Part shown: one piece after another, positions 1-36,147 of the stretch | Layout: each line of letters starts with the position of its first letter | Position numbering within the stretch: the first letter of the stretch is position 1 | Source: Herbinix sp. | GTDB lineage: Bacteria > Bacillota > Clostridia > Lachnospirales > Lachnospiraceae | Direction: 5' to 3' | Length of the DNA: 36,147 nt | Assembly: GCA_028691795.1 (NCBI GenBank) | Contig: JAQUYQ010000014.1 | Coordinates: forward strand, 1 to 36,147 | Notes under the pieces: generated by a model | Told to the model about the DNA's origin: nothing | The model's input: the letters and a program-made list of their open reading frames with translations, nothing else | Database searches by the model: none | Position numbers and translations under genes: made by a program

Positions 1-880
1 GCGCTATGTTAAGGATTCTTCCAAATAGACTAATTTCTTCGCCCTTCTTTTCAGAAGGAAAGCCTTTTCCGTTATAATACTCATATTGGTCCAAAATGCC
101 AAGAATAATATTTCTTTTTCTTAAATATGGTGAACTTTTAGTAATATTCGAAAAAAGCTCAAGATTTTTTTTCATGGCGGGATTATTATATTCCTGAGTT
201 CGTAAAAGGTTTTTAAAATCGGAATGGGGCATTTCTGTATAACCAATATTAGAAAATAAACCGGCGATGGCTAAATCGAGTAATTCTTCATCAACCAACT
301 CCAGAGTAATTCCTACCGCGAGAGAAACGCAAGTGATATTTAAACTGTGAATTACTAATATATCATCATAGGCTTTAATTTTATTAAAAAAGTTGATAAA
401 CATATAATTGTTGCTAATTAAATTTAACAATTCACTTTTTATATGAACTGCCCGTTGCTTTAGACGATCCGACTCCAACTTACTATCAAAGAAATTCCAG
501 TAGGGACAGGAGGTTAGTGCATTGATAATCGGATTATCAGTGCTTTTTATATTCACGCCGACATAACCATCATGGATTTTATCGTTGCTATCATTGTAAT
601 TCTTGATAAGCTGCTGCAAATCATTTTTAAAATCTTTATTATTACTATCATTGTTTGAGAAGTTTATAAAATCCTGCTTTGTAGGCGCAATTAATAGATA
701 GGCATGCGGAATAACATGTTTTTTGATTATGTTTATGAGGGCTTCATTCAGCTGTTTATATCTATCTACCAGCAATAGGCCGTCAGAACGATAAAGCGGA
801 TGCAATAAAATGTCACCCGGAGTTAATTCATCTATACGCTTCTTAATATAAGTCTGCCCAGTCGATTTTTCTATTTGCAT
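1..880 (-). CDS. Degenerate HD-GYP domain protein, 3' end cut by window edge
   Basis: This gene runs off the left edge; 293 residues are visible. The start at 880 is chosen because GGAG lies six bases upstream; an in-frame ATG at 892 has no comparable site. Residues 1-150 are an unassigned N-terminal region. Residues about 170-293 follow the HD-GYP phosphodiesterase pattern (cyclic-di-GMP hydrolases). The first helix histidine is kept (H178), but the HD pair is replaced by S210-N211 (LFSNIG where LLHDIG is usual). The HHE of the second motif is replaced by QYE, although YNGKGFP (269-275) preserves the GYP loop. Family knowledge says these residues bind the catalytic metals, so I infer loss of hydrolase activity and perhaps a binding or scaffold role. 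No membrane segment or signal peptide is visible. The domain assignment is fairly sure; the function is unknown. Confidence 0.72.
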   Translation of the reverse strand, partial: MQIEKSTGQTYIKKRIDELTPGDILLHPLYRSDGLLLVDRYKQLNEALINIIKKHVIPHAYLLIAPTKQDFINFSNNDSNNKDFKNDLQQLIKNYNDSNDKIHDGYVGVNIKSTDNPIINALTSCPYWNFFDSKLESDRLKQRAVHIKSELLNLISNNYMFINFFNKIKAYDDILVIHSLNITCVSLAVGITLELVDEELLDLAIAGLFSNIGYTEMPHSDFKNLLRTQEYNNPAMKKNLELFSNITKSSPYLRKRNIILGILDQYEYYNGKGFPSEKKGEEISLFGRILNIA

Positions 881-901
881 AATTATCTCCATTCTGCCGA
901 A

Positions 902-961
902 ACGCCGCGAATTTGGGCGTCAGCACAAATTTGCTGTGTGAAAAATCTTGATTTTTCGCAC
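902..961 (-). promoter_or_regulatory. Three consecutive hairpins in the leader of the HD-GYP-like gene
   Basis: Three inverted repeats lie end to end: 902-906 with 916-920 (ACGCC/GGCGT), 921-925 with 932-936 (CAGCA/TGCTG), and 936-947 with 950-961 (12-base arms with one G-U type mismatch around a 2-base loop). They lie 20-80 bases upstream of the start at 880 and are more GC-rich than their surroundings. They could be a structured 5' leader or a dispersed repeat. No known riboswitch class is recognised. Confidence 0.4.
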
Positions 962-1112
962 TATTCTCCTCTATGGTTAATCGCTAAGCCGTATGTCATT
1001 TGGCCTCAACTATAAGCTGAAATTATCAGAAATTTGGATATTATTTATTATACTATATATGTTATATTATGCAAAGAGGATATGTAATAATTTGTTTTTT
1101 ATAGTTTATTGT

Positions 1113-1341
1113 AGGAAGAAAAAGTGGGTACATCTTCCTGAAAATGTATTAGAGGAGTTTTTAAAGCATTTTTTTATTTACAATCGGAGGATGCTACCAG
1201 TTCATTACGAAGTGATATGGATTTAGGAAAGCAAAGCGAACTGCAATTTCCAGCGGATATTTACTATTGCTCGGGGAACAGTATGGCTAAGACTTGCCAA
1301 CAACAAGATACTTTTATGATAAAATAAAAACTAGTGAGTAA
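1113..1341 (+). pseudogene. Decayed C-terminal remnant, ketopantoate reductase (PanE/ApbA)-like
   Basis: Three reading frames in succession give pieces that join into one plausible protein tail. Frame one (1113-1175) reads VHLPENVLEEFLKHF. Frame two (from 1190) reads ATSSLRSDMDLGKQSEL. Frame three (from 1258) reads YLLLLGEQYG, a stop at 1288, then DLPTTRYFYDK, ending at a stop at 1341. The order SS-x-D-G-x-E followed by LGEQYG and P-x-x-R resembles the C-terminal domain of ketopantoate reductases (sSMxxD, GxxtEid, lGexyGvxtP). Two frameshifts and an in-frame stop show it is dead. The last part recurs at 20849 with mostly synonymous changes, which supports its having once been coding. The family name is a judgement from motifs only. 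Confidence 0.42.
1258..1325 (+). repeat. 68-base direct repeat, copy 1
   Basis: This stretch matches 20849-20916 in the same orientation with 7 differences in 68 positions by my alignment. Read in the frame of the gene remnant, four of the seven differences are synonymous. The two copies lie 19.6 kb apart and bracket both sugar modules. Confidence 0.75.
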
Positions 1342-1351
1342 ATCGGATATT

Positions 1352-1390
1352 AATACAAGCAGGCCAGGGCAGTATGGACCTGCTTGTATT
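1352..1390. terminator. Perfect 12-bp hairpin, probable weak or relic terminator
   Basis: AATACAAGCAGG (1352-1363) pairs perfectly with CCTGCTTGTATT (1379-1390). It lies 10 bases past the end of the gene remnant, where a terminator is expected. There is no T-tract. Its loop and right arm resemble those of the terminator at 29334-29368. Confidence 0.45.
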
Positions 1391-1739
1391 ATTCAGTAAA
1401 AGTGAATTGTCAAATAGCTAGCACCTAGCACCCATTTTAACTCAATAATATAATACTCTTAAATCTATTGGGAGGAATAATCCATTGAAGAATAGTGAAC
1501 TTCAGGTTCTTCGAATAAGCAGGTTGAAGCCTATTGCTCTTCTGGTCAGACCACTTCTGAGTGATTAGTTAGATCATTTATCAACATTTATTACTTTAAT
1601 TATTACCTATACCAATACAACAATCGAAAGCTGATACATATGGAGTTGCTATTTATTTATAGATAGGATAAAATAATTTCCAACAGCAAAGAACGATGGT
1701 CTTTAAATAAATATGATATATAAATGAGGTTGAATCAAT
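1391..1739. other. Intergenic region ahead of module A
   Basis: No convincing long gene is present. A TATAAT at 1449-1454 lacks a good -35 box. A 27-codon frame with a strong ribosome site is listed separately. The start of the sensor kinase gene is preceded by GAGGTT eight bases upstream of its ATG. The kinase promoter could not be placed with confidence. Confidence 0.5.
1485..1568 (+). CDS. Possible 27-residue leader peptide or gene scrap
   Basis: A TTG start at 1485 follows GGGAGG with a nine-base gap, as good a ribosome site as many real genes here. The 27-residue product is basic and leucine-rich (six arginine or lysine residues) and matches no family I recognise. A TATAAT lies 31 bases upstream. 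It could be a leader peptide for the two-component operon, the start of a lost gene, or chance. Confidence 0.15.
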   Translation: MKNSELQVLRISRLKPIALLVRPLLSD

Positions 1740-3512
1740 ATGAGACTAAAGAACAATTATAAAAAGTTATCTTTAGCAGGAAAGTTTTCATTGCTAAGCA
1801 TAGCAATAATTATATTAATCATAATAACATTTACATTTATTATAAGACTGTTTTCCGAAGAAATGGCGTTAGAAATTGCTAGTGATGGCTATATTGGAAA
1901 GTTTGATGCTGTTTCGCAAAATTGTATGAATTTATTTTCTGATGCTGAAAGGATTTCCAAAATTTTATGTACAGATAATGATATTCAGAACTGGTTTAGT
2001 GGAAGTGATGTAGAAAGTAAACAAAAATATTTGCAGGCAAAAATGCAAGTTGAAAAGAGGCTAGATTATTTTGATGCATTATATTCCAATAATCAGTTTA
2101 GCAGCATATCAATTTATACTGTTGATGGTGACATGATTAATACAAATAACATTCGAAGCAGGGGACAGACATATACTACTTTTTTTAATGATTTTGTGAG
2201 TAATACAACGGAAGCTAAGTGGGTTGATTTATACGAATTACAAAATAATGCTTATGAAGCAGCAGGAATTGCGTATGTGATGCCATATAAAGAGTACAGT
2301 ACTGGTCGTATTAAAGGATATATTATGGTTGAATACTTGTCAGATATACTAATAGAAAATTTTTCTCGATTAAGATATGGAGAAACAGGTGAATATGTAA
2401 TTGTTGACTATGATGGATATACAAAAATAATGACTGGGGTAGATGAAAGCAGGAACATTAAGGGGGAACAGTTTTTTAAATATGCCGTAAATAAAGAAGT
2501 GGGCAAGACGGTAGTTTTAAATGATAAAAAGTATTTAGTAACATCATCGAATATAAGTACGTTACAATGGGTTATGATAGGATTGACCCCGATAAAGAGT
2601 TTAACTGAAAAAGGAGAAACAATAATAAAACTGATTTATATTATTGGTTTTTGCGCTATTCTCCTTAACTCTGGAATTAATGTAATTATTGCACATAATA
2701 TAACAAAGCCTTTATCTGAACTGGCAGACAATATGGAAAGATTAGGAACAGGAGAACTCCAGGTTACTGTACCAGTGAGGTCAGAAGATGAAATAGGCAT
2801 GTTGGCAAAACAATTTAATAAAATGACAGAACAAATTCAAAATCTAATTGCACAAGTGTATACTGAACAAAGAGCAAAAAGAAAATTTGAATTTTCCGTT
2901 CTGCAGGCTCAGATTAATCCCCATTTTTTATATAATACATTAAATAGTGTTTGTTCCCTCGTTAGTATGAGAAAATCAGAAGATGCAAATACGATGATTA
3001 GAGCAATAGGACAATTTTATCGTACGGCACTAAGTAATGGAAAGACAATAATTCCAATTGAAGATGAAATATCAAATATTAAAAATTATATTCAGATACA
3101 GTCTATGAGATATGGTGATAAAATTCGTTATAATATTGATATAGAGGAAAATATAATGAAAGAATATATTGTAAAATTAACTCTTCAACCACTAATTGAA
3201 AATTCTATTTATCATGGAGTAAAAGAATTAAGTACTATAGGGGAAATAGAAATATTAGGTAGGATAGAAGGAGACAATATTTTAATAAGCGTTATAGATA
3301 ATGGAGTAGGAATACCTGAAGATATATTAACTGAATTATTAAAAAGAGATGATGCATATAATGAAAATTCATTTGGTTTATATAATATTCATCAGAGAAT
3401 TCAAATATATTTTGGCAAAGAATATGGTTTATGGATTAAAAGTGAGGTTGGAAAAGGGACAAATGCTACAGTAAAGATTCCATTGAACTATAAAGGAGAA
3501 ATAGAAATATGA
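1740..3512 (+). CDS. YesM-type sensor histidine kinase (module A)
   Basis: The 590-residue protein is a membrane sensor kinase of the LytS/YesM group (His_kinase domain PF06580). A first membrane helix spans about 17-36. An extracellular sensor region of roughly 250 residues follows, then a second helix at about 297-319 and a HAMP linker (320-372). The phosphoacceptor is H395 in NPHFLYNT. The ATP-binding part has LIENSIYHG (N487), DNGVGIP (520-526) and SFGLYNIHQRI (544-554), so all kinase boxes are intact. Its stop overlaps the start of the next gene by four bases (ATGA), a sign of coupled translation. By family precedent it senses an extracellular saccharide or a loaded binding protein and phosphorylates the adjacent regulator; the ligand is not predictable from sequence. 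Confidence 0.92.
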   Translation: MRLKNNYKKLSLAGKFSLLSIAIIILIIITFTFIIRLFSEEMALEIASDGYIGKFDAVSQNCMNLFSDAERISKILCTDNDIQNWFSGSDVESKQKYLQAKMQVEKRLDYFDALYSNNQFSSISIYTVDGDMINTNNIRSRGQTYTTFFNDFVSNTTEAKWVDLYELQNNAYEAAGIAYVMPYKEYSTGRIKGYIMVEYLSDILIENFSRLRYGETGEYVIVDYDGYTKIMTGVDESRNIKGEQFFKYAVNKEVGKTVVLNDKKYLVTSSNISTLQWVMIGLTPIKSLTEKGETIIKLIYIIGFCAILLNSGINVIIAHNITKPLSELADNMERLGTGELQVTVPVRSEDEIGMLAKQFNKMTEQIQNLIAQVYTEQRAKRKFEFSVLQAQINPHFLYNTLNSVCSLVSMRKSEDANTMIRAIGQFYRTALSNGKTIIPIEDEISNIKNYIQIQSMRYGDKIRYNIDIEENIMKEYIVKLTLQPLIENSIYHGVKELSTIGEIEILGRIEGDNILISVIDNGVGIPEDILTELLKRDDAYNENSFGLYNIHQRIQIYFGKEYGLWIKSEVGKGTNATVKIPLNYKGEIEI

Positions 3513-5062
3513 TCAAGGTTCTTATAGTGGATGATGAATATCTTCAAAGAGAGTTAGTAAAAACGTCAATCAATTGGAAAGCAATAGACATGACTATTAT
3601 TGGTGAAGCAGAGGATGGAAGAGAAGCACTGAAGATATGTAATATATCAAGTCCGGATATAATTATTATGGATATTAATATTCCATTTATTAATGGAATT
3701 GATGCATCAAAACAAATCAAAGAATTTTTACCCGATGTACAAATTATTATTTTAACAGCTTATGGTGAATTTGATTATGCAAAGCAGGCTTTAGAATTTG
3801 GTGCAATAGGTTTTGTTTTAAAACCATTAGATCCAGATGAGCTATATAAAAAACTGCTTCAATCCAAAGATAATATGGAATACATATGGAATCAAAGAGA
3901 TAGTATACTCGAACTGCAAAAAGAAAATCTTCAAAGGGATAAAGAACAATTTCTTTTAAGCTGCTTATCTGATTTACAAGAGAATGCTGAAAAGATGAGT
4001 AGATGGAATGCATATAATATTATGGTGCCTAAGTATTATTGTACTATTGATATTCGTTATATCGATGTCACTACTAGGAAGGAAAGACAGAATGAATTTA
4101 AAGAATATATTGAAGAGAGATTCCCTGATTGCGAAGTAGTTTACATTAATAGAGACATTATAATAATTTTGCTGTCTGATCAGAAGGAAGAACAATTTAA
4201 ATTTGAATTACAAGCACTATGTATGCATTTGGAAAGAGAGATCAACAATTTATTTATAGAGGCAGGAAGCATAAGTGAAATACATGAAAATATTGATGAG
4301 CTCCATATTGCCTATCAGGAATCTTATATTTCATTAAAAAAAGGAAGCGCTAATAAAGGAATAGCAAGATATGAATCTCAAAGCTTATTATCGCTTATGA
4401 AATCTATCTCATATTCATCTCAAGATTTTTTACGTGAAATTCGTTTTAAAAATTATGATGAAATTTATAAGCAAATACGTGTATGTTTTAAAAAATTAAA
4501 TTCTGAAAAAAATCCCTATCAAGCGACTCTATATATTTCCATGGATATCTTGGTCAATTTTACGTTGTATATGATGGATCTGGGAATTGACACAAGTGGG
4601 AAATTAGAAGGTGAACGCGAACTTTTAATGAAAATGAGCAGCATGGGAAAAACAAAAGAGGTAGGAGAATTAATCTGTGCAACCTTAAAGAGTGGTATTA
4701 ATTTAATAGAAAATCATTCGTTATCCTCAGGAAAACGAAAAGTGGAGGATGCAAGAAAATTTATTGAAAAAAATTATCAACACTATGATCTAAATTTAAA
4801 TATGATAGCAAGTCAAGTAGTTGTAAATCCAAGTTACTTAAGCTATATTTTTAAAAAGGAATATGGGTATACACTCAGCAGGTATATTATTAATGTACGG
4901 ATGGAACAAGCAAAAAAAATAATCAAGAATGAAGTAGGATTATCAGTGATCGATTTATCAAAAAAAGTAGGATATACGGATGAATATTATTTTAGTAAAT
5001 CATTTAAAAACTATTACGGAATCTCTCCATCAAAGTATATAGAAGATAAAAATATAGTTTGA
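3509..5062 (+). CDS. YesN-type AraC-family response regulator (module A)
   Basis: This 517-residue protein has an N-terminal receiver domain (1-120; acidic D8-D9, phosphoacceptor D55 in IIIMDINIP, and K106). A variable central region of about 280 residues follows. The AraC-type double helix-turn-helix lies at about 413-512, with the second recognition unit around VGYTDEYYFSKSFKNYYGISP. It is translationally coupled to the kinase gene. It probably activates the downstream glycosidase and transporter genes and may bind upstream of 5204. It ends before a clear terminator, so the pair forms its own transcription unit. Confidence 0.93.
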   Translation: MIKVLIVDDEYLQRELVKTSINWKAIDMTIIGEAEDGREALKICNISSPDIIIMDINIPFINGIDASKQIKEFLPDVQIIILTAYGEFDYAKQALEFGAIGFVLKPLDPDELYKKLLQSKDNMEYIWNQRDSILELQKENLQRDKEQFLLSCLSDLQENAEKMSRWNAYNIMVPKYYCTIDIRYIDVTTRKERQNEFKEYIEERFPDCEVVYINRDIIIILLSDQKEEQFKFELQALCMHLEREINNLFIEAGSISEIHENIDELHIAYQESYISLKKGSANKGIARYESQSLLSLMKSISYSSQDFLREIRFKNYDEIYKQIRVCFKKLNSEKNPYQATLYISMDILVNFTLYMMDLGIDTSGKLEGERELLMKMSSMGKTKEVGELICATLKSGINLIENHSLSSGKRKVEDARKFIEKNYQHYDLNLNMIASQVVVNPSYLSYIFKKEYGYTLSRYIINVRMEQAKKIIKNEVGLSVIDLSKKVGYTDEYYFSKSFKNYYGISPSKYIEDKNIV

Positions 5063-5070
5063 TTATAAAG

Positions 5071-5097
5071 GATGCCATTATATGGTATCTTTTTTTT
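5071..5097 (+). terminator. Rho-independent terminator after the module A two-component genes
   Basis: GATGCCAT (5071-5078) pairs with ATGGTATC (5082-5089), with one G-T pair and a three-base loop. Eight T residues follow directly. It starts nine bases after the response regulator stop codon. Confidence 0.88.
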
Positions 5098-5134
5098 AAT
5101 CTAATAATTTTCCTAAGCACCTAAAAAAATTTCA

Positions 5135-5163
5135 TTCACGCTCAGATTTTTATAATTTATAAT
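5135..5163 (+). promoter_or_regulatory. Candidate promoter of the module A glycosidase-transporter operon
   Basis: A -35-like TTCACG (5135-5140) and a perfect TATAAT (5158-5163) are separated by 17 bases. They lie about 40 bases upstream of the glycosidase start. The imperfect -35 box suits an activated promoter, in keeping with the neighbouring AraC-type regulator, but this is inference. Confidence 0.45.
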
Positions 5164-5203
5164 ATGGTCAAGAGTTAATAAAAAAATGAAGAGGTAAAAA
5201 TTA

Positions 5204-7210
5204 ATGAGCAAAGAAAATATAGCATCTAGACAAATACATTTAGATTTTCATACAAGTGAAAAGATAGAGGGAGTTTGTTTGGAGTTTGATGCTGAAGAAT
5301 TCGCAACAACATTGGAAAATGCACATGTAAACTCAATTACTCTATTTAGCTGCTGTCATCATGGAATGTTGTACTATGATTCTAAATTGTTTCCGGAGAT
5401 GGTTCATCCCAATTTGGTACATAAAGACTTACTTAGGGAACAGACGCAAGCATGTCATCGCCATGGAATCCAAGTGAATTTATATACGACAATCCGGTGG
5501 AATAAGCCGGTTGCAGATCTTCATCCGGAGTGGATATGCATCGATGAAAATGGAGCTTTACAAGATTATAAAGGAAAAGGATATTTTGAAGCCGGCTTTT
5601 ATAAAAACTTATGTATGAATACTCCGTATAGGGACTTTTTAAAAAAACAATTTGGAGAAGTTATGCAATCAATACCGGCAGAAGGTGTTTGGTATGATGC
5701 TGCATTTATGAATGAATGTTGTTGCCCGACATGCCAAAAAATAATGAAAGAAAAAGGTTTGGACCCAACGAAGAAAAAGGACAGACAGGAATTTGCTAGA
5801 ATAACGTATTATGACATGGTTGATGATTTGACTGCTTATGCAAAAAGTTTTAATGCAGATTATAATGTATGTTTTAACAAGGGTCATGTTGGATATCTAG
5901 AAAAACCTGTTATTAATAATTATTCCTATTTATCATTTGAATCGCTGCCGGGAATTGAGTGGGGATATTTGGATTTTCCGATTTCTGCGAAATATATGAG
6001 AAATTATGAAACTGAATGTCTGGGATTAACAAGCCGCTTTCATACAGAATGGGGAGATTTCCATGCATTCCGTAATAAAGAGGCAATGGAATATGAAGTG
6101 TTTTCTATGCTGGCAAATGGCTGTAAATGTACAATTGGTGATCAGATGGATTACTGGGGAAAGCTTAATCCTGACATGTACAAACAAATTGGTGAAATAT
6201 ATGAAAAGGTTGAACAAAGAGAACCGTGGTGTCTTAGTGCAAAGCCAGTTTCTGAAATTGGTGTAATGACAGCAGAAGAATTTTTTGCAACAGGAGTAGC
6301 CGGTGATATACCTGGTGCCTCAGAGGGAATTACAAGATTATTGATGGAGTTAAGTCAGCAGTTCGATTTTATTGACAGTGAAGGTGATTTTACTAAATAC
6401 AAAGTTATTATCCTGCCAGATGTAATACCTGTTAATAATAAAGTAGCGGCTAAAATAAAGGAATACATAATCAATGGAGGAAAAGTTATTGCAAGCTTTC
6501 AATCTGGCTTGAATGAGACAGGTGATAAATTTTCCCTGGATGAATTAGCGGTCGAATATGTAGGGAAGGCACCCTATAGCCCAGACTTTATATGGCCGAA
6601 AAAACATTTAGCTGAGGATCTTGCGAATGCGGAACATGTCATGTACGACAGAGGGATAGAAGTAAAGGCAACGAGTCAAGCTACATTTGTACAAAATGCT
6701 ATTAGGCCGGTATTTAATAGAACATACGAACACTTTTGCTCTCACCTGCACTCACCCTCAGGAAGAGAGGAGGTTTATCCAGCGATTATTGAAACGGATA
6801 ATACGGCATACTTTATGCATCCAATATTTACAACATATCAAACAATTGCTCCTCCGTGGTACAAAAAACTGTTTAGAAATGAATTAAAACGATTATTAAC
6901 CAATCCATTAGTACAGCATGATGGGCCATCAACGGTTATAACAAATTTATTTGAACAGGTGGATCAGAATAGAGAGATTTTGCACTTATTACATTATATA
7001 CCGACAAGAAAGTGTAAGTTATTAGATATTGTTGATGAAGTAATACCTCTTTACAATATTAATGTAACAGTGAATGTCCAAAAGAAAGTAAAAGACGTTT
7101 ACAGTGCGCCAGATAGGAAGAATATCACATTTGTACAGAAGGGAAACGAGTTGACATTTACAATTGAAAAAATTAATGGACACCATATGTGTGTCATTGA
7201 TTTTATATAA
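5204..7210 (+). CDS. Intracellular glycoside hydrolase, GHL6/GH151-like (putative alpha-L-fucosidase)
   Basis: This 668-residue protein has no signal peptide, so it acts in the cytoplasm. Residues about 20-340 look like a TIM-barrel catalytic domain. GVWYDAAFMNECCCPTC (161-177) has the shape of the GHL6 signature, an Asp followed by a C-x-C-x-x-C cluster, making D165 a candidate nucleophile. HTEWGD (281-286) and SFESLPG (244-250) offer further acidic residues. Residues about 345-540 resemble the beta-galactosidase trimerisation (GATase-like) fold (VIILPDVIPVN and IINGGKVIASF). A C-terminal beta domain follows. This order is typical of GH151 alpha-L-fucosidases and relatives, but the substrate is uncertain. 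It is first in an operon with a lipoprotein and two permeases, which suggests it hydrolyses the imported oligosaccharide. Confidence 0.68.
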   Translation: MSKENIASRQIHLDFHTSEKIEGVCLEFDAEEFATTLENAHVNSITLFSCCHHGMLYYDSKLFPEMVHPNLVHKDLLREQTQACHRHGIQVNLYTTIRWNKPVADLHPEWICIDENGALQDYKGKGYFEAGFYKNLCMNTPYRDFLKKQFGEVMQSIPAEGVWYDAAFMNECCCPTCQKIMKEKGLDPTKKKDRQEFARITYYDMVDDLTAYAKSFNADYNVCFNKGHVGYLEKPVINNYSYLSFESLPGIEWGYLDFPISAKYMRNYETECLGLTSRFHTEWGDFHAFRNKEAMEYEVFSMLANGCKCTIGDQMDYWGKLNPDMYKQIGEIYEKVEQREPWCLSAKPVSEIGVMTAEEFFATGVAGDIPGASEGITRLLMELSQQFDFIDSEGDFTKYKVIILPDVIPVNNKVAAKIKEYIINGGKVIASFQSGLNETGDKFSLDELAVEYVGKAPYSPDFIWPKKHLAEDLANAEHVMYDRGIEVKATSQATFVQNAIRPVFNRTYEHFCSHLHSPSGREEVYPAIIETDNTAYFMHPIFTTYQTIAPPWYKKLFRNELKRLLTNPLVQHDGPSTVITNLFEQVDQNREILHLLHYIPTRKCKLLDIVDEVIPLYNINVTVNVQKKVKDVYSAPDRKNITFVQKGNELTFTIEKINGHHMCVIDFI

Positions 7211-7230
7211 AAAGGAAGGAAGGGAAGTTT

Positions 7231-8619
7231 ATGAAACTAAGAAAACAAATTTTAACTACTTTATTAGCAATTGCTATGATTGCAAATTTAACCGGATGCA
7301 GTAGTACATCTCCTGAAGTAAGTACAGACACAGCAAGTGTTACAGAGGGGTCAGCAACGGTAACAACAGGTGCATCAACTAATTCGGCAAGTACAGGGGA
7401 AAAGGTAAAAATTTCATTTATGAGCCGTGACAGCGGCGACACTCCAATTGCAAAAGTGTATGAAGAACAGATAGCAGCGTTTATGGAGGAAAATCCTAAT
7501 ATTGAAGTTCAGAATGATTCAATTTATGAAGAAGCAGCTTACAATAATAAACTCAAGGTTGCTATTTCAACTGGGGAAACTCCAAGCATCTTTTATTACC
7601 CGGCGATTGCAGGATTAAAAGAATGGGCAAAAAATGGGGTAATCATGGATTTGACAGACGCATTAGCATCAGACCCTGAATGGGCAGATAGCTTTTTAGA
7701 TGGAGCTCTTGATACTTATAAGCTTGATGCCTATGGTGTTAATGGAATATATGCTTTGCCAAATGAAATAAATGTAGATGTAGTTTTCTATAACAAAGCT
7801 CTTTTTAAACAGGCAGGTATTACTAAGACTCCCGATACAATGGATGAGTTGTATGAAGATATAGATAAATTAAATACAGTGGGAATTACTCCTTTCGGTG
7901 TTGGTGGAACCAATACTTGGATTATGGGCCATATTTTTAATAATATTCTTGCAAAACGCATTGCTGCGGAAGGAATCACAGAATTAGGGACAGGCAATAA
8001 GAAGTGGACAGATACTGATGTAGTTGAATGCTTGCGGCTCACAAAGAACTTGAAGGAAAAAGGTGCCTTTGCGGATGGGTTTGAAGGTATGGATTATAAT
8101 ACTCAGATGAATCAGTTCCTGACAGGTGAAGTTTGTATGATTTCCCATAGTAGCCCAATTATATCAGAGATGTTTAATTCGGATTCTCAAATTCTAGACG
8201 ATATCGGATTGTTCCCATTCCCTTCATTTGAAGATAAATCGGAATATAAAGATACTCGAGTTATCTATACTTCAGGTTGGATGCTATCTGGAACGATGAG
8301 TGAAGCAGAAAAAGATGCTACGTTGAAATTAGTTAAATATATGACAACACCAGAATCCATTCAGGCTCGTATGGATGCGGCATGGCGGGTATCTCCTTAT
8401 AAGAACATTAATGCGGCAGCAAATGCGCCTCAATTACTGAAGGATATGATAGCATATACAAATACAATCACAAAATCAGTAGGTGAGTATTTTGACTATG
8501 ATACCTGTTCTACATTGGTGGATACATCCCGTAATGGAATATTGAATATGATGTTGGGTGAATCCCCTGAAGATACTGCAGCTGCAATTCAGGCTGATAT
8601 TGATGAGAATCGTCCGTAA
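7231..8619 (+). CDS. Extracellular sugar-binding lipoprotein, ABC family 1 (module A)
   Basis: The 462-residue protein starts with a lipoprotein signal: positive MKLRKQ, a hydrophobic stretch, then lipobox LTGC with the lipidated cysteine at 23. A Ser/Thr-rich linker (24-58) leads into a type 1 extracellular solute-binding domain (MalE/MsmE type). It starts 20 bases after the glycosidase stop behind GGAAGG, in the same operon. It should deliver a di- or oligosaccharide to the two permeases downstream. A strong hairpin follows the gene. The exact ligand cannot be read from sequence. Confidence 0.92.
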   Translation: MKLRKQILTTLLAIAMIANLTGCSSTSPEVSTDTASVTEGSATVTTGASTNSASTGEKVKISFMSRDSGDTPIAKVYEEQIAAFMEENPNIEVQNDSIYEEAAYNNKLKVAISTGETPSIFYYPAIAGLKEWAKNGVIMDLTDALASDPEWADSFLDGALDTYKLDAYGVNGIYALPNEINVDVVFYNKALFKQAGITKTPDTMDELYEDIDKLNTVGITPFGVGGTNTWIMGHIFNNILAKRIAAEGITELGTGNKKWTDTDVVECLRLTKNLKEKGAFADGFEGMDYNTQMNQFLTGEVCMISHSSPIISEMFNSDSQILDDIGLFPFPSFEDKSEYKDTRVIYTSGWMLSGTMSEAEKDATLKLVKYMTTPESIQARMDAAWRVSPYKNINAAANAPQLLKDMIAYTNTITKSVGEYFDYDTCSTLVDTSRNGILNMMLGESPEDTAAAIQADIDENRP

Positions 8620-8633
8620 TAGTGGCTAGTTAT

Positions 8634-8672
8634 TAACGCGTACTAGGTAGATTGCGTGTCTGGTACGCGTTA
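8634..8672 (+). promoter_or_regulatory. Intercistronic hairpin after the module A binding-protein gene
   Basis: TAACGCGTAC (8634-8643) pairs perfectly with GTACGCGTTA (8663-8672), and no T-tract follows. Its position between binding-protein and permease genes suits an mRNA-stabilising or partly terminating element that lowers permease expression. Confidence 0.65.
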
Positions 8673-8689
8673 TTCAGGAGGAATGTATC

Positions 8690-9586
8690 TTGGAAAAGAT
8701 AAGAAAAAATAAAAAAATAATATTAGGATTTCTCTTACCCGCATTTATTATATATACCTGTTTTGAAGTACTGCCAGTAATAATGTCAATATATTTTTCG
8801 TTTAATGATTGGTCAGGTATCCAGGCAGTTCCATTGGAATATGTAGGCCTTAGAAATTACATAAAAATTTTTTCAAGCCCAGTATTTTTAAAATCTCTGC
8901 AAAATGTATTAATTTATGTTGTAATAAGTGTAGCATTGCAAGTCCCGATTGGGTTTGCTTTGGGATTAATAATTCATCATTTTGACCACGGACAAAGATT
9001 TTTCAAAGCAGCATTTTTTATTCCAATGATTCTGTCTGTTTCTGCAGTTTCATTACTCTGGAATTTTATATATTTTCCAACCGAAAAAGGTATTTTAAAT
9101 AGTTTTTTAATTAAGATAGGACTATCTGATCTTACACAGCAATGGTTAGTAAATCCTAAGACTTCATTAATGGCCCTAATTATTGTAAGTACGTGGACTA
9201 GTGTGGGATATTATATGATAATTTGTATGGCTGGCCTGTCAACGATATCTGATTCAATCTTTGAAGCAGGTGCATTAGATGGGGTCGCGGGCATAAAAAA
9301 GGTTTGGTATATCTATATACCTTTGTTATGGGATCCAATTAAAATGTCAGTAATTATGGTTATTACAGGTGTATTAAAAATATTTGACACTGTTTATATT
9401 TTGACGCCATCAGGAGGAACGAATAATTCAACAATAGTACCTTCATTGTTAATGTATAATGAATCCTTTCGATATAGTCATTACGGTATTGGTAGTGCAA
9501 TAGCAACTGTTATTTTTATAATGAGTGCATTGGTATCAGTCTTTAGTCTAAAAATTATGAATAAAAAAGAAAGTATAGAATACTAA
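8690..9586 (+). CDS. Sugar ABC transporter permease, CUT1 MalF/UgpA type (module A)
   Basis: This 298-residue membrane protein has about six hydrophobic helices, the first at about 9-30. The cytoplasmic EAA loop at 192-213 (EAGALDGVAG then IYIPLL) contacts the transport ATPase. The TTG at 8690 is taken as start because AGGAGG (8676-8681) lies eight bases upstream; the nearby ATG at 8683 is out of frame and closes quickly. It pairs with the next permease and the upstream lipoprotein. No ATPase gene accompanies them, so an MsmK-like ATPase encoded elsewhere is probably shared. Confidence 0.93.
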   Translation: MEKIRKNKKIILGFLLPAFIIYTCFEVLPVIMSIYFSFNDWSGIQAVPLEYVGLRNYIKIFSSPVFLKSLQNVLIYVVISVALQVPIGFALGLIIHHFDHGQRFFKAAFFIPMILSVSAVSLLWNFIYFPTEKGILNSFLIKIGLSDLTQQWLVNPKTSLMALIIVSTWTSVGYYMIICMAGLSTISDSIFEAGALDGVAGIKKVWYIYIPLLWDPIKMSVIMVITGVLKIFDTVYILTPSGGTNNSTIVPSLLMYNESFRYSHYGIGSAIATVIFIMSALVSVFSLKIMNKKESIEY

Positions 9587-9601
9587 AAGGAGGTTGATAT
9601 T

Positions 9602-10444
9602 TTGAAAGTAAAAGGTAGGAAAAAAAAATCAATTAAATCTATCATTGCCTTTTTATTGTTTTTAGCATTTGCAGTAATCAATGTTTATCCATTGGTTTTC
9701 TCGATATTCTGTTCGCTAAAAGGAAATCTTGAAATATTTTCTTCTTTTACTGCTTTACCAAAGCATTTTTTGTATGAAAATTATATTACCGCATGGAAGG
9801 TGGGTAACATTGGAAAATATTTTTTAAATACAATTATTTTGGCAGCAGGGACATTGTTTGTATCAGGCTTTTTCGGGGCAATGGCCGCCTATATTCTTGC
9901 CAGATTTACGTTTAAATTTAAAACTGGCATCTATTTATACTTTATTACAGGATTAATGATTCCGATTCAGGCAGTATTAATTCCATTATCTTATATATTT
10001 GGAAAAACTGGAATGACAAATAATTATTATATGCTTATAATGTTGTATTCAGCATTTTGTTTTCCGATGACAGTGTTAATCATGACAGGATTTATGAATA
10101 ATATTCCGACAGAATTAGAAGAGGCAATGATTATCGATGGTGCAACGATTAGACAAGTATTTTTGAAAATGATATTGAAATTATCGCTTCCGGGTATGAT
10201 TAGTATATCTGTCTTTAATTTTATACAAGTATGGAATAATCTATTGTTCCCATTAATTTTTATCTCTGATAAAACGAAAGGAACAATTTCGATGGGGCTA
10301 TTAGCTTTCTTTGGTGAATATAGTACCAATTATAGCGCATCTATGGCTGGAATTTGCTTAACTACAATACCAGTTATTATAATTTACGTATTATTCCAAG
10401 ATAAAATTGAAAATGGACTAATGAGTGGTGCCGTGAAAGGATAA
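9602..10444 (+). CDS. Sugar ABC transporter permease, CUT1 MalG/UgpE type (module A)
   Basis: The 280-residue protein has about six membrane helices and the conserved EAA loop EEAMIIDGA (173-181). It ends in MSGAVKG, a tail typical of MalG-type permeases. The start is TTG at 9602, with AAGGAGG about eight bases upstream. It lies 15 bases after the partner permease. The two would form the membrane channel of an oligosaccharide importer. Confidence 0.93.
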   Translation: MKVKGRKKKSIKSIIAFLLFLAFAVINVYPLVFSIFCSLKGNLEIFSSFTALPKHFLYENYITAWKVGNIGKYFLNTIILAAGTLFVSGFFGAMAAYILARFTFKFKTGIYLYFITGLMIPIQAVLIPLSYIFGKTGMTNNYYMLIMLYSAFCFPMTVLIMTGFMNNIPTELEEAMIIDGATIRQVFLKMILKLSLPGMISISVFNFIQVWNNLLFPLIFISDKTKGTISMGLLAFFGEYSTNYSASMAGICLTTIPVIIIYVLFQDKIENGLMSGAVKG

Positions 10445-10459
10445 GTAAAAGTATATATC

Positions 10460-10489
10460 TTGAAGAAAAGGTATTAAGTGGTATATTAT
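10460..10489 (+). promoter_or_regulatory. Possible promoter ahead of the first VOC gene
   Basis: TTGAAG (10460-10465) is followed by TATATT (10482-10487) after 16 bases or TATTAT (10484-10489) after 18. No terminator is visible between the permease and the VOC gene, so read-through from the operon is equally possible. Confidence 0.33.
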
Positions 10490-10535
10490 AGACATTGAAA
10501 TCAACTTAAAAATTTAACTAAAGAAAGAGGTTGCT

Positions 10536-10928
10536 ATGGAAATATATGATTATATAACTGGTTTACAGCATATTGGAATTCCTACCAATGACATTGAAGC
10601 TACCAAAGCTTTTTATTTAAGTCTGGGATTTGAGCTTGCGTTTGAAACTTTAAATGAGGCTGCTGATGAAAAAGTATCATTTCTGAAAAATCATAATGTT
10701 ATTATCGAAACTTATGAAAATAAAAAAGCTTGCAAAATTAATGGAGCAATTGATCATATTTGTTTAAATGTAACTGATATTGAAAAAGTTTTTAAAATTA
10801 TTATAAAAGGTAATTATGAAATGTTGAACAATGAAATTTTATATTTACCTTTCTGGGAAAAGGGCGTTAGATTTTTTACAATATTGGGACCGAACAAAGA
10901 AAAAGTTGAATTTTCACAAATGATGTAA
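10536..10928 (+). CDS. VOC (glyoxalase/dioxygenase superfamily) protein
   Basis: This 130-residue protein has two beta-alpha-beta-beta-beta repeats of the vicinal oxygen chelate fold. The four usual metal-ligand positions look intact: H12 (LQHIGI), E58 (VIIETY), H74 (IDHICL) and E125 (KVEFSQ), so it could bind a divalent metal. The family includes glyoxalase I, methylmalonyl-CoA epimerase and resistance proteins, and the reaction cannot be chosen from sequence. It sits 91 bases after the module A permease, and a second VOC protein opens module B. A role in detoxifying or epimerising a sugar-derived metabolite is conjecture. Confidence 0.82.
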   Translation: MEIYDYITGLQHIGIPTNDIEATKAFYLSLGFELAFETLNEAADEKVSFLKNHNVIIETYENKKACKINGAIDHICLNVTDIEKVFKIIIKGNYEMLNNEILYLPFWEKGVRFFTILGPNKEKVEFSQMM

Positions 10929-11053
10929 AGAGTATATCTGATGTATAAAGTAACAATTAATCTGCTAGATAACCAGGTGTTTTAATAAAGCATATGGGTA
11001 ATAAAAATTCAAGAAATATAGAAAAATTAATAGCGGTTATTGTTTAAATTTAG

Positions 11054-11098
11054 AACAGCGCTTTATTCTGTGAAAACAGATTCAGTGCTGTTTTATTT
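11054..11098 (+). terminator. Terminator closing module A
   Basis: AACAGCGCT (11054-11062) pairs with AGTGCTGTT (11084-11092) through nine pairs, one G-T. A T-rich run (TTTTATTTATT) follows the stem. It lies about 125 bases after the first VOC gene. Confidence 0.72.
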
Positions 11099-11193
11099 AT
11101 TCCCCGGAAGAAGGTCGTTCAAAGATACTGTTTAAGATTTTCTATTATTTTTCCATATGGTTAATATACTTATATGTATTTAAGTGATAATAA

Positions 11194-11202
11194 TGCTATA
11201 AT
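11194..11202 (+). promoter_or_regulatory. Extended -10 promoter for the module B VOC/two-component operon
   Basis: TGCTATAAT is a full extended -10 box, 77 bases upstream of the second VOC start. No good -35 box is present, which this promoter class tolerates. A second TATAAT at 11246-11251 is an alternative. Confidence 0.42.
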
Positions 11203-11279
11203 CATAAAAAATTTATATTCAGCGCGTATTATAAAATGCTATTATTATAATATAAAAAATATTTTTATAGGAGGAGAAG

Positions 11280-11669
11280 ATGATTACTAATTTAGACCAT
11301 ATAACTATCATTCTAGCAGATAAAGCTAGGTCCATCTGGTTTTATTCCGATATATTAAAATTACCCTTTATAAATATAGTAAAAATGAGCGATCATGAAT
11401 TAATATATTTTTATTTAAATGCAGTTACACGCCTAGAGTTAATCGAATATTATCATAGTGAGGATAAAGTGAAAACATCGCCACTTAACGTGGGAAGCTA
11501 TAGACATATGGCACTTGTTACGGATAATATACAGTTATTATATAATGTTTGCATTGATAATAATATCGAGGTAACGATGAAACCACAGTATTTGGAATTA
11601 TTACACTGTATTGCAATGTTGATTACAGATCCAAATGGAGTAGAAATTGAAATTATACAGAAAAAGTGA
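11280..11669 (+). CDS. VOC superfamily protein opening the module B two-component operon
   Basis: This 129-residue glyoxalase-fold protein has candidate metal ligands H7 (LDHITI), E53 (RLELIE), H76 (YRHMAL) and E124, the last in the usual DPNGVEIEII tail. A strong GGAGGAG site precedes the ATG. The response regulator start is only 16 bases after its stop, so VOC, regulator and kinase are probably co-transcribed. That placement hints at a link between this protein and the sugar sensed by the pair. The reaction is unknown. It is only distantly similar to the first VOC protein. Confidence 0.82.
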   Translation: MITNLDHITIILADKARSIWFYSDILKLPFINIVKMSDHELIYFYLNAVTRLELIEYYHSEDKVKTSPLNVGSYRHMALVTDNIQLLYNVCIDNNIEVTMKPQYLELLHCIAMLITDPNGVEIEIIQKK

Positions 11670-11685
11670 TAAGTATGGAGAGACA

Positions 11686-13254
11686 ATGTATAAAATATTA
11701 ATTGTAGATGATGAATACGATCACAGAAAAGGATTAATGAATCTTCTGTTGACCTTACAACTGAACAGCCTCATTTTTGAAGCCAGTGATGGAATGGATG
11801 CAATTGATATCATAGACATAATGGATTGTGATATTGTTATAACGGACATAAAGATGGAAAATATTGACGGATTGCAGCTATTAAAGATTATAAAGGAAAA
11901 AAAACCTGAAATTGAAGTAGTTATTTTAAGCGGTTACGGACAATTTGAGTATGCGAAGCGTGCTCTAAAATATGGGGCCGCCGATTATTTAATGAAGCCG
12001 GTAGATAAAGCAGAAATCAAAAATATCATAAACAATATCATAAATAAATTGGATGAGAAAAAAGAAGAAAAATGTAAGAGAAAAACACTATCTAGCCAAC
12101 TAAATAGAACAATGCCAGTATACATCGATCATCTAATGAATACTTTGGTTAGGAAAAAAGAGTTTCCACAGAAAAATCAATTAAAAGAATTATTTCCTCT
12201 AGAAAAAAGGGGATATGTATTTCTATGTAATATCGAAATGAATCATAATCAGTATCATGCGGAAGTTTCTCAGATAGAAATTAGGCAGGAAATGAAAAAA
12301 TGCTTAGATCCGTTTTCTTCATATTCTTTTTTTTTAGAAAATCAACAGACAGTATTAGTAGTATGTGTTTTGGCAGATAGTATGATAGAGCAAGAAAAAT
12401 GTGATGAAATAAGAAAACATCTGTTACGGAATTTTGCTGCAGAAATTAGCTTTTTTATAGGAAAGATTACCAATAATTTATATGAAGAAGCAAGTGATTC
12501 ATTTGAGGAGGCTTATGAGCTTTATCAATATTATTTTTATGAATTAGGTTGGTGTCTTTACTATAGGAATTTAAAGAATAAAATTGAAGGACCAATCGAT
12601 AACTACTTTAGTGATATTTCGCAGATTATTGAAAGTGTTAAACATTTTGACATATATAATTCTTATAGGCAATTTGAATTATTAATTAATAAAAAGATTG
12701 ATGGGAGCCTTCCCTTACCATCAGTCTTGAAACAAATGGTAATTTACGCTCTTTTTCAAATTACAAGGGAATTTGAAATTATGCTATCACAGGATTCGAG
12801 AAGAATAATAAATAATAAAATTCACGAAATACCAGGTCTAAAAACAATAAGCCTGTTAAGACAATATTTATATTTATTTTTTGTTTATTTGGTTGGTGAA
12901 CTAGAGAAGCAAAAAGATTCTAATAATACCGAGATATTGAAGCACTGTAAAAAGTATTTAGAAAATCATTTTATGGATGAAATAAGTCTGGAACTAATGG
13001 CGGAAAAATATTTTTTTAACGCCTCCTATTTCAGTACCTTATTTAAGAATTATTTTCATAAACCTTTTTCAGAATATTTGATTGAACTACGAATGGTAAA
13101 GGCTAAGGAATTATTACAGGATACAAATGAAAAAATAAGAAAAATTGCACCCTTGGTAGGGTATAAAGATACAAATTATTTTGTGAGATCTTTTAAAAGA
13201 TATTCTGGATTTACACCGGAAGAATATCGTAAACTTAACTGTAGGATAGAATAG
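11686..13254 (+). CDS. YesN-type AraC-family response regulator (module B)
   Basis: The start at 11686 is preferred over an in-frame ATG at 11647. It follows GGAG by five bases and gives the normal receiver start MYKILIVDDE, while the earlier one would overlap the VOC gene. The 522-residue product has a receiver domain (D9-D10, phosphoacceptor D54 in VITDIKM, K104 in LMKPVD), a central linker, and an AraC-type DNA-binding domain at about 420-518 ending near FKRYSGFTPEEYRK. It lies 12 bases before its kinase gene, the reverse order to module A. It probably activates the transporter operon starting at 15297. Confidence 0.92.
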   Translation: MYKILIVDDEYDHRKGLMNLLLTLQLNSLIFEASDGMDAIDIIDIMDCDIVITDIKMENIDGLQLLKIIKEKKPEIEVVILSGYGQFEYAKRALKYGAADYLMKPVDKAEIKNIINNIINKLDEKKEEKCKRKTLSSQLNRTMPVYIDHLMNTLVRKKEFPQKNQLKELFPLEKRGYVFLCNIEMNHNQYHAEVSQIEIRQEMKKCLDPFSSYSFFLENQQTVLVVCVLADSMIEQEKCDEIRKHLLRNFAAEISFFIGKITNNLYEEASDSFEEAYELYQYYFYELGWCLYYRNLKNKIEGPIDNYFSDISQIIESVKHFDIYNSYRQFELLINKKIDGSLPLPSVLKQMVIYALFQITREFEIMLSQDSRRIINNKIHEIPGLKTISLLRQYLYLFFVYLVGELEKQKDSNNTEILKHCKKYLENHFMDEISLELMAEKYFFNASYFSTLFKNYFHKPFSEYLIELRMVKAKELLQDTNEKIRKIAPLVGYKDTNYFVRSFKRYSGFTPEEYRKLNCRIE

Positions 13255-13266
13255 TGGAGCACTAAT

Positions 13267-15111
13267 ATGAGATGGAAAGTTTTTATTAGACAATTTAAAA
13301 TACGGAAAAAAATCCATTTGAAATTACAGACACAATTGCTGATAGTTTTTCTTTTTATGTCAATTTTACCACTGTTATTCGCAAGTCTTTTTATATATAA
13401 AAATATAGTACAAGTAATTACAGAACGATCCGAAAATTATTTTGTTCAGAGCGTACAAAAGAATAGTGCTATTATTGATGAAGAATTAACATACTTAGAG
13501 GAATTCTCTAAGAAGTTAAATATTGATACAAGATTGTTTGAAATTTTTGATAACATGGATATAACCAATGAGGTATCATTAAAAATTGCAAATAAAAGGA
13601 TTACAGCCATCCTAAATGGGTATAAGCCGTGGTCAAGTAATATTTATTCTGTTCATCTGGTCACTCCATATTATAGATTTGGTGAAGAGGATAAAAATTT
13701 TTATCCAATAGATACTTTTTATAATTCTGGAGTAGCAAAAGCGGCTCTGGAAGCAAAGGGATTATTAGTATGGATTCCAACGTACAGCTATACAAATATG
13801 TATGGGATTAATAATCTAAGTGATAATCAGATTGAATATGGAACATTATTTTCTGCAGTCTGTGAGATGAATATCTGTGATGTATCAAGCGGAAGAGTAC
13901 GAAGATTAAAAATGAATTTTGAAAATCCCATTTTAGTTATTAATTTCAGAGAAGATTATCTTTTATCACTTCTTAAGGAATACGGAAAAAAAGATTTGAT
14001 AAATGATGTTCAATATATGGTAATAAGTAAATACGGTGATGTAATTTGCAGTACAAATCCACAATATGGTATAAATCATAAGTATAGTGCTGAATGGCTG
14101 GACAACCTTCCAAAAAGTGAATATGGCTATTCTATAGAAAATATAGATTATAAAAAATCTCTTATTACATATTCCGTAAGTGATGTCACAGACTGGATAG
14201 TTGTAGCAACAGTACCTGTGCAAAGTTTAGTCAGGGAGATATCGAATAATATACGCCAATATATAATTATAATAATGATAATTTTGTTCCTATTATCAAT
14301 TTTTTTCTCCTATATTATATCCAATATTATAAACAATAAAGTATACCATACACTGACAGTGATCAAAGATATCGGTGGAGGTAATATAGGCAGAGTGATC
14401 CAATATGATGATAAAGATGAATTTGCTTTTTTTTATGCCAAATTAAACGAAATGAGTTTAAACTTAAAGAATCTGATTTATGAGAATTATGAAGTAAAAA
14501 TACAACAGAGAGATTTTGAAATAATCATATTGAATATACAGTTGAATCCTCATTTTCTATATAATACACTGAACATCATTAATTGGATATGCTTATCAGG
14601 AGATACTGATAAAACAAGTAATATGATTGTGAATTTATCTCGTATGCTCCAATATACGAGTCAAAATGGGAATCAATTAGTTCCACTTGGAGATGATATA
14701 GATTGGCTTCGAAGGTATGTTTATATTATGCAAATGCGATATGAAAATAGATTTGAAATTAAGATTAATATACCGGAGGAGCTATTAAAAACAAAAGTAC
14801 CAAAATTATTTCTTCAGCCACTGGTAGAAAATACGATTGTACATGGATTTAAAAAGCTCCAACGAAAAGGAATCTTGGAAATTAGCGCCGAGTGTACGGA
14901 TAAAGAAAGAATATTCACTGTTGAAGATAACGGATGTGGTATGACACAGCAAAGAGTGAATGATATCTTGAAATTTAAAGGGGACTCCATCGGTATAGCC
15001 AATACTGATAAAAGAATTAAGATGATATATGGTGAAAATTACGGAATAAATATACATACCCAATTAGAAGAAGGAACATTAATAATTGTTAAAATACCAA
15101 AATATTGTTGA
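13267..15111 (+). CDS. YesM-type sensor histidine kinase (module B)
   Basis: This 614-residue kinase has a first membrane helix at about 24-44, an extracellular sensor domain (about 45-325), a second helix at about 331-352 and a HAMP-like linker. The phosphoacceptor is H429 in LNPHFLYNT. VENTIVHG (N522), EDNGCGM (553-559) and SIGIANTDKRI (574-584) form the ATP site. It follows its regulator by 12 bases and ends at a long hairpin. The sensor domain is clearly different from that of the module A kinase, so the two probably sense different ligands. Confidence 0.92.
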   Translation: MRWKVFIRQFKIRKKIHLKLQTQLLIVFLFMSILPLLFASLFIYKNIVQVITERSENYFVQSVQKNSAIIDEELTYLEEFSKKLNIDTRLFEIFDNMDITNEVSLKIANKRITAILNGYKPWSSNIYSVHLVTPYYRFGEEDKNFYPIDTFYNSGVAKAALEAKGLLVWIPTYSYTNMYGINNLSDNQIEYGTLFSAVCEMNICDVSSGRVRRLKMNFENPILVINFREDYLLSLLKEYGKKDLINDVQYMVISKYGDVICSTNPQYGINHKYSAEWLDNLPKSEYGYSIENIDYKKSLITYSVSDVTDWIVVATVPVQSLVREISNNIRQYIIIIMIILFLLSIFFSYIISNIINNKVYHTLTVIKDIGGGNIGRVIQYDDKDEFAFFYAKLNEMSLNLKNLIYENYEVKIQQRDFEIIILNIQLNPHFLYNTLNIINWICLSGDTDKTSNMIVNLSRMLQYTSQNGNQLVPLGDDIDWLRRYVYIMQMRYENRFEIKINIPEELLKTKVPKLFLQPLVENTIVHGFKKLQRKGILEISAECTDKERIFTVEDNGCGMTQQRVNDILKFKGDSIGIANTDKRIKMIYGENYGINIHTQLEEGTLIIVKIPKYC

Positions 15112-15161
15112 TTTAAAATGCATTGTCGATACTAAGAAACTACCGGCAATGCATTTTAAAT
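15111..15161. terminator. 15-bp hairpin after the module B kinase gene
   Basis: ATTTAAAATGCATTG (15111-15125) pairs perfectly with CAATGCATTTTAAAT (15147-15161). The right arm carries TTTT but no long T-run follows, so termination may be partial. It overlaps the kinase stop codon by one base. Confidence 0.62.
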
Positions 15162-15239
15162 TATGATAATAATGAAAATGCTATGTTCCAATAAACGACC
15201 TATAGAAAGTAGCGATGTATTCAGATATTATAAGGGTGT

Positions 15240-15251
15240 AGAAAGCTTTCT
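15240..15251. promoter_or_regulatory. Perfect palindrome upstream of the module B transporter operon
   Basis: AGAAAGCTTTCT is a 12-base perfect palindrome 45 bases ahead of the binding-protein start. TATATT at 15272-15277 is a possible -10 box. The palindrome could be a regulator site, but nothing ties it to a specific protein. Confidence 0.33.
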
Positions 15252-15296
15252 TCAAAAAAATATAAACAGTATATATTAATTATTGGGAGGATTTGT

Positions 15297-16742
15297 ATGA
15301 AAATGAAAAAAAGTAAAATTACTGCTTTGATTTTAGCAGTGGCGTTAGTAATGTCCGGATGTAGTTCAAGTGACGATAAAACGCAACAGACAACGGATAC
15401 AACAGCTCAGACATCAACGAATACCGTAACTGAAGCTACTACTGTTCCGAAGACGACTTCAGGGGATCCAGTTGAAATTACCTTTACCTATTGGGGAAGT
15501 GGTGCTGAAAAAGAAGCGATTGAAGCATCAATTGCTACCTTCGAAGATGCTTATCCAAATATCAAAGTAAAAGGGATGCATATCCCGAGTGAAGATTTCT
15601 TAACCAAACTTAATGCTATGATAGCAGCCGGTGAAACACCCGATATCAGTTATTCAGCTTCCTGGAAATGCCAGTTCGGTGAAGATGGACTTATTTATAA
15701 CTTTTTTGATTTGGCAAAAGGAGATCCTGACCTATCTGTTGATAAATATCTTGATACATGCTGGTGGAATTGGTCACCAACAGAATCTGCAGGTCCGATT
15801 ATGGCAAACGTTACTACTTCATTGATGTATAATGCAGATATGTTCAAAGAAGCAAATGTTGACCTGCCTCCCACAACTGTTGATTCTGCTTGGTCATGGG
15901 AAGAATTTGTAGACGTTGCCCAGCAATTGACGATTGACTCATCAGGAAGAAATGCAAAGGATCCTAATTTTGACTCCAATAATATTTCACAATATGGAAT
16001 TATGTTTTCACCTAACTGGAATGTATATATGCCATTTGTATATTCAAATGGCGGCGGATATTTAAACGAAGACATGACTGGGTTAGGACTGAACGATCCT
16101 GCGGCAGCAAAAGTAATCCAAAACTTTGCAGATTTAATCAATGTGTACCATGTTGCACCTACTGCAATACAGTCTAATAGTATGCCGGCAGCGGCAACTG
16201 CATTAGCTTCTAAACAAGCAGCAATGTATATCGATGGCAGTTGGAATCATCTCGATTTATCTAAGGCTGGAATTAACTGGGGAGTTGGTGTTCTGCCTAT
16301 AAATCAAAATTATACAACTTTCCTTGACGGTGGTTCATTAATCGTGTTTAAAGCTACAGAACATCTTAAAGAGACAATGCTATTATACAAATGGATTACC
16401 AATCCGGAAAGTTCTGCTGAAATTACTGAAATGTTCAGAACAATTTGGCTTCCTGTTCAGAAAGAATATTATACAGATGCCAAAAAACTAGATTTTTGGG
16501 CTTCTGAGGATTTACCAGCACGTCCCACGGGATTTAAAGATGCAGTGGTGCTTTCCACCTATGAAAACCAGGTAATTGCAACAGAAATTGATGTAAAGAA
16601 CTTTAATGAAATCAATACATTAGTTAATTCATCTTTGGATCAAGTTTGGTCAGGTGATAAGACTGCTGAAGAAGCTATGACAGAAGTAAAAGATCAGGTA
16701 GATTCATTAGTCGATGGTACTTACTCTGGTAATCGTTCATAG
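15297..16742 (+). CDS. Extracellular sugar-binding lipoprotein, ABC family 1 (module B)
   Basis: This 481-residue protein opens with a lipoprotein signal (lysine-rich start, hydrophobic core, lipobox VMSGC, lipidated C22) and a Thr-rich linker to about residue 58. The type 1 solute-binding domain follows (ITFTYWGSGAEKEAIEASI near its start). GGGAGG lies upstream of the ATG. It heads a four-gene operon with two permeases and a glycosidase. Aromatic residues are frequent (for example CWWNWSP), as in carbohydrate-binding clefts. The ligand is unknown. Confidence 0.93.
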   Translation: MKMKKSKITALILAVALVMSGCSSSDDKTQQTTDTTAQTSTNTVTEATTVPKTTSGDPVEITFTYWGSGAEKEAIEASIATFEDAYPNIKVKGMHIPSEDFLTKLNAMIAAGETPDISYSASWKCQFGEDGLIYNFFDLAKGDPDLSVDKYLDTCWWNWSPTESAGPIMANVTTSLMYNADMFKEANVDLPPTTVDSAWSWEEFVDVAQQLTIDSSGRNAKDPNFDSNNISQYGIMFSPNWNVYMPFVYSNGGGYLNEDMTGLGLNDPAAAKVIQNFADLINVYHVAPTAIQSNSMPAAATALASKQAAMYIDGSWNHLDLSKAGINWGVGVLPINQNYTTFLDGGSLIVFKATEHLKETMLLYKWITNPESSAEITEMFRTIWLPVQKEYYTDAKKLDFWASEDLPARPTGFKDAVVLSTYENQVIATEIDVKNFNEINTLVNSSLDQVWSGDKTAEEAMTEVKDQVDSLVDGTYSGNRS

Positions 16743-16751
16743 GATCAAATA

Positions 16752-16792
16752 TAAATATTTCCTGGCCATTATAATTGACCGGGAAATATTTA
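16752..16792 (+). promoter_or_regulatory. Intercistronic hairpin after the module B binding-protein gene
   Basis: A 14-bp stem (16752-16765 with 16779-16792; one T-G pair) lies between the binding-protein and permease genes, 9 bases after the stop. No T-tract follows. It occupies the same place as the hairpins at 8634 and 24730. Confidence 0.65.
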
Positions 16793-16810
16793 CGATAAAT
16801 GGGAGGAAGC

Positions 16811-17710
16811 ATGAAAAATAAAATGACGCTAAGAAAGAAACGAGAGAATATAGCAGGTTTCTTTTTCAGCCTGCCATGCATCATAGGTTTTATTATGTTC
16901 GCGGCCATTCCTATGATGGTGAGTCTAGGATTAAGTTTTACAGATTATAACGTAATAAACCATAGTACGTTTGTAGGCTTAGATAATTATAGTAAATTAT
17001 TTAACGGAGATGATCCTTATTTTTATAAATCATTAAAAGTTACGATTTATTATGTCGCTTTATCGGTTCCTACTTCAATTATTTTTTCTTTTTCTATAGC
17101 GATGCTATTAAACAGAGACATAAAAGGTAAGGGCATTTTTAGAACACTTTTTTATTTGCCTTCAATTGTCCCAACGGTTGCAATTTCAGCAATTTGGCTC
17201 TGGGTACTGAATCCTGATTTTGGATTAGCTAATTCCATTCTTAAAAGTATAGGATTATCTCCTAGCAGGTGGCTAACCAGCGAAGCTACTGTTATTCCCA
17301 CATTAGTATTTATTAATTTATGGACTACCGGATCTACCATGGTTATTTTTCTAGCAGGCATGCAGGATGTTCCCAGACAGCTTATAGAAGCTGTTGAAAT
17401 AGATGGAGGTGGCTTTAGGACTAAATTGTTTCATGTTATCGTTCCTATGATGACTCCGACAATATTCTATAATGTGGTTATGGGTTTTATTAGCGGTTTT
17501 CAAGTTTTTGCTCAATCTTATATTATGACATCCGGTGGACCTAATAATTCCAGTTTGTTTTATGTCTTCTATCTTTATCGAGAAGCATTTCAATTTATGA
17601 GAATGGGAAGCGCCTGCTCGATAGCGTGGGTATTATTTATAATCATTATGATTTTTACTGCAATTCTATTTAAATTGCAAAATAAGTGGGTCTATTATGG
17701 AGGTGAATAA
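16811..17710 (+). CDS. Sugar ABC transporter permease, CUT1 MalF type (module B)
   Basis: The ATG at 16811 is chosen because GGGAGGA sits just upstream; an in-frame ATG at 16799 precedes that site and cannot use it. The 299-residue protein has about six membrane helices, the first at about 14-42, and an EAA loop EAVEIDGG (193-200). Its stop is immediately followed by the start of the partner permease. No ATPase is encoded with the pair. Confidence 0.93.
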   Translation: MKNKMTLRKKRENIAGFFFSLPCIIGFIMFAAIPMMVSLGLSFTDYNVINHSTFVGLDNYSKLFNGDDPYFYKSLKVTIYYVALSVPTSIIFSFSIAMLLNRDIKGKGIFRTLFYLPSIVPTVAISAIWLWVLNPDFGLANSILKSIGLSPSRWLTSEATVIPTLVFINLWTTGSTMVIFLAGMQDVPRQLIEAVEIDGGGFRTKLFHVIVPMMTPTIFYNVVMGFISGFQVFAQSYIMTSGGPNNSSLFYVFYLYREAFQFMRMGSACSIAWVLFIIIMIFTAILFKLQNKWVYYGGE

Positions 17711-17711
17711 G

Positions 17712-18548
17712 TTGGGAAAAGCAAAAAAAATATTAAATAAGATAATAGTTTATATATTGGTGATTTTTGGTGGTATTGCTTGTCTTATTCCTTTATTATG
17801 GATGTTTAGAAGCTCACTAATGAACTCTGTTGAAATCTTTATGACACCGCCTAAAGTATTTCCAAGTAAGGTATTATGGTCAAACTTTACTGAAGTTTTT
17901 GAGTTATATCCTTTCTTAACATATTATAAAAATTCAATCATTCTAGTTGTTTTGATTGTTTTTGGCACTGTAATAACCAGTTCTTTATGTGCGTATGGCC
18001 TTGCAAGAATAAAGTGGGTAGGAAGAAATATTGTTTTTGCATGTATTATGGGGAGCATGATGCTCCCATTTGCTGTAACATTAATTCCAACTTTTATTAT
18101 GTTTCGTAAGATAGGATTTACTGATAGTATAATCCCGCTTATAGTACCTGCCTGGTTGGGTGGTGGTGCTTTTTACATATTTCTTCTTCGGCAATTTTTT
18201 ATGACAATTCCTAGGGATTACGATGAAGCCGCATATATTGATGGTGCCGGTCATCTCAAGATTTACATGAAAATAATACTGCCATTAACCAAACCAGCGA
18301 TGGCAGTTGTAGGTGTATTTAGCTTTTTAAATACGTGGAATGATTTTCTTGGTCCTTTAGTTTATTTAAACAGTGAAAGCAAGTATACGGTAGCGTTAGG
18401 ATTACAGTTATTTACAGGAGTATATAGATCAGAATGGAATCTGATGATGGCTGCTTCCTGCTTGGTAGTAATACCTGTAATTATTGTATTTATTATTGGT
18501 CAAAGATATTTTTTGGAAGGATTAACAATGTCGGGTGTAAAAGGCTAA
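17712..18548 (+). CDS. Sugar ABC transporter permease, CUT1 MalG type (module B)
   Basis: The TTG at 17712 is taken as start. GGAGGTG (17699-17705) overlaps the end of the previous gene and lies six bases upstream; the in-frame ATG at 17697 would contain that site. The 278-residue protein has about six membrane helices, the EAA loop DEAAYIDGAG (171-180) and the tail MSGVKG. One base separates it from the previous stop, so translation is probably coupled. Confidence 0.92.
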   Translation: MGKAKKILNKIIVYILVIFGGIACLIPLLWMFRSSLMNSVEIFMTPPKVFPSKVLWSNFTEVFELYPFLTYYKNSIILVVLIVFGTVITSSLCAYGLARIKWVGRNIVFACIMGSMMLPFAVTLIPTFIMFRKIGFTDSIIPLIVPAWLGGGAFYIFLLRQFFMTIPRDYDEAAYIDGAGHLKIYMKIILPLTKPAMAVVGVFSFLNTWNDFLGPLVYLNSESKYTVALGLQLFTGVYRSEWNLMMAASCLVVIPVIIVFIIGQRYFLEGLTMSGVKG

Positions 18549-18575
18549 AAATAATTTAATGTAGGAGGATTTAAG

Positions 18576-20828
18576 ATGTATACAGGATTTGATGAAGTAT
18601 TAAAGGAGCAAGTGAATCCATTTTTTTGTATCAGTGTGAAAGACGGTGATTATGAGTGCGGTAATAAGGAAAGTTATTACGCTAAGAAATTTCCGGATGA
18701 AACTTTTTCTTATGATGTGTCGAACTGTAAAGTACTTGCCAACATGAATGAATTTGGAACTTTAAAGTCGGTTACATTTTATAGAAACAGCTATTCATGT
18801 GATGATATTCCTGGAGTTTGGATTGCTAAGGATTTTGGGCAGGAGGGACCTTTTTTTTATCGGATAAAAATAGGTAATGAATGTATTGATCTAAAAGATT
18901 ATAAAGGTAGTGTCCAGTCGGACCTCATGAATAATTTATTTCCGAGGGTAAAATTTGAACTCGATAAAATAACGGCAACATTATTGGCATTTGCGCCAAT
19001 TTCTGCTGATGGTAGGGAAAGGCTTCGAGGTTTGGTTTATGGTCTATATATCAGTAACAAAACCAAAGAGGATTTGGACGTCAGTGTTTTTCCCCCTGAT
19101 TTTTCTCCGGGAAATAATTATTTTACAATTACAAATGCCAGTGGAAAGGTTTTGGAGAATGTTACAGAGGGAAGAGAAATTTCAATTAAAATAAATAGCA
19201 AAGGGAGTGCATGGGTACCAACAGTTATTTATGGACCTGGTGATAATAAAGATGTAAATATTATAGAAAATAAAGGTACTCTGTATTGGTTCAATCAGAC
19301 CTTAAGTTATTTTAAAAATATGCTGGGCAATCTGTCTATGGATACAGATCCTCTCACTGCAGCTATATTTGAAAGAGCTGTGTATCAGGGTATTTCCTCT
19401 GTGGGTATGAATAGGGAGGGTGAAGTAGTTGGATCCAATTGGGGAACATTTCCGACAACAAAACAAATTTGGATGAAGGATATGTTTTATTCCTACCTGC
19501 CTTTGAGTGTATTGGACCCAGAATTCTTTTTGAAGGGATGTCTGTGGTTCTTAGATAATGGTATCAGACCAGAAGGCTCAAAATATAAAGGTGGTATTTA
19601 TCATTCATTAAGTAATTCTTTGATTTCTGTAATTATGGTGGGTATGTATTATGATTCAACCGGAGATAAGGAGTTCTTTAAAAGTAATAAAGTTATTTAT
19701 AATAAACTAAATAAAATTCTAGAAGAAACATTACAATTAAAACCCGACGACTGTTGGCTGTTTCCTTCTTTATGGATTTCAGATGCCTTATCTTTAGGAA
19801 AATATCATACGGGTTCTAATATATGCGTGTGGAAGGCTTTTAACGGTATATCAAGAATTGCAGGAGAAGTGTTTGAAGATGATAATCTTCAGTGTAAGTA
19901 TAAGGAAATAGCAATGCATATAAAAGTAGATATTGAAAAGTATATGGTAATAGAAGGAAAATTCGGACCTCAGTATTTGGAAGGTATTGGGGGATTAACC
20001 CAAGAATTACAGAAAACATACCCAGTAGAAGAGTACAATAAAGAATTTATTAATCAAGCAATGGTATTCTTACCCGATGTTATTAAAGATGGTTATATAA
20101 ATCTGGTAATGCATGATGGAGAAGAATCCGATACTACGTTAATACCATTCTATAAATATAAGAGCTATGATGATGGTGTGGTAAGAAATTATGCAAAGTT
20201 TACTACCAGTCAGGAAAATCCGACTTATGGCACAGAATGTCGTGGTATAAAATGGGGAAATGAATCGGGAGCTACATTTCCGGGATACACAACTGCCTTT
20301 GCAGGAATTGTTGATTCCGAAACCATGAACGGTGACCGAGGATATATGCGTGAATTAAAGAGATTAGTAGACATAGACGGTTCTTGGTGGTGGTGGCCAT
20401 ATAAATGCAATACGAAGACCGGTGATGTTGTTAGATTAAATTGCTGCGGAAAGTGCGGATGGGCATCTGGAGTTTTTGCATCCATGTTCATGACACAAAT
20501 ACTGGGAATACAATACGACGCACCGTCAAAGCAGTTGAATTTCAGACCATTCTCTCCATGCAGTAACTTTGTATGGCAAAATGCAAGAACTGGGAGCGGT
20601 AAATTTGATTTTAGCTATCAAGAAAATATTGATATGATAAGTGTATCAGTTACGAACAGAGGTAAAGAAGCTGTTACCGCGGTTATTGAAATTATTTCAG
20701 ACAGAATACCTATAAAATCTGATACACAGGCAAAGATACCTTATACGAAAGGTAAGTTCTTGGGCAAAAACACGATTATTGTCACTACTGAATTAAGGCC
20801 AAGTATGATGTGTGAGATTATTGCATAA
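18576..20828 (+). CDS. Putative (alpha/alpha)6-barrel glycosidase or phosphorylase, family not recognised
   Basis: This 750-residue cytoplasmic protein (no signal peptide) has the layout of six-hairpin carbohydrate enzymes: an N-terminal beta-sandwich (about 1-240), a helical barrel (about 250-650) and a small C-terminal beta domain. Points of interest are QIWMKDMFYSYLP (297-309, with D302), HDGEESDTT (513-521), SWWWWPYK (603-610) and CCGKCGWASGVF (623-634). Acidic residues such as D302, E516, E517 and D519 are candidates for catalysis, but I cannot align them to a numbered family. It is last in the operon after a lipoprotein and two permeases, which supports action on the imported saccharide. 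The fold assignment is inferred from helix pattern and aromatic motifs. Confidence 0.6.
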   Translation: MYTGFDEVLKEQVNPFFCISVKDGDYECGNKESYYAKKFPDETFSYDVSNCKVLANMNEFGTLKSVTFYRNSYSCDDIPGVWIAKDFGQEGPFFYRIKIGNECIDLKDYKGSVQSDLMNNLFPRVKFELDKITATLLAFAPISADGRERLRGLVYGLYISNKTKEDLDVSVFPPDFSPGNNYFTITNASGKVLENVTEGREISIKINSKGSAWVPTVIYGPGDNKDVNIIENKGTLYWFNQTLSYFKNMLGNLSMDTDPLTAAIFERAVYQGISSVGMNREGEVVGSNWGTFPTTKQIWMKDMFYSYLPLSVLDPEFFLKGCLWFLDNGIRPEGSKYKGGIYHSLSNSLISVIMVGMYYDSTGDKEFFKSNKVIYNKLNKILEETLQLKPDDCWLFPSLWISDALSLGKYHTGSNICVWKAFNGISRIAGEVFEDDNLQCKYKEIAMHIKVDIEKYMVIEGKFGPQYLEGIGGLTQELQKTYPVEEYNKEFINQAMVFLPDVIKDGYINLVMHDGEESDTTLIPFYKYKSYDDGVVRNYAKFTTSQENPTYGTECRGIKWGNESGATFPGYTTAFAGIVDSETMNGDRGYMRELKRLVDIDGSWWWWPYKCNTKTGDVVRLNCCGKCGWASGVFASMFMTQILGIQYDAPSKQLNFRPFSPCSNFVWQNARTGSGKFDFSYQENIDMISVSVTNRGKEAVTAVIEIISDRIPIKSDTQAKIPYTKGKFLGKNTIIVTTELRPSMMCEIIA

Positions 20829-20848
20829 ATTATTATAAAATATGCGAT

Positions 20849-20916
20849 TATTTACTAATGCTTGGAGAACAGTATGGCTTAGATTTACCAATAACAAGAT
20901 ACTTTTATGATAAAAT
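20849..20916 (+). repeat. 68-base direct repeat, copy 2
   Basis: It matches 1258-1325 at 61 of 68 positions in the same orientation. The match begins about 20 bases after the stop of the module B glycosidase. In one frame it reads LLMLGEQYGLDLP without the stop codon found in copy 1. Confidence 0.75.
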
Positions 20917-20950
20917 GAAAAGTAATAAGCAACTTGGGTTAGCTACAAAA
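20849..20950 (+). pseudogene. C-terminal scrap of a ketopantoate reductase-like gene
   Basis: The frame starting at 20849 reads YLLMLGEQYGLDLPITRYFY and then DKMKSNKQLG. This resembles the end of PanE/ApbA proteins and matches the remnant at 1258-1341. No N-terminal part is present and the frame runs through the terminator stem without a stop, so it is a fragment. The family assignment rests on short motifs. Confidence 0.4.
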
Positions 20951-20957
20951 GAAGTTG

Positions 20958-20985
20958 GGAAGGTGATTACCTTCCTATCTTTTTT
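20958..20985 (+). terminator. Rho-independent terminator downstream of module B
   Basis: GGAAGGT (20958-20964) pairs with ACCTTCC (20969-20975) around loop GATT. TATCTTTTTT follows. It probably belonged to the gene whose scrap precedes it and now ends the module B operon. Confidence 0.85.
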
Positions 20986-21001
20986 GAAGATCAATGTCCA
21001 T

Positions 21002-21029
21002 TTTACAATTTCATATTCAAAATTGTAAA
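21002..21029. repeat. 10-bp inverted repeat
   Basis: TTTACAATTT (21002-21011) and AAATTGTAAA (21020-21029) form a perfect inverted repeat with an 8-base spacer. It lies about 140 bases upstream of the LacI promoter. It could be an operator; no function is assigned. Confidence 0.35.
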
Positions 21030-21169
21030 GGCTTGCGCAGATACTAGATTGCTATAAATTTAATTAATAGTGGTACCTTTAAGGCACTTACCCAATTAAA
21101 CTCAAAATCGTCATTGTGCACAAAATGAGAGGTTGTAATTGTACAATGTGTAGAAAAATTGAATAGGGA

Positions 21170-21198
21170 TTGACAATGCAAATTAAATCCATTATAGT
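21170..21198 (+). promoter_or_regulatory. Strong sigma-A promoter of the LacI-type regulator gene
   Basis: A perfect TTGACA (21170-21175) and TATAGT (21193-21198) are separated by exactly 17 bases. Transcription should start near 21205, at the edge of the operator-like palindrome. Confidence 0.82.
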
Positions 21199-21205
21199 GG
21201 ACATA

Positions 21206-21219
21206 TGAAAGCGGTTTCA
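21206..21219. promoter_or_regulatory. LacI/CcpA-type operator at the regulator's transcription start
   Basis: TGAAAGCGGTTTCA fits the catabolite-responsive element consensus TGWAANCGNTNWCA at every position. The same shape also suits an autoregulatory LacI-family operator. It lies just downstream of the -10 box, where binding would block transcription. Confidence 0.72.
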
Positions 21220-21252
21220 TTGAAGAACAGAAAATAGTTAAAAGAGGTTTTA

Positions 21253-22290
21253 ATGGCTAAAATATCAAAGGCAAATATAACGATATCAGACATTGCAGAG
21301 TCTGCTGGGGTATCGAAAGCAACGGTTTCTAGAGTTCTTAATTCACCGGAATTGGTAGATGAAAAAACCAGAGAAAAAATCGAAAAAGTAATTAAGGAAA
21401 ATCATTATTCACCTTCTGCCACAGCTAGAAATTTATCAAAACAAATATCCTCTACCATTGGAGTGATCGTTCCGGAAATCAGTAATACCTTTTTTGGCGA
21501 ATTGTTTGAAGGAATAGAGGAAATAACAAACAAGAATAATTTATCTTTACTTTATTGTAGTAATGATGATAATAAAGAGAAAGACTTTAAAGCATTAGAC
21601 ATGATGCGAACTCAACGAGTCAGAGGTTTGATTTACATACCGGCTGTTAATTACAAAGAGTTAGGATTATTAAAACAAGTTCAACAGAGACTGGATGGAT
21701 TAGCTGGCCCTGTAATATGTGTTGATAGAAGTATTGGATTACGATGTGATGAGATTTATTTTAATGATAGAAAAGCCATGTATGAGGCGGTTAAAGCTTT
21801 AGCAGTTGATGGACATAAGAGAATTGCCATTATTAATGGTTCAAAACAGAACGTACTGGCTGAAGAAAGACATAACGGTTATATAGATGGATTAAAAGAG
21901 TCAGGCATAGAAGTAGATGAGTCAATAATCTTTCGAGGAGATTACAAGTATTCATCAGCTTATTCCATGACGAAACAAATGATAAAATTAGAAAATCAAC
22001 CTACAGCAGTTATTACTTGCAATAATAGTATTAGCAAGGGTTTCTTAAAAGCTATTTATGAAACAGGAAAAAGTATTCCAGATGCTTATATGCATATTGG
22101 GCTAGATAAGATTGAGATGTTGAATTTACTTGGTATTCCATATAACCATATAGAAAGAGATTCTTATGAGTTGGGAAAACGAGCTGTTGAAATCTTAATT
22201 AATCGAATTGCTTTTCCAGAAACGAAATTACAACAGGTGGTGTTACAGGCGGAACTTGAGTTACAGACTTGTAGACTTGTAAAAATGTAA
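21253..22290 (+). CDS. LacI-family transcriptional regulator
   Basis: This 345-residue regulator has an N-terminal LacI helix-turn-helix at about 10-33 (ISDIAESAGVSKATVSRVLN) with the hinge helix near 58-66. A periplasmic-binding-protein-like effector domain follows (about 70-345; IGVIVPEISNTFF marks its start). Its own promoter carries an operator-like site, and a related palindrome lies ahead of the next operon, so it probably represses both until a sugar or sugar phosphate binds. The gene ends at a terminator and is thus a separate unit. The downstream epimerase suggests an allulose-related effector; that is inference. Confidence 0.93.
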   Translation: MAKISKANITISDIAESAGVSKATVSRVLNSPELVDEKTREKIEKVIKENHYSPSATARNLSKQISSTIGVIVPEISNTFFGELFEGIEEITNKNNLSLLYCSNDDNKEKDFKALDMMRTQRVRGLIYIPAVNYKELGLLKQVQQRLDGLAGPVICVDRSIGLRCDEIYFNDRKAMYEAVKALAVDGHKRIAIINGSKQNVLAEERHNGYIDGLKESGIEVDESIIFRGDYKYSSAYSMTKQMIKLENQPTAVITCNNSISKGFLKAIYETGKSIPDAYMHIGLDKIEMLNLLGIPYNHIERDSYELGKRAVEILINRIAFPETKLQQVVLQAELELQTCRLVKM

Positions 22291-22319
22291 TGGTTACACG
22301 AAAGCTCAATGATGAGTAA

Positions 22320-22355
22320 ATAAAGTGATTGTTATTCAATCACTTTATATTTTGT
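22320..22355 (+). terminator. Terminator of the LacI-type gene
   Basis: ATAAAGTGATTG (22320-22331) pairs perfectly with CAATCACTTTAT (22337-22348) around a five-base loop. ATTTTGT follows the stem. Confidence 0.75.
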
Positions 22356-22362
22356 CTCTCGA

Positions 22363-22376
22363 TGGAACCGGTTACA
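22363..22376. promoter_or_regulatory. LacI-type operator upstream of the allulose operon
   Basis: TGGAACCGGTTACA has the perfect core AACCGGTT and differs from the cre consensus at one position. It lies 49 bases before the RpiB-like start and resembles the site at 21206. No clear -35/-10 pair was found around it. Confidence 0.6.
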
Positions 22377-22424
22377 TCAAAATATGGTAATAAAAGAATG
22401 TTTATTGAATAGGAGGACGAAAGG

Positions 22425-22904
22425 ATGGAACAACAATTGAAATTAGTAATGGGATGTGATCCAGCAGCATACGATTTCCATTTGGATATCTTAAAAGCTA
22501 TGCGTAACAGAGGCTATAAGATTGATGATGTAGGTTGTAACTCAGCACAGGAAACAGATGGTGGTAAATATGCAGAAATAGCAGAAATTCTAACAAATAA
22601 AGTAATATCGGGTGAATATGATTATGGTATTTTAATATGTGGAACAGGACAAGGGATGGCTATGGCAGCTAATAAAGTACCTGGGGCTAGAGCGGTACTT
22701 TGCTATGATGTATTACCGGCAGTATTAAGTAAAAATGATAATAATGGAAATATTTTGTGTACAGGTGCATGGATGATGCAAATGAAAGGGATAGACTTCA
22801 CACTATCTATGATTGAAGCTTGGCTGTTTAGTGGATACACAGGAACCCATGAAGATGGTATGAGAGCGTTAGAGAGATTAGATAGTTTGAAATATAACAA
22901 TTAG
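22425..22904 (+). CDS. RpiB/LacAB-family sugar isomerase, atypical active site
   Basis: This 159-residue protein has the whole RpiB fold. The active-site cysteine is kept in GILICGTGQGMAMAANK (C70). By alignment from memory with E. coli RpiB, the histidine of GCDH is a proline here (GCDP), the later catalytic histidine (HND in E. coli) is replaced (KNDNNGN), and the arginines that grip the phosphate near the C-terminus are not clearly kept. Some RpiB enzymes convert free D-allulose and D-allose, so this one may act on an unphosphorylated ketose. It is first in an operon with a sugar importer and an allulose 3-epimerase. AGGAGGA precedes its ATG. The substrate is inferred. Confidence 0.85.
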   Translation: MEQQLKLVMGCDPAAYDFHLDILKAMRNRGYKIDDVGCNSAQETDGGKYAEIAEILTNKVISGEYDYGILICGTGQGMAMAANKVPGARAVLCYDVLPAVLSKNDNNGNILCTGAWMMQMKGIDFTLSMIEAWLFSGYTGTHEDGMRALERLDSLKYNN

Positions 22905-22944
22905 TATAAGTTTTAAATCATAGAAAGATAAGGAGGTGAAAAGA

Positions 22945-23520
22945 TTGAGTGATAGATTTAGAGAATTATCACAAGTGGCATTAGGTGAGTTGAATGCCGT
23001 TTTTGGACGTATGAATGATAATGCTGTAAGAGGATTATTAGAAAAAATAAAAGAATCAGATAGAATCTTCTTATTAGGAGCGGGCCGCGAAGGCTTATCA
23101 ACAAGAGAATTCGCTATGAGATTAATGCATGTAGGTAAACAAAGCTATTGGGTATGGGATGATACGACCCCTTCCATGAGGGAAGGGGATCTATTCATCT
23201 GTGCTTGTGGCAGCGCGGATGTGGAACATGAAAATACTTTGTGTGATAATGCTAAAAAAACGGGTGCTACATTGGCTTTGGTTACACCTTCTGCTAGAGG
23301 ACATATTTTAGATATTGCGGATTTGGTTGTCAAAGTACCTGCTACAGCATATAAAGCAGTTTACGAATCAGATGAGGATCATGTACCAACAACTCAAATG
23401 ATGGGAAACCAATTTGAACAGGCATTACTTGTGTTATTTGATGTATTAATTATGATGTATTGTGAAGAAATGGGTATTTCCAATGAGGAAATGGAAGCAA
23501 GACATAGAAACATTGAGTAG
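22945..23520 (+). CDS. SIS-domain sugar isomerase, 6-phospho-3-hexuloisomerase (HxlB)-like
   Basis: The start is set at TTG 22945, eight bases after AGGAGG (22931-22936); the in-frame GTG at 22936 overlaps that site and is unlikely. The 191-residue product is a single SIS domain: GAGREG (45-50), EFAMRLMHVGK (55-65), ICACGSADVEHE with the Ser/Gly loop (85-96), and MGNQFEQALLVLFD (153-166) with E158 at the place of the HxlB catalytic glutamate. HxlB enzymes interconvert hexulose-6-phosphate and fructose-6-phosphate. Next to a 3-epimerase this suggests handling of 3-keto or rare ketohexose intermediates. No kinase is in the operon, so the phosphate source is unexplained. Confidence 0.83.
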   Translation: MSDRFRELSQVALGELNAVFGRMNDNAVRGLLEKIKESDRIFLLGAGREGLSTREFAMRLMHVGKQSYWVWDDTTPSMREGDLFICACGSADVEHENTLCDNAKKTGATLALVTPSARGHILDIADLVVKVPATAYKAVYESDEDHVPTTQMMGNQFEQALLVLFDVLIMMYCEEMGISNEEMEARHRNIE

Positions 23521-23585
23521 TAGTGTTAATAGTCTCATTTTTGGACGATAGTAAAAAAACATATATTGATATAGGAGGATTTATT

Positions 23586-24716
23586 ATGAAAAGAAGTATT
23601 TTAAGTATTATTATTGTAATCACTATGGTATTTAGCTTAACAGCTTGTGGAAGTAAAAAAACAGATGAGAGTCCAGCAACTTCTAAAGAAACAACAAAAG
23701 AAACAGCAACAGTAACAGAAGAAGCAACAACAGATGCAGGTAGTACTGATTTATTAAATCCAGCTAATTACGTATCGGATAAAGAAAAATCTGAGTGGAC
23801 AATCGCAGTAATCGTTAAAGATGCCACATCCGACTGGTTCAAACGTATGCAAGTTGGCGTAGATGATTTTGGTAATAAAATGGCTGTGAACGTAATTCAA
23901 AAAGGACCAGCAAGTGCAGATGCAGCTTCACAGGTGCAATTGGTAGAAGATATGATGAATCAAGGTGTTGATGCGCTTTGTATTATCCCTATCGATCCAG
24001 GTGCTTTAGAATCAGTTTTAGAGGAAGCTATGAATAGAGGTATAGTAGTAGTTAGTCACGAAGCTTCAAATTTAAAAAACACATTGTATGATGTAGAAGC
24101 ATTTACAGCAGAATCCTTTGGTGAAACGATGATGGATCAGTTGGCACAAGCAATGGGTAAAAAAGGAAAATATGCTCAAATGGTTGCATACACTACTTCA
24201 ACAACACATATGGAATATTCAAATGCAGAACATAACTTCCAAGTAGAAAATTACCCGGATATGTCTTTAATTAATGATACAGTTCCTTCTGCAGAATCAG
24301 AAGAAAAAGTGGATACAGCTTATAGTAAAGCAAAGGAAATTTTAAAAGCAAATACTGATTTAGCAGGATTTACAGGTGCAGCATCAGTAGATATTCTTGG
24401 TGAAGCACAAGCGGTTGAAGAACTTGGATTATCCGATCAGGTTTCCATAGTTGGTGTTGGTACACCGAATGCTTGTAAAGAATATGTTCACAATGGCACC
24501 ATTTCAGCTGTCTGCTTATGGGACCCAGCATTAGCTGGATTTGCAATGTGTGATGTTGCATACAAGATTTTATCAGGAGAAGAAGTTGGTAATGGTTCTG
24601 ATCTTGAATGTGAAGGTTATAACAGTGTATCACTTAAAGAAGGTATAAATCGTTGTTTGCTTGGAAATGCTCCGCTTATATTAAAAGATGATAATATAGA
24701 TAATTATGATTTTTAA
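23586..24716 (+). CDS. Sugar-binding lipoprotein, ribose-type (Peripla_BP_4)
   Basis: The ATG at 23586 is chosen because GGAGGA lies just upstream and it opens a classic lipoprotein signal (MKRSIL, hydrophobic stretch, LTAC with C21). An in-frame codon further upstream would give a soluble extension and is rejected. The 376-residue protein has a Ser/Thr-rich linker and a type 1 periplasmic-binding fold like RbsB/XylF (WTIAVIVKDATSDWFKRM, then VDALCIIPIDPGALE). It belongs to the CUT2 class, which carries monosaccharides. With the downstream epimerase, D-allulose or a related hexose is the likely ligand. Confidence 0.92.
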   Translation: MKRSILSIIIVITMVFSLTACGSKKTDESPATSKETTKETATVTEEATTDAGSTDLLNPANYVSDKEKSEWTIAVIVKDATSDWFKRMQVGVDDFGNKMAVNVIQKGPASADAASQVQLVEDMMNQGVDALCIIPIDPGALESVLEEAMNRGIVVVSHEASNLKNTLYDVEAFTAESFGETMMDQLAQAMGKKGKYAQMVAYTTSTTHMEYSNAEHNFQVENYPDMSLINDTVPSAESEEKVDTAYSKAKEILKANTDLAGFTGAASVDILGEAQAVEELGLSDQVSIVGVGTPNACKEYVHNGTISAVCLWDPALAGFAMCDVAYKILSGEEVGNGSDLECEGYNSVSLKEGINRCLLGNAPLILKDDNIDNYDF

Positions 24717-24729
24717 TTAGTTAAAAAGG

Positions 24730-24757
24730 TTACCAGGCGGGGAAACCTGCCTGGTAA
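24730..24757 (+). promoter_or_regulatory. Intercistronic hairpin after the allulose binding-protein gene
   Basis: TTACCAGGC (24730-24738) pairs perfectly with GCCTGGTAA (24749-24757), and more G-C pairs are possible inside the loop. There is no T-tract. The ATPase gene begins 87 bases later, so this probably stabilises the upstream message or partly terminates. Confidence 0.68.
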
Positions 24758-24844
24758 TATAAATGCTAAAATAAAGTGTCTGCTTATATGGCTGTGGAAC
24801 AGTAGAGCAAGTCATACAGTTGATATAAAGGAAGGAGCAAGACA

Positions 24845-26329
24845 ATGTCAGAAAACATTTTATGCGTCAAAGGAATTAAAAAATCTTTTGGTGGAGTTCA
24901 TGCTTTAAAAGGTGTGGATTTAACAATTAAAAAAGGCGAAACGCATTGTTTGGCAGGCGAAAATGGTTGTGGTAAATCAACCATTATTAAAATAATATCA
25001 GGTTTCTACAAAGCTGATGAAGGTACCATTGAAATTGACGGAAAAAAAATTCAGAAATTAACCCCGATGGATGCCATTAACGCAGGAATACAAGTGATTT
25101 ATCAAGATTTCTCAATATTTCCAAATTTAACAGTTATGGAAAATCTAGCATATAATCAGGTGCTTGCTGAAAAGAAAAAGATTGTAAATAAAAAAGAATT
25201 TAGAAAAATAGCTAAGATAGCATTAGATAAAATTAATCTTAATATAGATTTAGATGCAAGAGTGGAAACTCTCCCTGTTGCAGATAAGCAGTTAATTGCA
25301 ATTTCCAGAGCATTATTGCATAATGCTAAACTTATTATTTTGGATGAACCAACAACTGCACTGACAAAAAAAGAAGTTACAAGACTTTTTGAAATATTAG
25401 AAGATTTAAAGAAGAAAGGAATCGCCATTCTTTTTGTATCACACAAATTAGATGAGGTGTTTGAAATATCAGAGCATATCACTGTCTTAAGAAGTGGAGA
25501 AAATGTATATGATTGTCCAACAATTAACATGACAAAAGAAAAATTTACTTATTATATGACAGGACGTAATTTTGATACAGCTCTGAAAAAAGCAGGGAAA
25601 GACTTTTCAAAAGAAAAACCCATCCTAGAGGTAGAAAAATTATCAGCACCTGGCTTTGATGACGTTAGCTTTAAATTGCATCAGGGTGAAATTCTTGCTG
25701 TGACCGGACAGCTTGGCAGTGGACGAACGGAATTAAGTCTTGCATTGTTCGGTTTATTAAAACCAACGGGTGGAAATATATTAGTAGACGGAAATGCTGT
25801 TCGTATAAATAATGTAGAGCAGGCACAAAAACTAGGTCTTGCATTAGTTCCGGAAGATCGTTTGACAGAAGGTTTATTTTTACCAAGACCGATTTATAAA
25901 AATATTTCAGTTACAAAATTAAAAGAATTAGCACATGGAGTTTTTATTAAAGATAAAGACCAGAAAAGCTTATCACAGAAGTGGGTAGATGAAATTGGAG
26001 TAGCTACCAAAAATCATACTTTGGCAGTGCAAACACTTTCAGGTGGTAATCAGCAAAAGGTTGTATTAGCACGGTGGTTGGCAACGAATCCAAGAATTTT
26101 AATTTTGAACGGACCAACAGTTGGAGTTGATATAGGAGCTAAATATGATATTCACAATCTGTTAAAAGGATTGGCTGAAAAAGGAATGGCAATTCTTGTG
26201 GTATCAGATGATATTGATGAAATTTTGTCACTTTGTGACCGCGCTATCATTATGAAGGGCGGTAAAATGACAGGTGTAATTGAGGGCACAGATCTTGTAA
26301 ACGAAACATTATATAAAGAAACAATATAA
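24845..26329 (+). CDS. Sugar ABC transporter ATPase, RbsA/XylG type with two ATPase domains
   Basis: This 494-residue protein contains two ABC domains. Domain 1 (about 1-245) has an intact Walker A GENGCGKST (38-46) and Walker B LIILDEPT (163-170), but its signature is degenerate (VADKQ, 145-149). Domain 2 (about 257-494) has a good signature LSGGNQQK (398-405), but Walker A GQLGSGRTE (288-296) lacks the lysine and Walker B reads ILILNGPT (418-425) without the catalytic glutamate. Only one of the two composite ATP sites should therefore hydrolyse ATP (domain 1 Walker motifs with domain 2 signature). It powers the importer made with the two permeases that follow. Confidence 0.95.
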   Translation: MSENILCVKGIKKSFGGVHALKGVDLTIKKGETHCLAGENGCGKSTIIKIISGFYKADEGTIEIDGKKIQKLTPMDAINAGIQVIYQDFSIFPNLTVMENLAYNQVLAEKKKIVNKKEFRKIAKIALDKINLNIDLDARVETLPVADKQLIAISRALLHNAKLIILDEPTTALTKKEVTRLFEILEDLKKKGIAILFVSHKLDEVFEISEHITVLRSGENVYDCPTINMTKEKFTYYMTGRNFDTALKKAGKDFSKEKPILEVEKLSAPGFDDVSFKLHQGEILAVTGQLGSGRTELSLALFGLLKPTGGNILVDGNAVRINNVEQAQKLGLALVPEDRLTEGLFLPRPIYKNISVTKLKELAHGVFIKDKDQKSLSQKWVDEIGVATKNHTLAVQTLSGGNQQKVVLARWLATNPRILILNGPTVGVDIGAKYDIHNLLKGLAEKGMAILVVSDDIDEILSLCDRAIIMKGGKMTGVIEGTDLVNETLYKETI

Positions 26330-26346
26330 CGGAAGGAGAAAGAATC

Positions 26347-27363
26347 ATGAATAAGAAAATGAAGAGTATGGTGAAACAGATAGAATTTTATATATTCTGT
26401 ATAATTATCGTTTTTGCATTTATTATCCAAATCCGTTCCGGTCAGTTTTTCACTAATAATAATATTATGGACTTGGTTCGGTCTATGATTGTTCCAGGTA
26501 TATATGCTATTTGCGCAATGCTTAGTTTTGTAAGTACGGGTGCTGATGTATCATTCCCGCTCATTGCTGCACTATCAGCTTATATAGGAGTTGCAGTGGG
26601 GAATAGATACGATCTTGGAGTAATTCCTATTTTTTTAATTGCAATAGGTTTTGGATGTTTAATTGGATGTATTAATGGCTTCTTTATTGTTAAGTATAAA
26701 TTTAATAGTCTGATTGTGACTCTCGGTACATCTTCTATTTGCAGCGGTATTTTATTTGGTACTTTTGAAGCGGGGCGTACTGAACTTCCCAAAAGACTAT
26801 ATACCTTGAGTAAAATTAATATTGCAGTAGTAAAAAATGCCACGACAGGAATTGGCTCTTCCCTTCCCTGTACATTCTTAATCATGGTGGCATTGTACAT
26901 TATTGCATACATGATTCTTAATTACACCATGATAGGACGAGGCGTATATGCAGTAGGTGGTGATGAAATCAGTGCTGAAAGAGCTGGATTTCATGTGAAG
27001 TCCATTCGTTTTGGAGTGTTTGTTATTAATGGTGGTATTGCAGCAATTGCAGGTCTTTGCTATGCGATGATGTCATATTTCTATATGCCAAATGAATATG
27101 GTGGAGCGGAAATGCTGGTTATTGCAGCGGTTATTTTAGGTGGAACCAGAATGACAGGTGGTATTGGAACATTAAAAGGCTGCTTATTAGGAACATTTTT
27201 ACTTACCATGGTTAAAAACAGCCTAATCCTTCTTGGAATATCAGTATACTGGGAAAAAGTATTTATCGGAGCAATTATTATTATTGGTACAGCGATTTCC
27301 GCTATGCAGGCGATTAATGCTACTAAAACAGCTGATAAAAAAATGAAAGGGGAGAAAGCATAA
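26347..27363 (+). CDS. Sugar ABC transporter permease, RbsC type (first)
   Basis: This 338-residue protein has eight to ten hydrophobic helices and fits the BPD_transp_2 family (RbsC/XylH). Typical parts are ALSAYIGVAVG near residue 77, GVYAVGGDEISAERAGF (199-215) for ATPase contact, and AAVILGGTRMTGGIGT (about 260-275). It starts 17 bases after the ATPase stop. Its TAA overlaps the next ATG by one base (TAATG), so the two permeases are coupled. Confidence 0.93.
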   Translation: MNKKMKSMVKQIEFYIFCIIIVFAFIIQIRSGQFFTNNNIMDLVRSMIVPGIYAICAMLSFVSTGADVSFPLIAALSAYIGVAVGNRYDLGVIPIFLIAIGFGCLIGCINGFFIVKYKFNSLIVTLGTSSICSGILFGTFEAGRTELPKRLYTLSKINIAVVKNATTGIGSSLPCTFLIMVALYIIAYMILNYTMIGRGVYAVGGDEISAERAGFHVKSIRFGVFVINGGIAAIAGLCYAMMSYFYMPNEYGGAEMLVIAAVILGGTRMTGGIGTLKGCLLGTFLLTMVKNSLILLGISVYWEKVFIGAIIIIGTAISAMQAINATKTADKKMKGEKA

Positions 27364-28340
27364 TGAATAAAAGTGATACAAAGAAGAAATTTTCTTTACC
27401 TTTTGATGAAAACGTTAACCTCCTTTTGATTATACTAATTGCGCTAGTAATTATAACAGGTGTCACAAAATCAGATAGTTTTATTAATACCGGAAACTTT
27501 CAATCAATTGGAAAACAATTGACAGAATACGGATTGATGTCGCTTGGTATGGGTGTATGTATGATCTGCGGCGGAATTGATTTATCATCTGTATATGTTG
27601 CAAATCTTTGCGGTATCTCTGCTGGTATGATTATGCAAAACTATGCAGGAAGCGGCGGAATTGTTTTAGCTTGTTTAGTTGCTCTTTTCGTGGGTCTTTT
27701 ATGTGGTACTTTTAATGGTATATTAATCAGTAAATTACATATTCCCCCGATGCTGGCAACGCTTGGGAGCTATGAACTATTTATGGGTATTTCCATTGTG
27801 CTTTCTGGTGGTAGTACTGTTTCCGTTACAGGTGATTTTTCGAAATTTACAAGAATAAATATTTTTCGAATTCCTTTACCCTTTATTATATTTATCCTAT
27901 GTACGATTATTTTAAATTTTATCATGAGTCGTACATGTTTTGGAAATCGCGCATATTTAGTAGGTACAAACGAAAAATCAGCTAGATTTTCTGGAATTAA
28001 TATTAATTTAACAACAATCCAATGCTATATGATATCTGGTGTCTTATCAAGTATTGCTGGTTTAATCAGCCTTTCAAGATTGAGTTCTGCTAAAGCAAAC
28101 TTTGGAACTAGTTATACCATGCAGACCATTTTAGTTGTAGTGCTTGGTGGAATTAGTCCAAATGGTGGATACGGAAAAATCCCTGGAATAGCATTTGCAG
28201 TTATTATTTTACAGGTGCTCTCTTCTTATTTAAATCAATTCCCTAATATAAGTAATTATTATAGAGATTTGATGTGGGGCGTTGCATTATTAGCAGTATT
28301 AGTTTTTAATGTTAAAATGTCAAAACGTAAATCCAGGTAA
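27363..28340 (+). CDS. Sugar ABC transporter permease, RbsC type (second)
   Basis: This 325-residue BPD_transp_2 protein shows the ATPase-contact stretch AYLVGTNEKSARFSGI (198-213) and VVLGGISPNGGYGKI (258-272). It overlaps the previous gene by one base. Two different permeases suggest a heterodimeric channel, as in several CUT2 systems. The epimerase gene follows after 27 bases. Confidence 0.93.
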   Translation: MNKSDTKKKFSLPFDENVNLLLIILIALVIITGVTKSDSFINTGNFQSIGKQLTEYGLMSLGMGVCMICGGIDLSSVYVANLCGISAGMIMQNYAGSGGIVLACLVALFVGLLCGTFNGILISKLHIPPMLATLGSYELFMGISIVLSGGSTVSVTGDFSKFTRINIFRIPLPFIIFILCTIILNFIMSRTCFGNRAYLVGTNEKSARFSGININLTTIQCYMISGVLSSIAGLISLSRLSSAKANFGTSYTMQTILVVVLGGISPNGGYGKIPGIAFAVIILQVLSSYLNQFPNISNYYRDLMWGVALLAVLVFNVKMSKRKSR

Positions 28341-28367
28341 AAGCAAACATAAACAGGAGGCAGAATT

Positions 28368-29252
28368 ATGCAGCATGGTATTTATTATGCATATTGGGAA
28401 AAGGAATGGACGGGCGACTACCTTTATTATATAGAGAAAGTTGCAAAATTAGGATTTGATATTCTTGAAATAGCGGCTGGACCGATTCCTAGTTATAGCG
28501 ATGTACAGTTAAATAATATAAAAGAATGTGCTAAGGCAAATAACATTCGTATTACAGTAGGATATGGTCCTTCTCCAGCAAATAATATTGCATCAAGTGA
28601 CGAAGCGGTTAGAAAAAATGCTTTAGCTTATTATACAGAGCTTTTTAAGCGTATGGAAAAAATAGATGCAACTATAATTGGTGGAGCTCTATATTCCTGC
28701 TGGCCAATCGACTATTCTAAACCAGTTGATAAAAAAGGTGATTGGAGCAGAGGCGTTGAAGGGTTGGCACAGATGAGTAAAATCGCCCGTGAATGCGGAG
28801 TGGAAACATTAGGTTTAGAGGTTCTAAATCGATTTGAAAATCATGTTTTAAATACAGCAGCTGAAGGAGTTCAGTTTGTAAAGGAAGTTAGAGAGTTAGA
28901 GACAAATGCAACCAATGTAAAAGTAATGCTTGATACATTTCATATGAATATTGAAGAGCAAAGTATCGGTGAGGCAATTCGTACAGCAGGGGCATATTTG
29001 GGACATTTTCATACGGGTGAATGTAATCGTATGGTTCCTGGAAAAGGACGTACACCTTGGCGAGAAATCGGTGAAGCACTTAAGAGCATCAATTATAATG
29101 GAACAGTGGTAATGGAGCCTTTTGTAAGAAGTGGTGGCCAGGTTGGCCAGGATATTAAAATTTGGCGTGAAATTGTTACTGATACAAGTGAAGCTGCTCT
29201 TGATAAAAATGCAAAGGATGCTTTGAATTTTCAAAGATATATATTGGGCTAA
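28368..29252 (+). CDS. D-allulose (D-psicose) 3-epimerase
   Basis: This 294-residue TIM-barrel protein closely resembles characterised clostridial D-psicose 3-epimerases as I remember them (for example that of Clostridium cellulolyticum): HGIYYAYWE near the start, KVAKLGFDILEIAA (24-37), GGALYSCWPIDYSK (105-118) and LDTFHMNIEE (188-197). The metal-binding and catalytic set is intact: E151 (LEVLNRFEN), D189, H215 (GHFHTGEC) and E250 (VVMEPF). The enzyme interconverts free D-fructose and D-allulose at C3 using Mn2+ or Co2+. As last gene of the transporter operon it would turn imported allulose into fructose. D-tagatose is an alternative substrate in this family. Confidence 0.92.
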   Translation: MQHGIYYAYWEKEWTGDYLYYIEKVAKLGFDILEIAAGPIPSYSDVQLNNIKECAKANNIRITVGYGPSPANNIASSDEAVRKNALAYYTELFKRMEKIDATIIGGALYSCWPIDYSKPVDKKGDWSRGVEGLAQMSKIARECGVETLGLEVLNRFENHVLNTAAEGVQFVKEVRELETNATNVKVMLDTFHMNIEEQSIGEAIRTAGAYLGHFHTGECNRMVPGKGRTPWREIGEALKSINYNGTVVMEPFVRSGGQVGQDIKIWREIVTDTSEAALDKNAKDALNFQRYILG

Positions 29253-29333
29253 AATGCTAAGCTGTCAAAAGCTTAAGTGATTTTATATTATAGTCGATAA
29301 CATATTAACAATACATTTTATATTATAAAATTT

Positions 29334-29368
29334 AGTGGGTTCAGGGTAGTTATGGACCTACTTTTTTT
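29334..29368 (+). terminator. Terminator of the allulose operon
   Basis: AGTGGGTTC (29334-29342) pairs with GGACCTACT (29354-29362), using two G-U pairs, and a run of T residues follows to 29368. The loop sequence resembles that of the hairpin at 1352-1390. Confidence 0.78.
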
Positions 29369-29455
29369 ATACATAATTATTGATTTTGCAATACAGCGGA
29401 ACATACTTTTTTAATTATTGTACATTAAATGTAGACGGGAATCCGTATATATCTA

Positions 29456-29485
29456 TTGTAAATATTGGAACAGAAGTGGTAAAAT
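29456..29485 (+). promoter_or_regulatory. Candidate promoter of the glycerol kinase gene
   Basis: TTGTAA (29456-29461) and TAAAAT (29480-29485) are separated by 18 bases, 45 bases ahead of the start. The boxes are moderate matches. Confidence 0.45.
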
Positions 29486-29529
29486 AAAGTGAGAAAAAGG
29501 GACTATTTCATGATGATTGGGGGTAGTAT

Positions 29530-31020
29530 ATGAAACAATACGTAATGGCACTCGACCAGGGAACCACTAGTTCAAGATGTATTATTTTTGATAAGCTGGG
29601 AAAAATGAAAAGCGTTGCACAGAAGGAATTTACTCAGATATATCCAAAGCCCGGTTGGGTGGAGCATAATCCGATGGAGATCTGGTCCTCACAAATATCG
29701 GTTGCGACGGAAGCTATGGCTAAGCTTGGAATAGGTGCGGATGAGATAGCCTCCATCGGTATTACTAATCAACGTGAAACAACAATTGTCTGGAATAAAA
29801 AAACCGGACAACCCGTTTATAATGCAATAGTTTGGCAGTGCCGGAGAACATCGGATATCATTAATGACCTGAAAGCAAGAGGACAGGAAGCATACATTAA
29901 GGACCGGACAGGTTTAATCCCGGATGCTTATTTTTCGGGAACGAAGATTAAGTGGATTTTAGATAATGTTCCTGGAGCAGGGGAAGCAGCAAAAACAGGA
30001 GAGCTTCTCTTTGGAACCGTGGATACCTGGATTATCTGGAATTTAACGAAGGGTAAAACCTTTATAACAGATTATACAAATGCTTCCCGTACGATGCTTT
30101 TTGATATTAAAAAGCTGACCTGGGATGATAAAATATTAGCAGAGCTTGATATTCCAAGGGAAATGCTTCCGGAGGTTAAGCCTTCTAGTTGCGTTTATGG
30201 ATACTCGGATAGAAGCCTTTTCGGTGAGGAGATTGTGATTGCAGGTGCAGCAGGAGACCAGCAGGCAGCGTTATTTGGACAATGCTGTTTTACCAAAGGT
30301 GAGGTCAAGAATACCTATGGAACAGGATGCTTCCTTCTTATGAATACCGGAAGCGAAGTAATAACCTCTAAACACGGATTACTTACTACCTTGGCAGCAA
30401 GTACCGAAACAAAACCGCAATATGCATTAGAAGGCAGTGTATTTGTAGCAGGAGCAGCAGTACAATGGCTCAGGGATGAGCTTCAGTTAATAAGGACAGC
30501 GGCTGAAAGTGAGAAATATGCAATGCAGGTTGAGGATACGAATGGGGTATATATGGTTCCGGCATTTGCAGGACTTGGCGCACCCTACTGGGATCAATAC
30601 GCCAGAGGAGCAATCTTAGGAGTAACCCGCGGATGCAACCGGGATCATATTATTAGGGCTACTCTGGAAGCAATTGCTTATCAGACCTATGATGTTCTAA
30701 GAGCAATGGAAGGGGATTCGGGTAATCGCTTAAAATCACTTAAGGTGGATGGAGGAGCTTGTGCAAACCGCTTCCTTATGCAGTTTCAGGCAGATATCCT
30801 AAATACAATTGTACTGAAACCGGAATGTATCGAGACAACTGCTCTTGGAGCTGCCTACCTGGCAGGACTTGCGGTGGGATTTTGGAAGGACAAGGAAGAA
30901 ATCAAGAGGAACTGGGCACTTGCAGAAACCTTTAATCCAAAAATGAAATCGGAAAGAATAGAAACTTTAATATCCGGCTGGAAGAAAGCCGTAACTCGCT
31001 CTTTTGCATGGGAAGAATAA
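29530..31020 (+). CDS. glpK: Glycerol kinase
   Basis: The 496-residue protein is the usual length for GlpK, an FGGY-family kinase that makes glycerol 3-phosphate from glycerol and ATP. The phosphate-1 loop [10 protein letters not shown] (7-16) is classic. [10 protein letters not shown] (44-53), [11 protein letters not shown] (78-88) and [11 protein letters not shown] also fit the family, and the C-terminal adenosine-binding region ([15 protein letters not shown]) is present. GGGGG precedes the ATG. No glpF or glpD lies beside it. A rhomboid gene follows after 26 bases, perhaps co-transcribed. Its codon use looks less AT-biased than the sugar island before it. Confidence 0.96.
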
Positions 31021-31046
31021 TGTATTAGGAAAAGGAATAAACAAAC

Positions 31047-32165
31047 ATGGTGGAAGACAGATTAAACAGTAGCTTAACAAATATGGGTTATCAACGGTTG
31101 GCTTCGAATGCACAAGGAATTTATTTGTACTATTGTGTGTTAGAGAAAGACCTTATTATCGTGTCTGTCATTCATGCATTGGGCGGTAATGAAATAACGG
31201 AAAAACAGTATGGGCATATCTTGGGTCAGATGAAGGAAAACTTTCGTAATTCCTATCCTCACAGAATACAGCTACTGAGTCTTGTTTTAACAAGATATCC
31301 TGACAAAGTTAAGCGTTTTTGCTCTACTGTCGGTGAAGACAGCCACTGGATTGTAGATCTGAGCACATTCCGGTTAATGATTTACGAAACCCAGTCAAAT
31401 GATTTTGCTGGGTTTAAGGGCATACTGGAGGAGATTTTGGAAGAAGAACAGAGACAGTATACGGGTGAAGTGTCGATGGACAATTCATATGGAGGTCAGC
31501 AAAATTCGGATACGCTGCGTAAAGCAAAGGCTTCAAAAACGTTACAGTTTACGCTGATAAATACAGCAATTATTGTATTTAACATCATTGCTTATATTAT
31601 TACCCACTATACCAATGCCTTCGGCGGGGAGGAGCAGATGGTTACAAAAGGAGCACTCTCCTGGTACTTTGTTACGGAGAACAAGGAGTATTACCGGCTC
31701 CTTACCTCGATGTTTATGCATGCGGATGGAAGCCATTTGATTAATAATATGATGGTTTTACTTTTCATCGGAGGTAATCTTGAGCGAGCGGTGGGCAAGC
31801 TAAAATATCTTTTTATCTATTTTGGTACGGGAATTATTGCAGGTATAACTTCAATCAGTTATAATATGTGGAAAGAAAATGTAATTCTGGCACTGGGGGA
31901 CACAACATTTTCCATAGGTGCTTCCGGAGCTATCTTCGGTGTGGTAGGTGCAATTCTCTATATTGTAATGTCGAATAGAGGGCGGTTTCAACAAATTAGC
32001 ATCAAGCAAATGGTTCTATTCGTTGTATTAAGTCTTTATAGTGGGATTATCAATACACATATTGATCAGGCAGCCCATGTAGGCGGATTTTTGGCAGGAT
32101 TGTTATTGGCAGCTATTGTATATCGCAGGGCAAAAAATAAAGAAGTAAATCTATTTAGTGATTAA
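31047..32165 (+). CDS. Rhomboid-family intramembrane serine protease with N-terminal extension
   Basis: This 372-residue protein has a soluble N-terminal region of about 160 residues and a rhomboid domain (about 165-362) with roughly seven membrane helices. Catalytic S293 lies in GASGAIFG (291-298), H344 in AAHVGGFLAG (342-351), and HLINN (230-234) supplies the conserved H and N of the second helix. Rhomboids cleave membrane proteins within the bilayer. The N-terminal part (for example HALGGNEITEKQYG) resembles the cytosolic domains of some Firmicutes rhomboids, but I cannot name it. It lies between glycerol kinase and a flavodoxin-SCP2 gene; the substrate is unknown. Confidence 0.92.
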   Translation: MVEDRLNSSLTNMGYQRLASNAQGIYLYYCVLEKDLIIVSVIHALGGNEITEKQYGHILGQMKENFRNSYPHRIQLLSLVLTRYPDKVKRFCSTVGEDSHWIVDLSTFRLMIYETQSNDFAGFKGILEEILEEEQRQYTGEVSMDNSYGGQQNSDTLRKAKASKTLQFTLINTAIIVFNIIAYIITHYTNAFGGEEQMVTKGALSWYFVTENKEYYRLLTSMFMHADGSHLINNMMVLLFIGGNLERAVGKLKYLFIYFGTGIIAGITSISYNMWKENVILALGDTTFSIGASGAIFGVVGAILYIVMSNRGRFQQISIKQMVLFVVLSLYSGIINTHIDQAAHVGGFLAGLLLAAIVYRRAKNKEVNLFSD

Positions 32166-32205
32166 GAAACTTAGGCCTATAAACAACAGGCGGAGAGGTT
32201 GTTGA

Positions 32206-33207
32206 ATGAAAATTAATATCTATTACGGAGGTAGGGGTTTAATTGAGGACCCGACGCTTTATGTTATGAGTAAAATAACAGCGGTATTGGAAGAACTCAG
32301 AGTACAGGTTACCAGATACAACCTTTATGAAGAGAAAAGTGCAATTTCTATGTTGCCAAAAACGCTGAAAGAAGTGGATGGTGTAATCCTTGCCACTACC
32401 GTTGAATGGATGGGAATTGGCGGCCTGATGCAGCAATTTTTGGATGCCTGCTGGCTGTATGGAGACAAAGACAAACTGAGTAAATTGTATATGTTTCCTG
32501 TCGTTACCGCAAACTCTTACGGCGAGAGGGATGCAGAGCTGACGCTGATTAAAGCCTGGGAAATGCTTGGTGGTATTCCTTGCAACGGAATTAGTGCTTA
32601 TGTAGAAGAGCATGTAGAATTTGAGACGAATACGGATTATGCCGGAATTATAGAAAAAAGGGCAGAGGCCTATTACCGGACAATCCACCAGAAGACGAAG
32701 ATGCTTCCAACCAGTAATACAGCAATTAAGCAGAATGTATTAAGAAGCAGCTCAATTGTGCTGACACCGCAGGAAAGCGAGCAGCTTTCCATGTATGTAT
32801 CCGATGACACTTATGTTAAGAAGCAAAAAGAAGATATTGAGGAGTTGACACAGCTATTTAAGGAAATGCTGGATAATAATGCAGATGGGGAAGCAGGGCA
32901 GGATTTTATCAAGAATTTGAAGGATAATTTCAATCCGATCGATGAATTCGTAGCTTCCTACTCAATTACTATGTCCGACGTTAAGAAAACATTGATTGTT
33001 GAAGTAAATAATAAACGCCTCAAATGCTATTACGGTGATAAACCAGACGCAGATGTGATAGCGAAAACCACACATACCGTTATGAATAAACTGGTTCTTG
33101 GCCGGATAACATTTCAAGGCGCTTTTATGTCGGGTGAATTAACAGCCAAAGGCAATTTTAAAACACTTCGATCCTTTGATCAGGTATTTCAATTTAATAT
33201 TTTATAA
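32206..33207 (+). CDS. Flavodoxin-like/SCP2 sterol-carrier fusion protein
   Basis: The 333-residue protein joins two domains. Residues 1-165 have an NAD(P)H-dependent FMN reductase or flavodoxin-like fold (MKINIYYGGRG start; ATTVEWMGIGGLMQQFLDAC at about 63-82 for flavin binding). Residues about 230-333 are an SCP2-like lipid-binding domain (VNNKRLKCYYGDKPDADVIA and ITFQGAFMSGELTAKGNF). It follows the rhomboid gene by 40 bases in the same direction. Its stop codon is only two bases from the stop of the converging kinase gene, with no terminator between them. Redox chemistry on a bound lipid or hydrophobic ligand is possible but not shown. Confidence 0.85.
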   Translation: MKINIYYGGRGLIEDPTLYVMSKITAVLEELRVQVTRYNLYEEKSAISMLPKTLKEVDGVILATTVEWMGIGGLMQQFLDACWLYGDKDKLSKLYMFPVVTANSYGERDAELTLIKAWEMLGGIPCNGISAYVEEHVEFETNTDYAGIIEKRAEAYYRTIHQKTKMLPTSNTAIKQNVLRSSSIVLTPQESEQLSMYVSDDTYVKKQKEDIEELTQLFKEMLDNNADGEAGQDFIKNLKDNFNPIDEFVASYSITMSDVKKTLIVEVNNKRLKCYYGDKPDADVIAKTTHTVMNKLVLGRITFQGAFMSGELTAKGNFKTLRSFDQVFQFNIL

Positions 33208-33209
33208 TT

Positions 33210-33962
33210 TTATAAGGGAAGCTGGATGGTAAAAGAAGTTAGGTCTGGATTTGAATCCACGCAGATGCTGCCATAGTGAAGATCGATAACTTTTTTCACA
33301 AGAGCGAGGCCTATTCCGGTACCGCCCTTCTTATGAGTAACGAAGGGAATAAAAATATCATGAATTACATCATCCGGTATTTGATAACCATTGTTACTGA
33401 TTTGGATGGACAGTTTTGATGGTAGCGGGCATTCACCGGGAAGATATTTAAGATTGATATGTATGTAATTACCGGCCTTGGTAGCCTCAAAAGCATTTTT
33501 AATTAAATTGCCAAGCACTTGCTTAATTTTTATAGAATCACAGGGATAGGAATTAAAATATTCTTCACTGCCCGGTTCAACAGTAATTGCCAGGTCAATA
33601 TGCTCGGTTAAGGCCTGTGGCATAAAGCTGCTTGTGACATTATTAATTAAAGTAATTAAATTTACATTCTCCTTATGAATGTAATTGCAGATGTTAAGTA
33701 AGGATGCATCTGCCATGATATGTTCCATATCGTCCAATAAATCCTCCATTTGATCCCAGTATTTGTAGGATGCTGCTTCGGGATGCTTTTGTTCGATATA
33801 TTGTATTGTTCCTTTTAACAGGGATAGAGGATTACGAAGCTCGTGAACGAACATTGAGGTGGTTTTCTTATTATCATCAATAATCGTTTTAATGATAGGT
33901 TCAAATTCAGGATTAGATTTTATGACGCAGGCTAGTGCATCATTGTTTATTTGTGAGAACAT
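33210..33962 (-). CDS. Small soluble sensor histidine kinase
   Basis: This 250-residue protein has a HisKA-type helix with H40 in FVHELRNPLSLLKG (38-51) and an ATPase domain with N156 (GNLIKNAFEAT), SNNGYQIP (189-196) and GGTGIGLALVKKV (213-225). The G1 box has N190 where most kinases have D, a variant seen in other kinases. There is no membrane helix and only about 35 residues before the histidine box, so it must receive its signal from another protein. It resembles sporulation-type phosphorelay kinases. The start is supported by GGGAGG upstream. No response regulator is adjacent. The gene points away from the HIT gene. Confidence 0.88.
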   Translation of the reverse strand: MFSQINNDALACVIKSNPEFEPIIKTIIDDNKKTTSMFVHELRNPLSLLKGTIQYIEQKHPEAASYKYWDQMEDLLDDMEHIMADASLLNICNYIHKENVNLITLINNVTSSFMPQALTEHIDLAITVEPGSEEYFNSYPCDSIKIKQVLGNLIKNAFEATKAGNYIHINLKYLPGECPLPSKLSIQISNNGYQIPDDVIHDIFIPFVTHKKGGTGIGLALVKKVIDLHYGSICVDSNPDLTSFTIQLPL

Positions 33963-33993
33963 ATTTTAACCTCCCTTTACTGACATTAAATAG

Positions 33994-34022
33994 ATAGTAT
34001 CAAATTATGGAAAATTATGCAA
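33994..34022 (-). promoter_or_regulatory. Promoter of the small histidine kinase gene
   Basis: Read on the minus strand, TTGCAT (34022-34017) and TACTAT (33999-33994) are separated by 17 bases, 32 bases ahead of the start codon. Confidence 0.6.
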
Positions 34023-34065
34023 TAAAAAGAGTATTACAACAATCGACATAGGAGGAATTATCGCA

Positions 34066-34476
34066 ATGAGTAACTGTATTTTTTGTAAAATAATTTCCGG
34101 AGAAATACCTTCGGCGACAGTGTATGAGGATAATGATTTTAAGGCAATTATGGATATCTCCCCAGCTGTAAAGGGGCATGTTATTATCCTACCAAAGAAA
34201 CATAGTGCAGATTTATTTGAGTTAGAGGATGATTCTGCAGCCAAGGCGCTTATTGTAGCAAGAAAGATTGCAAAAGCGATAAAGGAAGAAATTAACTGCG
34301 ACGGGATCAATCTACTGCAGAATAATGGAGAAGTTGCAGGACAGACCGTGTTCCATTTTCACATTCATCTAATTCCAAGGTATAAGCAAGATAAGGTGGA
34401 GATAACTTGGGGGCATGAAACTTATGTAGATGGTGAGGCAGTAAGCCTAGCAACAGCTATTGCGGCTAGAATATAG
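34066..34476 (+). CDS. HIT-family nucleotide hydrolase (HINT-like)
   Basis: This 136-residue protein is a typical bacterial HIT protein. The histidine triad is HFHIHLIPR (H97, H99, H101), with catalytic H99. An N-terminal C-x-x-C (C4, C7) fits the zinc site of HINT-type members, and KGHVIILPKKH (36-46) is conserved. Such enzymes hydrolyse purine nucleoside phosphoramidates and similar compounds. AGGAGG lies upstream of the ATG. It is transcribed divergently from the kinase gene and converges on murG. Confidence 0.95.
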   Translation: MSNCIFCKIISGEIPSATVYEDNDFKAIMDISPAVKGHVIILPKKHSADLFELEDDSAAKALIVARKIAKAIKEEINCDGINLLQNNGEVAGQTVFHFHIHLIPRYKQDKVEITWGHETYVDGEAVSLATAIAARI

Positions 34477-34614
34477 GAAAATGTTTCGATGATATAATTC
34501 ACTACTACGCTGGCGTTTTTGAACATGCGCTCTTGAAGATTAATCCTCAGCCTAATAGCCAGTTATTTATTATTCGTTATACTAGCGGGATATAAAACAA
34601 TATAAGTAGTTAAA

Positions 34615-34659
34615 AATGCCGTAATACTCAGTAAAAATTAGGACGAGTATTACGGCATT
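34615..34659. repeat. Perfect 15-bp hairpin
   Basis: AATGCCGTAATACTC (34615-34629) pairs perfectly with GAGTATTACGGCATT (34645-34659). There is no long T-run on either side, so it may be a bidirectional terminator of modest strength or another structured element. Confidence 0.6.
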
Positions 34660-34744
34660 AATTGTATGGCAAGTGAATTCATGACAAGTAATTTCATAAC
34701 AAAAAATTCATATAAAGTTAATGATTACAAGATAAAATGATAAT

Positions 34745-34801
34745 AAGTAAAAATGATGACAATTGAATTAGATTCTGTTTCATTTGTCATCATTTTTACT
34801 T
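34745..34801. terminator. Bidirectional terminator between HIT and murG
   Basis: AAGTAAAAATGATGACAA (34745-34762) and its exact complement (34784-34801) form an 18-bp stem. TTTTT is present in the right arm on either strand. It lies between two converging genes, 19 bases from the murG stop. Confidence 0.75.
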
Positions 34802-34819
34802 GTATTTGTAATTTATAAA

Positions 34820-35884
34820 TCACTTAGTATTTTCTTTAATTAATTTTACAATAGTATCAATAGAGTTGTTCAACTCGCTCTGGTTCATAGCATCAATATA
34901 GTTATGCTTGGCATTCATTACCGCGGTGATGGCTTCAAGAAGGCGGCTGACGCTCAAATCCTCCTCCTTTAATACATAGGAATAACCCTGTCGTTCAAAG
35001 GACTCGGCATTTAATATCTGATCACCGCGGCTGGAGGCAGCAGGAAGGGGGATCAGTATGTTTGGTTTACGCAAGGCGAGAAGCTCACAAATAGCATTGG
35101 CTCCGGCTCTGGAGATTACAAGATCGGCAGCAGCAAAAAGATTACTTAACTCGGCTTTTATATATTCGTATTGAACGTATCCGGCGGTATCAACGAAACG
35201 TTCATCCAAATTACCCTTGCCACATAAATGGATAATTTGATAATCTCTTAATAAGGTTGGAAGCATTCCACGGAGCATGCCATTAATTGCTCTTGATCCG
35301 GTACTTCCCCCTATAATTAAAATGACAGGCTTATTTGCGGTGAAACCGCAGAAGTCCAGTCCCTTAATTTTGTTGCCGGAAAAAAGCTCCTTACGAATAG
35401 GAGTACCGGTAAGTACTGCCTTCTCTGCCGGAAGGTATTTAACCGTTTCCGGAAAGTTTGCACAAACCTTTGTTGCAGAGGGTAGAGCAAGCTTATTGGC
35501 TAAGCCCGGTGTCATATCGGATTCATGAGTGATTACCGGAATTTTATATTTTTTGGCAGCCATGACAACTGGTACGGTTACAAAACCACCTTTTGAAAAA
35601 ACAATATCAGGCTTTAATTGTTTTAATACCTTGCAGGCTTCAAAATAACCTTTCATTACTTTAAAAGGATCGGAAAAGTTCTTGGGGTCAAAATATCTTC
35701 TTAATTTTCCAGAGGATATTCCATGGTAGGGGATATGGTATTCTTCAATCAACTTCCGTTCAATTCCGTTGTAGGAGCCGATATATTGAATGTCATATCC
35801 GGCCTTTCTTAGTTCCGGCAATAAGGCGATACATGGAGTAACATGACCGGCGGTACCTCCTCCGGTTAAAACGATACGTTTCAT
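34820..35884 (-). CDS. murG: UDP-GlcNAc:lipid I GlcNAc transferase MurG
   Basis: The 354-residue protein adds GlcNAc to lipid I to make lipid II, the peptidoglycan precursor, at the inner face of the membrane. The N-terminal glycine loop [11 protein letters not shown] (7-17) is diagnostic. [10 protein letters not shown] and [20 protein letters not shown] mark the second glycosyltransferase domain and the UDP-GlcNAc site. The ATG at 35884 is chosen because GGAGG lies eight bases upstream and the ATG overlaps the stop of the preceding gene (ATGA); an ATG five codons earlier lacks a site. It is coupled to a TSCPD-domain gene rather than lying in a division cluster. Confidence 0.96.
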
Positions 35885-36132
35885 GCCTTTGCCCTCCATT
35901 CCTTTAATGCTTTTGCTAACTGATCAGGACAAGAGGTTGATTTATAACCACAGGTTACACCTTCCAGCTTATGGATAACATCATCTACTTTCATACCGAT
36001 AAGCAGATTTGATAATCCATTGGCATTTCCGGAACATCCGCCTTTGAATTGCACCCTGTCAATGGTATTCGTATTCTTATCTATTTCAAAGTTGATTTCA
36101 CTGCTACATACGCCCGAAGTTTTATATGTCAT
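35881..36132 (-). CDS. TSCPD-domain protein, four-cysteine small family (TIGR03905-like)
   Basis: This 83-residue protein carries four cysteines, C9, C33, C61 and C68, in the pattern of the small TIGR03905-type family, including the STSCPDQLA motif (65-73) that names the TSCPD domain. The same domain occurs at the end of B12-dependent ribonucleotide reductases and may bind metal. The standalone proteins have no established function that I know of. Its stop overlaps the murG start, so the two are translationally coupled. Confidence 0.85.
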
Positions 36133-36147
36133 GTTAAACCCTTTCTT

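What the first reader, a model, noticed from the sequence alone, without database searches (positions are those of the whole stretch)
22363..29252. A complete candidate allulose/allose uptake and conversion operon
An RpiB-like isomerase, an HxlB-like SIS isomerase, a ribose-type importer and an intact D-psicose 3-epimerase are consecutive, follow a LacI gene and end at one terminator. The model: imported D-allulose is epimerised to D-fructose, and D-allose may be isomerised to allulose by the RpiB-like protein. It differs from the E. coli als system, which works on phosphorylated sugars with AlsK and AlsE. No sugar kinase is present here. Clostridial psicose epimerases are known as enzymes; I do not know of a described pathway with this gene set.
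Basis: partly seen in the sequence, partly recalled or inferred. Interest (0 to 1): 0.75.

Follow-up and report, generated by a model that had tools for sequence, protein, structure and literature searches.

The report
Bacterial operon for eating allulose
A bacterium, probably of the Clostridia, carries a conserved eight-gene set that probably imports the rare sugar allulose (and perhaps allose) and turns it into fructose, using two isomerases that appear to have lost the grip on phosphate that their enzyme families normally depend on.

Summary
The operon is real: LacI gene, RpiB-like, HxlB-like (SIS), complete CUT2 importer, intact D-psicose (allulose) 3-epimerase. The order recurs in Catonella morbi, a Lachnospiraceae MAG and Petroclostridium, with LacI-type operators before lacI and rpiB in all four (read by eye). 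Petroclostridium's version also holds a PfkB sugar kinase; the window genome has a 62% relative elsewhere, a candidate for the 'missing kinase'. In two Rhizobiaceae genomes the best match of the binding protein lies beside the epimerase gene, probably in the allulose-induced psi operon (PMC7445875). New here: the RpiB-like protein has no basic residue at four positions aligned with RpiB's phosphate ligands (4 of 4 operon copies; 0 of 13 other family members compared), and the HxlB-like protein has lost SGSGxT (4 of 4; 7 of 7 HxlA-linked HxlBs keep it). A relative stands with an importer and a xylulokinase. Best reading: free-sugar uptake and isomerisation, kinase last. A related allulose operon is already in print.

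The parts
21206..21219 (.). operator-like palindrome TGAAAGCGGTTTCA before lacI (probable autoregulation, inferred)
   Evidence: similar site before lacI in the four loci, read by eye; one mismatch to TGRAACCGGTTWCA
21253..22290 (+). LacI-family repressor, probable allulose-responsive regulator
   Evidence: 58-63% relatives in L014, L021, L024 and, directly before an epimerase gene, L018
22320..22348 (+). hairpin with T-rich tail after lacI (terminator-like)
   Evidence: z-score -4.3 for 22300-22362
22363..22376 (.). operator-like palindrome TGGAACCGGTTACA before the rpiB-like gene; the only exact match of TGRAACCGGTTWCA in the assembly
22425..22904 (+). RpiB-like isomerase without the usual phosphate ligands; proposed free-sugar aldose-ketose isomerase (allose/allulose)
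22936..23520 (+). HxlB-like SIS isomerase with GREG/WDDTTP/CGSADV in place of GRSG/GETTTP/SGSGxT; proposed free-sugar isomerase
23586..24716 (+). sugar-binding protein of a CUT2 importer, proposed allulose binding protein
   Evidence: lipobox-like LTACG read from the translation
24729..24758 (+). GC-rich hairpin between binding-protein and ATPase genes
   Evidence: z-score -5.7 for 24716-24790
24845..26329 (+). two-domain sugar ABC ATPase
26347..27363 (+). ABC permease 1
27363..28340 (+). ABC permease 2
28368..29252 (+). D-psicose (D-allulose) 3-epimerase, active site intact
29334..29362 (+). terminal hairpin followed by a T run
   Evidence: fold of 29252-29380

Best explanation
A LacI-controlled operon for uptake of free D-allulose, probably also an aldose such as D-allose. 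The binding protein and CUT2 importer bring the free sugar in. The epimerase converts D-allulose to D-fructose. The RpiB-like enzyme isomerises free D-allose to D-allulose. The HxlB-like enzyme carries out a second aldose-ketose isomerisation of a free sugar, possibly D-altrose, the C2 epimer of allose. Fructose is phosphorylated last by a PfkB-type kinase, encoded in the operon in Petroclostridium and elsewhere in this genome. Shown from sequence: the gene set and its conservation, intact epimerase, operator-like sites, loss of residues aligned with phosphate ligands in both isomerases, presence of the kinase gene. Inferred: all substrates, the direction of flux, the order isomerase first and kinase last, and release of the repressor by allulose.
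For: Same eight genes in the same order in Catonella morbi (L014), a Lachnospiraceae MAG (L021) and, with a kinase gene inserted, Petroclostridium (L024). Epimerase above its curated cut-off and active-site intact. In the Agrobacterium tumefaciens B6 and Rhizobium rhizogenes genomes the best match of the window's binding protein (146.6 and 146.7 bits; next best 104.9 and 106.3) lies a few kb before the epimerase gene; the full gene order was read in B6. Rhizobiales PsiR is released by D-psicose in a reporter assay (PMC7445875, passages). Four of four operon RpiB-like proteins have no basic residue at positions 10, 110, 133 and 137 (E. coli numbering), while 13 of 13 other RpiB-family proteins compared, besides E. 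coli RpiB, keep at least one and 5 keep all. Four of four operon SIS proteins lack SGSGxT; 7 of 7 HxlA-linked ones keep it. Petroclostridium and Catonella carry other, canonical RpiB genes, so the operon copy need not be the housekeeping enzyme there. A related GREG-type SIS protein stands in an operon with an importer and a xylulokinase over its cut-off.
Against: No assay and no structure model (searches found the machine busy). The full set is rare: 3 of 80 epimerase loci carry the RpiB-like and HxlB-like genes (a lower bound, as several loci are cut by contig ends), and the nearest epimerase relative (85%, Anaerocolumna) has none of them within 10 kb. Loss of single phosphate ligands is common in the RpiB family: 8 of the 13 other members lack at least one of the four, and C. 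immitis RpiB still binds phosphate with one positively charged residue (PMC3212906, passages). The solved protein closest to the binding protein (5bra) is named for ribose. The assembly shows no RpiA and no other RpiB, so in this incomplete genome a housekeeping role is not excluded directly.
Confidence: 0.55

Rival explanations
1. The imported sugar is a pentose or another ribo-configured sugar, for example D-ribose: the RpiB-like enzyme makes D-ribulose, the epimerase makes D-xylulose, and a pentulose kinase follows; allulose is incidental.
For: Closest solved binding protein 5bra is named for ribose (38% identity over 309 aligned residues); a GREG-type SIS relative sits with a xylulokinase. 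That family epimerases also act on D-ribulose is recalled.
Against: The kinase inside the Petroclostridium operon scores best against fructokinase among the NCBIfam models, though far below that model's cut-off (194.5 against 450); the epimerase matches the psicose 3-epimerase model well above cut-off; PsiR, regulator of a related operon, answers to psicose (PMC7445875, passages).
Confidence: 0.2
2. The RpiB-like and HxlB-like proteins act on phosphorylated sugars through a different phosphate grip, and a kinase elsewhere acts first, as in the E. coli als or Klebsiella psicose routes.
For: Both families are known for phosphosugars (model names); other RpiB relatives with altered ligands exist; the Klebsiella psicose locus has a kinase and an allulose-6-phosphate 3-epimerase (PMC6020474, passages).
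Against: No basic residue at any of the four RpiB phosphate positions, and Glu where HxlB has Ser; ABC import leaves the sugar unphosphorylated (general knowledge); the epimerase belongs to a family described for a non-phosphorylated substrate (title of the A. tumefaciens structure paper, seen in the reference list of PMC9601914).
Confidence: 0.15
3. A plain allulose operon: importer, epimerase and LacI matter; the RpiB-like and HxlB-like genes are minor or accessory.
For: Of the 12 non-operon epimerases in the same clade, 11 have about 10 kb of upstream DNA held and show no such genes (the twelfth, L015, begins 125 bases before the gene); the two Rhizobiaceae copies read in full lack them.
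Against: Kept as an adjacent pair, at 66-75% identity to the window's genes, in the three other operons, with Cys66, Thr68, Asp9 and Asn100 of RpiB kept.
Confidence: 0.1

Closest known systems
psi (psicose) operon of Rhizobiales with LacI-family PsiR (PMC7445875, passages; loci L087, L157)
   Same: LacI regulator, CUT2 importer with a related binding protein, D-psicose 3-epimerase; probably a free-sugar route
   Different: Divergent regulator; in the two copies read, a second TIM-barrel protein and a P-loop kinase in the operon and no RpiB-like or HxlB-like gene. That L087 and L157 are the psi operon of the paper is my identification from gene order
Escherichia coli als (D-allose) system
   Same: importer, RpiB-family isomerase and a 3-epimerase between allose and fructose level (recalled; RpiB as allose-6-phosphate isomerase and AlsE in passages of PMC10576766)
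   Different: works on 6-phosphates with AlsK and AlsE (recalled); here the epimerase is of the free-ketose family and the RpiB-like protein lacks the usual phosphate ligands
Klebsiella pneumoniae psicose utilisation locus (PMC6020474, passages)
   Same: allulose as growth substrate
   Different: permease, ribokinase-type kinase and allulose-6-phosphate 3-epimerase, so a phosphorylated route
Clostridium cellulolyticum D-psicose 3-epimerase (PDB 3vnk/3vni)
   Same: same enzyme family, active site kept
   Different: enzyme only; its gene neighbourhood was not examined here

Membership tests
D-psicose (allulose) 3-epimerase | score above curated NCBIfam cut-off | tested here: met
   438.1 against 300
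D-psicose (allulose) 3-epimerase | metal and catalytic residues Glu150, Asp183, His209, Glu244 and binders of O1-O3 | tested here: met
   roles as stated for the Blautia enzyme in PMC9601914 (passages)
RpiB/LacA/LacB superfamily | score above Pfam PF02502 and TIGR00689 cut-offs | tested here: met
   112 against 24.7; 100.5 against 88.3
RpiB (ribose-5-phosphate isomerase B) | score above curated rpiB cut-off | tested here: not met
   window: TIGR01120 104.4 against 138.65, PRK05571 114.5 against 135. The Petroclostridium copy just passes PRK05571 (135.3 against 135) and fails TIGR01120
RpiB (ribose-5-phosphate isomerase B) | phosphate ligands at positions 10, 110, 133, 137 | tested here: not met
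   ligand roles from PMC4783025 and PMC3755991 (passages)
RpiB (ribose-5-phosphate isomerase B) | Asp9, Cys66, Thr68, Asn100 | tested here: met
RpiB (ribose-5-phosphate isomerase B) | ring-opening His99 | tested here: not met
   Asp in window, L014 and L021; His in L024
HxlB (6-phospho-3-hexuloisomerase) | score above TIGR03127 cut-off | tested here: inconclusive
   window 158.5, Catonella 161.3, cut-off 160
HxlB (6-phospho-3-hexuloisomerase) | GRSG and SGSGxT phosphate-site motifs | tested here: not met
   GREG and CGSADV; the phosphate role of the motif is recalled from SIS-domain enzymes
HxlB (6-phospho-3-hexuloisomerase) | partner HxlA in the same operon | tested here: not met
   none among the operon genes; the rest of the genome was not searched for HxlA
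Rhizobiales psi operon | LacI, CUT2 importer with related binding protein, D-psicose 3-epimerase | tested here: met
Rhizobiales psi operon | divergent regulator; in the copies read, second TIM-barrel protein and P-loop kinase | tested here: not met
Rhizobiales psi operon | induction by D-psicose | not testable with these tools
   needs an expression assay
E. coli als system | AlsK kinase and AlsE phosphosugar epimerase in the operon | tested here: not met
   no kinase or second epimerase match among the genes of 21253-29252

The most novel reading that the evidence does not exclude
The operon holds two isomerases, one from the RpiB family and one from the SIS/HxlB family, that were rebuilt to act on free sugars: a catabolic route (allose or altrose to allulose to fructose) in which every rearrangement precedes the kinase. 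The SIS member would belong to a wider GREG/WDDTTP subfamily of free-sugar isomerases that automatic models place at or near 6-phospho-3-hexuloisomerase.
Probability: 0.45. Interest if true: 0.75.

Novelty: new variant of a known kind. Interest (0 to 1): 0.55.

Why it matters
The papers on D-psicose 3-epimerases whose passages I read treat them as catalysts for making allulose; a conserved operon suggests a natural task for them, with named strains (Catonella morbi ATCC 51271, Petroclostridium sp. X23) in which it could be tested. It bears on which bacteria can use the sweetener allulose. It also predicts that some proteins scored as RpiB or 6-phospho-3-hexuloisomerase are free-sugar isomerases, which would correct annotations and might supply enzymes for making allose.

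Tried and rejected
Glycerol kinase at 29530-31020 as the missing kinase: rejected, it scores as GlpK far over its cut-off and lies after the terminal hairpin. A wider regulon: the exact operator occurs once in the assembly; allowing one mismatch gave 9 matches (two palindromic sites counted on both strands) against 3 for the reversed-pattern control, so no other member is claimed. RpiB-like protein as housekeeping enzyme: canonical copies in Catonella, Petroclostridium and the same-genus genome G530 speak against it, but it is not excluded for this 82%-complete assembly. The closest RpiB-like relative outside the operon (45%, L162) keeps GRHDVR and sits with transketolase- and aldolase-like genes (labels read from the translations). 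A plasmid search with the HxlB-like protein gave 361 records, all under 60% identity; three regions were opened. A plasmid search with the epimerase gave 13 records; two were opened. Allose, altrose and tagatose as substrates could not be separated by sequence. Paper searches on allulose routes: no listed title or abstract start shows this gene set; the library holds open-licence papers only and the listings were partial matches of the terms. A search on the 6-phospho-3-hexuloisomerase site found nothing; the passages gave no usable statement on the phosphate role of the SIS motif, so that role is recalled.

Rows dropped and limits of counts: one search used 14 of the 16 RpiB loci (L145 and L153 gave no frame by my filter); two of the 14 (L152, L155) are the Catonella and Petroclostridium operon copies, leaving 12 others from five genomes, plus the L109 protein, in all 13, plus E. 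coli RpiB. Position 110 and the 133-137 stretch depend on the alignment, which has an insertion and a gap there. The tree used 65 of 81 possible rows (frames with a blast alignment over 270 residues; L087, among others, fell out). L089, a contig end with importer and epimerase only, is left out of the RpiB/HxlB counts. One search used 21 rows: the window, 19 loci and 5bra. In one search part of the output was cut. My simple frame caller picked wrong-strand frames in GC-rich loci (for example L078, L087).
Full report
Observation. The operon is as described. Family searches give LacI (21253-22290), an RpiB-family protein (22425-22904), an HxlB-like SIS protein (22936-23520), a binding protein (23586-24716), a two-domain sugar ATPase (24845-26329), two permeases and a D-psicose 3-epimerase (28368-29252). 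The SIS protein is just under the HxlB cut-off (158.5 against 160) and under Pfam's SIS cut-off (21.1 against 25). The epimerase scores 438 bits against a cut-off of 300 and its best solved relatives are 3vnk/3vni, the C. cellulolyticum enzyme (PMC8467252, passage); of 16 active-site and pocket positions checked, 15 are the same as in 3vnk and position 66 is Tyr instead of His. Hairpins lie after lacI, after the binding-protein gene and after the epimerase gene.

Conservation. These counts are lower bounds because several loci are cut by contig ends; one, L089, has importer and epimerase and then ends. In sampled genomes the operon-type RpiB was found in 1 of 397 of the family (the own genome, E 1e-45) and, with an alignment, in 3 of 391 of the class (own, the Petroclostridium record again, and a 45% relative in another context). 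The HxlB-like protein was found in 5 of 391 of the class: own, the Petroclostridium record (69%) and three at 45-48%. So the set is rare but kept together across distant genomes. In a tree of 65 epimerases the four operon-borne ones lie in one supported group of 16 (99/96), Petroclostridium deepest; the label needs three changes. Of the other 12, 11 show no such genes in about 10 kb upstream and one (L015) is cut. An old operon lost repeatedly is one reading; repeated transfer is another.

Regulation. Each of the four loci has a palindrome fitting TGRAAVCGGTTWCA before lacI and before rpiB (read by eye). In this assembly the exact pattern TGRAACCGGTTWCA occurs once, at 22363-22376; the lacI site at 21206-21219 has one mismatch. 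This fits a local, self-regulating repressor (inference). In L018 a 58% LacI relative stands directly before an epimerase gene with other neighbours, which ties the regulator to the epimerase.

Import. Searching five genomes with the window's binding protein, the best match in A. tumefaciens B6 (146.6 bits, next 104.9) and in R. rhizogenes (146.7, next 106.3) lies a few kb before the epimerase gene (positions compared with L087 and L078). In B6 the order read is LacI (divergent), binding protein, ATPase, two permeases, TIM-barrel protein, kinase, psicose epimerase; an annotated copy with the same order is L157. In Labrys the two best matches lie within about 11 kb of the epimerase. PMC7445875 (passages) describes psiR of Rhizobiales facing an operon that begins with psiA and shows that PsiR releases its promoters in D-psicose; that the loci here are that operon is my identification from gene order. 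The closest solved protein is 5bra, named for ribose, at 38%, closer than the Rhizobiaceae proteins (30%). Allulose is D-ribo-hexulose (recalled), so the two hints are compatible.

The two isomerases. In RpiB the phosphate is held by His11, Arg113, Arg137 and Arg141 (L. donovani numbering; PMC4783025, passages) and by three arginines and His9 in LacAB (PMC3755991, passages). I aligned the four operon RpiB-like proteins with 13 other RpiB-family proteins (12 from five genomes, and L109) and with E. coli RpiB. At E. coli positions 10, 110, 133 and 137 the operon proteins have Pro/Pro/Pro/Leu, Trp, a gap and Gly: no basic residue in 4 of 4 (His134 is kept). Of the 13 others, 5 keep His10, Arg110, Arg133 and Arg137, 8 lack one or more, and 13 keep at least one basic residue. 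Asp9, Cys66, Thr68 and Asn100 are kept; His99 is Asp in three and His in Petroclostridium. C. immitis RpiB, with one positively charged ligand left, was proposed by its authors to use another substrate (PMC3212906, passages). The HxlB-like protein has GREG for GRSG, WDDTTP for GETTTP and CGSADV or CGSANV for SGSGxT in 4 of 4; 7 of 7 HxlB proteins with an HxlA-like frame in the same stretch keep GRSG and SGSGxT (HxlA recognised by length and N-terminus, six genomes). That this motif holds phosphate is recalled from SIS-domain enzymes; PMC3755991 says only that PGI and PMI hold it with three serines. A Glu in place of Ser would repel phosphate (inference). In a phylum sample, 10 of 398 genomes matched the seven-row SIS alignment at E 1e-40: the own genome, three with GREK/GRER and six with the HxlA-linked type. 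The GREG-type SIS protein of L108 stands in an operon of LacI, CUT2 importer and a xylulokinase (603 bits against a cut-off of 380), with no other sugar enzyme in the adjacent frames shown: the simplest reading is isomerisation of a free pentose before phosphorylation. In L109, a 3.9-kb contig, a GREG-type SIS protein stands with an RpiB-like protein and a TIM-barrel protein. Automatic naming would miss this: the Catonella SIS protein passes the TIGR03127 cut-off and the Petroclostridium RpiB-like protein passes PRK05571.

Kinase. Petroclostridium carries a PfkB kinase between the second permease and the epimerase (L024 8962-9933; PF00294). Its best NCBIfam model is fructokinase, far below that model's cut-off (194.5 against 450). 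The window genome has a 62% relative at G000:C216, next to a dehydrogenase-like gene (that label read from the translation). So the pathway can end in a sugar phosphate without a kinase in this copy.

Mechanism and rivals. I favour import of free allulose (and an aldose), epimerisation to fructose, kinase last, with the RpiB-like enzyme feeding allose into allulose and the HxlB-like enzyme a second free aldose, perhaps altrose. The role of the HxlB-like enzyme is the weakest step. A ribose-type substrate, phosphosugar isomerases with a new grip, and a plain allulose operon with two accessory genes remain open (see rivals).

Novelty. An allulose-induced operon with a LacI regulator is known from Rhizobiales (PMC7445875, passages), and phosphorylated allulose routes from Klebsiella (PMC6020474, passages) and E. 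coli als. This operon is a variant with two unusual isomerases. I found no paper on this gene set in the listings of the searches named under Tried and rejected.

Noticed in passing
window 18576-20828: 750-aa protein beside an importer-like gene set with no match in Pfam, NCBIfam or the PDB sequences at the limits used; it may be a carbohydrate-active enzyme, by context only.
   Followed up: partly
window 1740-18548: Two sensor/response-regulator pairs and two CUT1-type importer sets, read from the translations; labels recalled, no family search made.
   Followed up: no
G000 (own genome): No RpiA and no RpiB other than the operon's in the 82%-complete assembly, while a same-genus genome has two RpiB-family genes, one canonical.
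   Followed up: partly
L108 6856-14708: LacI, CUT2 importer, GREG-type SIS protein and xylulokinase: candidate free-pentose isomerase operon.
   Followed up: partly
L109 1269-3889, L112 5537-12067, L113 5508-16391, L125: Other GRE-type SIS proteins in sugar or polyol uptake operons, some with TIM-barrel proteins and kinases (labels partly read from translations); distinct in motif from HxlA-linked HxlB.
   Followed up: partly
L018 8954-10888: LacI relative (58%) directly before an epimerase gene, beside dehydrogenase-like genes and another CUT2-type importer, without RpiB-like or HxlB-like genes.
   Followed up: no
L010, L011, L012, L013: Close psicose epimerases that stand with no obvious sugar-uptake genes among the ten frames shown around them.
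   Followed up: no
L087 8377-9935: Rhizobiaceae operon holds a second TIM-barrel epimerase-like protein and a P-loop kinase between permease and psicose epimerase.
   Followed up: partly
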